Shown: positions 1 to 64,000 of the stretch, in pieces
Position numbering within the stretch: the stretch's first letter is position 1
Layout: the number at the start of each line of letters is the position of its first letter
Source: Anaerolineaceae bacterium
GTDB lineage: Bacteria > Chloroflexota > Anaerolineae > Anaerolineales > UBA11657
Reading direction: 5' to 3'
Assembly (NCBI GenBank): GCA_003569365.1
Contig: BGOS01000006.1
Location: 124,001-188,000 of the forward strand
Length of the DNA: 64,000 bases
Position numbers and translations under genes: made by a program
Notes under the pieces: model-generated
What the model was told of the DNA's origin: nothing
The model's input: only the letters and a program-made list of their open reading frames with translations
Database searches by the model: none

Positions 1-1
1 G

Positions 2-658
2 CAGCAGGGCATAACCACCCAGCAGCTAAATACACGCGCTGGCACGCTGCAGCTTGAGGGGCAGGTGACGATTGCTGCCGGCGAGCGCAGCCTTGTGATC
101 CTGCATCGGGCCGACACCGCACCAACGCTGGAGGTGACGGACCTGTGGCCGCCCGGCAGCACGCTGCTGATTGACCCGCTGACCGGCGCGAGTGAAACGC
201 GGCGGGCGGACGGCACGGTTGCGCGCCAGCTGCTAATGGATGCGGTGGGCGATACGCGCGGCATGCCGGCGTATCTGGATATCAAGTCAGTGGACCGCCA
301 GTTCGATGCGGCGGGCAGCTACATTCTGCGCATCACAACCAATACCGCCCACGAAGGAAAATTTATTTGGAGCTTTCAAGAGCTGGAGATTGCCATTGGC
401 GAGGAGCGGATTGTGCAGCGCACGCTGAGCAGCGGCAAACAATTGAACTTGTACTATCCAACCAAAGGCAAGTACAGCGACTACACCGGAACGGTGGTGG
501 TGCAGGCCAACACCGTGACTTGGCCGCTGCAAGATGGCGGACTGCTGCCCTTTGCTGCACGCAGCGCTACAAGTGCTGCGGCCGTGGACAAGACGGAAGC
601 CTATCCGGCTGAACTATTTAGCAGCTTGTGGGAGCTGGCTGCCGCAAGCTGCGGCTAA
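2..658 (+). CDS. Hypothetical protein, C-terminal part (cut by window edge)
   Basis: The reading frame is open from the first bases of the window to a TAA stop, so only the last ~218 residues are visible; the GTG at 65 is an internal valine rather than a proven start. The sequence alternates short hydrophobic and polar stretches (for example LWPPGSTLLIDPLTG and YILRITTNTAHEGKF), which looks like a beta-rich extracellular or carbohydrate-binding fold. I see no membrane segment, no catalytic motif and no family I can name. Its stop overlaps the stop of the convergent 2-hydroxyacid dehydrogenase gene by four bases, with no room for a terminator. Function unknown. Confidence 0.55.
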   Translation, partial: QQGITTQQLNTRAGTLQLEGQVTIAAGERSLVILHRADTAPTLEVTDLWPPGSTLLIDPLTGASETRRADGTVARQLLMDAVGDTRGMPAYLDIKSVDRQFDAAGSYILRITTNTAHEGKFIWSFQELEIAIGEERIVQRTLSSGKQLNLYYPTKGKYSDYTGTVVVQANTVTWPLQDGGLLPFAARSATSAAAVDKTEAYPAELFSSLWELAAASCG

Positions 659-1623
659 ACGGTACCGTACACCTGCGGGTTGGCGCAGTGCGGCATGCGC
701 GCTCCGGCCAAAGCGGCCAGCAGATTTTCTGCAGCCAGCACTGCCATTCGGTCGCGGGTTTGCAGCGTGGCGCTGCCCACATGCGGCGTGATGGTCAGGT
801 TATCCAGCTGCAGCAGCGGGCTGTCCATCAAGATTGGCTCAGGATCTGTTACATCAAGCGCGGCGTGTGCAATCTGCCCGGCATGCAGCGCGGCATACAG
901 CGCTTGCGGATCCACAATAGCACCGCGCGCGGTGTTGATGAGCACAGCGCTGCGCTTCATCAGGTCAAACTGCGGCGCGCCAATCATGTGGCGCGTTTGC
1001 GGATTTAGCGGCGTGTGCAGCGTGATGAAGTCAGACTCGCGCAGCAGTGTCGCAAGCGGTACATGTTGGGCAGCACGTGCTGCCACAGCCCGGTGCTGCG
1101 CGTAAAGCACGCGCATCCCAAACCCGTGCGCGCGCCGCGCCACTGCCTGTCCAATCCGCCCGAAACCCACGCAGCCCAGCGTGGCGCCATGCACATCCAA
1201 GCCCAGCATGAACGTTGGGTCAAAGGTTTTCCAATTGCCGCTGCGCACAAAGCGTTCGCCCGCAACAACGCGCCGCGCTGCTGCCAGCAGCAATGCCCAC
1301 GCCAAATCTGCCGTGGTCTCCGTGAGCACACCGGGTGTATGGCCCACCGGTATTCCGCGCGCAGTGCAGGCATCAAGGTCAATGTTGTCCACACCCACCG
1401 CCATCTGGCTCACCACGCGCAGCTGCGACCCGGCCGCATCCAGCAGCGCATCATCCACGCGATCAGTCACGAGAGAAAGCAGCCCGCTGCAACCGGCAAT
1501 TTGTGCACGCAAAACTTCTGCCGGCGGCGGCATTTCCCCGGGCCATACCGTAACGGCAGCTGCGTCCTGCAAACGCAATAGCCCCGCTGCGGGAATCTTG
1601 CGCGTCACAAACACGCGCGGCAT
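655..1623 (-). CDS. D-isomer-specific 2-hydroxyacid dehydrogenase (glyoxylate/hydroxypyruvate reductase type)
   Basis: NAD(P)-dependent reduction of a 2-oxo acid to the D-2-hydroxy acid, in the cytoplasm. About 322 residues, normal for the family. The Rossmann motif GCVGFGRIGQ lies near residue 145; the catalytic Arg is in NTARGAIVD, the Glu in DVTDPEPI and the His in TPHVGSAT, so the Arg-Glu-His set is complete. I start at the ATG at 1623; a GTG three codons upstream (1632) is also possible. It is the last gene of the operon that begins with malate synthase, which favours glyoxylate or hydroxypyruvate as substrate, but phosphoglycerate or another 2-oxo acid cannot be excluded. Confidence 0.88.
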   Translation of the reverse strand: MPRVFVTRKIPAAGLLRLQDAAAVTVWPGEMPPPAEVLRAQIAGCSGLLSLVTDRVDDALLDAAGSQLRVVSQMAVGVDNIDLDACTARGIPVGHTPGVLTETTADLAWALLLAAARRVVAGERFVRSGNWKTFDPTFMLGLDVHGATLGCVGFGRIGQAVARRAHGFGMRVLYAQHRAVAARAAQHVPLATLLRESDFITLHTPLNPQTRHMIGAPQFDLMKRSAVLINTARGAIVDPQALYAALHAGQIAHAALDVTDPEPILMDSPLLQLDNLTITPHVGSATLQTRDRMAVLAAENLLAALAGARMPHCANPQVYGTV

Positions 1624-1635
1624 AGCTGCCACGCG

Positions 1636-2370
1636 TTAACCGGTTTCCACGCGCAGCTTGTGCGCCGTAACCACGCGCTGCATTGCAGGAGCGGCATCCC
1701 GCACTACCGGCCCATGCCCCATGCAGAGCACATCCGGTGCCAGTGCACACAAGCGCACAGCAGAATGCAGCGCGGCGCGTTCATCCCAGGTGTTCATGCC
1801 ATCCGACACGCCCAACCGACCGCCGAAATTCTTGAACGCATCGCCAGCAAACAGCAGCCGCTGCGCTCCCGCGTAAAAAGAACAATGCCCGGGTGTATGC
1901 CCTGGAGTGTTCAGTACCTGCAACCCGTCCAGTACCGGCAGCAGCTCGCCATCCGCCAGCGTTGCATCACATGCCAGCGGCTTGAAAGCGAAAAAACTGG
2001 CGGCCAGCTGCAACGCCACTTTAAGCATCCCATGCGCCCGTAGTTCACGTGATGGCTTGCCCGCCGCCAGCGATGCAGCTTCACCGGCTGGCACGCACAA
2101 GCGCGCAGCGCCGCCCGCGGCCCGCGCAGCTGCCTGCAGTCGCGCAGCACAGCCCACATGATCGCCATCCGCATGCGTTATCAAAATCAGCCGCAGGTCG
2201 CGCAGCGCCCACCCGCTTGCATCAATCGCCTGCAAGATGCGGCGCTCGTCAGCGGGCATGCCCGCATCAATCAACACCAATCCGTCCGCATCCGCAATCA
2301 AATAGCAATTTACAATGCCGCCGCGAATTTGCGTTATGCCCGGCAGCACCGGCACCAGCGTGGCACTCAC
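1636..2370 (-). CDS. MBL-fold metallo-hydrolase
   Basis: A metallo-beta-lactamase-fold hydrolase of 244 residues. The metal motif is THADGDHVG near residue 80, an HxDxDH form of the usual HxHxDH; later ligands are the His in NTPGHTPGH, the Asp in FAGDAFKNF and the His in CMGHGP near the C-terminus. I chose the GTG at 2370 because it overlaps the TGA of the upstream exporter gene as GTGA, which points to translational coupling; the longer frame upstream of it is rich in Arg and Trp and is not protein-like. Substrate unknown: lactone, thioester and phosphodiester hydrolases share this fold. In this operon a role in hydroxyacid or glyoxal thioester handling is conceivable but unproved. Confidence 0.85.
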   Translation of the reverse strand: MSATLVPVLPGITQIRGGIVNCYLIADADGLVLIDAGMPADERRILQAIDASGWALRDLRLILITHADGDHVGCAARLQAAARAAGGAARLCVPAGEAASLAAGKPSRELRAHGMLKVALQLAASFFAFKPLACDATLADGELLPVLDGLQVLNTPGHTPGHCSFYAGAQRLLFAGDAFKNFGGRLGVSDGMNTWDERAALHSAVRLCALAPDVLCMGHGPVVRDAAPAMQRVVTAHKLRVETG

Positions 2371-3002
2371 CCCAGCAGCGCCAAAATCTTGCCGCCGGCG
2401 TCGGCCAAAAAGCGCACGCCCACAAACAACAAAAAGACCCCGCACACGCCAAAGAGTATTTTCTGGAAGCGGTCGCCCAGCAGTTGCCCGCCGCCAAACG
2501 CAGTTGCGGACAACAAGTAACACCAGATCAGATCACAGGTCCAGTGCGCAACTGCCAGCACAACCACTGCCAGCACGCCAAATTCGCCAGCCCGCATTAT
2601 TAACACGGTACCCACGGTTGCCCACCAAACCAGCAAGTACGGGTTCGCTGCGGAAAGTACCAGCCCCGCCACCAACGGTGAGCTTTGATCCATGGGCATC
2701 GGCGGGGAATCATCCGCCACTTGCGCCCGCGCACCGCGCAGCAAGCCCGCTCCCATCCACAGCAGCACAACACCGCCAAGCACGCCCACCACTGTCGCCA
2801 CTATCGGCTGGCCCAACACCGCGCCCACTCCCAAATACAAACCAAAGATTAGCGGGAACTCGACAATCCCATGCCCGATCGCAATCGCCACGCCGGCGTG
2901 CGGCGACTTGCTGCCATGCCCCACACACACCGCCGTCACCGGCCCCGGCGCAATCACGCCCGACAGCGAGATCAGTACCGCTTCAATCAGAAATGCCCAC
3001 AT
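2367..3002 (-). CDS. LysE/RhtB-family exporter
   Basis: About 211 residues with roughly six hydrophobic segments. The N-terminal part has the LysE-family signature region (SGVIAPGPVTAVCVG) near residue 15-30, and SAANPYLLVWW lies mid-protein. Family members export amino acids or other small metabolites by exchange with the membrane potential. The ATG at 3002 starts directly before the hydrophobic helix; the longer frame upstream runs into the aldo/keto reductase gene. The start lies inside the last 20 bases of the upstream gene and the stop forms GTGA with the downstream hydrolase start, so the three are almost certainly one transcript. Cargo unknown. Confidence 0.85.
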   Translation of the reverse strand: MWAFLIEAVLISLSGVIAPGPVTAVCVGHGSKSPHAGVAIAIGHGIVEFPLIFGLYLGVGAVLGQPIVATVVGVLGGVVLLWMGAGLLRGARAQVADDSPPMPMDQSSPLVAGLVLSAANPYLLVWWATVGTVLIMRAGEFGVLAVVVLAVAHWTCDLIWCYLLSATAFGGGQLLGDRFQKILFGVCGVFLLFVGVRFLADAGGKILALLG

Positions 3003-3990
3003 GCATCCGCATCCATCCGCTGTTATTATGAAAATCAGTGACAGCGCTGCCCGGTGGCACAAGCGCATCGATTGCGCTGCGCAGCTCTGGAGTTAAATCG
3101 AGTGCCAGTGCATTCAGGTACGCATCGAGCTGCGCAATGTTGCGCGGCCCGATGATGGGCGCAGTGACAGCGGGCTGCCCGCAAAGCCAGCGCACTGCCA
3201 GCGCTGCTGGCTCACAGCCGTGCGTGCGCGCCAGCTCCGCAAAGCGCTGTGCAGTCCGCACTGCCTGGGGCGTCACGCGCGCCGCATACGGTCCACCCCA
3301 GCGCTGCGCGCGCGTGTCTGCTTGCGGCGTGCCATCTTGCGGGTAGCGGCCGGCCAGCAGGCCCATTGCCAGCGGCGACCATGGCAACAGCGCCAACTGA
3401 TAACGCTCAGCCAAAGGCACCAGTTCGTTTTCAATGCGCCGGTCCAAAATGTTATACGGCGGCTGCTCGGACACCATGCGCGCCCAGCCATGGCGGTCGC
3501 TCAGCGCAAGGCCCTCCATCACCAGCCACGCCGGATAGCCGGAGCAGCCGATGTAGCGCACCTTGCCGGCGCGCACCACATCGTCCAGCGCGCGCAGCGT
3601 CTCGTCTTGCGCCAGGTCAAATTGCGGGCGGTGCACTTGATACAGATCCACCCAGTCTGTCTGCAGGCGGCGCAGCGAGTCATCCAGCGCCGCAATCAAG
3701 TGGCGGCGCGAGTTGCCGCGGTCGTTCACATCTTCTGATTGCGCAAAGTGAAACTTGGTTGCGAGCACCACGTGCTGTCGCCGCCCGCCGCTCAACGCGC
3801 GGCCCACTATGCTTTCGCTGTTGCCGCGGCCATAACTGTTGGAGGTATCCACAAAGTTTATGCCCTGCGCCAGTGCGTGATGCAGCAGCGCAATTGCCTC
3901 AGGTTCCGGCGTGGGTTCGCCAAAATTCAGCGCGCCAAGGCACAGCGGGGAAACCCGCACGCCGGTGCGCCCCAGCAGGCGGTACTCCAT
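2983..3990 (-). CDS. Aldo/keto reductase
   Basis: NAD(P)H-dependent reductase of aldehydes and ketones with a TIM-barrel fold, 335 residues. The catalytic tetrad is visible: Asp and Tyr in NFVDTSNSYGRG (about residues 48-54), Lys in ATKFHF (about 79) and His in YQVHRP (about 119). The C-terminal cofactor region (APIIGPRNIAQ) is typical of the AKR subgroup related to YajO/YghZ. It starts 19 bases after the malate synthase stop and overlaps the start of the LysE-type gene by 20 bases. The specific substrate cannot be read from sequence. Confidence 0.9.
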   Translation of the reverse strand: MEYRLLGRTGVRVSPLCLGALNFGEPTPEPEAIALLHHALAQGINFVDTSNSYGRGNSESIVGRALSGGRRQHVVLATKFHFAQSEDVNDRGNSRRHLIAALDDSLRRLQTDWVDLYQVHRPQFDLAQDETLRALDDVVRAGKVRYIGCSGYPAWLVMEGLALSDRHGWARMVSEQPPYNILDRRIENELVPLAERYQLALLPWSPLAMGLLAGRYPQDGTPQADTRAQRWGGPYAARVTPQAVRTAQRFAELARTHGCEPAALAVRWLCGQPAVTAPIIGPRNIAQLDAYLNALALDLTPELRSAIDALVPPGSAVTDFHNNSGWMRMHVGISD

Positions 3991-4009
3991 CAGTGCGCCC
4001 GCTGCTATC

Positions 4010-5611
4010 TCAGATGCGGGCGTACGCGCCCAGCGTCAGGAAGTCCGCAAATTCGTCGGTCAGCACCAGCTCATCCAACATTTGGCGCGCTTGCAAAAAG
4101 TTGCCGCGCGTATAAGCCTCAGCGCCCAGTGTGGCGCGCAGCTCATCCGCCTGCTCACCGGCCAGCGCGCGGTACAGCTGCGGCGTGATGCTGCGCCCGT
4201 CTGCCAGCTTTGCATCCGGTTGATGCGTCCACTGCCATAACTGCGAGCGCGAGATCTCAGCCGTGGCCGCATCCTCCATCAAGTTATAGATTGGCACGCA
4301 CCCCACTCCACCCAGCCACGCGGCAAGATACTGCAGTGCCACGCTGATGTTGTTGCGCAGTCCCGCCTCGGTCACCGTGCCCCCCGGCACGCCCAACTCC
4401 AACAACTGCGCTGCCCGCGTGTCAACTTCGCTGCGCAGCCGCTCCTTCTGGTGCGGCCGCGTGCCCAGCTGCGCGTCAAACGCAGCCTGTGCCACCGGCA
4501 CCAAATCCGGATGCGCCACCCAGGTGCCATCGAATCCATCGGCTGCTTCGCGCTGCTTGTCGTCGCGCACACGCTCCAGCGCCACGCGGTTCACCTCCGC
4601 ATCCTTGCGGCTGGGAATGAAAGCCGCCATGCCGCCGATGGCGTGCGCACCGTGCGCATGGCAGGTCTTCACCAGCAACTCCGTGTAGGCGCGCATGAAT
4701 GGCACCGTCATTGTGATCTGCGCGCGGTCCGGCAGCCGCGCGGGCACCACTCCATGCAGCTTGCGAATAACGCTGAAGATGTAATCCCAGCGCCCGGCAT
4801 TCAGGCCACTGCAATGCGCGCGCAGTTCGTACAAAATTTCCGGCATCTCAAACGCTGCCAAAATATTTTCGATCAGCACCGTGACGCGGATGGTTCCGGG
4901 CGGCAGCCCCAACTGCTGCTGCGCAAAAACAAACACATCGTTCCAAAGGCGCGCCTCCAAGCGGCCCTCCAGCTTGGGAATATAAAAGTACGGGCCGCTC
5001 TTGCGCGCCAGCAGCTCGTGCGCGTTATGAAAAAAGTACAAGCCAAAATCAAATAAGCTTGCCGATACACGCTTTCCATTCAAAAGCGCATGCTTCTCTT
5101 CCAAGTGCCAGCCGCGCGGGCGCACCAGCAGCGTCGCCACCTGCGCGTTTAGCTTGTAGCTCCGGCCATCCTGCGCTTCAAAAGCGATTGTGCGCCGCAC
5201 AGCATCCATCAGGTTCAACTGGCCGGAAATGTTGTTGTGCCATGTGGGCGAATTGGAGTCTTCAAAGTCCGCCATGAACATGCGCGCACCTGAGTTGAGC
5301 GCGTTGATCACCATCTTGCGATCCACCGGCCCGGTTATCTCAACGCGCCGGTCCTGCAAATCTGCGGGGGTGTCTGCCACGCGCCACTCACCGCTGCGAA
5401 TTGCCTCAGTCTCTTTGGGGAACTGCGGCAGCTGCCCCGCGCGCAGTGCCAGCTGCCGCTGGCTGCGCGCAGCCAGCAGTTCACGCCGGCGTGCGCCAAA
5501 CGCATGCTCCAATTGCGCCACAAACTGCAGCGCTTCGACACTCAGCACATGCGCAAACTCCGGCGCAATCGGCACTTCCAACTGCAAACTACCTGCGGAA
5601 ACTTCTGGCAT
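4010..5611 (-). CDS. aceB: Malate synthase A
   Basis: Condenses glyoxylate with acetyl-CoA to give malate. The 533 residues match the length of the malate synthase A branch rather than the ~720-residue G form. Diagnostic stretches are [13 protein letters not shown] near residue 115, the family signature [11 protein letters not shown] in the middle, [13 protein letters not shown] and the C-terminal half with [18 protein letters not shown]. No isocitrate lyase gene is in the window, so the enzyme may serve a glyoxylate bypass encoded elsewhere or consume glyoxylate from purine, glycine or glycolate breakdown. It is the first gene of a five-gene operon and diverges from the arginase-family gene across 79 bases. 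Confidence 0.95.
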
Positions 5612-5690
5612 TTATGAAACCCTCGTGATGGCAGGGGTAAAATTGCACAATGGACTTGTGCCCCGAAAGTATAGCTGAGGCAAGACCAAG

Positions 5691-6638
5691 ATGACTGCAA
5701 ACGCGGCGCTTGGCGCCCATCTGCAGCCCTTTGCGGGCATCCCCACGTTTATGCGCCAGCCTGCCTCGCGCGAACTGGCCGGGGCGGATGTGTGCGTGAT
5801 GGGCGTGCCGGTGGACAGCGGCGTCAGCCATCGCCCCGGCTGCCGCTTCGGGCCGCGCAAAATCCGCGAACTCTCACTGCTGCTGTGGGGCTACAACAAT
5901 GTGCTTGGCGTGGCACCGCTGGATCATTTGCGCCTTGTGGATTATGGAGATGTAAACGCGCCACCGGTGGATTTGCGTGCGGCGCACACTGCCATCGAAG
6001 CGGAAGCTGCTGCCGTGTTGGAAGCCGGCTGCACTTTGCTGGCGCTCGGCGGCGACCATTCCATCTCGCTGCCGTTGCTGCGCGCGCACGCCCGCCGCCA
6101 CGGCGCACTCGCCGTTGTGCACTTTGATGCGCACCCGGACTGCTGGGAGTCCGAATTTGCCGGCCATCCCTACAGCCACGGCACTCCATTCCGGCACGCG
6201 CTGCAAGAGGGGCTGATCGACCCGGCAGCGTATGTGCAAATCGGCATCCGCGGCTCCACCAGCAGTGCCAACGACTACGCTGACGCGCGCGCACTCGGCG
6301 CCCGCATCATCACCGCCGATGAGGCGCAGGCACGCGGTGTGCCAGCCGTGCTGGCGGAGGTGCAGGCGCAAATGGGGCGCCGCAAAGTTTATGTTTCAAT
6401 GGACATCGACTCCGCCGACCCCGCTTACGCGCCCGGCACGGGCACGCCGGAAGTGGGCGGGTTCTCCAGCCGCGAGCTGCTGCAGTATGTGCGCGGCTTG
6501 CGCGATTTACACCTGGTGGGTTTTGACATTGTTGAGGTGAGCCCGCCTTACGACCATGGCGACATCACCGCAGTACTGGCTGCCAATCTGGCATTTGAGT
6601 TTTTGTCGCTGCTCGCACTTCAGCACAAGCAGGGTTAG
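5691..6638 (+). CDS. Arginase/agmatinase-family ureohydrolase
   Basis: Binuclear manganese hydrolase releasing urea from a guanidino compound. The 315-residue length fits. The metal motifs are all present: GGDHSISL near residue 120, DAHPDCW near 145 and SMDIDSADP near 235, followed by GTGTPEVGG. The insertion pattern resembles agmatinase/guanidinobutyrase (SpeB group) more than classical arginase, but the sequence does not decide between agmatine, guanidinobutyrate and similar substrates. It stands alone on the plus strand, divergent from aceB and convergent with the M24 peptidase gene 44 bases downstream. Confidence 0.88.
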   Translation: MTANAALGAHLQPFAGIPTFMRQPASRELAGADVCVMGVPVDSGVSHRPGCRFGPRKIRELSLLLWGYNNVLGVAPLDHLRLVDYGDVNAPPVDLRAAHTAIEAEAAAVLEAGCTLLALGGDHSISLPLLRAHARRHGALAVVHFDAHPDCWESEFAGHPYSHGTPFRHALQEGLIDPAAYVQIGIRGSTSSANDYADARALGARIITADEAQARGVPAVLAEVQAQMGRRKVYVSMDIDSADPAYAPGTGTPEVGGFSSRELLQYVRGLRDLHLVGFDIVEVSPPYDHGDITAVLAANLAFEFLSLLALQHKQG

Positions 6639-6682
6639 CTGCGGAGCGCGGTTTGCGGCGGCACCAAGCGCCCCGCTGAGTC

Positions 6683-7903
6683 TCAGGTTCTTACGAGGTA
6701 TAGCTCAGTTTGTGGTGCGCTGATCAGCTCAGCACCATCGTCAGTTACGAGCGCGTTTTCCTCCAAATAAATCCACCCGTAGCCCGGCACCTGCGCCCCC
6801 AGCTCAATTGCAAAGACGTTGCCGGCCTCGACCGGAACGTACGGCGATTTGCCATAACGCTCCCAGCGCGGCCCCAGCGTGGCACCGCCGTCATGCGCAA
6901 CACGCCCTATGTTGTGGCCGTACGCATGCATGTATTCCGGCAGGCCATGCCGTGTCAGATACTCGCGCGCCACAGAGTCAACTTCCCAGCCGGTCACCCC
7001 CGGTTTCAGCGCCATCAAACCCACCATCAAAGCGCCGCGCACAATCTTCCAAATGTGCATCACCGCGGGCGGTGGCGCAACCTCGCCCGGCGCCAGCACG
7101 TACCACATGCGCTGCAAGTCCGCGCAGAAGCCGTTCTGCTTCACGCCAAAATCAACATGCACCAAGTGCCCGGGCTGCACGCTTAGCTGGCTCGGCGCGC
7201 CATGTCCGATCACCGAGTCCGGTCCGGTGTTCACAATCGGGCAGCCCGCCCAATCCCATGCCGTAGCCAGTCCGTCTTGCTGCAGCCGTTGATGCAAAAA
7301 GTCCGCCAGCTGCTGCTCGGTCACGCCCGGCGCAATGCGTTTGCCAAAATCATCCAGCAGGCGCTCAGTGGTGGCCACAGCCTGCCGGATTAACTGCAGC
7401 TCGCTCGCAGACTTCTGGCCGCGCAGGCTGCTCACCAAATTCTCCGCAGAGACGAGTTGTGCCGGCTGCAGCCCGGCTTCGGCAGCGATTGCCTCGAGGG
7501 TCATGCGCATGCCACTCGTCAGTCCATCCGCAGCCGGGTCGCTTTCAGAAAAGTTTATGGCAAGGCGGCGCGCGCCGCTGCGGCGCAGCAGGTCCGCCAG
7601 CATGGGCCGAATGGATTGGTCATAGCCACTTACGGTGGTGAAGTTGTTCAGGCGCTCAACATTGTTGGCGTCATGGCGGCCGACAAGTGCATGGCTGGCG
7701 CCATCGCGCTGCACCAAAAATGCTGAGTGCCACGTCAGCTCATGCGGATAGATCAACTCCAGCGCCGGATCTTTGCTCAGGCTGGTCTCGCGCACAAACA
7801 CGAGCCACGCATCAAGATCAAGCCGCTCCAGCAGCTGCACAGCCTGCAGCAGTTTCTCGCGTGCAATCAGCACCGCCGGGTCAGAGACTGTGCTGTTGTC
7901 CAT
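6683..7903 (-). CDS. M24-family peptidase (Xaa-Pro aminopeptidase/dipeptidase-like)
   Basis: A 406-residue pita-bread-fold metallopeptidase, probably cleaving N-terminal residues ahead of proline. An N-terminal creatinase-like domain (about residues 15-165) precedes the catalytic domain. The expected metal ligands are visible: Asp in HVDFGVKQ, Asp in ADLQRMW, His in RVAHDGG, Glu in FAIELGAQ and Glu in LEENALV. The enzyme lacks a signal peptide and should be cytoplasmic. Creatinase-like homologues share the fold, so a non-peptide substrate is possible. It lies between the arginase-family and thioredoxin reductase genes with no sign of functional linkage. Confidence 0.88.
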   Translation of the reverse strand: MDNSTVSDPAVLIAREKLLQAVQLLERLDLDAWLVFVRETSLSKDPALELIYPHELTWHSAFLVQRDGASHALVGRHDANNVERLNNFTTVSGYDQSIRPMLADLLRRSGARRLAINFSESDPAADGLTSGMRMTLEAIAAEAGLQPAQLVSAENLVSSLRGQKSASELQLIRQAVATTERLLDDFGKRIAPGVTEQQLADFLHQRLQQDGLATAWDWAGCPIVNTGPDSVIGHGAPSQLSVQPGHLVHVDFGVKQNGFCADLQRMWYVLAPGEVAPPPAVMHIWKIVRGALMVGLMALKPGVTGWEVDSVAREYLTRHGLPEYMHAYGHNIGRVAHDGGATLGPRWERYGKSPYVPVEAGNVFAIELGAQVPGYGWIYLEENALVTDDGAELISAPQTELYLVRT

Positions 7904-7949
7904 TGGTTAAGATATTTTCAGCGGCAGGCACACCACGCGCGCAGCTGCC

Positions 7950-8900
7950 TCAGCCCTCGCGCGCGGCCAGCCAGCGCTCAGCATCCAGCGCTGCCATGCA
8001 GCCGGTGCCGGCTGCCGTCACCGCCTGCCGGTAAACCTTGTCCGCCACATCACCGCATGCAAACACACCCGCCACATTGGTGCGCGTTGTACCGGGTTGT
8101 ACTTTCAAATATCCAAGCTCGTCCATATCCAGCACGCCTTGAAAGAGATGGCTGTTGGGTGTGTGCCCGATTGCAATAAACACGCCGCCCACCGCCAGTT
8201 CGCGCTGCGCACCGGAGCGCACATCCTGCAAACGCACCGCTGAAACGCCGGTTTCCACCGCGCCAACAATCTCTTGGACGGCCACGTTCCACACCAGATC
8301 AATCTTGGGATTCTTGATGGCGCGATCGACCATGAACTTGCTGGCACGCAGCTCGCCGCGGCGATGCAGCACATGTACGCGCGTTGCAAAGTTTGTGAGG
8401 AATAACGCCTCTTCCACGGCCGTGTCGCCGCCACCCACCACCGCCACTTCCTTGCCGCGAAAGAAAAACCCATCGCAGGTGGCACAAGCTGAAACACCGT
8501 GGCCGCGCAGGCGCGTCTCTGAGTCCAGCCCAAGCCAGCGCGCGGAAGCACCGGCGGAAATAATCAGCGCCTCACAGCGCAGCACTTCGCCATCGTCCTC
8601 GAGCACCAGCTCAAACGGATGCTTGTCCACATTCACGCGGGCCACATTTCCGACGCGGAAAGCTGTCCCAAAGCGCTCGGCCTGCGTGCGGAACAACGTC
8701 ATCAGTTCCGGCCCTTGCACGCCATCCGGAAAGCCAGGATAGTTCTCAACGTCTGTCGTAATCATCAGCTGTCCGCCGGCTTCGATGCCCGCCACCACCA
8801 CCGGCGCAAGGTTGGCCCGCGCCGCATAAATTGCTGCCGTCAGCCCGGCTGGGCCGGAGCCCAGGATTACTAATTTGTGGACGTGATTGTTTTCGGTCAT
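7950..8900 (-). CDS. trxB: Thioredoxin-disulfide reductase
   Basis: FAD flavoenzyme that reduces thioredoxin with NADPH. The 316 residues contain the FAD-binding GSGPAGLTAAIYAARA at the N-terminus, the redox-active CATC disulfide (SACATCDGFF) near residue 137, the NADPH motif VGGGDTAVEEALF near 155 and the C-terminal FAD motif GVFACGDVADK. All key residues of the low-molecular-weight TrxR family are intact. It is followed, in the minus direction, by a 46-base gap to the M24 peptidase gene. No thioredoxin gene is in the window. Confidence 0.95.
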   Translation of the reverse strand: MTENNHVHKLVILGSGPAGLTAAIYAARANLAPVVVAGIEAGGQLMITTDVENYPGFPDGVQGPELMTLFRTQAERFGTAFRVGNVARVNVDKHPFELVLEDDGEVLRCEALIISAGASARWLGLDSETRLRGHGVSACATCDGFFFRGKEVAVVGGGDTAVEEALFLTNFATRVHVLHRRGELRASKFMVDRAIKNPKIDLVWNVAVQEIVGAVETGVSAVRLQDVRSGAQRELAVGGVFIAIGHTPNSHLFQGVLDMDELGYLKVQPGTTRTNVAGVFACGDVADKVYRQAVTAAGTGCMAALDAERWLAAREG

Positions 8901-8956
8901 GAAATTTGTTTTGCCTCTGGATTGTTTTTAGCGCTGCCAGAACAGCTGCGCCAGAC

Positions 8957-9187
8957 CTAGATGCGCGCCAGATTTGCAATCTGCCGCAATAAGCTCAACA
9001 CACCAAAGCCCAGCTTTACCGCCTTTGCTGCGGACAATTGCGGCGCATCAGCCTGCTCCTCTGCGCGCCGCTGGTAAAGATAGGCGCCAAACAAGCCAAG
9101 CAATGCGCCCAGCAGCGCTCCCACTACAAGCGGGTTTGCCAGCGGCTGGTTAGCTTTGAAGCGTCTGCGTCCTTTGGTCTTACTCAT
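8957..9187 (-). CDS. Small single-pass membrane protein, hypothetical
   Basis: A 76-residue protein with a basic N-terminus (KTKGRRRFKAN), one hydrophobic segment (VVGALLGALLGLFGAYLY, about residues 22-39) and a charged tail with a second weakly hydrophobic stretch. The glycine-rich helix resembles small YtxH-like envelope proteins, but the similarity is only in style. It lies between the 152-residue membrane protein and trxB on the same strand, 24 bases after the former, so the two may be co-transcribed. Function unknown. Confidence 0.55.
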   Translation of the reverse strand: MSKTKGRRRFKANQPLANPLVVGALLGALLGLFGAYLYQRRAEEQADAPQLSAAKAVKLGFGVLSLLRQIANLARI

Positions 9188-9211
9188 GGCGGCGGCAATA
9201 GACTTGCAGCT

Positions 9212-9670
9212 TTAATCCCGAGCCGGAAAGCCAAGGTCACGCCCGCCCCAATAGCGCTGCCATGCGCGCCGCGCGCCATCAAGCGGATGCTGCACGGCGT
9301 GCACAACCTCTTGCACGCGCCGGCACCATGCCAGAACCTCGCGGCGCATGTTCTCCGTGCCGGCGGCTGCGCGCTCGCTCCAAGCCGGCACTGTACGCTG
9401 CAGCTCGGCAACCATGCCAACCAAAGCCCACAGTGCCATGCACAACAAAATCAGCACCAGCAGGACCGGCAGCATCACAAACACGAGCAAGGCCACATTG
9501 GCTAGAGTGCCCAGCGTGCTGCGGCTGACAACGCCAGCCACTGCCAGCCCGGTTACAGCAATGCCGGCAGTCAGCCCGCAAACAGCAGCCACCACAACCG
9601 GCCCACGCACGCGCCAAGTCAAATCATCATTCATCGCAGAATATCTTGCGGGCATGTACACTTTTTCCAT
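9212..9670 (-). CDS. Hypothetical membrane protein with two hydrophobic segments
   Basis: About 152 residues from the ATG at 9670; the longer frame upstream is rejected because it overlaps the divergent PHP gene and is not protein-like. Two long hydrophobic stretches are visible (about residues 22-45 and 58-85), separated by a short linker and followed by a cytoplasmic-looking region of about 60 residues with a helical pattern. No motif is recognised. It is probably co-transcribed with the small membrane protein downstream. The start lies 48 bases from the divergent PHP start, so the two promoters must be very close. Confidence 0.6.
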   Translation of the reverse strand: MEKVYMPARYSAMNDDLTWRVRGPVVVAAVCGLTAGIAVTGLAVAGVVSRSTLGTLANVALLVFVMLPVLLVLILLCMALWALVGMVAELQRTVPAWSERAAAGTENMRREVLAWCRRVQEVVHAVQHPLDGARRAWQRYWGGRDLGFPARD

Positions 9671-9705
9671 ACCCAGTTTATCATCAATCAACCCCGCACC
9701 GCAGG

Positions 9706-9711
9706 TATACT
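9706..9711 (+). promoter_or_regulatory. Predicted -10 box of a leaderless promoter for the PHP gene
   Basis: TATACT, a perfect -10 hexamer, ends seven bases before the ATG at 9719. Transcription would start at or next to the start codon, and no Shine-Dalgarno sequence precedes the ATG, so a leaderless mRNA is likely. There is no clear -35 box. Confidence 0.45.
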
Positions 9712-9718
9712 GCCACGC

Positions 9719-10381
9719 ATGCCTATGCAGCGCATTGACATGCATTGCCACACGAATGCATCTGGCGATTGCAGCATGCAGCCGCAGCGCCTGTTGGCGG
9801 TGGCGCGCGAACGCGGCCTGCAGCGCCTGTGCATCACTGACCACAATAGTGTGCGCACGGGCCTGGAGCTGGCTGCGCGCGCGCCTGAGCTGGTGGTGCC
9901 CGGCATCGAGCTGCTTACAACCAAGGGCGAACTGCTTGCTTATTTTGTGACGGCCGAAGTTCCAGCGCGGCTGGAGCCGCTGCGCGCGATTGAACTGCTG
10001 CGCGCCCAGGGTGCCGTGATTAGCGTCTCACACCCTTTCGATCACAAACGCGGCGCCCGCTGGAGCGCTGCAGACCTGGCACAAATTTTGCCGCATGTGG
10101 ATGCGCTGGAAACTTTTAATGCGCGCTGCGTTACGCGCGGAATGAACCCCCTCGCAACTCTGGCGGCATTCGATGCGGGCCTGCCAGCGACTGCCGGCTC
10201 GGATGCACATGGCTACGGCGAAGTTGGAATTGCAGGCCTGCTGCTGCCGGATTTTGCGAACGCGAATGAATTGCGCGCCGCGCTGCGCGCGGCGCAAATC
10301 TTTGGGCGGCGTTCCAGCGTGGCCGTCCATCTTTCATCGCGCTGGGCAGCATTGCGCAGCCGCGCCGGTGGTAAACTTTGA
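9719..10381 (+). CDS. PHP-domain metal-dependent phosphoesterase
   Basis: A 220-residue PHP (polymerase and histidinol phosphatase) hydrolase. Metal motifs appear in family order: DMHCHTNASGD at residues 7-17, ITDHNSV near 40, PGIELL near 60, SHPFD near 103 and GSDAHGYGEVG near 160. Stand-alone members include nucleoside 3',5'-bisphosphate phosphatases (YciV/RNase AM type) and histidinol phosphatases; this one resembles the YciV group in motif spacing, but it is shorter than usual. The stop is five bases from tRNA-Arg. Confidence 0.82.
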   Translation: MPMQRIDMHCHTNASGDCSMQPQRLLAVARERGLQRLCITDHNSVRTGLELAARAPELVVPGIELLTTKGELLAYFVTAEVPARLEPLRAIELLRAQGAVISVSHPFDHKRGARWSAADLAQILPHVDALETFNARCVTRGMNPLATLAAFDAGLPATAGSDAHGYGEVGIAGLLLPDFANANELRAALRAAQIFGRRSSVAVHLSSRWAALRSRAGGKL

Positions 10382-10386
10382 ACAAC

Positions 10387-10459
10387 GTCTCCGTAGCTCA
10401 GTGGATAGAGCGCTTGCCTCCGGAGCAAGAAGTCGCAGGTTCAAGTCCTGCCGGGGACA
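10387..10459 (+). tRNA. tRNA-Arg (anticodon CCG)
   Basis: A 73-base cloverleaf. The acceptor arms GTCTCCG and CGGGGAC pair over seven positions with one G-U. The D arm is GCTC...GAGC, the anticodon arm is CTTGC-CTCCGGA-GCAAG with CCG at the anticodon, and the T arm carries GGTTCAAGTCC. The discriminator is A and no CCA is encoded. It decodes CGG. Confidence 0.95.
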
Positions 10460-10540
10460 CTCGCCACTATTTCTTACCAGGTCACTTTTATGCGGCGATG
10501 CTTGCGCCGCGTGTGAACGCCCCACTCAAATAAACCAACG

Positions 10541-10882
10541 TTACGGTGCACGCGTGCGCACGGGCACCAGTGTCAGTTTTACAACCGGCTTGGGTGCAAG
10601 CTGCGTGGCCACAATGCTGCCGGGCGGCTTGGGGAAACTACACACCACGCGCAGGCGCCCGTTGTCTTGGCGCACCTGCCGACAGAGCGCCCGCCCGCTT
10701 GCCACCAGCGGCGTGGGGGTCGCAGTGACTGTGCCCGCTGCTGCTATTAAAAAAATATCGCTGGATGCCGCCGCAACACCTGTAACAATAAATTGGCTGC
10801 TAAAACATACGCATAGCGCCAGCCCTGCCATCACCGCGTGCTTGCTGCGCAACGCGTTAAGTTTCCAAATCCGGCTGAGCAC
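10541..10882 (-). CDS. Hypothetical secreted protein
   Basis: A 113-residue product starting with GTG at 10882. A basic N-terminus (RIWKLNALRSKH) precedes a hydrophobic stretch (about residues 17-39) ending in VAAASS, a plausible signal peptidase site. The mature part is short, contains TVTATPTPLV and two cysteines (CRQV and VVCSF) that could form a disulfide. The Thr-Pro linker matches other exported proteins in this window. No family recognised; the gene is divergent from pcrA across 95 bases. Confidence 0.5.
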   Translation of the reverse strand: MLSRIWKLNALRSKHAVMAGLALCVCFSSQFIVTGVAAASSDIFLIAAAGTVTATPTPLVASGRALCRQVRQDNGRLRVVCSFPKPPGSIVATQLAPKPVVKLTLVPVRTRAP

Positions 10883-10977
10883 TGCATTGCTATTCTAGTT
10901 GCTGGCATCAATTTTTGGACGCGTTCCGTTCGCCAGTCACTGCATCAAGCGGCTGCTAAAATGGCATTGCGCCTCTG

Positions 10978-13167
10978 ATGGAAACAACCAGTCGTCTGAA
11001 CCCGCAGCAGCTGCGTGCTGTCACCGCGCCCGCCGGCCCGGTGCTGGTGCTGGCCGGGCCGGGCTCGGGCAAGACGGCCGTGCTCACCGAGCGCGTTGCG
11101 CATCTGGTGCAGCACGGCACGCCGGCGCATCGCATCATGGCCGTCACCTTTACCAACAAAGCGGCCAAGCAAATGCGCGAGCGCATCGGTGTGCAGTTGG
11201 GCGTGCCGCTGGCGGGCAACTGGGTGGGTACATTTCACGCCACCTGTGCGCGTATTTTGCGGCGCGAAGCTGATGCGCTGCCCGCAGCCACAGGGCTGGA
11301 GCTGACGCGCGATTTTGCGATCTACGACACCGCCGACCAAGTGGCGCTGCTAAAGCAGGCCAGCCAGCACCTGAACATTGACGAGAAACGCTTCCCGCCG
11401 CAGCGCCTGCTGGGTGCCATCTCGCGCGCCAAAAATGAAATGGTGCTGGCAGCTGATTTCCTGCCCGACAGTTACCTCAACGAGATTGTGGCGCGCGTTT
11501 ACGTGCGCTACCAGCAACTGCTGGGCGAAAACAACGCCGCAGACTTTGACGACTTGTTGCTGCATACCGCGCAGTTGTTCCAGCGCGTGCCCGCGGCCCT
11601 CGAGCGCTGCCAGCACCAGTTTGAGCATGTGTTAGTGGATGAATTTCAAGACACGAATCTAGTGCAGTACCGCGTTGTGCAGCTGCTGTCCGCCATTCAT
11701 GATTGCCTGTATGTGGTTGGCGACCCGGACCAGTCCATCTACAGCTGGCGCGGCGCGGACCACCGCAATGTGCTGCGCTTTGAGAAAGATCATCCGGGCG
11801 CAGTTGTGGTGTTGCTTGAGCAAAACTACCGCTCCACGCAAAATATTCTGGATGCGGCAATGGCGGTCATTGACCGCAATCCGCAGCGCACGCGCAAGCA
11901 GCTCTTCACCGAGCGCCGCGAAGGCACGCCAATTGTGCTGCACGAGGCCTACGACCCGGCTGATGAAGCGAAGTGGGTGCTGGAGCGTATTGCAACGCTA
12001 ACCGCGGGCGGCACTCCGCCCGGTGACTGCGCCATCATGTACCGTACAAATGCGCAGTCGCGCGCACTCGAAGACGAGTTTGTGCGCGCGCGCCTGCCCT
12101 ACCGCCTCGTTGGCGCCACGCGCTTCTACCAGCGCCGCGAAGTAAAAGACATGCTGGCCTATCTGCGGCTGGTGCAAAATCCGCGCGACAGCGTCAGCTT
12201 GATGCGCGTAATTAACACGCCACCCCGTGGCGTTGGCGCCAAGGCAATCGAGACTCTGCAACAGTGCGCCAGCGCTGCGGGCAGTACGCCCGCGCTTGTG
12301 CTGCTGGAACTGGGCGCTGAAGGCGATGCCAGCCCACATCAGGCAGCCCTCGCCGGCCGGGCTGCCCGCGCGCTCACAGATTTCGGGCGCCTGCTTGTGC
12401 GCTGGATCGCGGAGAGTCAAGCGCTCGCGCTGCCCAAGCTCATAAATTTAATTACAGAGAGCAGCGGCTATGGCGCGTTCATCAACGATGGCTCGGTGGA
12501 AGGTGACGAGCGCTGGGCCAACGTGCTCGAGTTGCGCAGTGTGGCCGCCGACAGCCCGGCAGAAAGCCTGACGCAGTTCTTGCAAGATGTGGCGCTGGTG
12601 TCCGAAGTGGATGACTTGCCCGAAGGCTCGGGCGGTGCACCGACGCTGCTCACGCTGCACGCTGCCAAGGGGCTGGAGTTTGGCGTTGTGTTCCTTGTGG
12701 GACTGGAAGACGGCTTGCTGCCGCACAGCCGCTCGCTGGAAGATCCCACCGGAATGGAGGAAGAGCGGCGCCTCATGTACGTCGGCCTTACGCGCGCCAA
12801 GGATCGCCTCTTGCTCTCTTACACTTTCCGGCGCAATAACTTTGGCGAATTTAGCGGCAGCCTCCCCTCGCGTTTTCTAAAAGACATACCCGCTGCGCTG
12901 CTGGAGGGCCGCCTGCCGGCCCGCGAAGGCGAACGCCGCCACGTTGCCCAAGCCGCGTCGTGGGCCAGCACACCCGCCGAGGTGCGCTCCACCCCCACCG
13001 CAGTTTTCCAAACCGGGCAGCGTGTGTCGCATCCTGATTTTGGCGCCGGCGTTGTCATTGAAAGCAAGCCAATGGGCGGGGATGAGATGACTACCGTCGC
13101 CTTCGAAAAAGCCGGCTTGCGCAAAATCATGGCGCGTGTCGGCAGACTAAAGGCGCTGCCGGCGTGA
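10978..13167 (+). CDS. pcrA: ATP-dependent DNA helicase, UvrD/PcrA family
   Basis: Superfamily 1A 3'-5' helicase acting in nucleotide excision repair and in clearing replication-blocking complexes. The 729 residues match PcrA length. Motifs appear in order: Q motif (LNPQQLRAV), Walker A GPGSGKTAV near residue 28, motif Ia TFTNKAAKQM, motif II DEFQDTN near 221, motif III GDPDQSIYSWRGA, motif IV EQNYRST, motif V LTLHAAKGLEF and motif VI VGLTRAK. The C-terminus ends with the PcrA-type RNA-polymerase-binding tail (GQRVSHPDFGAG). An extended -10 (TGC-TAAAAT, 10954-10962) lies 15 bases before the ATG. Confidence 0.95.
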   Translation: METTSRLNPQQLRAVTAPAGPVLVLAGPGSGKTAVLTERVAHLVQHGTPAHRIMAVTFTNKAAKQMRERIGVQLGVPLAGNWVGTFHATCARILRREADALPAATGLELTRDFAIYDTADQVALLKQASQHLNIDEKRFPPQRLLGAISRAKNEMVLAADFLPDSYLNEIVARVYVRYQQLLGENNAADFDDLLLHTAQLFQRVPAALERCQHQFEHVLVDEFQDTNLVQYRVVQLLSAIHDCLYVVGDPDQSIYSWRGADHRNVLRFEKDHPGAVVVLLEQNYRSTQNILDAAMAVIDRNPQRTRKQLFTERREGTPIVLHEAYDPADEAKWVLERIATLTAGGTPPGDCAIMYRTNAQSRALEDEFVRARLPYRLVGATRFYQRREVKDMLAYLRLVQNPRDSVSLMRVINTPPRGVGAKAIETLQQCASAAGSTPALVLLELGAEGDASPHQAALAGRAARALTDFGRLLVRWIAESQALALPKLINLITESSGYGAFINDGSVEGDERWANVLELRSVAADSPAESLTQFLQDVALVSEVDDLPEGSGGAPTLLTLHAAKGLEFGVVFLVGLEDGLLPHSRSLEDPTGMEEERRLMYVGLTRAKDRLLLSYTFRRNNFGEFSGSLPSRFLKDIPAALLEGRLPAREGERRHVAQAASWASTPAEVRSTPTAVFQTGQRVSHPDFGAGVVIESKPMGGDEMTTVAFEKAGLRKIMARVGRLKALPA

Positions 13168-13260
13168 AGCGCCTGCAATTTTGCCGGTCATTGATGGCCC
13201 GCCGCCAGCCGGCCGGCTGCCGCTTGGCAGCTGCTGCCCGCGTGCGCAACGCCTGCTAGC

Positions 13261-14241
13261 ATGCGCATTTTTCTCACCGGCGGTGCGGGTTACATCGGCG
13301 GCACCACGTGCGCGGCGCTGCTGCAAGCCGGCCACAAAGTTACTGTCTATGACAACCTCTCACGCGGGCATCGCGCTGCAATCCCTGCCGGCGCGCAATT
13401 CATTCACGGTGACTTGGAAAACCGGGCGCTACTCGCAGATGCACTGGGCAGCGCCGGCTTTGATGCCGTGCTCCACTTTGCAGCGCTGATCGAAGCCGGC
13501 GAATCAATGCAGCAGCCCGCGCTGTACTTCCGCAACAACACCAGCGGATCGCTCAACCTGATTGAAGCCGCCATCAATGCCGGCTGCTTGCAGTTTGTAT
13601 TTTCTTCCACCGCTGCAGTTTATGCCAGCAGTCCAGACCCGTTGACAGAGGACAGCAGCCTGCAGCCCGCCAACGTTTATGGCGAAACCAAGTTGATGAT
13701 TGAACGCATGCTGCACTGGCACAATCAAGTGCATGGCCTGCGCTACGCTGCCTTGCGCTACTTCAACGCCTGCGGCGCACTGCCCGGCCGTGGCGAGGCG
13801 CACCAGCCAGAGACGCACCTCATCCCGCGCCTGATGCAGGTGGCGCTCGGGCAGCAGGCATCCTTCTCCATTCACGGCACAGACTACGCCACCCCGGATG
13901 GCACCTGCATCCGTGACTACATTCACATTGCAGATCTAGCTGCAGCGCATCTTGTCGCGCTGCACGCGCTGTCCACCCAGCCGGTGCTCACTTACAACCT
14001 GGGCAGCGGGCACGGCTATTCGGTGCGCCAGCTGCTGGAGCGTGCGCGCTCAATCACCGGCTGCGTCATTCCCGCAACTGAAGCGCCGCGCCGCGCCGGT
14101 GACGCAGCGCGGCTGGTTGCACAACCCGCAAAAATTGAACGCGAGCTGGGCTGGCGCGCGCAACACTCAGCTCTGGATGGCATTCTGACATCCGCGTGGG
14201 AATGGCATCGCAGCCATCCACACGGCTACCCGGCTGCCTGA
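13261..14241 (+). CDS. galE: UDP-glucose 4-epimerase
   Basis: NAD-dependent epimerase interconverting UDP-glucose and UDP-galactose, 326 residues. The N-terminal Rossmann motif GGAGYIGG, the active-site SSTAAVYA, the catalytic Tyr-Lys in YGETKLM and the substrate region LRYFNACGA are all where GalE has them. The C-terminal YNLGSGHGYSVRQ is also family-typical. Seven bases separate it from the MFS transporter gene, suggesting a two-gene transcript. Specificity for N-acetylated sugars cannot be excluded. Confidence 0.92.
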   Translation: MRIFLTGGAGYIGGTTCAALLQAGHKVTVYDNLSRGHRAAIPAGAQFIHGDLENRALLADALGSAGFDAVLHFAALIEAGESMQQPALYFRNNTSGSLNLIEAAINAGCLQFVFSSTAAVYASSPDPLTEDSSLQPANVYGETKLMIERMLHWHNQVHGLRYAALRYFNACGALPGRGEAHQPETHLIPRLMQVALGQQASFSIHGTDYATPDGTCIRDYIHIADLAAAHLVALHALSTQPVLTYNLGSGHGYSVRQLLERARSITGCVIPATEAPRRAGDAARLVAQPAKIERELGWRAQHSALDGILTSAWEWHRSHPHGYPAA

Positions 14242-14248
14242 TACTGAC

Positions 14249-15454
14249 ATGGACACTAATCAGCCAGCACGCAGCGGCGCTTCAATGAATGTGCAAGTGC
14301 TCGTGGCAACTGCCGCCCGGTTGCTGCTCAACACTGCGCTGCGCATGCCTTATCCATATTTGCCAGCATTCAGCCGCGGCCTCGGCGTACCGGTGCCGCG
14401 CCTCATCGAGCTCTTAAGTGTTCGATCTGCATTGGCTATGGGTGCGCCGCTGCTTGCCCAACTGCCAGACCGCTATGGCCGGCGCCGCATGATGTACCTG
14501 GCGCTTGCCGTTTTCAGCGGTGCCATGGCGCTCGTAGTTGTTTGGCCTGGCCTGATTGCACTTGCAGCCGGCTCTGTGCTCGGCCTCGCCGCCAAAACAC
14601 TGTTCGACACTTCCCTTCAAAGCTACATTGGCGATCGGGTGCCATATGAGCGCCGGGGCCGCGTGCTGGCTTTCATTGAGTTGAGTTGGTCGGGCGCATT
14701 TTTTCTTGGTTTGCCGGTGGTCGGCTGGCTCCTCGTAAATGCAGCCACGCCTGCCGCTGCGTGGCGGGCGCCATTCGGCCCGCTGGCAGTGCTGGGTCTT
14801 GTCGCAACCGCCGTGCTGTGGGCGGTTATGCCGCACGAGCCACCACAAGCGCATGCCAGTGAACGCGTTGCCGGCCCGGGCTGGAGAACTGTGCTGCGCA
14901 ACCCGCGTGTGCTCGGCGGCCTTGCCGTGGGCACGCTCATCTCCGGCGCCAACGAAAACCTGAGCGTGGTATTTGGAACGTGGCTTGAGGGCAGCTTTGC
15001 GCTGGCGCTCACGGCCATTGGCCTCGCCACCGCCGTAATTGGCGTAGCCGAGCTGCTTGGCGAAGGCGGTGTAATGGTGCTCTCTGACCGCCTTGGAAAG
15101 CGCCTGGCGGGCACCTGGGGGCTGGCAGCCAGCATCGGGGCTTATGCGCTCCTGCCGGTTCTGGGCCGCACGCTGCCCGGCGCGCTCAGTGCACTCTTCC
15201 TCGTCTACCTCTCATTTGAGTTCACACTCGTCACACTCATCCCGCTCATGACAGAAACCATGCCGCTTGCCCGCGCCAAAGTGATGAGTGCGTTTATGGC
15301 TTCGCACGCGGTGGGACGCATGCTGGGCGCGCTGGTGGGCGTCCGGCTTTTGGCTGCCGGCATTCTAAGTACGGGCCTCGTGTCAGCCGCAATGAACGTG
15401 GCGGCTTTGGGAATACTGCTGGTGTGGGTTCGGGAGGAAGGCGATCCACATTAG
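14249..15454 (+). CDS. Major facilitator superfamily transporter
   Basis: A 401-residue polytopic membrane protein with about 12 hydrophobic segments. The MFS loop 2-3 motif appears as LPDRYGRRRMMY near residue 73 and is echoed in the second half by LSDRLGKRLAGT, as expected from the internal duplication. A large cytoplasmic loop with charged residues separates the halves near residue 200. The substrate is unknown. It follows galE closely and ends before a strong bidirectional terminator. An alternative start at the internal ATG (14285) would remove 12 residues. Confidence 0.85.
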   Translation: MDTNQPARSGASMNVQVLVATAARLLLNTALRMPYPYLPAFSRGLGVPVPRLIELLSVRSALAMGAPLLAQLPDRYGRRRMMYLALAVFSGAMALVVVWPGLIALAAGSVLGLAAKTLFDTSLQSYIGDRVPYERRGRVLAFIELSWSGAFFLGLPVVGWLLVNAATPAAAWRAPFGPLAVLGLVATAVLWAVMPHEPPQAHASERVAGPGWRTVLRNPRVLGGLAVGTLISGANENLSVVFGTWLEGSFALALTAIGLATAVIGVAELLGEGGVMVLSDRLGKRLAGTWGLAASIGAYALLPVLGRTLPGALSALFLVYLSFEFTLVTLIPLMTETMPLARAKVMSAFMASHAVGRMLGALVGVRLLAAGILSTGLVSAAMNVAALGILLVWVREEGDPH

Positions 15455-15482
15455 CCATCGCGAAGTCTGCTAAGCCATAAAT

Positions 15483-15515
15483 AAAAAAGCCCTCCGCATG
15501 CGGAGGGCCTTTTTT
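15483..15515. terminator. Bidirectional rho-independent terminator
   Basis: The arms GCCCTCCGC and GCGGAGGGC form a perfect stem around a two-base loop; an A-run precedes and a T-run of seven follows, so it works on both strands. It ends the galE-MFS transcript and the convergent groES-groEL transcript. Confidence 0.9.
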
Positions 15516-15530
15516 GCAATTGAATGCGGC

Positions 15531-17186
15531 TTAGTAATCCATTCCGCCGCCGCCGCCACCGGGCGGCATCATCGGCGCCTTCTTGTCCTCGGGCGCGTCG
15601 GTGATCAGCGCCTCAGTCGTGAGGATCATGGCGGCAATCGAAGCGGCGTTCTCAAGCGCGCCGCGCGTTACCTTGGCCGGATCGATGATGCCAGCGGATA
15701 CCATGTCCAAGTACTGCTCGCTAATCACATCATAGCCAATGTTCTTGCCGTGCTTCTTGTCAGCAGCCTGATGCCGGCGCACAGTGTCAATGATCACAGA
15801 GCCATCCTGGCCGGCATTCGACGCGATCTTGCGGATCGGCGCCTCAAGTGCACGCTTCAGGATCCTGACGCCCGCCTGCGCATCCTCGTGCTCCATGGTC
15901 ACCTTGTCCAGTGCCGGAATTGCATTCAGCAATGCCACACCGCCGCCTGGAACGATGCCCTCTTCCACCGCAGCGCGCGTGGCCGAAAGCGCATCTTCAA
16001 CGCGGTGCTTCTTTTCCTTCAGCTCAACTTCAGTGGCTGCGCCAACGCGGATGACTGCCACGCCGCCGCTAAGTTTGGCGAGGCGCTCCTGCAGCTTCTC
16101 TTTGTCGTAGTCAGAGGTGCTCTTGTCGATCTCAACCTTGATCTCCTCGATGCGGCCCTTGATCTTCTTCTCAGCGCCCTTGCCGTCGATTACGGTGGTG
16201 TCATCCTTGGTGGAGACAACCTTCGACGCGCGGCCAAGGTCTGCAACTGTGGTGCTCTCCAGTTTGCGGCCCAGCTCATCTGTGATGACGGTGCCGCCGG
16301 TCAGCACTGCAATGTCCTGCAGCATGGCCTTGCGGCGATCGCCAAAGCCCGGCGCCTTCACTGCCAGCGCGTTCAGCATGCCGCGCATCTTGTTGAGCAC
16401 CAGTGTGGCCAGCGCTTCGCCGTCCACATCCTCGCAGATGATGACCAGATCGCGCTTGCCAATCTGCACCAGCTTCTCCAGCAACGGCACAATGTCCGCA
16501 GCCGCAGAGATCTTCTTGTCGTGAATCAGGATGTAGGGGTCGTTGATTACCGCCTCCATCGACTCGGGCGCGGTCACGAAGTAAGGCGAGATATACCCGC
16601 GGTCAAACTCCATGCCGTCCACGTACTCGGTCTCAAAAGCCAAGCCCTTGGACTCTTCAACCGTGATCACGCCATCCTTGCCCACCTTGTCCATCACTTC
16701 AGAAATCAAACGGCCAATCTCCGTGTCCGCCGCAGAAATCGAAGCCACTGAGGCAATCTCTTCCTTGGTTGTGATCTTCTTGGCCTGCGCCTTGATGCTC
16801 GCAACCACGGCAGCGGTTCCGGCCTGCAGGCCGCGCTTGACCATCATCGGGTTGAGGCCGGCTGATGCCAGCTTCAAGCCTTCGGTCACAATTGCCTGCG
16901 CCAAAACTGTGGAGGTGGTGGTGCCGTCACCGGCAATGTCATTCGTCTTGGTGGCGGCCTGCGCCAGCAGCTGCGCGCCCATGTTCTCAAACGGATCCTC
17001 GAGCGTGATGTCCTTGGCAACCGTCACACCGTCATGCGTCACCGTTGGCGCGCCGAACTTCTTGTCCAGCGCTACGTTGCGGCCTTTCGGGCCCAGCGTC
17101 GTCGCCACTGCATTTGCAAGCTGGTCGATGCCAGACTTCAGTTTGCGCCGTGCGTCTTCGTCAAATATCAAAATTTTTGCAGCCAT
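15531..17186 (-). CDS. groEL: Chaperonin GroEL (60 kDa)
   Basis: ATP-driven double-ring protein-folding chaperonin. The 551 residues include TLGPKGRNV near residue 30, [12 protein letters not shown] near 86, the signature [12 protein letters not shown] near 405 and a C-terminus of glycines and MDY. It is the second gene of the groESL operon, 44 bases after groES, under the CIRCE-bearing promoter. Only one groEL copy is in this window; many Chloroflexota carry more. Confidence 0.98.
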
Positions 17187-17230
17187 TGTTCAGATCCTTT
17201 CTAGTAATTTTTTTGAACGCCTGATCCGTA

Positions 17231-17539
17231 TCAGGACAGAAGTATCGCCAAGACGTCGGCTTCTTTCAGAATCAGAAGCTTCTTGTCGTCGACCTTGATT
17301 TCGGTGCCAGCGTACTTTGCAAAAAGCACCGTGTCACCGACTGCCACATCCATCGGGACGCGGCTGCCCTTCTCATCGCGCGAGCCCGGGCCAGCAGCCA
17401 GCACTTTGCCCTTCTGCGGCTTCTCTTTGGCCGTCTCCGGCAGCACGATACCGCTCAGCGTCACATCTTCCTGCTCGATTGGCTCAATAATCAAGCGTTC
17501 CCCCAACGGTTTCAAATTTACAGACTGTTTCTTCGACAT
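17231..17539 (-). CDS. groES: Co-chaperonin GroES (10 kDa)
   Basis: A 102-residue cap of the GroEL chamber. The N-terminal [12 protein letters not shown], the mobile loop ([12 protein letters not shown]), the roof loop region and the C-terminal [13 protein letters not shown] are all conserved. First gene of the groESL operon, with a GGAGGC ribosome-binding site before the ATG and a CIRCE element overlapping the transcription start region. Confidence 0.97.
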
Positions 17540-17577
17540 TTGTTTGCCTCCATCAAATTTTTGACTTTTTTGCTAGA

Positions 17578-17604
17578 TTAGCACTCCCGTCACTTGAGTG
17601 CCAA
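17578..17604 (-). promoter_or_regulatory. CIRCE operator (HrcA-binding)
   Basis: TTAGCACTC, nine bases, then GAGTGCCAA: the CIRCE inverted repeat with one mismatch in the right half (consensus GAGTGCTAA). It sits just downstream of the predicted -10 box of the groES promoter, where HrcA repressor would block initiation. hrcA is not in the window. Confidence 0.92.
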
Positions 17605-17611
17605 CGAGAGA

Positions 17612-17640
17612 ATGATATTGCCGGAGCCGAACGCTGTCAA
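17612..17640 (-). promoter_or_regulatory. Sigma-70-type promoter of groES-groEL
   Basis: On the minus strand, TTGACA and TATCAT are separated by 17 bases. The -35 is perfect and the -10 has one mismatch. The CIRCE element begins eight bases downstream of the -10. Confidence 0.8.
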
Positions 17641-17691
17641 TAGCCCAATTCTATTTCTTACAAAGCTCTAACATTCGCAAGCCGGCGGGAG

Positions 17692-19491
17692 CTAAGTGCC
17701 CGCCGCCACGGCGGCCAAAATCAAATCGATGATCTCCAGCGCAGGCTTGGCACCCAAGTCTTCGCCCGACCGCAGGCGCACTGCAGCCCCGCCCTGTTCC
17801 TCCTCCCGGTCGCCAATCACAAGAATATAGGGGATTTTAGAGAGCTGGGCTTTGCGGATCTTGGCATTCATGCGCTCAACTCCGCCATCCCAATCAACTC
17901 GCAAACCAGCTTCGGACAGGCTTGCTGCCAGCTTCTGGCAGTAGCCGTGGTTGCGGTCAGTAATGGGCACGAGCAGCGCCTGCACCGGCGCCAGCCAGGT
18001 TGGAAAGGCACCCGCAAAATGCTCAATCAGCACCCCCAAAAAGCGCTCTGTGCTGCCAGTTACCGCGCGATGCAATACCACCGGCACATGTTCGCGCCCA
18101 TCCTCCCCGATGTAACCAAGGCCAAGCCGTGCCGGCTGAATGAAGTCCACCTGAATTGTGGATAGCTGCCACTCCCGGCCCAGCACATCGCGCGCCATGA
18201 AGTCTGCTTTGGGGCCGTAAAACGCAGCCTCGCCTTCAGCCTCGTAATAGTCCACCCCGCTCACATCTAGCGCTGTGCGCAGCGCCGCCTCCGCCTGCTC
18301 CCACTTCTCCGGATCCTGCACATACTTGCCAGCGGTTCCGCGCAGCGAAAGGCGCACGCGGTAATCCGCAAAACGGTAGCGGTTGAGAATTTCGGTGATC
18401 AGCTGCAATGCAAGTGCAAACTCACTGCCCACTTGCTCTGGCGTGCAAAAGATGTGGCAGTCGTCCTGGGTCAGCGAGCGCACACGCGTCAGCCCGCTCA
18501 GCTCACCAGACTTTTCGTATCGGTATAGGGTTGCAAACTCCGCAAAGCGCATGGGGAGCTCACGGTAAGAGTGCAAACCCATCTCACGGTAAAGCGTCAT
18601 GTGGCTCGGGCAGTTCATCGGCTTGAGGCGAAACGTGATGTTGTCATCCACCATCGGCGGAAACATGGCGTCTTTATAATTTTCGTAATGACCGGAGCGC
18701 TTATATAAATCCTCTTTCACAATGTGTCCGGTCCACACATGCTGGTAGCCATAACGCGTCTGCGTCTCACGCACATAAGTTTCCATCTGGTGGCGCAGTA
18801 GTTCGCCCTTGGGCGTAAAGAGCGGCAGGCCCGGCCCGATGTCTTCGGAGAAGTGAAACAGCCCGAGCTCCTTGCCGAGCTTGCGATGGTCGCGCTTGCG
18901 CGCTTCCTCCAGCCGCCATAAATAATCCTTCAACTCTTGCGGCGTGCGCCATGCAGTTCCGTATACGCGCTGCAGCATGGCGTTCTTCTCATCGCCCCGC
19001 CAGTACGCGCCAGCCACACTCAGCAGCTTGAAGGATTGGGCATTCAGCTGGCCCGTGTGCTCCAGATGCGGCCCGCGGCAAAGATCCGTAAATGTGTCCT
19101 GGGTGTAGAACGTGATCGCGGGCGCAGCAGGCACGCGCTCGCCAGCCTCGGCTTTCGCACCGCTAACAAGCCCGTCAATCAACTCCAGCTTGTAGGGCTG
19201 CGCGCCAAATTCGGCGCGCGCCTCGGCTGCGGTTACTTCACGCCGCACAAAAGGATGCTTGCCCAAGACAATGCGGCGCATGCCGGTTTCAATTGCCTGC
19301 AGGTCGTCGGGCGTCAGTGACCGCGGCAGTTCAAAATCATAGTAAAAGCCATCCTCGATCGGCGGCCCGATTGCAACGCGCACGTCACCAGCGAATAACT
19401 GCACCACAGCCTGCGCCATCACATGCGCAGCCGAATGGCGCAACCGGTACAGCTCTGTCTCCTCATATCGTTCCACAGTTTGTTTAGCCAT
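17692..19491 (-). CDS. thrS: Threonyl-tRNA synthetase without TGS domain
   Basis: Charges tRNA-Thr. The protein has 599 residues, about 40 fewer than the common bacterial form, because it begins directly with the N2 editing domain: the HSAAH motif is already at residues 19-23, and CRGPHL follows near residue 141. The N-terminal TGS domain (~60 residues) is missing. The class II catalytic core follows, with the zinc ligand in MNCPSH, motif 2 around YRYEKSGELSGL and motif 3 GSTERFLGVLIEHF, then the anticodon-binding domain with its terminal region RLRSGEDLG. Editing and aminoacylation residues look intact. Expression is governed by the T-box leader immediately upstream. Confidence 0.95.
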   Translation of the reverse strand: MAKQTVERYEETELYRLRHSAAHVMAQAVVQLFAGDVRVAIGPPIEDGFYYDFELPRSLTPDDLQAIETGMRRIVLGKHPFVRREVTAAEARAEFGAQPYKLELIDGLVSGAKAEAGERVPAAPAITFYTQDTFTDLCRGPHLEHTGQLNAQSFKLLSVAGAYWRGDEKNAMLQRVYGTAWRTPQELKDYLWRLEEARKRDHRKLGKELGLFHFSEDIGPGLPLFTPKGELLRHQMETYVRETQTRYGYQHVWTGHIVKEDLYKRSGHYENYKDAMFPPMVDDNITFRLKPMNCPSHMTLYREMGLHSYRELPMRFAEFATLYRYEKSGELSGLTRVRSLTQDDCHIFCTPEQVGSEFALALQLITEILNRYRFADYRVRLSLRGTAGKYVQDPEKWEQAEAALRTALDVSGVDYYEAEGEAAFYGPKADFMARDVLGREWQLSTIQVDFIQPARLGLGYIGEDGREHVPVVLHRAVTGSTERFLGVLIEHFAGAFPTWLAPVQALLVPITDRNHGYCQKLAASLSEAGLRVDWDGGVERMNAKIRKAQLSKIPYILVIGDREEEQGGAAVRLRSGEDLGAKPALEIIDLILAAVAAGT

Positions 19492-19534
19492 CGTATCCTC
19501 GCCTGCTCACTTACAAAAACTAAAGCCTTGAAAA

Positions 19535-19781
19535 CAAAAAAGCTCCCGCCCCGCACTGGGGCAAGAGCTTGGCTCTCGCGGTTCCACCCAGATTAGCCGC
19601 GCCGTGCGGCCATCTCTTCAACCTGTAACGGGGTTACCCGGTTCCCTTACTGCACTTCAGGGTTCAGCTCGCGGGGGGTTTACTGCGACGCGGTGCTGAA
19701 GGAGGGTTGCAGCCTTGCCCTCCTCTCTCTGTCAGCTCGCGTGCACAGCGCGTCCCGGTCAGCGCTTTTGCTATGAATCTG
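19535..19781 (-). promoter_or_regulatory. T-box riboswitch leader of thrS
   Basis: On the minus strand the conserved T-box sequence GGGTGGAACCGCGAG is complete (19575-19589). Upstream lies a stem I with AGAGAG and a GCTGCAA loop motif (around 19705-19735) and a candidate specifier ACC, a threonine codon, at 19692-19694, followed by a purine. Downstream, AAGCTCttGCCCC and GGGGCggGAGCTT form a terminator hairpin ending in six Ts (19535-19570), which competes with the antiterminator. Uncharged tRNA-Thr would bind and allow read-through into thrS. The specifier position was judged by eye and is less certain than the T-box itself. Confidence 0.9.
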
Positions 19782-19855
19782 TGGGCGGTATAGGACTCGA
19801 ACCTACGACCTTTGCGATGTCAACGCAATGCTCTAACCAGCTGAGCTAACCGCCC
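19782..19855 (-). tRNA. tRNA-Val (anticodon GAC)
   Basis: A 74-base cloverleaf on the minus strand. Acceptor arms GGGCGGT and ACCGCCC pair fully; the D arm is GCTC...GAGC, the anticodon stem TTGCG/CGCAA holds a TTGACAT loop with GAC, and the T arm carries GTAGG-TTCGAGT-CCTAT. The discriminator is A and no CCA is encoded. The T-box leader of thrS begins directly after its 3' end. Confidence 0.95.
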
Positions 19856-19864
19856 TTGCCGGCA

Positions 19865-19873
19865 AGTATAACA
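19865..19873 (-). promoter_or_regulatory. Extended -10 promoter of tRNA-Val (and possibly thrS)
   Basis: TGT-TATACT on the minus strand, ten bases before the tRNA. No good -35 is visible. No separate promoter is apparent between the tRNA and the T-box leader. Confidence 0.45.
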
Positions 19874-19903
19874 AACCTAGCGCCCAAGCCGGCTGCGAAC
19901 ATT

Positions 19904-20293
19904 TTATTTTGTCACCGCCACACACTCGATTTCAATTGAAGCGCCCAGCGGCAGCTTGGACACTTGCACGGTGCTGCGCGCCGGCGGTTTGTCGCTAAAG
20001 TAACCCGCGTATACCGCGTTCATACGCGCAAAATCATTCATGTCTGCAAGGAACACCGTGGTCTTCACTACATGGTGCAGGCTGCTGCCGGCAGCGTCGA
20101 GCACTGCACCAAGATTGCGCAGCACCTGATGCGTCTGCTCCTCGATCGTGCCGCTGTTGAGCTCACCCGTTGCCGGGTTGAGTGGAACTTGGCCGGCGGT
20201 GTACACCAGCTCGCCGCTGCGCACACCCTGCGAATATGGCCCCAACGCCTTGGGGGCTAGGTCCGTTGAAATTATTGTCCGCTCATTTTTCAT
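19904..20293 (-). CDS. ridA: RidA-family reactive intermediate deaminase
   Basis: Hydrolyses reactive enamine/imine intermediates formed by PLP enzymes such as threonine dehydratase. The 129-residue length is exact for the family. The GPYSQGV segment, the VYTAGQVPLNP stretch near residue 30, and the C-terminal conserved RSTVQVSKLPLGASIEIECVA (Arg about 105, Glu about 120) match the archetype. A strong ribosome-binding site (GGAGG) precedes the ATG. It stands alone between tRNA-Val and the Nudix gene. Confidence 0.93.
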   Translation of the reverse strand: MKNERTIISTDLAPKALGPYSQGVRSGELVYTAGQVPLNPATGELNSGTIEEQTHQVLRNLGAVLDAAGSSLHHVVKTTVFLADMNDFARMNAVYAGYFSDKPPARSTVQVSKLPLGASIEIECVAVTK

Positions 20294-20406
20294 GTTGCAA
20301 ACCTCCGCGCCTTAAACATTGAACAACGCGGATATTTTACACTTGTGAAGTTGTGGCGAGCGGAACCCAGTAATCTTTGGGGCACCCGGTGACTGCTCGC
20401 GCGCGC

Positions 20407-21360
20407 CTAAATAAAAATGGCAGTGTCCGGTGATGCAAGTGCGCGGCGCAGAATGTCTTCGTGCACCCAAAACATGGGCGGCAGGGCAGTAGCTGCAAAG
20501 AAGGCTGCATCCAGCGCTTCAACCCCATCCGGCCGCATGCTGCCGCCTTCCCACTCACACTCAAACAGCACCGATGTCACCTGCACTTCGTTGCCGTCCG
20601 GGTACTTCAACTGATACTGCGGGCCGGAGAACACACCAAGCAAGCGCGTGGGATGCACATCAATTTCCAGCTCCTCTTTCGCCTCGCGCACAACCGTGCC
20701 GGCCGGCGTCTCGCCAAGTTCCATCACGCCCGCCGGCAGGCCCCACAGCCCGGAGTCTGCCCGTTTGGTAAGCAAAACATGGCCGAGGGCGTTGCGCACA
20801 ATGCCCCCCACACCCACCGTCAGCATGCGGCTGGTGCCCACCAATGCGCGCACGTCCTGCAATCTTGCAGCAAGTGGGTCACTAAATCCGGGACTTTCGA
20901 ACCCACAGTTTCCTGCCTCCAAGTCGTGAACCATGCTCCGACATGAGGGCAGCGTGTTTTCAGGTAGCGTGCCACGCGCCCAAAACCGGAGCTCGCTCAC
21001 CTCGTTGAGATCCGGTTGCAAAATGCCACCAAGCATCCGGCACTCGAGAGCAAAAGTAAACGCCTGAACTTCATCACCATTGGGATAGGACACATCAAAT
21101 CTTGGGCCGGCATAAATCCCGATCAATTTCACGGGCACCACATGCGTACCAGTTTCCTCAAAAGCCTCGCGTTCTACGCTGCTGGCAATTGACTCCCCCA
21201 ACTCCATGTAACCACCGGGAACAACCCAGCAGCCGAAGTCCTTGCTGTAACCCCACAACAAGCCTCCCTCCGCATTTCGCACCAGCGCTGCAGTGCACGG
21301 TAGCAGCACTTTGCGCGGCCCGATCCGGGCGCGCAGCCACGACACGTAAGAATCAGCCAC
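20407..21360 (-). CDS. Tandem Nudix hydrolase (two Nudix domains fused)
   Basis: 317 residues hold two complete Nudix domains. The first (about residues 15-150) has the box GGYMELGE...REAFEETG, matching the GX5EX7REUXEEXGU consensus. The second (about 175-310) has GVMELGE...REAKEELEI, in which the consensus Gly after EE is replaced by Glu. The repeats share other segments, such as GPRFDVSYPNGDEVQ and GPQYQLKYPDGNEVQ, so they arose by duplication and fusion. Nudix enzymes cleave nucleoside diphosphates linked to another group; the substrate here is unknown. Divergent from surE. Confidence 0.88.
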   Translation of the reverse strand: MADSYVSWLRARIGPRKVLLPCTAALVRNAEGGLLWGYSKDFGCWVVPGGYMELGESIASSVEREAFEETGTHVVPVKLIGIYAGPRFDVSYPNGDEVQAFTFALECRMLGGILQPDLNEVSELRFWARGTLPENTLPSCRSMVHDLEAGNCGFESPGFSDPLAARLQDVRALVGTSRMLTVGVGGIVRNALGHVLLTKRADSGLWGLPAGVMELGETPAGTVVREAKEELEIDVHPTRLLGVFSGPQYQLKYPDGNEVQVTSVLFECEWEGGSMRPDGVEALDAAFFAATALPPMFWVHEDILRRALASPDTAIFI

Positions 21361-21388
21361 AGTTATCTCGAGAAGTGCGCAGTGTCGC

Positions 21389-21397
21389 TGTTATAGT
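21389..21397 (+). promoter_or_regulatory. Extended -10 promoter of surE, probably leaderless
   Basis: TGT-TATAGT ends six bases before the surE ATG at 21404. With normal initiation spacing the transcript would begin at or next to the start codon, and no Shine-Dalgarno sequence is present. Confidence 0.5.
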
Positions 21398-21403
21398 CAA
21401 AGA

Positions 21404-22219
21404 ATGACATCAAGTGCCGCGCCGCTGATAGTGTTGACAAACGATGATGGTGTGCAGTCGCCCGGACTTGCTGCCGCAGTGACAGCCCTCGAAAAGTTGG
21501 GCGAAGTGCTGGTGGTCGCACCGCTTGTGCAGCAGTCCGGCACCGGCCGAAGCATGCCTAACTATAGCAGCGGCGCCATCACCGCGCTGCGCATTGCGGT
21601 TGCGGGCCGCGACCGTGCTTGTTATGCGGTGGACGGCTCGCCCGCGCAGTGCGTGCAGCGCGCCTTGCTTGTGCTGGCGCAGCGTCCGGTGGCGCTGGTG
21701 GTTGCCGGCATCAATTATGGCGAAAATGTTGGCTCCGGCATCACCATCTCCGGCACAGTGGGTGCCGCGCTTGAGGCAGCCAGCATGGGCGTGGCCGCGC
21801 TGGCAATTTCACTTGAGACGGCGGTCGATCAGCATCATTCGCACTCTGCAGAAGTAGACTTCCGCGTGGCCGCCCACTTTACGGGCGTTATGGCGCGCCT
21901 GATTTTAGCTGCACCCCGCACTCATGATGTGGATGTGCTCAAGGTGGATGTGCCGCTGAGCGCCACCACCAGCACAGCGTGGCGCCTCACGCGCGCTTCA
22001 CGCTTGCGCTACTATGTGCCGCATGCGGTGCAGTCTTATGTACTGGGTGAGCCGCTGCGCCTGCCCTACGGACACGACACCGCTGGCGCCGAACCCGATA
22101 GCGACGCGCACGCAATTGCCGTCGGCGGCGTGGTATCCGTCACGCCGCTTTCATTGGATCTGACCTCGCGCGTGGACCTCTCTGATTACGAGGCATGCTT
22201 GCGAAGCTTGGCTCAATAA
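21404..22219 (+). CDS. surE: 5'/3'-nucleotidase SurE
   Basis: Metal-dependent phosphatase of nucleoside monophosphates. The 271-residue protein opens with the metal site LTNDDGVQSPGL, then has APLVQQSGTGRSM, VDGSPAQCV and the core motif GINYGENVGSGITISGT near residue 105. The C-terminal VSVTPLSLDLT is also typical. The gene appears to be leaderless and ends before a terminator shared with convergent genes. SurE proteins often also act on short polyphosphate, which cannot be judged here. Confidence 0.93.
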   Translation: MTSSAAPLIVLTNDDGVQSPGLAAAVTALEKLGEVLVVAPLVQQSGTGRSMPNYSSGAITALRIAVAGRDRACYAVDGSPAQCVQRALLVLAQRPVALVVAGINYGENVGSGITISGTVGAALEAASMGVAALAISLETAVDQHHSHSAEVDFRVAAHFTGVMARLILAAPRTHDVDVLKVDVPLSATTSTAWRLTRASRLRYYVPHAVQSYVLGEPLRLPYGHDTAGAEPDSDAHAIAVGGVVSVTPLSLDLTSRVDLSDYEACLRSLAQ

Positions 22220-22248
22220 ACAATCAGCAACGTGCCCGCCTCGAATCA

Positions 22249-22283
22249 AAACGGCGCCCGCTTCTGTTAGGCGCCGTTCATTT
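22249..22283. terminator. Rho-independent terminator between surE and the convergent operon
   Basis: AACGGCGCC and GGCGCCGTT form a nine-base-pair stem with an 11-base loop, flanked by an A-run and a short T-rich tail (CATTT). It lies 30 bases after surE and 30 bases beyond the end of the convergent gene. Confidence 0.75.
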
Positions 22284-22312
22284 ATCGACCGGTGCAGAGC
22301 AACCGCGAACGC

Positions 22313-22714
22313 CTAGCTGTCCTCGCCCTCGCCCTCGTCTTCACCATCCGCATCGTCTTCCGCATCTTCGTCGCGGCCTGCAGTGGCTTCCTCAAGCATC
22401 TCCGCCATGCGGTCCAGGCGCAGCCATAGATGCAGTACCTGGCCCGCATCAACCTTGCCCGTTCTCGCTGCCACAATTAGCGCCTCTTCAGTCAGGCCGC
22501 TAGTGGTGCGATATTCCAAGTAGGCCTCACGCCCTTCGAGCCAAGCGTCCCGGCAGCGCTCAACCAGTTGCACGCCATTCATGGTGCGCAACAAGCAGCG
22601 CGCAGACTGGTGAATCCGCGGGCCTTCAGATACAGCTTCGACCCAAGAGTCAGTCGATGGCTCGAAACGCGGCGGCGGCCCCTCTACGATGGTGATTTTG
22701 GCAGGCTCAGTCAT
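22313..22714 (-). CDS. Hypothetical protein with acidic C-terminal tail
   Basis: About 133 residues from the ATG at 22714 (an ATG three codons upstream is also possible). The middle is helical with many charged residues (EYRTTSGLTEEALIVAARTG), and the last ~25 residues are almost entirely Asp, Glu and Gly. No signal peptide, membrane segment or known motif. It is the last gene of the long minus-strand run that starts with E1 alpha; the spacing of 36 bases to the gene before it fits co-transcription. Function unknown. Confidence 0.6.
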   Translation of the reverse strand: MTEPAKITIVEGPPPRFEPSTDSWVEAVSEGPRIHQSARCLLRTMNGVQLVERCRDAWLEGREAYLEYRTTSGLTEEALIVAARTGKVDAGQVLHLWLRLDRMAEMLEEATAGRDEDAEDDADGEDEGEGEDS

Positions 22715-22750
22715 GTTGTTCAAATACCCAGATTCGCATCATAGCACGGC

Positions 22751-23122
22751 TCAGCCCTTGGTAAGCCACCATACGGGCAGCAAGACCACACCCGTGAGCG
22801 CCAGCAATCCAAGCAGTACATAGTAACCGTAGCGCAAAATAATGCGCTCCCAATCCCCGGAAGTCTGCTTGGCCCAATCAGCATGTGGCCGGAACATCTC
22901 TGTGAAAACTTTGCTGCCGTCTGCACGCTCAGAGTTGCCAATCACTTCCCAATCACCGGGCTGGGATGCTTCAGGCGCGCGATTGGCTTGCGCTTGCGGC
23001 GCTGGCTTCGCGGGCTGATTGCGCTTGCGGTCAGCGTCCCAGCTCTGGTAAGCCTGCCAACCGCGCGTGCCGAGCTGGTAGAGCCACAAACTTACAAATA
23101 TGAGCGTGATGAGTTGACCCAT
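22751..23122 (-). CDS. Hypothetical protein with N- and C-terminal membrane helices
   Basis: 123 residues with a hydrophobic N-terminal helix (LITLIFVSLWLY), a Pro/Ala/Gln-rich linker, a polar middle and a C-terminal hydrophobic segment (YYVLLGLLALTGVVLLPVWW). Both ends would anchor it in the membrane. It begins eight bases after the enoyl-CoA hydratase stop and is likely co-transcribed. No family recognised. Confidence 0.6.
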   Translation of the reverse strand: MGQLITLIFVSLWLYQLGTRGWQAYQSWDADRKRNQPAKPAPQAQANRAPEASQPGDWEVIGNSERADGSKVFTEMFRPHADWAKQTSGDWERIILRYGYYVLLGLLALTGVVLLPVWWLTKG

Positions 23123-23130
23123 GTGGCACC

Positions 23131-23904
23131 CTATCTCCCCTGCCAGCGAGCAGGTCGTTTGTCTAGGAACGCTTGCATGCCTTCCTTCTGGTCTTCCGTG
23201 CTGAACAACATGTAGAACAAGCGGCGTTCGTCCGCAATGCCCTCTGCCAGCACGCTCTCTTGAGCCTGGTTGACCGCTTCTTTAGCCAGGCGCACTGCCA
23301 ACGGCGCCCGCTCAGCAATTTGCTGCGCAAGCTCAATTGCCGTGCGCATGTACTGCTCCACTGGCACCACGCGGTTTGCCAGACCAAAGCGCTCAGCTTC
23401 GGCTGCATCCAAAAAGCGTCCGTTCAATATTACTTCCATTGCAAGTGCTTTGCCCACCGCGCGCGTTAAGCGTTGCGTACCACCCGCTCCGGGGATGATA
23501 CCAATATTGATCTCTGGTTGGCCAAAGCGCGCCGTCTCAGATGCCACAATCATGTCGCAAGCCATGGCCAGCTCACAGCCGCCACCCAGCGCCCAGCCGG
23601 AAACCGCCGCTATCAGCGGCTTCTTGATGCCGCGCAGCGCATCCCAAAGCTCGATGCGGTTGGCCTGCAGCATCTCCACCACCGAAGCCGCTGCCATCTC
23701 CTTGATGTCGGCCCCAGCTGCAAACGCACGCTCATCGCCGGTAATCACAATTGCACCAACGGCGGCATCGGCGTCAAACGCCAGCGCCGCGTCAACCAGC
23801 ATGCGCATGACTGCACCGTTTAGTGCATTCAGTTGCTTGGGCCGATTTATGCGGATGACACCCACCCGCCCGTGCGTTTCAATCAGAACCAGCGCGTCGC
23901 TCAT
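23131..23904 (-). CDS. Enoyl-CoA hydratase/isomerase family protein
   Basis: Crotonase-fold enzyme, 257 residues. The oxyanion-hole segment AFAAGADIKEM is near residue 62, the first catalytic Glu is in ALGGGCELAMACD (about 109) and the second in FGQPEINIGIIPGAGG (about 130). Both glutamates being present favours enoyl-CoA hydratase. The start overlaps the stop of the SDR gene by four bases (ATGA), so the two are translationally coupled. The neighbouring 2-oxo-acid dehydrogenase suggests a branched or short-chain acyl-CoA route, but the substrate is not shown. Confidence 0.9.
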   Translation of the reverse strand: MSDALVLIETHGRVGVIRINRPKQLNALNGAVMRMLVDAALAFDADAAVGAIVITGDERAFAAGADIKEMAAASVVEMLQANRIELWDALRGIKKPLIAAVSGWALGGGCELAMACDMIVASETARFGQPEINIGIIPGAGGTQRLTRAVGKALAMEVILNGRFLDAAEAERFGLANRVVPVEQYMRTAIELAQQIAERAPLAVRLAKEAVNQAQESVLAEGIADERRLFYMLFSTEDQKEGMQAFLDKRPARWQGR

Positions 23905-24533
23905 GCAATTGCACCAACACTAACTGCTGCCATTGCGCAGGCCTGCAGCACACTTGCAGCCACCGCAGCTGGCGCACCGTCCGCAGCCAACAACTCCACC
24001 CGCACCGGACTGCCGGCCAACTCGCGTGCGGCGCCGGCCACAAAGCCTTCCAAACCAGCCACGCTTGCCGCATAAGCCACGGACCCGGCGCGCTGCCCAT
24101 CGGCCTGCAGCACAATCACCGTGCCACCGCCGGTGCTCGCCATCGCCCGCACTGCAGTTTGCGTGCAAAGGAACACGCCCTTCAAATTCACGCCAACGCA
24201 GCGGTCCCACTCATACTCGTCACACTTTAGCAATGTGGCTTGGGGCCGCACCACCGCCGCATTCACAAGAATATCAATGCGCTCCCATTTTTCAAGGATA
24301 CTGTAAAACATTGTCTGCAGTCCCAGCTTGTTGCTTACATCTGCCGCGTAAGCCACGGCCGTTCCACCAGCGTCCATGATCTCCACCGCTGTGCGCTGTG
24401 CACCATCCGGGTTGATGTCATTGACAGCGACGCGCGCACCCGCGGCGCCCAAAGCCAGCGCCACGGCGCGCCCATATCCGCCGCCAGCCCCGGTAACAAC
24501 CGCAACCCGGTTGGCTAAACTGAATTGGATCAA
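23901..24533 (-). CDS. Short-chain dehydrogenase/reductase-like protein lacking catalytic Ser and Lys
   Basis: 210 residues, shorter than the usual ~250. The Rossmann motif TGAGGGYGRAVA and the structural NAAVV and VNLKGVF segments are intact, so NAD(P) binding is plausible. The active-site region is not: the strand that normally ends in a catalytic Ser reads VIVLQADGQ, and the YxxxK motif reads YAASV, with Val in place of Lys. The C-terminal substrate loop is truncated. It could bind nucleotide without catalysis or use a different mechanism. Coupled by ATGA overlap to the enoyl-CoA hydratase and 15 bases after the EthD-like gene. Confidence 0.8.
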   Translation of the reverse strand: MIQFSLANRVAVVTGAGGGYGRAVALALGAAGARVAVNDINPDGAQRTAVEIMDAGGTAVAYAADVSNKLGLQTMFYSILEKWERIDILVNAAVVRPQATLLKCDEYEWDRCVGVNLKGVFLCTQTAVRAMASTGGGTVIVLQADGQRAGSVAYAASVAGLEGFVAGAARELAGSPVRVELLAADGAPAAVAASVLQACAMAAVSVGAIA

Positions 24534-24548
24534 TTAAGTTCCACTGCG

Positions 24549-24878
24549 CTAAACAGTAGTCCCTGCCCGAACATCTTCTTCAAAATGTTCCGAGAACAAT
24601 AACGTGGTGATATCTGCCGCAAATGTTTTTAGCAATTGCTCAGCTTGCACACCTTGCGCAGACGCTAGCGCTGCATCCAAGGCTGCACGATCAGAAAAAT
24701 AAAGCTCGTGCAGCTTGTAGAAATTTGAGGGGCCACTTGGCTCGCCAATCACCACCGCAACAGAAACCCGGCACAAACCGGGCAGCTGTTCAACCAGTGG
24801 CACAAATTCGTTGGCCCAGTGCTCCTCAAAGTCCGCAATGTGCTTCGGGCGCCGAAACACAAAAGTCAACTTGATCAC
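24549..24878 (-). CDS. EthD-like dimeric alpha/beta-barrel protein
   Basis: 109 residues with the pattern of EthD-family proteins: an N-terminal beta strand (IKLTFVFRRP), FEEHWANEFVPLVEQLPGL and a Tyr/Phe-rich strand (YKLHELYFSD). Family members form small dimeric ferredoxin-like barrels found in degradation operons, often of unclear role. It lies between the E2 and SDR genes in the same direction. The exact function is unknown. Confidence 0.75.
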   Translation of the reverse strand: MIKLTFVFRRPKHIADFEEHWANEFVPLVEQLPGLCRVSVAVVIGEPSGPSNFYKLHELYFSDRAALDAALASAQGVQAEQLLKTFAADITTLLFSEHFEEDVRAGTTV

Positions 24879-24961
24879 GCGGCCACCGTAGCGACGCCAA
24901 CACCTTGGCGCATGCCAGAACTCACACCAACTCCAGCCAGTATCTGATTACCAGCGACCAA

Positions 24962-26209
24962 TCACACTAACAGTCGCATGGGCTGTTCCAGCAACTGCTT
25001 GAAGTATTGCATAAACTGCGCGGCCTCTGCGCCGTCCGTTACGCGGTGGTCCGCGGAAAGAGTTGCGCGCATGATTGTGCCGGGCACAACCTGTCCGTTG
25101 CGCACAACCGGGACCGCCTGCACTGCACCGGTTGCGAGGATCGCCACCTCGGGCGGATTAATAATTGCGGCAAAATGCTCGATGCCATACATGCCAAGGT
25201 TGGATGTTGTGAAAGTGGAGCCTTCAATGTCCGCGGGCTGCACCTTGCCCGCGCGCGCGCGCGCCGCCATTGCGCGAACCTCAGCGCCTATCGTAGCCAG
25301 CGGCTTGGCGTCAGCGTCCCGCACCACAACCGTCATCAGCCCGCCTGGCACAGAAACCGCCACGCCGACATGCACCTGCGCCATCAGCTCAACCGCATCG
25401 CCGCGATACACCGCATTCAAATTTGGAAACTTGAGCAGCGCAAGCGCCGCGCCCTTAACAATAAAATCATTTACAGATAATTTGGCGTCAGCTGCTTCGA
25501 GCATGGCATTCAGCTGCTCGCGGGCGCGCAGCGCATCCGCCATATCCACATCCACTGTCAAATAAAAATGGGGGATGGCTGTTTTGCTCTCCGTCATCCG
25601 GCGCGCAATTGCCTTGCGCAAGCGGGAAGCAGGCACACTGCCCGCCGCCAGCTGCGGGCGCGCAACAGCCGCCGGCTGGGCAGGCGTGCCACCTGCCATA
25701 AACATTTCAATGTCGCGCTTGATGATGCGCCCTTCCGGGCCGGAGCCGCGCACAAGCTTGAGGTCAACGCCGGCTTGCGCGGCCATGCGCTGCGCAATCG
25801 GCGAAACGCGCAGCATGCCGTCGCTTGCAGGCACGGCAACAGCCGGCTGTGGCGTGGCACTCGTGGGCGGCGGAGCTGCTGGGGCCGGCGTAACAGCCTT
25901 CGCAACCGGCGCTGGCACAGCTTCCGCACCGCCCGCCTGCAGTCGCAGCGCATCCAAATCAACCTTCTCTTCCGCACCCGCGATCACACCAATCAGCGTG
26001 CCCACAGGCAAGACCGAACCCGCTTCGGCAAATGTTCCCTTCAGCAAACCCGATGCCAGCGCCTCGACTTCAACCGTGGCCTTGTCCGTCTCAACTTCAA
26101 GCAAGACGTCGCCCTTTTTTACCGAATCGCCCACTTGCTTGAGCCAGCGCACCAGCGTGCCTTCGGCCATGTCAAAACCCAGCTTGGGCAGCGTGATCAG
26201 TTCAGACAT
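24962..26209 (-). CDS. 2-oxo-acid dehydrogenase E2 (dihydrolipoamide acyltransferase)
   Basis: Core of a pyruvate, acetoin or branched-chain 2-oxo-acid dehydrogenase complex, transferring the acyl group from lipoate to CoA. The 415 residues hold one lipoyl domain with the modified Lys in ETDKATVE (about residue 41), an Ala/Pro linker, a peripheral-subunit-binding domain (VSPIAQRMAAQAG) and the catalytic domain with SADHRVTDG near the C-terminus. The ATG at 26209 overlaps the end of the E1 beta gene by eight bases. Sequence does not fix the substrate. Confidence 0.93.
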   Translation of the reverse strand: MSELITLPKLGFDMAEGTLVRWLKQVGDSVKKGDVLLEVETDKATVEVEALASGLLKGTFAEAGSVLPVGTLIGVIAGAEEKVDLDALRLQAGGAEAVPAPVAKAVTPAPAAPPPTSATPQPAVAVPASDGMLRVSPIAQRMAAQAGVDLKLVRGSGPEGRIIKRDIEMFMAGGTPAQPAAVARPQLAAGSVPASRLRKAIARRMTESKTAIPHFYLTVDVDMADALRAREQLNAMLEAADAKLSVNDFIVKGAALALLKFPNLNAVYRGDAVELMAQVHVGVAVSVPGGLMTVVVRDADAKPLATIGAEVRAMAARARAGKVQPADIEGSTFTTSNLGMYGIEHFAAIINPPEVAILATGAVQAVPVVRNGQVVPGTIMRATLSADHRVTDGAEAAQFMQYFKQLLEQPMRLLV

Positions 26210-27179
26210 ACAGCACCTCTTTAGCGGCGCGCACAATTTTTTCCTGGTCGGGCAGCGCCATTTGTTCAAGCCGCTGGTTGTATGGCAGCGGAACCTCAGA
26301 TTGCGCCACGCGCTTCACGGGCGCGTCCAAGTAATCAAAACACTCCGAATGCAAACGCGCCGACACTTCCGCGCCAACACCGTAAGACATCCAGCCCTCC
26401 TCCACCACCACCGCACGGTTGGTCTTCTTAACGGACTCAACCACCGGTGCCATATCCAGCGGCCGCAGACAGCGCAGATCAATCACCTCGGCTTGAATGC
26501 CCGCCACGGCCAGCTGCTCTGCAGCTTTCATCGTTGCGTAATACATCTTGCTGTAGGTAACCAGCGTAACATCCTTGCCCTCACGCGCCATCACAGATTT
26601 ATCCAGCGGCACCGTAAGGTCGCCGTCCGGCACATCACCGCGCTGCTGGTACAGCGTCGCATTTTCGATAAATAGCACCGGATCATTTTGACGCAGTGCC
26701 TGCTTGAGCATGCCCTTGGAGTCGCGTGGCGTGGCCGGCGCCACAACCCGCAAACCCGGAAAGTGCGCAAAGATGGCGTCTGGTGTTTGTGAATGCGTGG
26801 CGCCAAGCTGGCGCCCGCCACCACTGGGCGTACGGATAATCAACGGCAGATTCACCTGCCCATTAAACATGTAGTGCAGCTTGGCAGCTTGGTTCACAAT
26901 CATGTCAAAGGCTGAGAACGCAAAGTTAATCGTCATCAACTCCGCCACCGGGCGCAGGCCGGTCATTGCGGCGCCGATTGCGGCGCCCACAATCGCGCTT
27001 TCGGAAATCGGCGTATCGCGCACGCGCTCAGCGCCAAAGTGTTCGTGAAATCCGCGCGTCACCGCGTAGGTGCCGCCCCACACGCCAATCTCCTCGCCCA
27101 GCAAGATGATTTTGGAGTTTGCCTCCATCTCCTCCCACAAGGCCTGAGAGAGCGCTTCGCGCACTGTTAGGGTTGCCAT
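26202..27179 (-). CDS. 2-oxo-acid dehydrogenase E1 component, beta subunit
   Basis: 325 residues, the standard length. GEEIGVWGGTYAVTRG near residue 28 and SESAIVGAAIGAAMTGLRP near 60 form the TPP-site and subunit-contact regions, and the C-terminal transketolase domain has EVIDLRCLRPLDM and EEGWMSYGVG. It pairs with the alpha subunit gene 27 bases upstream to make the thiamine-dependent decarboxylase. Homologues of this type serve pyruvate or acetoin. Confidence 0.94.
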   Translation of the reverse strand: MATLTVREALSQALWEEMEANSKIILLGEEIGVWGGTYAVTRGFHEHFGAERVRDTPISESAIVGAAIGAAMTGLRPVAELMTINFAFSAFDMIVNQAAKLHYMFNGQVNLPLIIRTPSGGGRQLGATHSQTPDAIFAHFPGLRVVAPATPRDSKGMLKQALRQNDPVLFIENATLYQQRGDVPDGDLTVPLDKSVMAREGKDVTLVTYSKMYYATMKAAEQLAVAGIQAEVIDLRCLRPLDMAPVVESVKKTNRAVVVEEGWMSYGVGAEVSARLHSECFDYLDAPVKRVAQSEVPLPYNQRLEQMALPDQEKIVRAAKEVLYV

Positions 27180-27206
27180 CAGTTGCTGCCGTTCAAAATT
27201 ATCTCG

Positions 27207-28184
27207 CTAGGCGCGGCCGTTGGGAGATTCCGAATACACGTGCTGCCACAGCGCAGCATCGGCCGGCTCCGGACTCTCTTCTGCAAATTGCACAGCTGCT
27301 GCAACCTCATCATCCACTTCACGGTCTAGCGCATCCAGCTCGGCTTCAGTTCCCTTGTGCTTGGCCACTATGGCTTTGCGCAGCGCTGTAATGGGATCAC
27401 CATCCTGCCAATGTTTGATTTCTTCCGCAGTGCGATAGCGCTCCGGGTCACCCATGGAGTGGCCGCGGAAGCGATAAGTTTGCACTTCCAGAAAGAACGG
27501 GCCGGCGCCCGACCGGGCCTGCGCTGCAGCGTTGCTTACGCCGTTATAAACCGCCTCAAGATCCATGCCATCAACACAGGCGTTGGCCATTCCGTAGCCC
27601 TCTGCTTTTTGGCACATAGAGTGCACCGCCGAAGCGCGATCGACAGCCGTACCCATGCCATAGCTGTTGTTCTCGCACAGCCATACTACGGGCAGCTTCC
27701 ACACTTTGGAAAGATTGAGCGCTTCGTGAAAGTAGCCAATGTTCGTTGCGCCATCGCCAAACATGCACACCACTACGCCGTCCAACTTTTGGTATTGCAG
27801 ACTAGTGGCAATGCCCGCAGCCAGTGGCAAGTGCGATCCCACAATTGCGTGCCCACCCCAAAAATTCAGCTTCGGGTCCACCAGATGCATCGAACCGCCT
27901 TTGCCGCCGGAGCAGCCAGTCGCCTTGCCCAGCATCTCCGCCAGAATTATTTTCGCTGGCATCCCGACGCTGTAAGCCACCCCATGATCGCGGTAAGCGG
28001 TGATCACATGATCGCGCTTGGTAATGGCGGCAGCCATGCCAACAGCCACAGCCTCTTGGCCGATGTACAGGTGCAGAAAGCCACCAATTTTTCCCTGCTG
28101 GTAGAGTTCAGCGCTCTTTTCCTCAAGCCGCCGGATGGCAACCATGCGCCGATAGCCGCCGAGGAATTCTTGCTTGCTTTTCAT
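27207..28184 (-). CDS. 2-oxo-acid dehydrogenase E1 component, alpha subunit
   Basis: 325 residues. The TPP-binding motif runs from GDGATNIGYFHEA to ENNSYGMG near residues 145-180, and GGKGGSMHLVD near 95 and RFRGHSMGDPERYR near 250 (the phosphorylation-loop region of PDH alpha) are present. First gene of the minus-strand cluster; divergent from lipM, whose product could help supply the lipoyl group on E2. No E3 (dihydrolipoamide dehydrogenase) gene is in the window. Confidence 0.94.
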   Translation of the reverse strand: MKSKQEFLGGYRRMVAIRRLEEKSAELYQQGKIGGFLHLYIGQEAVAVGMAAAITKRDHVITAYRDHGVAYSVGMPAKIILAEMLGKATGCSGGKGGSMHLVDPKLNFWGGHAIVGSHLPLAAGIATSLQYQKLDGVVVCMFGDGATNIGYFHEALNLSKVWKLPVVWLCENNSYGMGTAVDRASAVHSMCQKAEGYGMANACVDGMDLEAVYNGVSNAAAQARSGAGPFFLEVQTYRFRGHSMGDPERYRTAEEIKHWQDGDPITALRKAIVAKHKGTEAELDALDREVDDEVAAAVQFAEESPEPADAALWQHVYSESPNGRA

Positions 28185-28325
28185 AATACTGGTTGGAAGT
28201 CAGGTGGCGGGAAGATGATTGGAGGCGAGCCAAAGTTTTGCTTACCCGGCTGACTACATCAAGACCCCTCCACCAAACACGCGCAAGTATACCAAAAGCA
28301 TTCGCCTGAAACAGATAAACTACTA

Positions 28326-29177
28326 ATGCCGATGCAACCCGAATTCCCTGCCAGCACATGGCGCTTAATCAAAACTGAGCCCGCAAATGGCGCTTGGAAC
28401 ATGGCGGTTGATGAAGCGATTCTCGAAGCCGTCGCGGCGCGCTCGGCGCCCGCCACGCTCCGGCTGTACGCGTGGGAACCGGCTTGCCTTTCGCTTGGGC
28501 GCGCCCAGCATTTTATAGATGTTGATGCAACGCGCATGCAATCGGCTGGCGTTGATCTTGTGCGCCGCATCACCGGCGGCCGCGCAATCCTGCATGCCGA
28601 CGAGCTCACGTACTCTATCACCGCGCCAAGCGCAGAGCCGCGCGTAGCGGGCGACATCCCCGCCAGCTACATGCACCTCAGCGCGGGCCTGCTGCAGGCG
28701 CTGCAATTGCTGGGAGTAAAAGCCACCAACAATCACCACGCAATGCAACGGACAGGCGCCGGCGCGGTTTGTTTTGAAGTGCCGTCCCAGTACGAAATTA
28801 CTTTTGGCGAAAGGAAGCTAATCGGCAGTGCGCAGGTGCGGCGGCGCAATGTTGTTTTGCAGCACGGGACGCTGCCGCTTACTGGCGACATAGCGCGCAT
28901 CTGCGAGCTGCTGCCCTTTGCCGGCCCGCTTGAGCGCAGCGCTGCCGCGGAGCGCGTGCGCAGCCGGGCTTGCACGCTGGCAGCCACCCTCGGGCGGGAA
29001 ACCAGCTGGGACACAGCCGCAGCAGCACTCGCGGCTGGCATCAGCACCGCGCTCAATCTAGTGCTTCAAGAGCAACTTCTCTCAGCGCAAGAAACTGCCC
29101 GCGCGCAAGAATTAGTGCAGGAAAAATATGCGACTGCCGCATGGAACGAAAACCTGCGCCCCCGCCCCCCTAAATAG
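28326..29177 (+). CDS. lipM: LipM-type octanoyltransferase / lipoate-protein ligase A family
   Basis: 283 residues of the biotin/lipoate ligase fold. [18 protein letters not shown] near residue 78 is the acyl-adenylate or acyl-binding loop. [11 protein letters not shown] near 150 carries a Cys in the position LipM uses as acyl-thioester nucleophile, and [12 protein letters not shown] and LQHGTLPL follow, as in octanoyl-[ACP]:protein N-octanoyltransferases. A lipoate ligase remains possible. The position divergent from the E1/E2 operon supports a role in lipoylating E2. LipA is not in the window. Confidence 0.85.
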
Positions 29178-29203
29178 CGGGCGGAGATTTCTTGCGCCAC
29201 GGT

Positions 29204-29212
29204 TGATATACT
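29204..29212 (+). promoter_or_regulatory. Extended -10 promoter of uvrA
   Basis: TGA-TATACT lies 44 bases before the uvrA ATG. No convincing -35 hexamer at the usual spacing. No LexA-type operator was recognised. Confidence 0.45.
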
Positions 29213-29256
29213 CTTGCGTTGGTTTGGTTTCGCAAAATTTTTTTCTAAAACCCATA

Positions 29257-32136
29257 ATGCCCCAAAATAAAATCGTTGTTGTCGGCGCGCGCGAACACAA
29301 CCTGCAAAATATCACGGTTGAAATTCCGCGCGACAAACTGGTCGTGATCACCGGACTGTCCGGCTCCGGAAAATCATCGCTGGCCTTCGACACAATATTC
29401 GCGGAGGGGCAGCGGCGCTACGTGGAGTCGCTGTCCGCGTACGCACGCCAGTTTCTTGGCCAGCTGGACAAACCGGATGTGGACCACATTGACGGACTCA
29501 GTCCGGCGGTATCGATTGACCAAAAGGGCGTTTCAAAAAATCCGCGTTCAACGGTTGGCACAGTCACCGAGGTTTACGATTATTTGCGCCTGCTGTATGC
29601 GCGCGTGGGCACGCCCCACTGCCCGGAGTGCGGGCGCGAGGTGAGCCAGCAATCTGCGCAGGGCATCGTGGATTCGGTCAGTGGCTTGAAGGACGGCACG
29701 CGCATCATGCTGCTGGCGCCGCTGATCAAGGATCGCAAGGGCCATCATCAAACTGTGTTCGAAGGCGTGCGCAAATCCGGATTTGCGCGCGTGCGGGTTG
29801 ACGGAGAGGTGCTTGATGTAAATGACGCCCTGCCCGAACTGGACCGCTACAAACTGCACACGATTGAAGCGGTGGTGGACCGGCTGATTGTGCGCAACAA
29901 CAAGGGCGACGCCCAGAAAGAATTTGCAACGCGCCTGACGGACTCGGTTGAGACAGCACTGCGCCTCGGGCAAGGCTTGATGCTTGTGCACCAGATGGAC
30001 ACGCGCGAAGACCTGCTATTCTCGGAGCACTTTGCCTGCCCGCTGTGCGGCATCAGCCTGCCAGCGCTGGAGCCGCGCTCCTTTTCTTTCAACTCGCCGC
30101 ATGGCGCCTGCACCGAATGCCAGGGGCTTGGCCACAAGCTGGAGATTGACCCGGAGCTCGTGATACCGGACCAGAGCCGCACGATTGGCGAGGGCGCCAT
30201 TGAAGTTATGGAGTGGCGCAACTCGCATGACGAGGGCGGCTACTACTGGCAGACGCTGGAGGCTGCTGCCAAGTACGCGGGCATTGGCATGGACATGCCG
30301 ATGGCCAGCATGACTGCCGAGCAGCGCCGGCTGCTGCTGTACGGATCGAACGACGAAAAAATTTCCATTCAGTACAAGACGCGCGACGGGCGCAACGCAG
30401 TTTGGAACACGGAATACGAAGGCGTAATCCCGAACCTGGAGCGGCGCTACCGCGAGAGCACGTCTGATTTCATTCGCCAGAAAATTGAGAGCTACATGAG
30501 CCAGCGTGATTGCGAAGCTTGCCGCGGTTTGCGCTTGCGGCGCGAGGTGCTGGCGGTAACAATTGACGGGCACAACATTGTAGAAGTGACCGCGTGGCCG
30601 GTGACGCGTGTGCTTGGCTGGAGTGCTGAACTGGCGAAGAGCGTGCTCAACAAACGCCAGAAAACAATTGCGCGCCAGATATTGAAAGAGATATCCGCCC
30701 GCCTGCAGTTCATGGTGGATGTGGGGCTGGACTACCTGACGCTCAGCCGCACCGCCGCGTCGCTGTCCGGCGGCGAAGCCCAGCGCATCCGATTGGCTAC
30801 GCAGATTGGCTCGCAGCTAATGGGTGTGCTGTATGTATTGGACGAGCCTTCGATTGGCCTGCACCAGCGCGACAACGCGCGCCTGCTAAAAACATTGCAC
30901 GCCATGCGTGACCTGGGAAATACCTTGATTGTGGTGGAGCATGATGATGAAACAATGCGCGCTGCAGACTGGATCTTAGACTTGGGCCCGGGTGCGGGCG
31001 CCAAAGGCGGCAAAGTGGTGGCTGAGGGAACACTGGCAACTATTTTGAAGCACCCAACATCCATCACGGGCGCGTATCTCTCCGGGCGCATGGCTGTGCC
31101 GGTTCCAGCCCAACGCCGGCCGGGAAATGGCAAAGCCATCGTAGTGCGCAATGCAACGGCCAACAATTTGAAGAACATCACAGTTTCAATTCCACTTGGG
31201 AAAATGGTTTGCATTACGGGTGTGTCCGGTTCCGGCAAATCCACATTGCTGAACGATATTGTGTACCGCGCGGCTGCGCGCGCCCTTAATGGCGCGGGCG
31301 GTCAGGCCGGCGCGCATGGCGAAATAACCGGGCTCGACCATTTAGACAAGGTCATCAACATCGATCAGTCACCGATCGGACGCACGCCGCGCTCAAACCC
31401 CGCCACGTACGTGGGATTGTTTGATGAGATCCGCAAACTGTACGCCGAGCTGCCGGAGAGCAAAGTGCGCGGCTATAAGCAGGGGCGGTACTCGTTCAAC
31501 GTAAAGGGCGGGCGCTGCGAAACCTGCCAGGGGCAAGGCCAGCTGCAGATTGAGATGCAGTTCCTGCCGGACATCTACGTGCCGTGCGATGACTGCCAGG
31601 GATCGCGCTATAACCGCGAGACGCTGCAAGTGCGCTTCAAAGAGCACAGCATTGCCGATGTGCTGGGGCTGAGCGTTGACGAAGCGCTGGAGCTCTTCAC
31701 TGCAGTGCCGATCATGCGCCGCAAGCTGGAAACGCTGCAAGCGGTGGGGCTGGGCTATGTAAAGGTGGGCCAGTCTGCCACCACCCTCTCGGGTGGCGAA
31801 GCGCAGCGCATCAAGCTGAGCAAGGAGCTCTCGCGCCGCTCCACTGGCCGCACTATGTACGTACTCGACGAGCCTTCAGTCGGGCTGCATGCCGCCGATG
31901 TGCACCGCCTGATTGAAGTGCTGCAAAAATTTGCGGATCAGGGCAACAGTGTGCTGATCATTGAGCACAACATGGACATCATCAAAACAGCTGACCACCT
32001 GATTGACCTTGGCCCGGAAGGCGGCGACCGCGGCGGCGAGCTGCTGGCCGAAGGCACGCCCGAACAGGTGGCGCGCGTGCGCACTAGCTACACGGGGCAG
32101 TACCTCAAGAAACATCTGGCGCAGGCGCGTGCTTGA
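29257..32136 (+). CDS. uvrA: Excinuclease ABC subunit A
   Basis: Damage-recognition ATPase of nucleotide excision repair, 959 residues. Two ABC modules are visible: Walker [11 protein letters not shown] near residue 31 and [11 protein letters not shown] near 655, each with a signature LSGGEAQRI and a Walker B ([10 protein letters not shown] and [10 protein letters not shown]). Zinc-binding cysteines occur in CPECG, CPLCG, CEACRG and the pair CETCQGQG and CDDCQGS. The ATG at 29257 is chosen because [16 protein letters not shown] is the conserved N-terminus; the frame upstream of it is not protein-like. The end overlaps the queG start by eight bases. Confidence 0.97.
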
Positions 32137-33321
32137 ATCAGCGCCTGCCAAGAATGTAAACTTAGCCAACCGCATCAAGGCACACGCACGCGCGCTGGGG
32201 TTTAGCGCGTGCGGCATCACTACGCCGGAACCTCCGCCACACCTGACGCAGTTTGAAAATTGGCTGCAGGCCGGCATGCACGCCGGCATGCACTATCTTG
32301 CGAGCGAACACGCGCGCACCCGCCGCGCCGACCCACTGCTGATTCTGCCCGGGTGCCAGTCCATCATCGTGCTCGCCACCAATTACTACCAAGGCGAGCC
32401 ACCGGCCGCAGAGCCCGGCCCGCCACACGCAAAAGTTGCGCGCTATGCATGGAACGATGACTACCACCACACGCTGCTGGTGCGCATGCGCGCGCTGCAC
32501 GCGTTCATTGAAGCAGCCTGCGGCGAACCCGTGGCACAACGCATGTACGCCGATACCGGCCCGCTGCTTGAGCGCGAGCTGGCCCAGCGCGCCGGCATCG
32601 GATGGATCGGCAAGAACACGCTGCTGATCAACCCGCGCGCGGGCTCATGGACGCTGCTGTCTGAGATCCTGCTGGCTTGGCCGCTGCCGGCCGATGCGCC
32701 CTTCATGGCTGATCGCTGCGGCAGCTGCACGCGCTGCATCGACGCCTGCCCCACGCAAGCCATCTTGCCCGACGAGCGCCGCATCGACAGCCGCCGCTGC
32801 ATCTCCTACCTGACAATTGAGGAACGTGGTGCAATCGCGCCCGAGCTGCGCCCTGCCCTGCAGGACTGGGTGTTTGGCTGTGATATCTGCCAGGATGTTT
32901 GCCCGTGGAATGTGCGCTTTGCACAAACAACTAATGATGAAGCGTTTCTGGCCGCAATCCGCTGCCCGAACCCGGCTTGCAGGATCTGCTGCTCACCACC
33001 ACAGCGCAGTTCAGTGAAACATATAAAGGCAGCCCGCTAAAGCGCGCCAAGCGCAGCGGGATGGCACGCAACGCAGCTGTGGCGTTGGGCGCTCAGCGCG
33101 CGCAAAATGCGCAGCCCGCGCTGGCCACCGCGCTGATGCATGATGCTGAAGCTGGAGTACGCGCCCATGCAGCCTGGGCGCTAGGGCAGCTGGCTGACGC
33201 ACCCAGCCGTGCCACACTGCAGGCCGCGCTGCTTACCGAACATGATGCCGTGGTTCGCGGTGAAATCATGGCTGCCATCGAGTGCAGCCGCACCGCAGGC
33301 GCAAACGCGCCTATGGCTTAG
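32129..33321 (+). CDS. queG: Epoxyqueuosine reductase QueG, frameshifted
   Basis: Last step of queuosine synthesis in tRNA, using cobalamin and two [4Fe-4S] clusters. The GTG at 32129 overlaps the uvrA stop. The first frame carries the catalytic region, YADTGPLLERELA, GWIGKNTLL and the cluster motifs CGSCTRCIDACP and CDICQDVCPW, then runs into an unrelated tail and stops at 33040. The expected continuation (NPLPEPG, then FSETYKGSPLKRAKR and the HEAT-like GVRAHAAWALGQL) is in the next frame and ends at 33321. A stop at 32938 limits the shift to about 32941-32960. One missing base would restore a ~397-residue protein, close to family length. No slippery heptamer is present. Confidence 0.85.
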
Positions 33322-34012
33322 CAGTGGCTGCGAGTGTGGGGGTTGGGCGCCGGGTCGGCGGAATGGGAGTTGGCGGAGTAAGGTACAGCAGGTTGATGGG
33401 GATTTTCAAAACATCGCCCGCGCGCAGCAAATTAGGATTTGCTGCAAGCTTCTCATTAGCTTTCAAGATGGCGTCAACAGTTGTGTTGAAGTTGAAAGCC
33501 ATCACCTCGAGAATGTCCCCGGGCTTGCACGGGGTATTCAATCACCGTGCCCGGTTTGGCATCCTGCGGCACAACTGTCGCCGTCGGCTGGAGGTATGAC
33601 GGCGGTGGAATCATAATCACCTGATTGGGCTGCATCATGTCGCCCACCAGATCATTTCCCGCCTGCTTGTTGTAGGCTACAATCGCGCCCACACTCACCT
33701 GAAATTGCTCCGCGATATAAAATAAATTGTCACCCGCCTGCACGGTGTATTCCACAGCAGCGCTGCGCGTTGCGGTTAGCGTAAGGGTGGGCGTTTCACT
33801 GGGCACAAACAATGTGGCGGTGGGCATGATGGCGTGCTGGTAAAGGTAGGCGTTGGCGTGGGGCTGGCAAACATATTCCAGCTGCCGCTCGCCACTTGCG
33901 TTAGCACCAGGTAAGCTCCGGCCAATGCGGACACCAACGCCACTAATGGCAAAGCCACCTTCAACACTGCAGCGCGGCGCGACGGGCGCTTTTTCTGAAA
34001 AGGGTTCAACAT
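33311..34012 (-). pseudogene. LysM-domain membrane-anchored protein, broken by two frameshifts
   Basis: Three minus-strand frames join into one protein. The first piece (from ATG 34012) is basic, then has a hydrophobic anchor (VALPLVALVSALAGAYLVL) and a Thr/Pro linker. The second, entered near 33830, continues the linker and holds a LysM domain (YTVQAGDNLFYIAEQFQV). The third, entered at the C/G run 33517-33524, holds a second LysM (GDILEVMAFNFNTTVDAIL) and a Pro/Thr tail to the TAG at 33311. The first shift needs one extra base, the second one fewer. A repaired product of ~230 residues would bind cell-envelope glycans. The end overlaps the queG end by 11 bases. Confidence 0.75.
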
Positions 34013-34129
34013 TGCTTCTGGAAGAACAACTCGTTTATCAACCCGGGCGGCTTCACAAACAGCACTGGCGAAAGAATTGCAATGCAGTAATTTTACATCA
34101 GGCACCCGCACATCCGCTGCCAACGCCAA

Positions 34130-34897
34130 ATGCCTGATTCACTTGTGCAGGCACAGTTTGGTGCGCACGCTGCAAATTACGTTGCCAGCGCTGCGCATGC
34201 CGCGGGGGAAAGCCTGGACCACCTGCGCGCATGGATGGCGGTGCGCCGCCCGCATCGCCTGCTCGACATTGCAACGGGCGGCGGCCACACCGCCCTCGCC
34301 CTTGCCAGCGCCTGCCCGCAAGTGCTAGCCACCGATTTAACTTTCCCAATGCTGCTGGCGGCGCGCAGTTTTCTGCATGCGCATGGCGCGCACGCAACAA
34401 CATTTGCGTTGCATAACGCAGCGCAGCTTCCGTTTTCTGGCGCCTGCTTTGACGCCGTAACCTGCCGGCTGGCTGCGCACCACTTTGCAGCCCCGGATCA
34501 ATTTGTAAGCGAGAGTGTGCGCTGCTTGCGCACCAACGGCTGCCTCGCCGTAATAGACAACGTGGCGCCAGACAACTTAGCCGCAGCCAGCCTCGTAAAC
34601 GCCTTCGAAAAACTGCGCGACCCCAGCCACGGCCGCCACCAGACCGCTGCGGACTGGGAGGCAATGTTCACCGCAAACCGGCTTCAGATAGCGCTCAACC
34701 AACCGTATCGCAAAGCCCTGAACTTTGCCGACTACTGCACGCGCATGAGCGTGCCCGCGCACAGACGCACCCAGCTCAGCGCGTTGCTGCTGCAAGCACC
34801 AGCAGCAGTGCACAGCTACTTCAATCCGCGCACAATCGATGGGGCCCTTTGGTTCGACCTGCGTGAAATATTGATCATTGGCACCTTGCCAGACTGA
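34130..34897 (+). CDS. Class I SAM-dependent methyltransferase
   Basis: 255 residues with a UbiE/MenG-like Rossmann core: motif I LLDIATGGGHTALAL near residue 43, the acidic loop ATDLTFPMLLAAR near 70, AAQLPFSGACFDAVTCRLAAHHF near 105 and GCLAVIDNVAPDN near 140. A SAM-binding fold is secure; the substrate is not. UbiE-like proteins near tRNA-modification genes are common without functional link. It is followed by miaB 56 bases downstream. Confidence 0.85.
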   Translation: MPDSLVQAQFGAHAANYVASAAHAAGESLDHLRAWMAVRRPHRLLDIATGGGHTALALASACPQVLATDLTFPMLLAARSFLHAHGAHATTFALHNAAQLPFSGACFDAVTCRLAAHHFAAPDQFVSESVRCLRTNGCLAVIDNVAPDNLAAASLVNAFEKLRDPSHGRHQTAADWEAMFTANRLQIALNQPYRKALNFADYCTRMSVPAHRRTQLSALLLQAPAAVHSYFNPRTIDGALWFDLREILIIGTLPD

Positions 34898-34953
34898 ACG
34901 CGCGCTCCCGCAAGCCGGAATGGTAAAATGCGCACGCAGTAACCCTTCCACAA

Positions 34954-36273
34954 ATGAAATACCACATCGATACCCTCGGCTGCCAGATGAACACAGCCGA
35001 CACGCAGCGCCTGGCATCCGAGCTGGAGAAGCTTGGCGGCTCTGCAGCCGCCAGCCCGGAGGAAGCCGAGGTGATCGTGCTCAATACTTGCGTGGTGCGC
35101 CAGAGTGCGGAGGACAAGGCTTACAGCTGGCTGCATCGAATTAGCCACCACAAGCGCACGCAGCGCCCGGATTTGGTTGTGGGGTTGATGGGCTGCCTTG
35201 TGGGCGTTAAGGGCAACGCGAAATTGGGCAAGACCTTTCCGCTGGTGGATGTATTTCTTCCGCCTTCTGATCCCACGCCGCTGGTGCAACACCTCACCGC
35301 AAAATATGATCGACAGCTGCTGACCACGGCGGTTGGCGCCCGCCACCAAATGCAAGACGGCGAACTGGTGCTGCCGCTGGCAGAGCGCGGCCAACTGGTG
35401 AGTGCGCATGTGCCGGTTGTGTACGGCTGTTCCTTTGGCTGCACGTTTTGCATCATTCCATTTCGGCGCGGCATCGAACGCTCGCGCCCGGCGCACGAAG
35501 TGGTGTCCGAGGTGCGCTCGCTGGCAGCGCAAGGCGTGCGCGAGGTGACGCTGCTGGGCCAGATTGTGGACCGTTACGGCGCGGATCGCACTGATGGCGC
35601 AAGTCTGGCGGGTTTGTTGCGTTTGCTGCAGGACGTTGATGGCATTGACCGCATCCGCTTCTTAACGTCACACCCAAACTTTATGACCGATGAATTGCTG
35701 GGCACTGTTGCGGAACTGCCGAAGGTTTGCGAAAACATTGAGGTCCCCGTGCAGTCCGGCAGCGATGCGGTGCTCGCGAACATGCAGCGCGGCTATACGC
35801 GTGCAGACTACAGCCGGCTGATTGAGCGCATTCGCAAGCACATGCCGCATGGCTCGATCGCCTGCGATGTAATCGTTGGTTTCCCAGGCGAAACGGCTGC
35901 CGATTATGAACAGACGCGCAGCCTGCTGGCCGACCTGCAGCTGGACACGGTGCACCTGGCCAAGTACTCGGCGCGCGCCGGCACCGTATCTGCGCGCCGC
36001 ATGCCAGATACCGTCAGCGAAGATGAGAAGGAAGCGCGCCGCGCCGCCCTTGATGAACAACAGGCTGGCATCCTCAGCCTGCGCAACCAGGATTATGTGG
36101 GGCGGCTATCCGAAGTGCTGGTGGAAGACAAACAACGCGGCCGCTGGCGTGGCCGCACGCGCACAAACAAACTGGTGTTCTTTGACGATGAACGCGATTG
36201 GCGCGGCAAGCTGGCAAGTGTGGAAATAAGCTGGGCCGGGCCGTGGCACATGCGCGGCAATTTACACGGGTAG
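34954..36273 (+). CDS. miaB: tRNA-2-methylthio-N6-dimethylallyladenosine synthase MiaB
   Basis: Radical-SAM methylthiotransferase modifying A37 of tRNAs reading UNN codons. The 439 residues contain the three cysteines of the N-terminal cluster (TLGCQMN, NTCVVR, MGCLV), the radical-SAM CxxxCxxC in YGCSFGCTFC near residue 155, and a C-terminal TRAM-like domain with LVEDKQRGRWRGRTRTNKLV. The Asn and TRAM features favour MiaB over MtaB or RimO. An extended -10 (TGG-TAAAAT, 34921-34929) lies 24 bases before the ATG. Confidence 0.93.
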   Translation: MKYHIDTLGCQMNTADTQRLASELEKLGGSAAASPEEAEVIVLNTCVVRQSAEDKAYSWLHRISHHKRTQRPDLVVGLMGCLVGVKGNAKLGKTFPLVDVFLPPSDPTPLVQHLTAKYDRQLLTTAVGARHQMQDGELVLPLAERGQLVSAHVPVVYGCSFGCTFCIIPFRRGIERSRPAHEVVSEVRSLAAQGVREVTLLGQIVDRYGADRTDGASLAGLLRLLQDVDGIDRIRFLTSHPNFMTDELLGTVAELPKVCENIEVPVQSGSDAVLANMQRGYTRADYSRLIERIRKHMPHGSIACDVIVGFPGETAADYEQTRSLLADLQLDTVHLAKYSARAGTVSARRMPDTVSEDEKEARRAALDEQQAGILSLRNQDYVGRLSEVLVEDKQRGRWRGRTRTNKLVFFDDERDWRGKLASVEISWAGPWHMRGNLHG

Positions 36274-36292
36274 CAAATTTAGATGCAAATAT

Positions 36293-36325
36293 AAAAGCGG
36301 CCGCAATGAATGCGGCCGCTTTTTG
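36293..36325. terminator. Bidirectional rho-independent terminator (miaB / rpsU-infA)
   Basis: AAAAGCGGCCGCA and TGCGGCCGCTTTTT pair around a four-base loop, with A-rich and T-rich flanks. It ends miaB and, in reverse, infA. Confidence 0.9.
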
Positions 36326-36352
36326 TTTCGGAAAAAAACTAGGGCTTGCGCG

Positions 36353-36589
36353 TCAGGATTGCGAGCCCGTTGGAAAGCGATACGAGATCCGGGCGCGGTT
36401 CAGATCGTAGGGAGACATCTCCACCTTTACCCGGTCGCCAAGCAAAATGCGAATGTAGAAGCGGCGCATCTTGCCCGACAAATACGCCAGCACATTATGG
36501 CCGTTGTCGAGCTGTACTCTGAACTGCGTACCCTTGAGTGCCTCGGTGATTACGCCTTCAAGTTCAATTTTGTCGTCTTTGGGAGCCAT
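36353..36589 (-). CDS. infA: Translation initiation factor IF-1
   Basis: A 78-residue S1/OB-fold protein that occupies the ribosomal A site during initiation. The family pattern is clear: [19 protein letters not shown], the [17 protein letters not shown] segment and [18 protein letters not shown]. It lies 22 bases after rpsU in the same direction and just before the terminator at 36293. Unusually it is not in a ribosomal-protein operon with rpmJ. Confidence 0.94.
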
Positions 36590-36611
36590 GCTTATCTGCG
36601 GCCGGTGCGGC

Positions 36612-36821
36612 TCATAAGCCGTCCTGACTCATGGCGCGCTGCTGCTTGCGGCGCATGCGGCGCAGCGCCTTCTTGCGCTCAATCCGCCGTGTCTCACTTT
36701 TGGATACAAACCAGCGCTTGCGGCGCACAACACCCAGTACGCCGGCACGCATCACTTTTTTCCGGAACCGGCGCAGCAAGTCCTCTTGCGACTCCTCCGG
36801 GCGTAGCACCACAGTTGTCAT
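36612..36821 (-). CDS. rpsU: 30S ribosomal protein S21
   Basis: 69 residues. The start at 36821 has a GGAGGAG ribosome-binding site eight bases upstream; the longer in-frame extension upstream lies in the leader and is rejected. [24 protein letters not shown] is the S21 core (shown in parts: [17 protein letters not shown]), and the C-terminus is extremely basic (RRMRRKQQR). It forms a two-gene operon with infA under a near-consensus promoter about 250 bases upstream. Confidence 0.92.
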
Positions 36822-37075
36822 CGGCCACACTCCTCCAAACAAAAAAACCGGTCCCGCCCTCCATATTCGGGCGATGCCGATTTCCATGCCGATGGGTCAA
36901 ACATCAGACCCGATCAATATTCAGTTTGGCAAGTGTTGTGCTATTGCTCAACCCACTCTCACCAGACCTCCGGCAAGGATAACGTCGCAGTTCAGGCGGA
37001 TTATTTATGCGCCGGGCAAACGGGAAATTTGCGAACTCCCGATGCGCCAGCCATGCCTGCTTAAACTTCCCGCCA
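36822..37075 (-). other. Long structured 5' leader of rpsU-infA
   Basis: About 245 bases lie between the predicted promoter and the rpsU ribosome-binding site and hold no gene. On the minus strand I see GGGTC...GACCC, and CGCCC...GGGCG followed by a few bases and a run of seven Ts just ahead of the ribosome-binding site. That layout resembles an attenuator or an autogenous control site. It does not match a leader family I know. Confidence 0.4.
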
Positions 37076-37103
37076 AGTATACCAGCCTCGCGGGTGATGT
37101 CAA
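37076..37103 (-). promoter_or_regulatory. Sigma-70-type promoter of rpsU-infA
   Basis: On the minus strand, TTGACA, a 16-base spacer and TATACT, with TGG in front of the -10. It is the best consensus promoter in the window and points at rpsU-infA. Confidence 0.75.
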
Positions 37104-37126
37104 TTCACGCCAAACCCGGCGGCTGC

Positions 37127-37639
37127 CTAACTGGTGGCTTCGGGCTCATTCAACGCAAAGTGCAGGCCCGGGCGCGGCTCCCACGGGTAAATCACGTGCG
37201 CATCCGTGCGCGCGCCGTAGTAGTCCGGCACCGCCTTGCCAAACAGGGTGCGGTAAGGGTTAAAGTGCAAGACGCACAATTCTGGATCGCCCCCGGCGCC
37301 AATGATGCGTTCGCGCACCGCCGTGATCGTGCGCCCGGAACCCCACACATCATCCACCACCAAAATCTGCCGGCCGACCAGCAGCTCATCTGGCGGAAAC
37401 TGCAGGAAAACAGGCCATGCCAGCAACCGCTGTTTTGGCTCCATCAGCGGAAATTGCACGGCAGCCGTCACAATATCCTTCACCCCCATCGCCTCAGCAA
37501 GCATGCCGCCGGGCACCAACCCGCCCCGCGTCACAATCACCATCAGCTGCACCTCACGCCGCAGCTGGTGCACAATCTGCTGCACAAGGCGATCCACCTG
37601 ATCCCATGACAGGACTTCCCGGCGCGATGCGTCACTCAT
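37127..37639 (-). CDS. Type I phosphoribosyltransferase
   Basis: 170 residues with the PRPP-binding motif VVDDVWGSGRTIT near residue 100 and an N-terminal IVTRGGLVPGGMLAE loop. The size and the ARTDAHVIYPWE segment near the C-terminus, which resembles the purine-contacting part of xanthine/hypoxanthine phosphoribosyltransferases, suggest purine salvage. A regulatory or uracil role is less likely. It is followed by the rpsU promoter; its own stop is only 24 bases from that -35 box. Confidence 0.85.
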   Translation of the reverse strand: MSDASRREVLSWDQVDRLVQQIVHQLRREVQLMVIVTRGGLVPGGMLAEAMGVKDIVTAAVQFPLMEPKQRLLAWPVFLQFPPDELLVGRQILVVDDVWGSGRTITAVRERIIGAGGDPELCVLHFNPYRTLFGKAVPDYYGARTDAHVIYPWEPRPGLHFALNEPEATS

Positions 37640-37781
37640 TTTTCACCTCCGCAGATTGATACAGCCACAGCTCCGGTGGACGCGCGCGCCAACCCAAGCA
37701 TGCAGCCCGGCAGCCACAACCCGCTTCAACTTGCTGCCAGACCGAAGCTCCAAAACGAATCTGCGCATGCGCCAGCCACTA

Positions 37782-38553
37782 TCACAACGGCGTCGTATAC
37801 GCCGCGGTGATCCCGCCATCCACAAGAAACTCAGAGCCGTCATAAAGACGACTCATCAGACGCCAGAAAAAGCGCTGCTTGCGCAATCTCTTGCGCCTCG
37901 CCAAAGCGACCCATGGGAACATGCACCAGCCGGCGCTGCTTTTTCTCATCAGTGTTTAAGTATTTCATGAGCAGTTCGGTGCGCAGCGGCCCGGGACTTA
38001 GTGCGTTGACCCGAATGTTCTCGCGTGCATGTACGGCGGCCAGCTCCCGGCTCATGGCAAGCACGCCGCCCTTGCTGGCTGTGTACGCCAGCTGGGGCGT
38101 GGCAGCGCCCAAGTGCGCCACAAATGAAGCTGTGTTGATGACCGACCCGCCGCCGGCGCGCCGCAAAGCCGGGATGCCAAACTTGCATCCTAAAAACACA
38201 CTCTTCAAATTAATTGCCATCGTCAAGTCCCAGACTTCCTCGCTGGTCTTAACCGCATCGTCATCGTCGGCATGGCTGATGCCGGCGTTGTTGAAGAGCA
38301 CATTCAGTTTGCCAAAATTCTTTTCAGCCGCCTGCACCATCGCTGCGCAGTCAGCGGCCTTGGATACATCAGCATGCGCAAACGCTGCTTGCCCGCCCGC
38401 AGCTGCAATCTGGTCCACCGTCTCTTTGCCCGCTGCGGTGTTCACATCCACCACCAGCACCTTCGCACCCTCGCGTGCAAATAGCAGCGCGGTTGCGCGC
38501 CCGATGCCACTGCCCGCCCCTGTCACCAATGCCACCTTGCCTTCCAGTCTCAT
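37782..38553 (-). CDS. SDR-family oxidoreductase, frameshifted near the C-terminus
   Basis: Classical short-chain dehydrogenase with TGAGSGIGRATALL at residue 11, NNAGISH near 90, the catalytic Ser in VINTASF and YTASKGG with the Tyr and Lys intact. The open frame stops at 37840 after DESSL, exactly where the family continues. In the next frame SEFLVDGGITAAYTTPL runs to a TGA at 37782, the usual SDR ending. One missing T in the run CTTTA (about 37843) explains the shift; the repaired protein would have ~256 residues. Substrate unknown. It follows the GDPD gene by 28 bases in the same direction. Confidence 0.85.
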
Positions 38554-38581
38554 AATTAAGTTCTCCCTTTGCCCCCAAGAT

Positions 38582-39388
38582 TTACTTGCGCAATATTTCC
38601 TGCAGCCGTTGCGGATAATCTGTGATGATGCCGCTGACGCCCGCGTCGATCAGCCGCTGCATTTCGTCTGCCGCATTTACTGTCCACGGCACCACCGCCA
38701 GATTGTTGCCGCGCAGGCCGCGCACAGCAGCATCTGCAAGCCCCACATAATGCGGGTTGACGCCAAACAGCGGCAGGTCCGGCAACTGCGGCTCAGTTTC
38801 CACCAAACCAGTGAGCGCGGCCAGCCGGATAGCAGGGTTGAGTGCATGCACCGCGCGCAAATTATCAAACACAAATGAACTCACCAGCACTTGATGCGCC
38901 ATGCCAAGCTCCTCAACCAGCCCCACAACCGCTGCGGCAACCGGAAAAGTCTCCAGCGGCGCTGGCAGCCGTTTGATTTCCACGTTCACCTGCCACGCAT
39001 TGCAGCGCGTAAAGTGCAACGCCGCGCGCAGGGTCAGGAGCGGCTCGCCCCGGAACGCTGCCATGGCAGCCGGAGTTACGTTGCCAGCAGCCGCTTCGCC
39101 AAACGGATCACTTTCCGAAAACCAGCTGCCGTAATCCAGCCGCTCCAACTCCGCCAGCGTGAACCCGCTGAAAGTCCACGGTGCGCGATCCGGAAAGCAT
39201 TGCGCAGCATTCGACGTGCGCTGCAGCGAATCGTCATGCATCACAAACAGCGCGCCGTCTGCGCTGACGGCCACATCCAGCTCCCACATGTCGGCGCCCG
39301 CCTGCTGCGCCATGCGCGCTGCTGCCAGCGTGTTTTCCGGGGCGAGGCTGCGCGCGCCGCGGTGCGCGATATTAAGAACGCGTGTCAT
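38582..39388 (-). CDS. Glycerophosphodiester phosphodiesterase
   Basis: Hydrolyses glycerophosphodiesters such as glycerophosphocholine to sn-glycerol 3-phosphate and the alcohol. 268 residues from the ATG at 39388; the longer frame upstream is rejected as an overlap with the phosphodiesterase gene. HRGARSLAPENT at residue 8 carries the catalytic His, ELDVAVSADG the Glu and Asp metal ligands and VMHDDSLQRTS the second His. No signal peptide, so it is cytoplasmic. The start forms ATGA with the previous stop, showing translational coupling to the phosphodiesterase gene. Confidence 0.92.
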   Translation of the reverse strand: MTRVLNIAHRGARSLAPENTLAAARMAQQAGADMWELDVAVSADGALFVMHDDSLQRTSNAAQCFPDRAPWTFSGFTLAELERLDYGSWFSESDPFGEAAAGNVTPAAMAAFRGEPLLTLRAALHFTRCNAWQVNVEIKRLPAPLETFPVAAAVVGLVEELGMAHQVLVSSFVFDNLRAVHALNPAIRLAALTGLVETEPQLPDLPLFGVNPHYVGLADAAVRGLRGNNLAVVPWTVNAADEMQRLIDAGVSGIITDYPQRLQEILRK

Positions 39389-40203
39389 GCCGCCGCAATC
39401 GGCGGCTGCTTCATCGTGGGCGGTATTGGCACGCCCAGCCGCGCGCACACCGTTGGCGCAATCTGCAGCTGGCTGACGGTGGCGCCGGTATTGCCACGGC
39501 CGGCTGCCTGCGGCGCAACTACATACAGCGGCACTTCGCGCATATCCGGCCGCGTGCCGCCATGCAGGCGATCGGGGCCGATGCCATGATCCCCGGTCAC
39601 CAGCAGCGTGTAGCCAAGCGCTTCCCACTCCGGCCACGCGTATGCCAGCATGCTGTCTTGCGCGGTTATTTGACGCCGGTACTCATAAGAGTCGCCGCCA
39701 TGGCGCTCACCCAGATAGTCCGCAGCCATGGGATGAATAAGCAAGTAGTCCGGCGCAAACTTGCGCACCAGAGCTGCGCCCGCCGTGAACACCTCAAAGT
39801 CCGGGTAGTCATCAGTGTTATAAAAGCGGCCGTGCTGAATCGGCCGTGCCGTGTCATCCACTTCGCGGTCATCAACCATATCGAAGGGCGCGCGGTTGTA
39901 CAGCTCGGAGAACCAGCAGTAGGCACTGGCAGCGGTGACGCGCCCGGCTGCTTGCGCCGCCGAAAAAATGCTGGGCATGCGCGACAGCCGCGCCACATGG
40001 TTGCTGGTAATGCCATGCTCCATCGCCGAAACGCCGGTGTGCACAGCTTCGTAGCACGGCCGCGACATCGTGGGCAGCTCGCCGCGCACTTTGTAGCGCG
40101 TGGCGCGGCGCGTCTCCACAAGATGCTCCAGAAAGCTCATGTGCTCGGCAGCGCGGTCGTCGCGCAGTGCATCGCTCAAAACCAGAATTACTTTGGCCAT
40201 CAC
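39385..40203 (-). CDS. Alkaline-phosphatase-superfamily phosphodiesterase (NPP/AP type)
   Basis: 272 residues of the type I phosphodiesterase fold. SDALRDD at the N-terminus has a metal Asp; LPTMSRPCYEAVHTG near residue 50 carries the nucleophile (Ser in place of the more common Thr) and HTGVSAMEHG follows; TGDHGIGPDR near the C-terminus supplies the last metal residues. No signal peptide. It could act on nucleotide phosphodiesters, glycerophosphodiesters or phosphonoacetate-like compounds. Coupled to GDPD by ATGA and 14 bases after the amidotransferase gene. Start GTG 40203 or ATG 40200. Confidence 0.78.
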   Translation of the reverse strand: MMAKVILVLSDALRDDRAAEHMSFLEHLVETRRATRYKVRGELPTMSRPCYEAVHTGVSAMEHGITSNHVARLSRMPSIFSAAQAAGRVTAASAYCWFSELYNRAPFDMVDDREVDDTARPIQHGRFYNTDDYPDFEVFTAGAALVRKFAPDYLLIHPMAADYLGERHGGDSYEYRRQITAQDSMLAYAWPEWEALGYTLLVTGDHGIGPDRLHGGTRPDMREVPLYVVAPQAAGRGNTGATVSQLQIAPTVCARLGVPIPPTMKQPPIAAA

Positions 40204-40217
40204 AAAACTTTATGCGC

Positions 40218-41081
40218 CTAATGCGTGCGCGCCGGAATCACCAGCCGCTGCAGCCAGTTGAACACTTCGTTTTGGCGGATGTCGTCGTGCAGCAAGTCCG
40301 GGCCCACGTTTAGCTCGGCGCGCAATGCGCCGTTGCCGGGTTCATCCGCCAGCGCCAGCATGCGCAGCACCTGCTGTTCCACTTCCGCCTCAGATTTGAA
40401 GAATCCCTCTTTGGTGAGCGGCGCCTTGCGCGCCACTAGCAGCCGCGCCATGGCTGCCAGCGTAAACTCCGGATGGTATTGTGGCGCCCAAAACACGCCC
40501 GCTGCATGCCGCACCTCCAGCGCCTGCACCGGCGTATGCTCGTTCTGTGCCAGCAGCGTTGCGCCGGGCGGCAGCTCGGAAACCTCATCCAGATGCATGA
40601 TGAAAGCATCAAAGCGCGCGGGCTTGCCGATGTACATTGGATGTGCGCGGCCGGCTGCGGTCAACTGGATGTCACGCGCAATGCACCACTCGCGCCCGTT
40701 GGGGTTCTTGCGAACCGCGCCACCCGCTGCGAGCGCAGCCATTTGCACGCCCCAGCAGCTGCCAAACTGTGGCACGCCCGCCGCGTAAATAGAGCGGCAC
40801 AGCTCCACCTGGCGCGTAACCTCAGGCACATCATGGTAAATCGTCAGGTTCGAGCCGGTCCAGATGAAGCCATCGTAGGAGCTGAGGCCGGCACCAGCCG
40901 GCAAGCCCACATCCAAGTCCGCCACGTAAAGCACATCAAATTTTCCATGCGGCAGCATAATGCGCAAAAAATCCAGATAGAGATCATCTGCCTGCCGCAC
41001 ATTTGATTCATCCAGCACGGCGCGATTCTTCTTTGGATAGCCATTGATAATACACAGCGCAAGCGGGGCGTCAAGTTTCAT
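40218..41081 (-). CDS. Class I glutamine amidotransferase
   Basis: 287 residues. The nucleophile elbow is in FGSCWGVQM near residue 105 and the His-Glu pair in APQYHPEF near 205; the catalytic triad is thus complete. The fold resembles the glutaminase part of GMP synthase or gamma-glutamyl hydrolases. The C-terminal ~80 residues, rich in charged residues, are unusual for a stand-alone glutaminase. The ATG at 41081 is followed by LALCIINGYP; the upstream extension is not protein-like. It heads an operon with the phosphodiesterase and GDPD. Substrate unknown. Confidence 0.8.
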   Translation of the reverse strand: MKLDAPLALCIINGYPKKNRAVLDESNVRQADDLYLDFLRIMLPHGKFDVLYVADLDVGLPAGAGLSSYDGFIWTGSNLTIYHDVPEVTRQVELCRSIYAAGVPQFGSCWGVQMAALAAGGAVRKNPNGREWCIARDIQLTAAGRAHPMYIGKPARFDAFIMHLDEVSELPPGATLLAQNEHTPVQALEVRHAAGVFWAPQYHPEFTLAAMARLLVARKAPLTKEGFFKSEAEVEQQVLRMLALADEPGNGALRAELNVGPDLLHDDIRQNEVFNWLQRLVIPARTH

Positions 41082-41164
41082 GTTGTTTGCATCCGGCGGA
41101 TTTGGAAAATTGTACCAGTAGCCAGTATTGCGCATGCCAGTTGTGCTATCCTAGCGCACAAAAT

Positions 41165-42415
41165 ATGGACAAACAAGTTGAAGCGTTGGTGGTGGGTGGC
41201 GGGGCCGTGGGAGTGTGCACGGCTTTTTTTCTTGCACAGCAAGGCATGCAGGTAACCCTGCTGGAGAAAGATGCGCTGGCCTCGGGCAGCTCGCACGGCA
41301 ATGCGGGCCTTGTGGCCTACAACCACGCCATTCCACTCGCCGGGCCGGGCGTTCTTGGCCAGGGCCTGCGCTGGCTGGCAGATCCCGAAAGCCCGTTCTA
41401 CATCAAGCCGCGCCCCAGCGTGGAACTGGCGCGCTGGCTGCTGCAGTTTCAGGCGTGCTGCAATGAGCGTGCTGTGCGCGCCATTATTCCTCCGCTGCTG
41501 GAGATCGGCCGCGCAAGCCACGCACTTTACACAGAGCTGATTGAAGAATATAAACTGGATTGCAACTACGAACACAAAGGCCGCCTGTATCTTTACCGAA
41601 CCGCTGCGATGCTGCGCAAAGGCGAGCACAAGGCGCAGCTGCTGGCTGAGCACGGCGTGCCAAGCGAGCTGCTGGATGCCAGCGCAGCGCGGCGCATGGA
41701 ACCCAATTTGCAGCCGGACGTAATCGGCGGCGTTTACTACCCGCTATACGCGCACATCACGCCCGGAAAATTTGTGCACGCGCTGGCAGAAGTGGCGGGC
41801 GGGCTCGGTGTGAACATCCACACCCAAACGGAAGTATTGGCGCTGGAAAGCAACGCCGGCCGCATCACCCGCGTTGTAACCACCCGCGGAGACTTCCTGC
41901 CGCAGCATGTGGTGATGGCCACCGGCGCGTGGTCGCCAGAATGGTCGCGCCAGCTAAAGCTGCGCTTGCCCATCCAGCCCGCAAAAGGCTATAGCTTTAC
42001 GGTGCGCCGGCCAGCCGCCTGCCCCAACATGTCACTCTCGCTGGAAGAGGCGCAGATTGCAGTTACGCCGATGGGCTCCGAGATGCGCTTTAGCAGCACG
42101 CTTGAGCTGGGCGGCATGGACTTCAGCATCAATCAACGCCGCACGGATGCGATGCGGCGCGCCCTCTCCCGCTATTTGAAAGGCATGGAAAATTTGGAGG
42201 TGCTTGAACTCTGGCGCGGCTTGCGGCCATTAACGCCGGACAGCCTGCCGATCATCGGACGCAGTCCGCAGCACTCGAATGTAGTGCTGGCCACCGGGCA
42301 TGGCATGCTGGGCATCACGCATGCACCCATGACGGGGCGGCTGGCTGCCCAGCTGGTGGCAGGCAGCCAACCGGCAATGAACCTGCGCCCCTTTCAAGTC
42401 GAGCGCTTCCAATAA
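41165..42415 (+). CDS. FAD-dependent D-amino-acid/glycine oxidase-like oxidoreductase (DadA family)
   Basis: 416 residues. FAD-binding VVGGGAVGVCTAFFLAQQG opens the protein (in short: VGGGAVGV), followed by EKDALASGSSHGNAGLV, where the flavin loop of DadA lies. The C-terminus has the DadA signature RPLTPDSLPIIGR and GHGMLGITHAPMTG. It would oxidatively deaminate a D-amino acid, glycine, sarcosine or related amine. An extended -10 (TGC-TATCCT, 41144-41152) lies 12 bases before the ATG. Divergent from the amidotransferase operon and close to the DMT permease. Related FAD enzymes recur in phosphonate-catabolism clusters. Confidence 0.85.
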   Translation: MDKQVEALVVGGGAVGVCTAFFLAQQGMQVTLLEKDALASGSSHGNAGLVAYNHAIPLAGPGVLGQGLRWLADPESPFYIKPRPSVELARWLLQFQACCNERAVRAIIPPLLEIGRASHALYTELIEEYKLDCNYEHKGRLYLYRTAAMLRKGEHKAQLLAEHGVPSELLDASAARRMEPNLQPDVIGGVYYPLYAHITPGKFVHALAEVAGGLGVNIHTQTEVLALESNAGRITRVVTTRGDFLPQHVVMATGAWSPEWSRQLKLRLPIQPAKGYSFTVRRPAACPNMSLSLEEAQIAVTPMGSEMRFSSTLELGGMDFSINQRRTDAMRRALSRYLKGMENLEVLELWRGLRPLTPDSLPIIGRSPQHSNVVLATGHGMLGITHAPMTGRLAAQLVAGSQPAMNLRPFQVERFQ

Positions 42416-42500
42416 ACTGCCCGCGTCTGCGGCGCGGCGGCACCGCAAAATAATCTGCCGCTCCATCCAGCGATCCAAATCTTACTGCCACGTCGGCCAC

Positions 42501-43373
42501 ATGCCACTTTTTCCATTTTCATTGGTAATGCTTTCCGCTGTGATGCACGCCGGCTGGAACCTGCAAGTACGCCAGCGCCAGGACCCGCAGGAATTTGTGC
42601 GGATGCTGGTGCTGGTTATTGCGTTTGGCATTGGCCCGGCGCTGGCTGCAGAGCTGCTGCTGCTTCCAGTGCTGGCAGCCACTTGGCAGTGGATACTGCT
42701 GGCCGGCATTTGCCAGGGGCTTTACTGCACTGGTTTGTCTTTCGGCTACCGCCATGGCGACTTCACGGTGGTGTACCCGCTCGCGCGGGCATTGCCCGCA
42801 CTGCTGCTCGCTGGCTTCGACGTGTGGGCTGGCCATGCGCCGTCCGCACTGGGCTGGCTGGGGCTGCTGCTGGTTGCGCTGGGCTGCGCTTTGATCCCGC
42901 TTGAATCACCGCGCAATATCTCCGCAAAGACCTACTTCAACACAAGCACCGGTTGGACCCTGTTGATTGCGCTGGCAACTGTGGGCTACACGCTGGCTGA
43001 CACCCGCGCGGCGAAGCAGCTGCCCTCACTTGCCAGCCTGCTGCAGTATCACGTGTTTGTACAGGTACTGGATGTTTTTTTCTTCGCGCTGTTTCTGAAG
43101 CTGCTGCGCGAGCCCGTCAAATTGAGCTTTCCGCGCGGCACTTGGTTTTCCACGCTGCTTGCCAGCGCTGCGATGTTTGGCGGCTACTCACTGGTGCTGT
43201 GGGTGTACCAGTTCAGCGCCCAGGCAAGCTACGTTGTGGCGCTGCGCCAAGTGAGCATTGTGCTGGGCGTGGCGGGTGCAGCGTGGCTGTTTCGCGAACC
43301 CGCAGCCCGCTGGCGGATTGCCATGGCCGCCATGATTGTTGCCGGGGTGCTGTGCATCAAGTTTGCCGGGTAA
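42501..43373 (+). CDS. EamA/DMT-family membrane transporter
   Basis: 290 residues with about ten hydrophobic segments, arranged as two EamA repeats. The first ends in GYRHGDFTVVYPLARALPALL (in part: HGDFTVVYPLAR), the second in QASYVVALRQVS and AWLFREPAARWR. Such proteins export amino acids, nucleotides or amines. 85 bases downstream of the FAD oxidoreductase, likely co-transcribed. Convergent with the ABC ATPase, with two bases between the stops. Cargo unknown. Confidence 0.8.
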   Translation: MPLFPFSLVMLSAVMHAGWNLQVRQRQDPQEFVRMLVLVIAFGIGPALAAELLLLPVLAATWQWILLAGICQGLYCTGLSFGYRHGDFTVVYPLARALPALLLAGFDVWAGHAPSALGWLGLLLVALGCALIPLESPRNISAKTYFNTSTGWTLLIALATVGYTLADTRAAKQLPSLASLLQYHVFVQVLDVFFFALFLKLLREPVKLSFPRGTWFSTLLASAAMFGGYSLVLWVYQFSAQASYVVALRQVSIVLGVAGAAWLFREPAARWRIAMAAMIVAGVLCIKFAG

Positions 43374-43375
43374 CG

Positions 43376-44431
43376 CTAATCCATCAGCCAGCAGGCGTGC
43401 GCCGGAAAGCTGAGCACCACCTGCGCATCCACGGCGGGCAGCACCAGCTTGCGCTCGTTGAACATGTCCACAGACAACTCCACCGCTCCCACGCGCACGC
43501 GCACCCGCACTACGTTCCCCAAAAAGTTGACGCTTAGCACGCGCCCGCTTAACCGGTTGGCACCCGCCCCGCCAAGCACCAGTTCTTCCGGCCGGATTGC
43601 AAGGCGCGCACTGCCAGCTTGTTTGTTCGGCGCGGGCTGGCTGCTTGCCAGAGCCGTGCCTTCAAACGTGCAGGCGCCCGTGGCTGCATCGGTAACCTGC
43701 ACCGGCAGCAAATTCAAGTGCCCCACAAAGGACGCGGTGAAAGCCGTGCGTGGATAGTTGTAGATTTCAAATGGCGTGCCCACCTGCTCAATGCGGCCCA
43801 GATTCATCACCACAATCCGATCAGAAAGTGAAAGCGCCTCTTCCTGGTCATGCGTGACATATATGGTGGTCAGCTTTAGTTCCTGTTGAATGCGCCGGAT
43901 CTCCGAGCGCAGCTCAATGCGGATCTTGGCATCCAGCGCCGAAAGCGGCTCGTCCAGCAGCAGTAACTGGGGCTGGACTGCAAGCGCACGCGCCAGCGCC
44001 ACGCGCTGCTGCTGGCCGCCCGATAGTTGGTGCGGATAGCGGCGCCCGTAGTCCGGGAGCCGGATCAACTCCAGCATCTCTGCCACGCGCGCTTGCATCA
44101 GCGCTGCTGGCTGCCCCGCCACGCGCAGCCCAAAGCCAACGTTCTCTGCAACCGTCATGTTTGGAAACAAAGCGTAAGCCTGAAACACCATGCCCACGTT
44201 GCGGCGATTCGCAGGAACGGAACTTACCTCCGCACCATTGATGTGCACGCTACCCGCATTCGCCTGCTCGAAACCCGCAACCACGCGCAGCGTTGTGGTC
44301 TTGCCACATCCACTCGGACCCAGAAAGGAAATAAATTCCCCGCGCTCGACGCTCAGACTGAAGTCGTCAACCGCCGCACCGGCACCTTGCCCAAAGTGTT
44401 TTGTAATGCCGCTAATCTCAAGAAATGCCAT
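43376..44431 (-). CDS. ABC transporter ATP-binding protein (PotA/FbpC/PhnT-like)
   Basis: 351-residue ATPase of a substrate-binding-protein-dependent importer. Walker A is GPSGCGKTTTL near residue 38, the ABC signature LSGGQQQRVALARAL near 138, Walker B LLLLDEPLSALD near 155 and the switch His in VTHDQEEAL near 200. A TOBE domain occupies the last ~110 residues. Its position after two permease genes and a solute-binding protein completes an importer whose proteins belong to the iron/polyamine/2-aminoethylphosphonate group. Confidence 0.92.
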   Translation of the reverse strand: MAFLEISGITKHFGQGAGAAVDDFSLSVERGEFISFLGPSGCGKTTTLRVVAGFEQANAGSVHINGAEVSSVPANRRNVGMVFQAYALFPNMTVAENVGFGLRVAGQPAALMQARVAEMLELIRLPDYGRRYPHQLSGGQQQRVALARALAVQPQLLLLDEPLSALDAKIRIELRSEIRRIQQELKLTTIYVTHDQEEALSLSDRIVVMNLGRIEQVGTPFEIYNYPRTAFTASFVGHLNLLPVQVTDAATGACTFEGTALASSQPAPNKQAGSARLAIRPEELVLGGAGANRLSGRVLSVNFLGNVVRVRVRVGAVELSVDMFNERKLVLPAVDAQVVLSFPAHACWLMD

Positions 44432-44446
44432 GAGTACTCCGCCGGG

Positions 44447-45241
44447 CTAGCGGCCAATGGGCTGCAAGCGCACATCGCCCCGGCTCACAAGTTGAATGAT
44501 TCCCAAACAGATCCAAGTGAGACCAAAACTTAGGATCCCAAGCGCGGCCGGCTCGTAAGCCTTGCCGCCCCCAACAACCACCATGTACGGCCCCAGCGCC
44601 GGGCGCACCAAAAAATCCGCAAGAATTAGTTCGCCCACAACCGTGGCAAATGTAATCAGCGAGCCACTCAGAATTGCAACCCGCAAGTTAGGCAAAATAA
44701 CACTCAGGAGCACTCGCAGCCAGCCGGCCCCCAAGCTTTGTGCCGCCTCTGTCAGCGTGCGCACATCAATCGCGCGCATGCCCACATCCACCGCCCGGAA
44801 CATAAACGGCATCGACAAAATAACATAACCCGCCGTGATTAAAATATCGGTGGTGAACTCCGTTTGCGTCATGCGAAAGGGCGGCCGGCTAAAGGTGCGA
44901 ATCAGGCCAAACACAAGCACAATCACCGGAATGATGAAGGGCAGCAGGGTCAGAAGTTCAACCACCGGCCGCAGGCGCGGCAATTTTAGGTGGATCCAGT
45001 ATGTTGTGGGCACAAAAAGCATGATGCTCACAATCACAGTAATCACGCCCATGGTGGCCGAGTAACGGAAGCTCTGCAGGAACTTGGGATCGGCAAAAAC
45101 TTTTTGGTACGCCAGAAAGGTGATCGCACCGCGCTTCATGCGCAGCGAAAAATCAAAAGTACCCCAAAGCGGCACGAAAAAATAGAGCGTGGCAACCGTC
45201 ACCCACAGCCATGTCCACGGGTTGAATCTGCTTTTCGTCAT
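44447..45241 (-). CDS. ABC transporter permease (second subunit)
   Basis: 264 residues, about six transmembrane segments, with the EAA-loop in TEAAQSLGAGWLRVLLSVILP near residue 180. The ATG at 45241 overlaps the first permease stop as ATGA. Belongs to the PotC-like permease type. Pairs with the permease upstream. Confidence 0.88.
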   Translation of the reverse strand: MTKSRFNPWTWLWVTVATLYFFVPLWGTFDFSLRMKRGAITFLAYQKVFADPKFLQSFRYSATMGVITVIVSIMLFVPTTYWIHLKLPRLRPVVELLTLLPFIIPVIVLVFGLIRTFSRPPFRMTQTEFTTDILITAGYVILSMPFMFRAVDVGMRAIDVRTLTEAAQSLGAGWLRVLLSVILPNLRVAILSGSLITFATVVGELILADFLVRPALGPYMVVVGGGKAYEPAALGILSFGLTWICLGIIQLVSRGDVRLQPIGR

Positions 45242-46173
45242 CGCCTGAGCCAGCGCGAGGTGCGCCGATCGAGCACCGTATACAACGCAATGCAAACAGC
45301 CATCACCACCACCATGCCGAACGCCAATGCATAGCCAAGGTTGGTGTCGCCCAGCACATCACCGCGAATTTGCTGCCCGATGACAATGGTGACAAGCAAA
45401 ATGCTGCCGCCGGTAAGCGCCTGCGCAGTGGCATAGGCACCAAAAGCGCTGCCAAAGAGCAGCAAGGTGGCGCCCAAAATCGAAGGCAGCAAAACCGGAA
45501 AGCCAATATGCCACCAATACTGCCACGCGCTGGCACCCAGATTTTCCGCAGCTTCGCGCCATTCGCGCTTCAAACCTTCAATCGCCGGTGTAATGACAAG
45601 CACCATCAATGGAAATTGAAAATAGGTGTAGGTGACTGCAAGCCCGACAGTACTGTAGAGACTAAAGCCGGCTTCGTACGGATCCAACGGGCACACCTTG
45701 CTTGCATCCGCAGCGCTATAACAAATGCTCTTCAGGATGGCGGTAACAAACCCGGTGCGGCCCATCGTGGCAATAAATGCAAAGGCCAGCGGCACGCCGC
45801 CAAAATTGGCGGCCAAACCGGAAAAAGTAAGCAGCATGCTGCGCACCCAGCGCGGCGCCGCGCCCATGGTGATTGCATATGCCACAAAGAAACCCAGCAC
45901 CCCGCCACTTAGTGAGGTAATCAAGCTCACTTCAAGGCTGGTTCTATAAGCCTTGAGGATGTAAGGGGAGAACAGGCCTTGGATGTTTACAAGCGTGAAG
46001 TTGCCCTTTGCATCCTGGAACGCACCCGCGAATAAGTTTGTGGCCGGAAATATCAGGAACGCTATGATGAAGACGAAAAACGGCAGTACGCCAAGGTAAG
46101 TCCACACCGCCGCAAGCTTGAAGCCAGCCCGCGGCTGTAACCTTGCAAGGCGCGTGTCAGCAATTTCAGCCAT
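45238..46173 (-). CDS. ABC transporter permease (first subunit)
   Basis: 311 residues from the ATG at 46173 (an earlier start at 46230 would add 19 residues). About six transmembrane segments; the EAA-loop is EWREAAENLGASAWQYWW near residue 210. PotB-like. Separated from the solute-binding protein gene by a hairpin and ~180 bases, but in the same direction, and coupled to the second permease. Confidence 0.88.
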   Translation of the reverse strand: MAEIADTRLARLQPRAGFKLAAVWTYLGVLPFFVFIIAFLIFPATNLFAGAFQDAKGNFTLVNIQGLFSPYILKAYRTSLEVSLITSLSGGVLGFFVAYAITMGAAPRWVRSMLLTFSGLAANFGGVPLAFAFIATMGRTGFVTAILKSICYSAADASKVCPLDPYEAGFSLYSTVGLAVTYTYFQFPLMVLVITPAIEGLKREWREAAENLGASAWQYWWHIGFPVLLPSILGATLLLFGSAFGAYATAQALTGGSILLVTIVIGQQIRGDVLGDTNLGYALAFGMVVVMAVCIALYTVLDRRTSRWLRR

Positions 46174-46298
46174 GCGGTAATAGGTGCAAAACGGCACCGG
46201 TCGAAACACCTGATGCAACAGGGGCGGCATTCATCCAAATCAAATTATAACTGGCGGCTGGTAGGCATTGCACGCTTGAGTCACACCACCGGGAAAAC

Positions 46299-46330
46299 AA
46301 ACGGCCCGGCAAAAGCTGCCGGGCCGTGTT
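46299..46330 (-). terminator. Hairpin between solute-binding protein and permease genes
   Basis: ACGGCCCGGC and GCCGGGCCGT make a perfect ten-base-pair stem with a seven-base loop, followed on the minus strand by TTGTTTTC. It is 24 bases after the solute-binding protein stop. Such hairpins usually limit read-through so the binding protein is made in excess over the permease. Confidence 0.6.
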
Positions 46331-46353
46331 CCAACCAATTTCAAAGAACGGGC

Positions 46354-47598
46354 TTACGGGGCCTTTTTGATGTCAAGACCAACTACGGTGTCCCATTTCT
46401 CCTTGATGTTTGCACGCGCAGCTTTAAGTTGAGGTCCCTTGGGGACCACTGAAGTCTCGATGATTTTCGGATCAGGCAATTTTGCCTTGATGTCATCTGG
46501 GACAACATTGCGAGAGATCATATCTGCAAGGCGGGATGGCGTGCAGTAACCTTTCATCCAAGTCAGCTGGCCGACGTCGGAATAGAGGTACTCTTGCCAC
46601 AAGCGCGCCGCTGCCGGATGCGGAGCATAGGCACTAATCGCCTGCAAATAGTACCCACCCCAGTTCACGGATGAAGGATAAACAATCTCAAGCGGAGGAT
46701 TGCCTGCAAACGTATCAGCATTGGCAAGCGCCAGATAGTTCCACTGGAAGGTAATTGGTGTTTCGCCCTTCGCAATCGTTCCGCTGCCAGCAATCAACGG
46801 CAATAAATTACCGGAGGCGTTTAGCTTCTTGAAGAACTCAAGGCCGGCCGTGGTGTCATCCAGCGTACCACCGCTGGCCATGCCGGCGGCAAAGACGCTC
46901 TGGGCTGCCTGGTTTGAAGCGCGCGGATCCCCTGCCAGCGCAACCTGCCCTTTGTACTTTGGATCAAGCAGATCAGCCCAGTCCTTGGGCACATCTTTCA
47001 CCACGTCGGTGTTCACTTCAAAGACCATCACACCGTTGTAATCCACAACGTAGTAGCCATCCGGGTCCTTGTCGCCAACAATTGTGTCCCATGTGGCAAC
47101 CTTATAAGGGGCCAGAAGGCCTTCTTCTTTGGAAGTTGGACCATACGCAGGACCGACGTCAATTACGTCCGGCGCCTGCGGGCCTTTGTTTTCTTTGTTG
47201 TCTTTGATGGCCTGAATCTCGTCAGCGGAACCACCATCCGGGTTGAGTGAATTGACCTTGATACCGTACTTGGCAGAGAAGGTATCAATCATCTCACCGT
47301 AGTTGCACCAATCAACAGGCAGCGTGATCACGTTCAGCGCACCCTCAACCTGCGCCGCAGCCGTCAGGTCATCCATGTTACCGGCTGCTGTGGCAACACT
47401 CCAATCCACCGCCGCCGCCGGCACAAACGGTACATCCGTCGCCGGCACTGCGGGCACTTTGGTTGGCTCTGGAGCGGGAGCAGCTGCAACCGGCTCTGGC
47501 GCGGGAGCCGGCGCTGCACAAGCACCCAGCACCAATGCGCTTACAAGAAAAATTACACCAGCAATCTGCATGTTTTTGTGTTTAGTTTGCATTTTCAC
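46354..47598 (-). CDS. ABC transporter solute-binding lipoprotein
   Basis: 414 residues. The N-terminus is a lipoprotein signal peptide ending in LGAC (Cys about residue 27), followed by an Ala/Pro/Glu-rich linker of ~35 residues. The mature part has the family 1 extracellular binding-protein pattern seen in iron, polyamine and 2-aminoethylphosphonate receptors (VITLPVDWCNYGEMI, WADLLDPKYKGQVALAGDPR in parts). Adjacent phnX and phnW suggest a phosphonate ligand, though polyamine or an amine is also possible. Confidence 0.88.
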   Translation of the reverse strand: MKMQTKHKNMQIAGVIFLVSALVLGACAAPAPAPEPVAAAPAPEPTKVPAVPATDVPFVPAAAVDWSVATAAGNMDDLTAAAQVEGALNVITLPVDWCNYGEMIDTFSAKYGIKVNSLNPDGGSADEIQAIKDNKENKGPQAPDVIDVGPAYGPTSKEEGLLAPYKVATWDTIVGDKDPDGYYVVDYNGVMVFEVNTDVVKDVPKDWADLLDPKYKGQVALAGDPRASNQAAQSVFAAGMASGGTLDDTTAGLEFFKKLNASGNLLPLIAGSGTIAKGETPITFQWNYLALANADTFAGNPPLEIVYPSSVNWGGYYLQAISAYAPHPAAARLWQEYLYSDVGQLTWMKGYCTPSRLADMISRNVVPDDIKAKLPDPKIIETSVVPKGPQLKAARANIKEKWDTVVGLDIKKAP

Positions 47599-47986
47599 TC
47601 CTAATACTAATTACTGAAAAAAATTCACACTGCCAAACTGGGAGCGGGCTGAGTTGGTAAACCTGATAAGCGCTGCCTCCTGATAATCGAAACCGACCCG
47701 TATCCTAGCACCTTATGGGGTAATGAAGCTCAAGATTGGATTAAATAAAAGCCAACGGCTGCGCTAAATCTAGAAGCTTTGGTTCACGTGAATTGCTCAG
47801 GCGCAGGCTGGTACTATAACACAATCAGGCAGCTACCCGAAAGCGAAAGCGCGCAGGATGGGTACAGTCTGGCCGCAGCCGGATGCAATCCGATTACATG
47901 CGAATGCACCGCAAACGCGGGCTGGATTTCGCACAAACGCCCCGTCAAATTCGCACGCTTCAGACGCCGCACGCCTGCCCGCCAGG
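47599..47986 (-). other. Intergenic region upstream of the binding-protein gene
   Basis: No gene seen. On the minus strand a predicted extended -10, TGT-TATAGT (47813-47821), directs transcription toward the binding protein. A ten-base palindrome, TTCACGTGAA (47783-47792), lies about 15-25 bases downstream of the inferred start and could be an operator. A weak AGCC-GTT-GGCT hairpin with a T-run follows. The region is more AT-rich than the flanking genes. Confidence 0.4.
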
Positions 47987-48826
47987 CTACGGCCGCTCGC
48001 CACGCCGCAGCCGCGCATTGATGTCATCCAGCACTGCGGGTACATCCCAAATGCCGTCCACAACATAGTGGGCGCCACACTGCGCCATGCGGCCGTAAGC
48101 CCGGTCCAGCTTGCGCTTGAGTTCATCAGCCGGCGCATTTCTAACTTCCGCGTGATTCAGGCCGACCTCATTGCCGGTTAGCGCGAGTCCGATCGTCCAC
48201 ATATTGCAATTGAGGCCCTCTTCAATTCCGGGCAGTGTGTCATCAACCTTAACCATCGCCTCCATCGGGAAGATGCCGAGGTTCATCGCGTTTTGCACGC
48301 ACATCCATGGTTCCGGGCGGCCCGCGGGCACATCGGTCGCGCAAACCGTCGAGTCGGGTGCGTAGTTGCGCTTCTTGGCCTCATGCAGCAACAGCTTCAT
48401 CATCTCACCGGTGTAGCCGGTGGTGGAGCCGATCTTAAGTCCGCGCTTGCGAAAATCCGCAACGGCCTCAAGCGTGCCCGGTATCAGGTCCGCATAATCC
48501 GCCAGGCATGCCAGCTGCAGCGGAATAAAATCCTGAAACATGCCCTCAATGTCATCTTCGTTGGGCTGCCGGCCAAGGGCTGCCTGCCAGCGCTGGTTCA
48601 CTTCCGGCAGCTGTGAGATCTTGCGAATATGAACTTTCTTGTGCGCGCCCATTGGCACACGCGCCTCGTCCACTGCAATCGGCACACCCTTGCGCCGGTA
48701 CACTTCCACGAAGACGGTGGCGGGGGCATAACAGCCATAGTCCATGGTTGTGCCAGCCCAGTCCAGCAGGATGCCTTTTAGCGGCCCGCGGTACTGGCGT
48801 TGAAAATAGAAATCCATTGGGTCCAC
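47987..48826 (-). CDS. phnX: Phosphonoacetaldehyde hydrolase
   Basis: HAD enzyme that cleaves the C-P bond of phosphonoacetaldehyde to acetaldehyde and phosphate. 279 residues. The nucleophile Asp is in LLDWAGTTMDYG (about residue 22), and PMGAHKKVHIR near 60 has the Lys that forms the Schiff base with substrate, the hallmark of PhnX. TGYTGEMM and VKVDDTLPGIEEG complete the HAD motifs. Shares direction and likely transcript with phnW, 77 bases upstream. Confidence 0.95.
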   Translation of the reverse strand: MDPMDFYFQRQYRGPLKGILLDWAGTTMDYGCYAPATVFVEVYRRKGVPIAVDEARVPMGAHKKVHIRKISQLPEVNQRWQAALGRQPNEDDIEGMFQDFIPLQLACLADYADLIPGTLEAVADFRKRGLKIGSTTGYTGEMMKLLLHEAKKRNYAPDSTVCATDVPAGRPEPWMCVQNAMNLGIFPMEAMVKVDDTLPGIEEGLNCNMWTIGLALTGNEVGLNHAEVRNAPADELKRKLDRAYGRMAQCGAHYVVDGIWDVPAVLDDINARLRRGERP

Positions 48827-48903
48827 TCCTAAAGAATATTTTGCGGATGCTCTATATTTTACACGCTGCGTAGTTGCCCCGGCGCAAAGCGCAGCAAACG
48901 CGG

Positions 48904-50034
48904 CTAAGCTTCAAAGTTCATCTCAAGTTTAACCGCGCGGATGGCTGCCAGCAGCGCAGCAAAGTCGGCCGGGAACAAGCGCCCAATGCAGCCGATGCGA
49001 AAGCAGTCTGCATTGCTGACCTTGCCCGGATAAATCACATAGCCCTTGTCGCTCAAGCGCGAATAGAACTCCTCAAACTCAAACCGCGGATGGTCAGGAA
49101 ATCTGAACGACACGATGATATGCCCCTGATCCTGCGGCTGCAGGTATTCCTTGAAGCCGAGGCTGCGCATGCCCGCGACGAGCGTCTGATAGTTTTTGGA
49201 GTAGCGCTGCGCGCGCGCAATCACGCCGCCTTCAGCCACCAGCTCGTCCAGCGCCTGATGGAACGCAAGCAGCGCGTGCGTGGGCGGTGTAAAGCGAAAC
49301 TGGCCGTTGGCTTCCAGCGCCTTCCACTGCCCAAACACATCGAGGCTCAAGCTGCGCGCCCGGCCCTCGCATTCCAGAAGCGCAGCGCGACTGGCGAGTA
49401 TCAGGCCAAAACCCGGTACACCCTCAATACATTTGTTTGCCGAAGATACAAGGAAATCAATTCCTGTCTTGTCCGGCTCAAGTGGCATGCCGCCAAAGCT
49501 GCTCATGGCATCCACAATAAAACGGCGCTTGTGGCGCTTCACCACAGCGCCAATCTCATCGATGGGGTTGATCATGCCGGTGGTAGTCTCAGAATGAACC
49601 AGTGCCACGTGCGTCAGCGCCGGATCCTGCGCCAGCGCCGCTTCCACATCGGCAGCCGTTGGCTTGGCGTCTTCTGGGTAGGTCAATATGGTTGCATCAA
49701 TCTTGTGCACCTTGGCAATTTGAATAATGCGCTGCCCGTAAGCGCCATTGCTGATGGCCAGGAGTTTGCCTTGGGCGGAAACGGCTGAAGAGATAACCGC
49801 CTCGACGCTGTATGTGCCGCTGCCCTGCATAATCACACACTCATAATCCGGCGCTGCCACGCCGGCAAGTGCCAGCAGTCGCTGGCGCACATCACGGACG
49901 AGGTTGACAAAGGCGGAGTCGCGCGAGCCAAGGTCACGCAGCATGGCCTGCTTTACGCTGCGGCTGGTGGTAAGCGGGCCGGGCGTGAACAACGGTTTGT
50001 CGTTGGCAGAGGCAATGTAGTTACTATGTTCCAT
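48904..50034 (-). CDS. phnW: 2-aminoethylphosphonate--pyruvate transaminase
   Basis: PLP enzyme transferring the amine of 2-aminoethylphosphonate to pyruvate, giving phosphonoacetaldehyde and alanine. 376 residues. The N-terminal FTPGPLTTSRSVKQAM and GSGTYSVEA near 70 are family-typical. The PLP Lys is in SSANKCIEGVPGF near residue 195. VHSETTTGMINP contributes to the cofactor site. With phnX it forms the complete phosphonatase pathway. Confidence 0.95.
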   Translation of the reverse strand: MEHSNYIASANDKPLFTPGPLTTSRSVKQAMLRDLGSRDSAFVNLVRDVRQRLLALAGVAAPDYECVIMQGSGTYSVEAVISSAVSAQGKLLAISNGAYGQRIIQIAKVHKIDATILTYPEDAKPTAADVEAALAQDPALTHVALVHSETTTGMINPIDEIGAVVKRHKRRFIVDAMSSFGGMPLEPDKTGIDFLVSSANKCIEGVPGFGLILASRAALLECEGRARSLSLDVFGQWKALEANGQFRFTPPTHALLAFHQALDELVAEGGVIARAQRYSKNYQTLVAGMRSLGFKEYLQPQDQGHIIVSFRFPDHPRFEFEEFYSRLSDKGYVIYPGKVSNADCFRIGCIGRLFPADFAALLAAIRAVKLEMNFEA

Positions 50035-50080
50035 TCTGTTTATCGTGGCAGGTCTGATAGCTCATCGGCACAGTTTTAGC

Positions 50081-50096
50081 CGGGCGGCGCCGCCCG
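50081..50096. repeat. 16-base perfect palindrome upstream of phnW
   Basis: CGGGCGGC followed by its exact reverse complement, GCCGCCCG, in the 178-base gap between the DUF47 gene and phnW. No T-run follows on either strand, so it is not an ordinary terminator. It could be a protein-binding site or a hairpin in the phnW leader. Confidence 0.4.
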
Positions 50097-50212
50097 AATG
50101 CAGCACGAGTGTGTGGCCCGCGGCTTACGCCGCATAAATTTACCACTAGTTGATGCGCGAAACCACACCACAGCGCGCGGCCGCCCGTACCAATCTCCTC
50201 CGGCGCCACAGT

Positions 50213-50839
50213 TTAGCTGCGCTTCACCACCACATCCGCAATTGCGTTGGCCGCCTGGTCGCCGCGGTCCGCCGCGTTCGAAAGGTGGCGGTAGATCTCA
50301 CGCAGCTTGAGCATGCTCACAACGTGGTCAATGTCACGCGGGTTGGCAAACAAGTCTGCGACCGCTTCGCGGTACACGCGCTCCACCCGGTTTTCCAGCG
50401 CCTTGGCGCGCATGGCGTGCTCGTTGGCCACGCCGGGCCGTTCCTGCAGCAGCTTTACGCCGCGATGCACTTCTGCGCCCGCCTCCACCAGCAGCGAGCA
50501 CATGCGCTCCAAAAAAGCATTCGGTGCCACACCCAGCAGCACCATCTCGTCCACGGTCGTGTCGGCGTAATCCACCATGTCATCGATGGCACGCGAGAGC
50601 GCAAACACATCCTCGCGGTCAAAGGGTGTGACAAAGTTTCGATTGAGCTCATCAATCAGAATCCGGCGCACTTCATCGGCCTGCTCTTCCACATTATGCA
50701 GCTCCGCGGCCACGGCGGTCAGGGGCTCGCGCATGTACTGCTGCAGCAGCAGCAGCCCGCGCTGCGTCAAGTCCGCCTGGCGCACAAGCAGTTCCACAAT
50801 TTGCTCCGGCTCCCGGCGCCGCCAAAACATCCACTTCAT
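50213..50839 (-). CDS. DUF47/PhoU-like phosphate transport accessory protein
   Basis: 208 residues, almost entirely helical, with the DUF47 pattern: FVTPFDREDVFALSRAIDDMVDYAD near residue 70 (in parts, PFDREDVFAL and DDMVDYAD) contains the metal-binding acidic motif, and HVVSMLKLREIYRHLSNAADR follows near the end. Homologues modulate Pit transporters. The gene starts four bases before the pit stop (ATGA-type overlap), the usual arrangement of this pair. Confidence 0.9.
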   Translation of the reverse strand: MKWMFWRRREPEQIVELLVRQADLTQRGLLLLQQYMREPLTAVAAELHNVEEQADEVRRILIDELNRNFVTPFDREDVFALSRAIDDMVDYADTTVDEMVLLGVAPNAFLERMCSLLVEAGAEVHRGVKLLQERPGVANEHAMRAKALENRVERVYREAVADLFANPRDIDHVVSMLKLREIYRHLSNAADRGDQAANAIADVVVKRS

Positions 50840-51819
50840 TGCGTTACCCCCGCCTGCCGCAACAGCAGGCTAAAAATCCCCGCCAGCAATGCCGACAGCG
50901 GAATCGTAAGCAGCCATGTCCACAGGATCTCCAATGCAACACCCCAGCGCACGCGGCGCACATTTTGGGCGGCACCCACGCCCATGATCGCGGCGCCGGT
51001 AATATGCGTTGTGCTTACCGGGACGCCGGTGAGCGCAGCGCCAAGAATCACCACGGCCGCTGTCGCCTGGCTCGCAAAGGCGTGCACCGGCCGCACAGTG
51101 TACATCCCCGAGCCCAGCGTGCGCATCAGCCGTCCGCCGCCAGTTAGCATGCCGGCAGCAGTTGCCACCGCACTGGCAGCCACCACCCAAACCGGCACCA
51201 CAAATCCCTGCACCAGCCCGCTCACGGAAAGGCCCAATGTGATAATGCCCATGCTGTTTTGCGCACTATTGCTGCCATGCGTTAGTGCCAGCCCCATAAA
51301 TGTAAAGCGCTGCGCACGCTTGAACCAAAGGTTGATCGATGGACTTGCTGCCTGTGCCAGCTCCAGCACCAGCTTCATAAACAGGTAGCCGAAAAGCATA
51401 CCGAGCAGCGGTGAAAGCAGCAGGCCTGCGTACACGGTGCGCAGCCCGGCCCATTGCAAGCTGCCCAAACCTGAGCTTGCGGCGGCCGACCCGAGGATGG
51501 CGCCCACCAAGGCATGCGCCCGCGAGGAGGGCATGCCCGTGTACCAGGTAATCAGCGCCCAGGTTGTGGCGCCCCAAATTGCGGCCAAAAAAACCGGCAG
51601 TGTTGCGGCACCGGGCAGCACCAACCCGCGGCCAACGGTGCGCGCAATTGCAGAACCAAATAGAAAAGGGCCGATGAGCATGGCGGCCGCAGTAAGCAGC
51701 AACGCCGGCCGCGCTGCCAGCGCGCGTGATGCAATCAGCGTCGACAGTAGTTTGGCGCTGTCGTGAAAGCCGTTCAGAAAGTCGAACAGCAGCACACTGC
51801 CGATCAGCGCAAACAGCAT
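50836..51819 (-). CDS. pit: Inorganic phosphate transporter, PiT family
   Basis: 327 residues, about ten membrane segments. The N-terminal PiT signature appears as FDFLNGFHDSAKLLSTLIAS and the second repeat as HGSNSAQNSMGI near residue 180. PiT proteins are low-affinity symporters of metal phosphate and can work in either direction. In this neighbourhood the enzyme PhnX releases phosphate, so uptake or efflux of excess phosphate are both plausible. Confidence 0.92.
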   Translation of the reverse strand: MLFALIGSVLLFDFLNGFHDSAKLLSTLIASRALAARPALLLTAAAMLIGPFLFGSAIARTVGRGLVLPGAATLPVFLAAIWGATTWALITWYTGMPSSRAHALVGAILGSAAASSGLGSLQWAGLRTVYAGLLLSPLLGMLFGYLFMKLVLELAQAASPSINLWFKRAQRFTFMGLALTHGSNSAQNSMGIITLGLSVSGLVQGFVVPVWVVAASAVATAAGMLTGGGRLMRTLGSGMYTVRPVHAFASQATAAVVILGAALTGVPVSTTHITGAAIMGVGAAQNVRRVRWGVALEILWTWLLTIPLSALLAGIFSLLLRQAGVTQ

Positions 51820-51876
51820 AGCGGCTAAGCCGGCCAGCTGCAGCTGCTTGAAAATCGCAACGGCTGTGCGCTGCGC

Positions 51877-52629
51877 CTACTGCGACTGCAAGCCACGCAG
51901 CACGGCGGGCAGTTGCGCGAATTCACTGCACACTGCATCAGCCGCGGTGTGCGCGCTGTCGCGGTCAATGGCACCGGTGAACAATATGGCGCGCATGCCC
52001 AGGGCGCGCGGGCCGGCCACATCATTGCTCTCACGGTCACCCACGTGCGCAATTTCCGCCAGCGGCAGTCCCAGTGCAGCGGCACATTGCGTGAACACCT
52101 GCGGCGCCGGTTTGGATGCGCCCACCTCGTCAGAAAAAATCAGGCAGGCAAAATGCTGCAGCACGCCAGCGCGGCGCAGCAGTTCGCGCAGGCCGCGCCC
52201 GGGCGTATGAATTGTGTCGGAGATGATGCCAAGCTTGTATTTGCCTGCCAGCGCCGCCAGCGTGGTCGCCATGTCTGGTACCCAGTCCGGCGCCACTTCA
52301 ACCTCCATATCTTCCACGGCGCGCACAAGCTCCGCAAACCCGGGCGTTGGCGCAACGCCCAAGTGCTCGTACGCAAACTGCATGCGCCGCGCCACGGTTG
52401 GTGTATTGTGCTCCACCTTCCAGCAATGGCGGAAGCACTCATTGGCATGGTCAAACGCAGCGCCCAGCTGCGCGTTGCTTAGCTGCGGATGGTGCTGCTG
52501 CACTTCTGCGGTCAGCAGCTGCCGGCGGGTGTCCGCCTTTGAGGGCAGGCCCAGCGCAGCCCGCTTGGGCTCATCGGAGTCATCGAAGACCAGCGTATCC
52601 CAAAAATCAAAAGTTACAGCGCGGATCAT
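51877..52629 (-). CDS. HAD-superfamily hydrolase
   Basis: 250 residues from the ATG at 52629. HAD motif I is DFWDTLVFDD at residues 7-16, with the nucleophile and acid Asp separated by Trp as in DxWDT. Motif II is IISDTIHT near 132, motif III has the Lys in GASKPAPQVF near 170 and motif IV is VGDRESNDVAG near 195. A helical cap (residues 20-100) places it in the C1 group. Phosphoglycolate-like or nucleotide phosphatase; substrate unknown. Confidence 0.85.
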   Translation of the reverse strand: MIRAVTFDFWDTLVFDDSDEPKRAALGLPSKADTRRQLLTAEVQQHHPQLSNAQLGAAFDHANECFRHCWKVEHNTPTVARRMQFAYEHLGVAPTPGFAELVRAVEDMEVEVAPDWVPDMATTLAALAGKYKLGIISDTIHTPGRGLRELLRRAGVLQHFACLIFSDEVGASKPAPQVFTQCAAALGLPLAEIAHVGDRESNDVAGPRALGMRAILFTGAIDRDSAHTAADAVCSEFAQLPAVLRGLQSQ

Positions 52630-52717
52630 TGTTGCCAGTGCCTTATGGTGAGTTATGACAGCGCACTTATAGCACGAAGACCATCCACGCTCGCGCACAA
52701 CAATTGAGCAGCAGACT

Positions 52718-55149
52718 TCACAGCTTGATGCGCGTGCCAGCCGGATCCCAGAGCGGTTCAGCCGCCACCAGTGCAGCGCTCAGTTCGCCGTACAACTCAA
52801 CATCCACGGCGGTGCCGGGCCGGGCCAGGTCCACCGGCAGATATGCGTAGGCAATACTTTTTTCAACAGAGTAGCCGTAGCCACCGGAGGTAACCCATCC
52901 AGCCACTTCGCCGTTGTGCCGCACCGGCTCTTTGCCGATACATACTTGCGCGGGATCGGCCAGCGTTAAGCAGCACAGCTTGCGCTGAATGCCAGCCTGT
53001 TTCTGGCGCACCAAGGCAGCGCGCCCAATAAACGCCGGCTTGGAAAGTTTGACCGCAAACCCCAGCCCTGCTTCAAAAGGCGTGTAATCCGGCCCGAGCT
53101 CGGCACTCCAGTAGCGATAGCCCTTCTCGAGACGCAGCGTGTCGATGGCCCGGTATCCGCCAGCGTGCAAGCCATGCGCCTGGCCCGCTTCCCACAATGT
53201 CTCCCACAAGCGCGCGCCGTACTCCATGGGGCAGTGCAGCTCCCAGCCCAGCTCGCCCACATAGGTGACGCGCACAGCCAGCACCGGCACGGCCCCCACT
53301 GCAATGCGCTGCGCAGTCAAGTACGGGAACGCCGCACTCGAAAGATCCGCGCGTGTAACCGCCTGCAGAATGTTGCGCGCGTGCGGCCCCCACATGCCCA
53401 GCACGCATGTTGCCGAAGTCACATCTTCCAGAATGGGCGCTGCGTGCGCGGGCATGTTGAGCTGCAGCCAGACCAGTCGTGCTGCCCGAATGCCGTGCCC
53501 GTAACAATCGAAAAGCGGTCCGCGCCAATACGCGTAACCGTAAAGTCACACTCGATGCCGCCACGCGGGTTGAGCGCCTGCGTATACACCACCGTGCCAA
53601 CCGGCCGGTCCACATCGTTGGCGCATACGTGCTGCAGAAAAGGCAGCGCGCCAGCACCGCGCACTTCCAGTTTGCTGAAGGATGTTTCATCGAAGATGGC
53701 AGCGCTGTTGCGCGCCGCCAGATGCTCCACCCCAATGGCAGCCGACCAGTTGTGGGCAGCCCAGCCCGCGGGCTGATGCCCATGCTGTGCCGCTGCGGCA
53801 TGCGGCTCAAACCAGTTGGCGCGCTCCCAGCCAAACTTTTCACCAAATGCCGCACCCAATGCCTGCAGCTGCTGGTATGCCGGGGAGAGGCGCAGGGCAC
53901 GCACGCTCTCGCGCTCCTCATTTGGATAGTGAATATCGTAATACTTGGAGTAGGTCTCGACCGTGCGCGCGCGGGTGTACTCCACGCTGTTGTAGTTGGA
54001 GCCAAAGCGGCGCACATCGAGGCGCCACACATCCCATTCCGGATGGCCGTGCACAATCCACTCGGCCATTACCTTGCCAATGCCACCGGCCCCGGCCAGC
54101 CCATGCGCACAGAATGCAGCCGCCACCCAAAACCCGGGCACCGCCGTTGGGCCAAGCAGGTACTCGCCATCCGGCGTAAATGCCTCCGGGCCGTTTAGCA
54201 GTGTGTGCACCTCGGCCGTCTCCAGCAGCGGCACACGGCGGATCAAATTTTCCATCAACGGCGTGAAGCGCTCCCAGTCCGGCGGCAGCAGCTTGAAGCT
54301 AAAGTCCAATGGCACTCCATCAAGTCCCCAGGGTGCTGGCTCGCGTTCATAGCCGCCCGCCACCAACCCGCCAACCTCTTCGCGATAGTAAATCAAATTG
54401 TCTGGATCGCGCAGGGCCACCAACTCGCGCGTTACGCCCGCCACTGGCTTTGTGATGAGATACAGATGCGCCATCGGGATGATGGGCAAATAGACACCGG
54501 CCAACTGCGCGATCTGCCGCGCCCACATGCCGCCGGCATTCACCACGTGCTCTGCAGCAATGAAGCCCTGCGTGGTTTCCACGCCGCACACCCGGCCATC
54601 CCGCAGGCTGATGCCGGTAACAATGCTTTGCGTGCAAATTTGCACGCCGCCCGCGCGCGCGCCGGCAGCCAGGGCATTCGTCAGCCCGGTCGGGTCAATC
54701 ATTCCGTCAGTGGGCGTATACACCGCGCCCACCACATCCTGCAAAGACATCAGCGGAAAGAATGCCAGTGCCGCTTGCGGCGAGATAAGTTGGAAGTCCA
54801 AGCCAAAGGAGCGCGCCAAAGAAACCTGGCGCTTAAGTTCCACAAGGCGCTCTGGCGATGATGCCAGCCGTACGCCACCGGTCATGCGCCAGCCAGTATC
54901 CTGTCCAGTCTCAGCTTTTAAACGGCCGTAGAGATCCGTGCTGTACTGCATCATGCGCGTGAGATTTACATCAGAGCGCAGCTGGCCAACCAGCCCGGCG
55001 GAATGCCAGGTGCTGCCGCTGGTCAGCTCGTGGCGCTCCAGCAGCACAACGTCACTCCAGCCGAGCTTTGCCAAGTGGTACGCAATGGAGCATCCGCCTA
55101 CTCCGCCGCCAATGATGACAACGCGCGCCTGCGTGGGGAACGGGCTCAT
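52718..55149 (-). CDS. Dimethylglycine/sarcosine dehydrogenase-like FAD-GcvT fusion, frameshifted
   Basis: The N-terminal FAD module (from ATG 55149) has IIGGGVGGCSIAYHL and GSTWHSAGL, whose His (about 49) is where dimethylglycine and sarcosine dehydrogenases attach FAD covalently. A GcvT-like folate domain follows from about residue 430. The first frame ends in unrelated residues after FGQHD (stop at 53419); the second resumes with LVWLQLNMPAHAAPILEDV and runs to 52718. One missing base near 53475 explains this; the repaired protein would have ~810 residues. It would demethylate an N-methyl amine, passing the carbon to tetrahydrofolate. Coupled to the kinase gene, four bases away. Confidence 0.82.
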
Positions 55150-55153
55150 GTGC

Positions 55154-56104
55154 TCACACCTGCGCCAGCCACGCAGGCAATGCGGGATCCTGCAGGCGCA
55201 GCTCTACGCGCCCAAAGTATGTGCTCGCGTACTCGCGAAAATCAAAGTCCAACCCGGAGATCGCGGACTGCAGCACGCCCCACATTGCTTCGCGGAAATC
55301 CGAAACAATCTTCATCAAGTTGAGGCGTGCGAGATCTGCCGTATCAGTGGCGCCATACGCTGCCAGCAACTGCAAATCGTGGGCGGGCAGCAGCTCATGA
55401 TGCGCCGAAAAATTTCCGAGATCGAAAAATGGATCGCCCATACCGGCGTACTCCCAATCCAGCACAAACAAACGCTCTTGTGCATCAACCAGAAAGTTGC
55501 CGTTGAGCAGATCATTGTGGCACAAGCGCTCAACAAATGCGCGCCGCGCGAGAGCATGCTCCAGCACATCCAGCCGCGCCCGCAGAGTGTCAAAGTTGAC
55601 GGGAAACTCCGCCCCACCTGCGCGCGCCAACCCGGTGTAGGTGCGCACCACCTCAAAACCAGAAAAACGCGCACCCAGTGCGGGCAAGGCATGGACGCGG
55701 CGCAGCAGTGCGCCAATCGTATCCAGCCAGAGCGCGGAACGCAATTCTTCCGGCAGCGGCATGCGCCCGGCAATAAAGTCAGTCACCAGATAGCCCTCGG
55801 GCTCGATCATGTGCACCACGCCGGGCGCAATACCAGCAGCAGCCGCACTGCAGCTGGCTGCGTACTCCACACGCCGGTCTATGCCGAGCGTATCGGTGCG
55901 CTCGCCGGCAATCCGCAGTACAAAATCAGCCGCAGCCGTGGTGATCCGGTAGTTGGTGTTGGTGATGCCGCCGCGCAGGGCTGTGATCTGCTGCGCTTGG
56001 ATGCCGGCAAACTGCGGCACGCGCGCGAACAACGCTGCAGCAACCGCACTTCCATGGCCTGCGTCATACAAATCAGAAACCGGTACGGCGGCATCTCCAG
56101 CCAT
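55154..56104 (-). CDS. Choline/ethanolamine-kinase-like phosphotransferase (APH/LicA fold)
   Basis: 316 residues from the ATG at 56104. The kinase-like fold is evident from LRGGITNTNYRI near residue 40, the catalytic loop LCHNDLLNGNF near 195 with the base Asp, and VLDWEYAGMGDPFFDLGN near 215 with the metal Asp. The pattern matches LicA-type choline kinases and homologues acting on ethanolamine and N-methyl derivatives. It is immediately upstream of the FAD-GcvT gene and paralogous to the kinase encoded divergently at 56695. Confidence 0.87.
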   Translation of the reverse strand: MAGDAAVPVSDLYDAGHGSAVAAALFARVPQFAGIQAQQITALRGGITNTNYRITTAAADFVLRIAGERTDTLGIDRRVEYAASCSAAAAGIAPGVVHMIEPEGYLVTDFIAGRMPLPEELRSALWLDTIGALLRRVHALPALGARFSGFEVVRTYTGLARAGGAEFPVNFDTLRARLDVLEHALARRAFVERLCHNDLLNGNFLVDAQERLFVLDWEYAGMGDPFFDLGNFSAHHELLPAHDLQLLAAYGATDTADLARLNLMKIVSDFREAMWGVLQSAISGLDFDFREYASTYFGRVELRLQDPALPAWLAQV

Positions 56105-56694
56105 TATTCCTGCATACCTTGACCAATAGACCCGATATAAAAAGACAGCATAGACCCATTTGCCGATCCGCAACTTCCATCACAATGAGCCGAAACCATT
56201 ACCGTAATCTGCCTCATACACAGCCACGCAAAGAAAGTTTAGCCATCAATACCCTTCGCGGAGGACCAATACCCGCTACTTGCCAAGCGTCTGCTACGCG
56301 CCAAATATACGCCAACAAACTATAATTCCAGAATATCTAGAACAGTCAGGCTGGTAGTAATCAAATGCACCAAAGTAGTTTTCTTAACAACCTTTACGTC
56401 GGTTAAGACTAAAAGTCATGTCCACGACCAAAAAATTGTAACATGTGCGAATGATGGCTATTGGCCACGTAGCCTAGTAGCGATCAACGGTTTCCTCTAA
56501 ATCCCACATTCGCAAAGAGCAGCCAGCTTTCTAAAGGTATCGATGTTCAATTTGCATTTCGGGAGATACCGCCCGAGTAGCCGCAAAGTTTCATTGCTTT
56601 GACTGCTGCGGGGCGCAACCAACGGCCTGGTTGCGCCCCGCAGCGCATCGGCCCGGCACGCCGCGCAATTATTTAACATCCTTCCCCAACTATC
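56105..56694. other. Large AT-richer gap between divergent kinases
   Basis: Nearly 600 bases without a convincing gene, visibly more AT-rich than its surroundings. Short frames exist (for example 56497-56742 on the minus strand) but have no family character. It holds a 16-base-pair perfect hairpin near the right end and must contain the promoters of both kinases. No terminal repeats or transposase remains were recognised. Confidence 0.5.
56606..56643. repeat. Perfect 16-base-pair inverted repeat
   Basis: Arms CTGCGGGGCGCAACCA (56606-56621) and its exact reverse complement (56628-56643) flank a six-base spacer. No T-run on either side, so not a standard terminator. It lies 51 bases before the ATG of the plus-strand kinase. 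Confidence 0.8.
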
Positions 56695-57596
56695 ATGCCA
56701 ATCACAATCGAAGAAGTGACCGGCCGCATCGCCGCATGGCACGGCAAGTCAATTCAATTCAGCCGCTTGCAGGCGGCCTCACCAACAGCAACTTCCGCGT
56801 GGAGGTTGACGGCACGCCATACGTGGTGCGCATACCCGGCATGTCCACCGAGCTGCTGGCGGTGGACCGCGCCAACGAACACCACAACACACGCGCTGCG
56901 GCCCAAGCCGGCGTGGGTGCGCATGTCGCGCACTATCTTGCGGATTGCAACGTGATGGTGCTCGCCTTTATCACCGGCCAAACGATGTCGATTGCGGCAC
57001 TGCAGCAGCCAGGCCTGCCGGCCCGCATGGCTGCTGCCCTCAAAAAGCTGCATGCCGGACCGCGCTTCCTGCAAGAGTTCAACATGTTCCGCCTCACCGA
57101 GTTCTACCTGCAAATTGTGGCCGAGCGCAGCATCCGCATTCCGCCTAATTATCCGCAGCGCATCAAAGCCGTGCAGCTGATTGAGCGCGCTCTAGCTGCG
57201 AAACCATTGGCAACAGTACCGTGCCACAACGACTTGCTTGCCGAAAACTATATCGACGACGGCTCACAGCTTTGGATTGTGGACTACGAGTACAGCGGCA
57301 ACAACGACCCGTGCTTTGAGCTGGGCAATACTTGCCAGGAGCAGCAGTTTGACCAAACGCGCATCGAGGCGCTATGCAGCGCCTACTTCGGCTCAGCTCA
57401 GCCAGACAAGCTGGCGCGCATGCAGTTGAACATGATCATGTCTGATGTGGGCTGGACGCTGTGGGCCGCAATCCAAGCATCCATCTCAACCATCGAATTT
57501 GATTTTTACGGCTGGGCGGTGGAGCGCTGGGCAAGGGCCGAGACAAAAATGGATGCGGCAGATTTCCCGAATTGGCTGCGAATCGCTGCCGAATAA
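56695..57596 (+). CDS. Choline/ethanolamine-kinase-like phosphotransferase, probable N-terminal frameshift
   Basis: Paralogue of the divergent kinase: LAGGLTNSNFRV, VPCHNDLLAENYI and IVDYEYSGNNDPCFELGN match it motif by motif, and both proteins share the C-terminal pattern (LNMIMSDVGWTLWAAIQ). The N-terminus MPITIEEVTGRIAAWHG begins at the ATG 56695 in one frame; the kinase domain is in the next. A single-base deletion near 56755 would join them (~300 residues). Otherwise the enzyme could begin at the ATG 56736 without the first ~20 residues. Catalytic residues are intact. Confidence 0.78.
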
Positions 57597-57788
57597 CCGA
57601 GCCGCCTCAAGTCCCGCGGCTAACCCTCAAATCCCCGCATCCGACACCTCCAAGTGCACTGACTTCCGGCGGGGCGCCTCATTCACGCACTTGTTCGCAG
57701 CGCCACAGCCAATTGCGCAGAAATGATTGCGGCAGGGCAGGCGCAAGAATCATTAACAGCTAGTATCATTGAGCGTAGTTAGCGCGTT

Positions 57789-58532
57789 ATGAAGGAGCAT
57801 CCCATTTTGAATTCCAAGCCCGTGATTGGCATCACCACGCGGCCGCGCAATGAACGCGGCACCTTTGAGGTATCCACCAAGTACATCGACGCTGTGCGGC
57901 GTGCTGGCGGCCTGCCGGTATTACTGCCGCCGGGCGAGTCCGATCCCTCCGCAGTGCTTGCAGGTTTAGATGGCATAGTCTTTACCGGCGGCGGGGACAT
58001 TGACCCGCGCGAATACGGGGGTGCAACCCACCCCGCGCTCTTTGGCGTGGATACTGAGCGCGACGCGTTTGAGCTGGCTCTGGCGCGCACCATTGTGGGC
58101 GCGGGCAGCACACCAGCGCTGGGCATCTGCCGTGGCATGCAGGTGCTTACCGTGGCAGCCAACGGGCGCATGCACCCGCACCTGCCGGATGTGGTGGGCG
58201 AAGCGGTGCCGCACCGCGAGAGCGATGCCGGCACCAGCCATCGCGTCACAGTAGCACCAGACAGCAAGCTCGCTGCCGTTATGAAACAATTGGACCCGGT
58301 AGTGCCCTCGTGGCACCACCAAGCTGCGCCCGCAGCCCCGGCCGGCTGGCGGGCTGTGGCACATGCACCCGATGGCGTGGTGGAGGCCATCGAACATGAA
58401 AAGCACCCGTGGCTTATTGGCGTACAGTGGCATCCGGAGCTTGCGCCCGATGACCCCGCGCATCAGGCATTGTTTGCAGAGCTTGTTGCCGCCGCCCAAC
58501 AATTCAAGCTGCGCAAAGCAAACGGCACTTAA
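57789..58532 (+). CDS. Gamma-glutamyl-gamma-aminobutyrate hydrolase family protein (PuuD/C26)
   Basis: Class I glutamine-amidotransferase-like hydrolase, 247 residues. The nucleophile is in ALGICRGMQVL near residue 115 and the His-Glu pair in VQWHPEL near 218. FTGGGDIDPREYG near 66 is a PuuD hallmark. In E. coli PuuD removes the glutamyl group in putrescine degradation; no other Puu genes are here. AAGGAG at 57792-57797 lies nine bases before an in-frame TTG at 57807, so the true start may be that TTG rather than the ATG at 57789. Confidence 0.87.
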   Translation: MKEHPILNSKPVIGITTRPRNERGTFEVSTKYIDAVRRAGGLPVLLPPGESDPSAVLAGLDGIVFTGGGDIDPREYGGATHPALFGVDTERDAFELALARTIVGAGSTPALGICRGMQVLTVAANGRMHPHLPDVVGEAVPHRESDAGTSHRVTVAPDSKLAAVMKQLDPVVPSWHHQAAPAAPAGWRAVAHAPDGVVEAIEHEKHPWLIGVQWHPELAPDDPAHQALFAELVAAAQQFKLRKANGT

Positions 58533-58579
58533 GTGCGCACACAAGCCACAACTGCGCACCGCCGTGCAGCAGCCCCCGG

Positions 58580-59422
58580 CTAACCTGCTCGCGCAGCTGC
58601 CTCTGCCGCTGCAATCTCGCCCGCCGCTGGCACGCCCAGCAAACCAGCGCGCGTAACGGACACGGAAGCCAGCTCAATCGCAAAGCGCGCCGCACTCCAT
58701 GGGTCGCGCGTGCGCTGATAGAAAATCAAGAACGCCGCAGCAAACATATCGCCCGCGCCGGTGGGGTCAACCACCGCCACACGCGGCGCGCCAAACTGGC
58801 GCCGCGCGCCCGCAGCAAACACAGTCGCGCCCCGCTCTGCCTCGGTGACCACCAGAATGCGCGTGAGCTTAGCCCACGGCTCCACGGCCGCCCAATCCCC
58901 TTGCACATCCTCAATGCTCAGCACCACAACATCCGCGGCCGGCAGCACAGCTTCCGCCTGCGGCCACGCACAGCGCGTCACACGCCCGCCCGCATCCCAG
59001 CGCCGCAGCCACCCCTGCGCAGTGAGGCCGCGCAGTGCATTTGGAAAGTGCGCCAGCAGCGCCGGATCAACGTCATGCGCCAGCGGCCCAATATGCACAA
59101 TCCGCGGCGCCCGCCACGCAACCGGTACAGTTTCAAACTTCAAGTCATCCGTGCGGTGGTGCAGGTACTGAACTCTGCCCTCGGCCGTGTACCGGTTTTC
59201 ATAGACGGTGCTGACTGCAGCCGGTTGCACGGCGAGCGGAATGCCAGCCAGTGCAGTCAGGTCCGCGTCTGGGGCAACTGCTGCCACAATGCCGGCCCGC
59301 TGCCCGAGTGCATGCGCCATGCATCCCGCATAGGCCGCCGTACCGCCCAGCACAGAACTGCCGTCAGGTAGCACATCCAGCGTCAGGCTGCCCAGCACTA
59401 AATAATCAACTGCTTGGTTCAC
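58580..59422 (-). CDS. PfkB-family carbohydrate kinase
   Basis: 280 residues of the ribokinase/PfkB fold. GGTAAYAGCMAHALG near residue 28 is the first signature and DPTGAGDMFAAAFL near 228 the second, with the catalytic Asp in GAGD. The product phosphorylates a sugar, nucleoside or cyclitol. The neighbouring inositol-3-phosphate synthase makes a cyclitol substrate thinkable, but nothing in the sequence fixes it. Confidence 0.85.
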   Translation of the reverse strand: MNQAVDYLVLGSLTLDVLPDGSSVLGGTAAYAGCMAHALGQRAGIVAAVAPDADLTALAGIPLAVQPAAVSTVYENRYTAEGRVQYLHHRTDDLKFETVPVAWRAPRIVHIGPLAHDVDPALLAHFPNALRGLTAQGWLRRWDAGGRVTRCAWPQAEAVLPAADVVVLSIEDVQGDWAAVEPWAKLTRILVVTEAERGATVFAAGARRQFGAPRVAVVDPTGAGDMFAAAFLIFYQRTRDPWSAARFAIELASVSVTRAGLLGVPAAGEIAAAEAAARAG

Positions 59423-59570
59423 TTTTGAATCAATGAGGTACAGCTGCTCAACCGCAAACTAAATTCGCAGCCTTTTGCAGGTACTTGTTTGCGCAGATCA
59501 AGTTTGCTAATTGATGGATTTGCTGTGTGCCGGGCTGCAGAACCACGCGAGCAGCCATACGGCGCCACAA

Positions 59571-61511
<1,941 letters not shown>

Positions 61512-61728
61512 AGCGTGACCAACGAAAGTCGCAAATGTTGACTATGGCGTGTGAGCCGTATCTGTGCGCGCAATGCTCGCCAGCTAAACTGCAAACAAAG
61601 CAAGCCGCAGGCAAGCAGTGCCACGCTTTGAAAGCGTAACACCGCGACGATTTGGCAAGCTGCCACTCAACTATTCTAATCCGACGGCATGCGAGTTCGC
61701 CGGAATGCGGGCGCAGCGCCCCGCTCGA

Positions 61729-62808
61729 TTACTTGCCGCGAATGAAGTCCTCGGTCATCTGGCGCGCAATATCGTCTGTAAACTGCTTCGGGGGCGTCTT
61801 CATCAAGTACGCAGACGGGCCAACAATCGCGCCGCCCAGCTTGCGATCACGCGCAAGTTTGGCGCAGCGCACAGCATCAATCATCACACCGGCCGAGTTG
61901 GGCGAATCCCACACCTCAAGCTTCAACTCCAGATTCAACGGCACATTGCCAAAGGTTGTGCCTTCCATGCGGATGTAGCACCACTTGCGATCGGTCAGCC
62001 ACGGCACATAGTCACTGGGTCCCACGTGTACATTGTCCGGGTCAAGTGCATAGCTCATCTGGCTGGTAACAGAGTTGGTTTTGGATATCTTCTTAGACTC
62101 GAGCCGTTCGCGGTCCAGCATGTTGAAAAAATCCATGTTGCCGCCAAAATTCAACTGGTACGTGCGATCCAGATGCACCCCGCGTTCGCGGAACAAATTT
62201 GTAAGCACGCGATGCACAATCGTCGCACCCACCTGGCTTTTCATATCGTCGCCCAACACCGGCAAGCCATGCTCCTTGAAGCGGTTGGACCAATATTTCT
62301 GGCTGGCAATGAAAACGGGAATGCCATTTACAAGTGCACAGCCGGCCTCAAGGATTTGCTCCACATACCACTTGGTAGCCATCTCCGAGCCCACCGGTAA
62401 AAAATTCACCACAACATCTGTCTTGGTGTCCTTCAGGATTTTGGCAATTTCAGCCGTGGCCCCGGGCGCCTTGCGCAGTTTCTTTTGCAACTGCGGGCCC
62501 AAGCCATCGTGCGTCATTCCACGCTCCACCTTTACATTGAGTTTTGGAACCTCTGCGAACTTGATGGTGTTGTTTGGCTCAACCAGAATCGCCTCACTCA
62601 GATCCAATCCCACTTTGCCTTCAACCACATCAAAGGCAGCCGAGAACTCAATGTCGCGCACGTGATAGCCGCCCAGGTTAACGTGCATCAAACCGGGCAC
62701 CTCAATATCTTCGGGCGCATCCTTGTAAAACTGCACGCCCTGCACCAAAGAGGACGCGCAATTCCCGACGCCAATTATGGCAACCCGAACTTTTTTACCT
62801 TTGGCCAT
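61729..62808 (-). CDS. ino1: Inositol-3-phosphate synthase
   Basis: Converts glucose 6-phosphate to 1L-myo-inositol 3-phosphate with internal NAD redox. 359 residues, the compact actinobacterial/archaeal type. The N-terminal [15 protein letters not shown] binds [15 protein letters not shown] and NGIPVFIAS lie mid-protein, and [15 protein letters not shown] near residue 205 has the catalytic Lys region, followed by [11 protein letters not shown]. The ATG at 62808 ([12 protein letters not shown]) is preferred over 62832. The product may feed inositol lipids or solutes. Confidence 0.94.
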
Positions 62809-62895
62809 GGATCTATTTGCTCCTTGCAACACCAGTCATTACTAACTATATTTAATCCCGAGTATATCAACCGGCCCACCGCAGTGAAGCATGAT

Positions 62896-64000
62896 TCAAA
62901 ACTTGCGCGTCCACTCCTGCGGCCAGCGCTCCACAACCACTTTCGTCTGGGTGAAAAACTCCACCGCGTGTTTTCCCTGGCCGTGCATGTCGCCAAAAAA
63001 GCTGTCTTTCCAGCCGCTAAACGGGAAAAACGCCATTGGGGCCGCCACCCCGATATTGATGCCGATATTGCCGGTCTGCGCCTCCACCCGGAACTTGCGC
63101 GCAGACGCGCCGCTGGCGGTGAACAAACAAGCCATGTTGCCGTACTTGCCACTATTGATGAAGTCCAGCGCCGCATCCACGCTCTCAACATGAATCAACC
63201 CCAACACGGGCCCAAATATTTCAGCACGCGCAATCTCACCGTCTGGTGAGAGACCATCCATCACAGACGGCCGCATGAAACTGCCCTGCGCATATCCCTC
63301 AACTGCAGCCACGCTGCCATCCACCAGCAGCCGCGCGCCCTCGGCGGTGCCCTGCCGCATCAGCCCTTGGATGCGCGTCTTGCTTTGCGCGGTGATTACC
63401 GGGCCCATTTCAACGCCCGCATCCATCCCGTAGCCCACTACCCGGTTAGTTGCAGCATCGGCAATTGCCTCTACAAACTGGCTGTGCACAGCGCCAACTG
63501 TGATCGCCAATGACGCAGCCAGGCAGCGCTGGCCGGCATTGCCGAATGCAGCATCAGCCACGATGCGGGTGGTCATCTCCAAATCTGCATCGGGCAACAC
63601 CACCACCGGATTCTTTGCACCGCCCTGCGCCTGCACGCGTTTACCGTTGACTGCCGCCCGTGAGTACACATGCCGTGCCACTGCCGTGCTTCCCACAAAT
63701 GTCACCGCACGCACCAGCGGATGATCGAGGATCGCATCGACCGCCACCGGTCCGCCGTTCACCAGATTGACCACGCCCTTGGGCAGCCCAAGCTGGTGCA
63801 GCAGTTCAAACACGCGCTGCATCGTCATCGGGCAGCGCTCAGCCGGCTTCATAATAAATGTGTTGCCACACGCCAACGCGTACGGCAGATACCAGAACGC
63901 AATCATGCCCGGAAAGTTAAACGGCGCAATCGTAGCGCACACGCCTACCGGCTGCCGGATCATGTACTCATCAATGCCGCGCGCAATATCCTCCGAGTAA
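62896..64000 (-). CDS. mmsA: Methylmalonate-semialdehyde dehydrogenase (CoA-acylating), N-terminus outside window
   Basis: About 367 residues of a ~490-residue aldehyde dehydrogenase; the frame is open to the window edge. [19 protein letters not shown] matches the MmsA/IolA segment before the NAD domain, [11 protein letters not shown] follows, and the catalytic Cys is in [24 protein letters not shown] and FFTQTKVV at the C-terminus are also MmsA-typical. It works in valine, propionate or inositol breakdown, giving propionyl-CoA or acetyl-CoA. 87 bases separate its stop from the ino1 start. Confidence 0.9.

Follow-up and report, generated by a model that had tools for sequence, protein, structure and literature searches.

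A FAD-GcvT protein between a kinase-family gene and a putative phosphatase gene near an Anaerolineae phosphonatase cluster: a candidate N-demethylase of N-methylated 2-aminoethyl phosphates

A gene for a FAD-GcvT protein was analysed in a 64,000-nt stretch of DNA (contig BGOS01000006.1, positions 124,001–188,000; hereafter the window) from the 2.63-Mb, 30-contig genome of an Anaerolineaceae bacterium. It was found that the gene encodes a predicted covalent-FAD, folate-dependent N-demethylating amine dehydrogenase, which would transfer methyl groups to tetrahydrofolate (THF). The best reading of its function, which we put forward tentatively from sequence and gene context, is that the protein may N-demethylate N-methylated 2-aminoethyl phosphates, working between a kinase and a HAD phosphatase, and possibly also takes N-methyl-2-aminoethylphosphonate (N-methyl-AEP). 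N-methyl-phosphoethanolamine was favoured over N-methyl-AEP as the substrate of the window gene; the phosphate was ranked above the phosphonate because of the immediate neighbours of the gene and its nearest relatives.

The two open reading frames listed first in Table 1 were found to make up one FAD-GcvT gene, interrupted at about 53,470 by a frameshift of one base. The 5' part contained the covalent-FAD motif GSTWHSAGL and matched PF01266 (DAO, 244.6 bits, 2.8e-72), PF16350 (FAO_M, 7.3e-19) and positions 2–118 of PF01571 (GCV_T), and the 3' part matched positions 130–255 of PF01571 as well as PF08669 (GCV_T_C). The architecture of dimethylglycine dehydrogenase (DMGDH) and sarcosine dehydrogenase (SarDH), which the initial annotation had proposed for 52718–55149 from this motif and a GcvT-like domain, was confirmed by these matches, albeit in a frame-shifted gene. 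An unbroken FAD-GcvT protein of 810 aa (P0001) was encoded in one open frame (L011/L043) in a congener (G002, CANNEJ010000237.1), with 97% identity to the window protein across the first 572 residues. The pN/pS values between the two genes were 0.03 for the FAD part and 0.11 for the GcvT part, the changes in both halves being mostly synonymous, as expected from purifying selection on the gene. Because the congener copy is intact and pN/pS is low in both halves, the frameshift is either recent or an assembly error. A dead gene, considered as another meaning of the frameshift, was disfavoured on the same grounds.

Table 1. Genes of the window around the FAD-GcvT gene (window coordinates)
Feature	Position	Strand	Remarks
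FAD-GcvT N-demethylase gene (predicted), 5' part: FAD (DAO), FAO_M, start of GcvT	53419..55149	-	576 aa; PF01266, PF16350, PF01571
FAD-GcvT N-demethylase gene (predicted), 3' part: remaining GcvT folate domain and C-terminal barrel	52718..53455	-	245 aa; PF01571, PF08669
APH1, choline/ethanolamine-kinase-family phosphotransferase	55154..56173	-	4 bp upstream of demethylase; PF01636 and PF01633 above cut-off
HAD-family hydrolase, inferred phosphatase	51877..52698	-	19 bp downstream of demethylase; PF00702 above cut-off, TIGR02253 below
PiT-type phosphate transporter	50836..51819	-	PF01384 9e-69
DUF47/PhoU_div protein, PiT partner	50213..50839	-	PF01865 64.9 bits, above cut-off
phnW, 2-aminoethylphosphonate transaminase	48904..50034	-	TIGR02326 489.7 bits (cut-off 400.8)
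phnX, phosphonoacetaldehyde hydrolase	47987..48826	-	TIGR01422 316.3 bits (cut-off 220)
PhnSTUV-like ABC transporter	43376..47598	-	ATPase 43376-44431, permeases 44447-45295 and 45238-46230, binding protein 46354-47598
Phosphonate-utilisation-associated membrane protein, phn_DUF6-like	42501..43373	+	TIGR03340 145.6 bits, below cut-off 288
Second FAD amine/amino-acid oxidoreductase, single-domain	41087..42415	+	PF01266 2.2e-77; PRK00711 285 bits, below cut-off
Class I glutamine-amidotransferase-like protein	40218..41135	-	NF006562 105 bits, below cut-off
Type I phosphodiesterase-family protein	39385..40203	-	PF01663 1.5e-13; 58% homologue adjoins phnX in L162
Glycerophosphodiester phosphodiesterase family protein	38582..39637	-	PF03009 2.9e-39
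SDR dehydrogenase	37840..38553	-	PRK06057 283 bits, below cut-off; 76-77% identity to SDRs near FAD-GcvT in L065, L092, L099

The congener protein P0001 was aligned over its full length (~800 residues) with mammalian DMGDH (4pab, 1.9e-176; also 5l46) and Arthrobacter dimethylglycine oxidase (DMGO; 1pj5, 6e-149). Mammalian SarDH is the third known member of this superfamily. Its characteristic parts, namely a DAO domain with the FAD-His motif, the FAO_M linker, GcvT and the C-terminal barrel, were all found, in one chain in the congener and in two frames in the window. The FAD-linking His is His49 of P0001 and was conserved. Asp552 in the folate site of DMGO, which we take to be a functionally important site and at which the sequence of 3gsi differs from that of 1pj5, corresponds to Asp535 of P0001; it was kept in all rows tested except human DMGDH and L003, where it is Glu. 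The catalytic dyad His225/Tyr259 of DMGO, the role of which has been described (PMC5082570), corresponds to His228/Tyr254 and was kept in all rows tested. N-demethylation onto THF, the chemistry suggested by the initial annotation, is well supported by inference because of the full-length alignment with DMGDH and DMGO and the conservation of the FAD His, the dyad and Asp552. Judging from sequence similarity, the fold of the window protein is already fixed; it does not fix the substrate, because gabT-gabD or a carnitine dehydrogenase accompanies some of the other members. The FAD-linking His was found to be replaced in L175 (4685–7126, TSGTTWAAAGL) and L066 (6320–8854, TSGSTCQAAGL).

The product of the gene next upstream, APH1, belongs by sequence match to the choline/ethanolamine kinase family (PF01633, 69.4 bits against a cut-off of 29), and its best solved relatives were a choline/ethanolamine kinase family protein (3dxq, 7e-33) and a choline kinase (4r77, 3e-19). 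A guanitoxin-type kinase name was rejected for APH1, the match to the NCBIfam GntI model being below cut-off. A HAD hydrolase likewise neighbours FAD-GcvT in L043, L065, L099 and L114. The position of the FAD-GcvT gene upstream of phnW and phnX on the same strand, as first noted, was verified; both genes scored above the curated cut-offs, which identifies a phosphonatase cluster. Between the demethylase gene and phnW lie three genes, the HAD hydrolase and the PiT-DUF47 pair; neither these nor APH1 figured in the initial annotation. The PhnSTUV-like transporter matched TIGR03265 (413 bits) and PhnS models (62–65 bits), both below cut-off; its homologues accompany clade orthologues and are contiguous with phnWX in L162. 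The best NCBIfam match of the second FAD oxidoreductase was D-amino acid dehydrogenase, below cut-off; the gene is kept in three congeners. In L065, L099 and L051, an orthologue of the glutamine-amidotransferase-like protein (57–60% identity) is encoded beside FAD-GcvT or beside the kinase that goes with it. The order of the phn block was conserved in three congeners. In G001 the genes keep their order from SDR to PiT, and in G002 they do so from the amidotransferase to PiT. The two contigs end at PiT, and in G002 the HAD-FAD-GcvT pair lies on a separate short contig. From seven other genomes of the family, phnW and a window-type SDR were missing.

The near orthologues of the window gene (80 named loci, 59–100% identity, mostly Anaerolineae) were usually linked to a kinase. 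In 52 of them an APH/choline-kinase-family gene was located on the same strand no more than 1.5 kb away; among the 38 loci with 9-kb flanks, 30 had such a gene within 10 kb. Within 10 kb, phnW was clearly present in only one (L092), with a 40% match in L121. Other recurrent neighbours were a second FAD-GcvT, DeoR, a class II aldolase, a HisC-like aminotransferase, another HAD, MttB and EtfAB. The SDR (76–77% identity), the amidotransferase, the HAD, the kinase and the transporter of the window are all shared by L065 and L099, which additionally carry a GCS2-type ligase and an ALDH that is BADH-like; in the window genome there was no close homologue of the L065 GCS2-type ligase, and the counterparts of this ALDH were only 40% identical. 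In L068 (12427–16427) and similar Anaerolineales loci, a run of kinase, class II aldolase, HisC-like aminotransferase and HAD was observed after FAD-GcvT; this run could convert phosphoethanolamine to phosphoglycolaldehyde and sugar phosphates.

In a rapidly built LG+G4 tree with 82 proteins, from which human sarcosine dehydrogenase was left out, the window gene fell in a clade rich in Chloroflexota, its sister being L062. This closest relative is kinase-linked, and no phn genes were found on its 8-kb contig. The rhizobial subclade described below, the G180/G256 pair and the phn-neighbouring members of the window clade sat in separate parts of the tree, so phn linkage arose more than once; a single phn-specific clade was rejected on this basis. 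The window genome has three further full-length members (L003–L005), of which L003 grouped with human DMGDH, both being long-branched, and the window gene fell outside this pair.

About 396 Anaerolineae genomes were surveyed, with FAD-GcvT counted at E ≤ 1e-220 and phnW and phnX at cut-off. FAD-GcvT was found in 45 genomes, phnW in 18 and phnX in 24. Six of the 18 genomes with phnW also had FAD-GcvT, where 2.0 were expected (hypergeometric P = 0.01). The two genes were no more than 20 kb apart on the same contig in every one of these six. The chance of such proximity was about 5% per genome, which is a crude figure that assumes six family copies per 4.5-Mb genome, the genomes not being independent and G180 and G256 being congeneric. 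In these two genomes FAD-GcvT lies immediately before phnW; in G253 it was on the same contig as phnW, phnX and PbfA (701.7 bits, cut-off 525). Several other genes of phn or related loci were observed. An MtmB-family methyltransferase (PF05369) without internal stops directly follows phnX in L160 (3270–6939, G048:C11), together with a corrinoid protein (TIGR02370 above cut-off) and GntR, and another without internal stops, cut by the contig end, is divergent from phnW-phnX in L165 (6303–6764, G286:C143). Both are candidates for a corrinoid-dependent demethylation of AEP in its N-methylated or trimethylated form; choline and tetramethylammonium are substrates of a non-pyrrolysine MtmB homologue (PMC13044021). 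A run of GntR, MttB, corrinoid protein, FAD-GcvT and an MtaA-like protein in L159 (3296–8805, G253:C132) may cover all the demethylation steps of a quaternary amine. Directly downstream of phnW in L157 (12573–13943) and L164 (6447–7757), proteins were found that resemble each other, belong to an unknown family and likely have a membrane segment.

Among alphaproteobacterial relatives, a rhizobial subclade (Sinorhizobium, Ensifer, Phyllobacterium, Aminobacter) was near phnW-phnA-phnY in all seven loci read, which were on plasmids or chromids; AEP transporter genes were close in most, and a DeoR-FAD-GcvT unit was usual. A sister subclade was kinase-linked, as in Shinella (choline/ethanolamine kinase-FAD), Nitratireductor (kinase-FAD-EutH) and Labrenzia. 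The Ruegeria locus contained a choline-type ABC transporter, the kinase, FAD-GcvT and an inositol-monophosphatase-family protein. The Salipiger locus had the same set plus EtfBA, FolD and PurU, as well as a glutamine-synthetase-family ligase, an ALDH, an Fe-ADH and an N-formylglutamate amidohydrolase-like protein. FolD and PurU at this locus fit methylene-THF as the product, and EtfBA fits ETF as the electron acceptor. EtfAB adjoins seven of the 80 near orthologues and also relatives in Salipiger, Sphingobium and Agrobacterium; no EtfAB was found at the window locus.

In the proposed mechanism, the flavin domain would oxidize the N-methyl group of the substrate amine, and the GcvT domain would pass the one-carbon unit to THF. 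The products would be methylene-THF and an amine with fewer methyl groups, in the end a primary one; the electrons probably go to ETF. The phosphate of the substrate would take the place of the carboxylate of sarcosine or dimethylglycine. In the kinase context, the kinase would convert a methylated ethanolamine to its phosphate, the FAD-GcvT protein would demethylate the presumed N-methyl- or N,N-dimethyl-phosphoethanolamine to phosphoethanolamine with transfer of the methyls to THF, and the HAD protein, as a putative phosphatase, would release ethanolamine, the likely order being kinase, demethylase, phosphatase. In the main Anaerolineales clusters, a HisC-like aminotransferase might, speculatively, replace the phosphatase step. 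In the phn context, the isosteric N-methyl-AEP would be demethylated to AEP, which PhnW would convert to phosphonoacetaldehyde, with PhnX downstream. Both contexts are most simply accommodated by a demethylase of N-methylated 2-aminoethyl phosph(on)ates, and the phn-linked relatives fit the same scaffold. More guardedly, we suggest that a branch of the superfamily may have shifted from carboxylate to phosphate or phosphonate substrates, acting on kinase-made N-methyl-phosphoethanolamines and, in the phn-linked members (rhizobial phnWAY, Anaerolineae phnWX), converting N-methyl-AEP to AEP and methylene-THF. Several points speak against the best reading. The kinase could have some other compound as its substrate or could follow the demethylase in the pathway; the window genome lacks close counterparts of the L065 ligase and ALDH; Arg58 of the window family, a possible anion-binding residue, is found in members with other contexts too; the range of neighbours among other members leaves the substrate open to choice; and the window copy is frame-shifted. 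Literature searches found nothing relevant on an N-demethylation pathway for dimethylethanolamine or phosphoethanolamine in bacteria. Neither FAD-GcvT in phosphonate clusters nor a kinase-demethylase-phosphatase module was found described in the literature searched, outside which subscription papers mostly lie.

The initial annotation had proposed the window protein as a candidate N-methyl-AEP demethylase yielding AEP for PhnW; spelled out, this reading would take M1/M2-AEP to AEP and methylene-THF, with PhnW and then PhnX following. It is plausible and partly supported, but as the main role of the window gene we consider it rather unlikely. The FAD-GcvT gene is on the same strand as phnWX and the PhnSTUV-like transporter, in a setting where the phn block keeps its order in three congeners, and the proximity to phnW in all six Anaerolineae genomes with both genes, the direct adjacency in G180 and G256, the occurrence with PbfA, phnW and phnX in G253, and the rhizobial loci with phnWAY and AEP transporter genes all point the same way. 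The clade is not one that is never near phn genes, as had been envisaged as a refutation, yet phnW is clearly near only the one near orthologue out of 80 and the kinase is the usual partner, also of the nearest relative. Moreover, the phn-linked members are scattered in the tree, three genes intervene before phnW in the window, and the second FAD oxidoreductase could itself be the N-methyl-AEP oxidase.

An ordinary dimethylglycine or sarcosine dehydrogenase that came to lie near phn genes by chance is improbable. DMGDH and DMGO are the closest solved relatives, all catalytic residues tested are kept, and MttB-family genes near some orthologues are compatible with betaine use; however, a kinase like the conserved neighbour plays no part in the use of dimethylglycine, and the genome holds three other full-length members, among which it is L003, rather than the window gene, that pairs with human DMGDH on long branches. 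Still less probable is a demethylase of another N-methyl amine, such as an N-methyl amino acid or N-methyl-GABA. Members in Aureimonas and Sphingobium are followed by gabT, gabD, EtfBA, FolD or PurU, and carnitine 3-dehydrogenase is close to the member of Rhizobium CC-CFT758, but no such genes are beside the window gene, and its kinase, HAD and phn neighbours do not fit such a substrate. In L206 (8067–14029) and L215 (6914–15380), FAD-GcvT was observed near gabT-gabD and EtfBA, with PurU and FolD in Sphingobium; these two members are candidate N-methyl-GABA demethylases.

If the demethylation of N-methylated 2-aminoethyl phosph(on)ates is true, N-methylated aminophosphonates and phospholipid head-group amines would yield their methyl as a folate-bound one-carbon unit with no loss of methylamine, phosphonate use would be tied to one-carbon metabolism, and many genes annotated merely as 'FAD-dependent oxidoreductase' would gain a substrate. 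Sinorhizobium meliloti, in which such a FAD-GcvT gene adjoins phnWAY, offers a direct test system.

Compared with known systems, the window family shares with DMGDH and DMGO the covalent FAD-GcvT architecture over the whole length and the residues equivalent to DMGO His225, Tyr259 and Asp552. It differs from them in a conserved GLVGQLR after the FAD His, Arg58 of which is His in human DMGDH and Asn in DMGO, and the neighbours of the window gene are a kinase, a phosphatase and phn genes, not betaine genes. Arg58 was considered as a phosphate-specific mark and rejected, being found also in members with other contexts. APH1 resembles the choline/ethanolamine kinases (3dxq; 4r77, LicA type) at the family level only.

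PbfB, PbfC and PbfD are likewise PF01266 FAD enzymes in phnW clusters, and N-methyl-AEP, on which PbfC and PbfD have been shown to act, is the substrate proposed also for the phn-linked FAD-GcvT proteins. They are, however, grouped as separate oxidoreductase families, with GcvT or THF not mentioned (PMC10590968). Membership was judged by a match to the TIGR03364 and TIGR03329 models and the absence of a GcvT domain; the window protein scored 52 bits with TIGR03364 (cut-off 285) and has a GcvT domain, and was not assigned to PbfB/C/D. From N-methyl-AEP, methylamine and phosphonoacetaldehyde are the products of PbfC and PbfD, with no formaldehyde detected (PMC10590968), whereas AEP and a folate-bound one-carbon unit are proposed for FAD-GcvT. 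We therefore agree with the initial annotation that the fused folate-coupled form would be distinct from the FAD enzymes described in phosphonate clusters; with such a route PhnW would still be of use, and the methyl carbon would not be lost. The gamma-glutamyl-ethanolamine pathway of Phaeobacter starts from ethanolamine, and the operon described contains neither a kinase nor an N-demethylase (PMC10132767). Its ligase, ADH, ALDH and amidohydrolase types are found beside the kinase-linked FAD-GcvT of Salipiger, and the Chloroflexota loci L065 and L099 hold, by analogy, a parallel set whose families are unrelated to these, namely a GCS2-type ligase, an SDR, a BADH-like ALDH and an amidotransferase.
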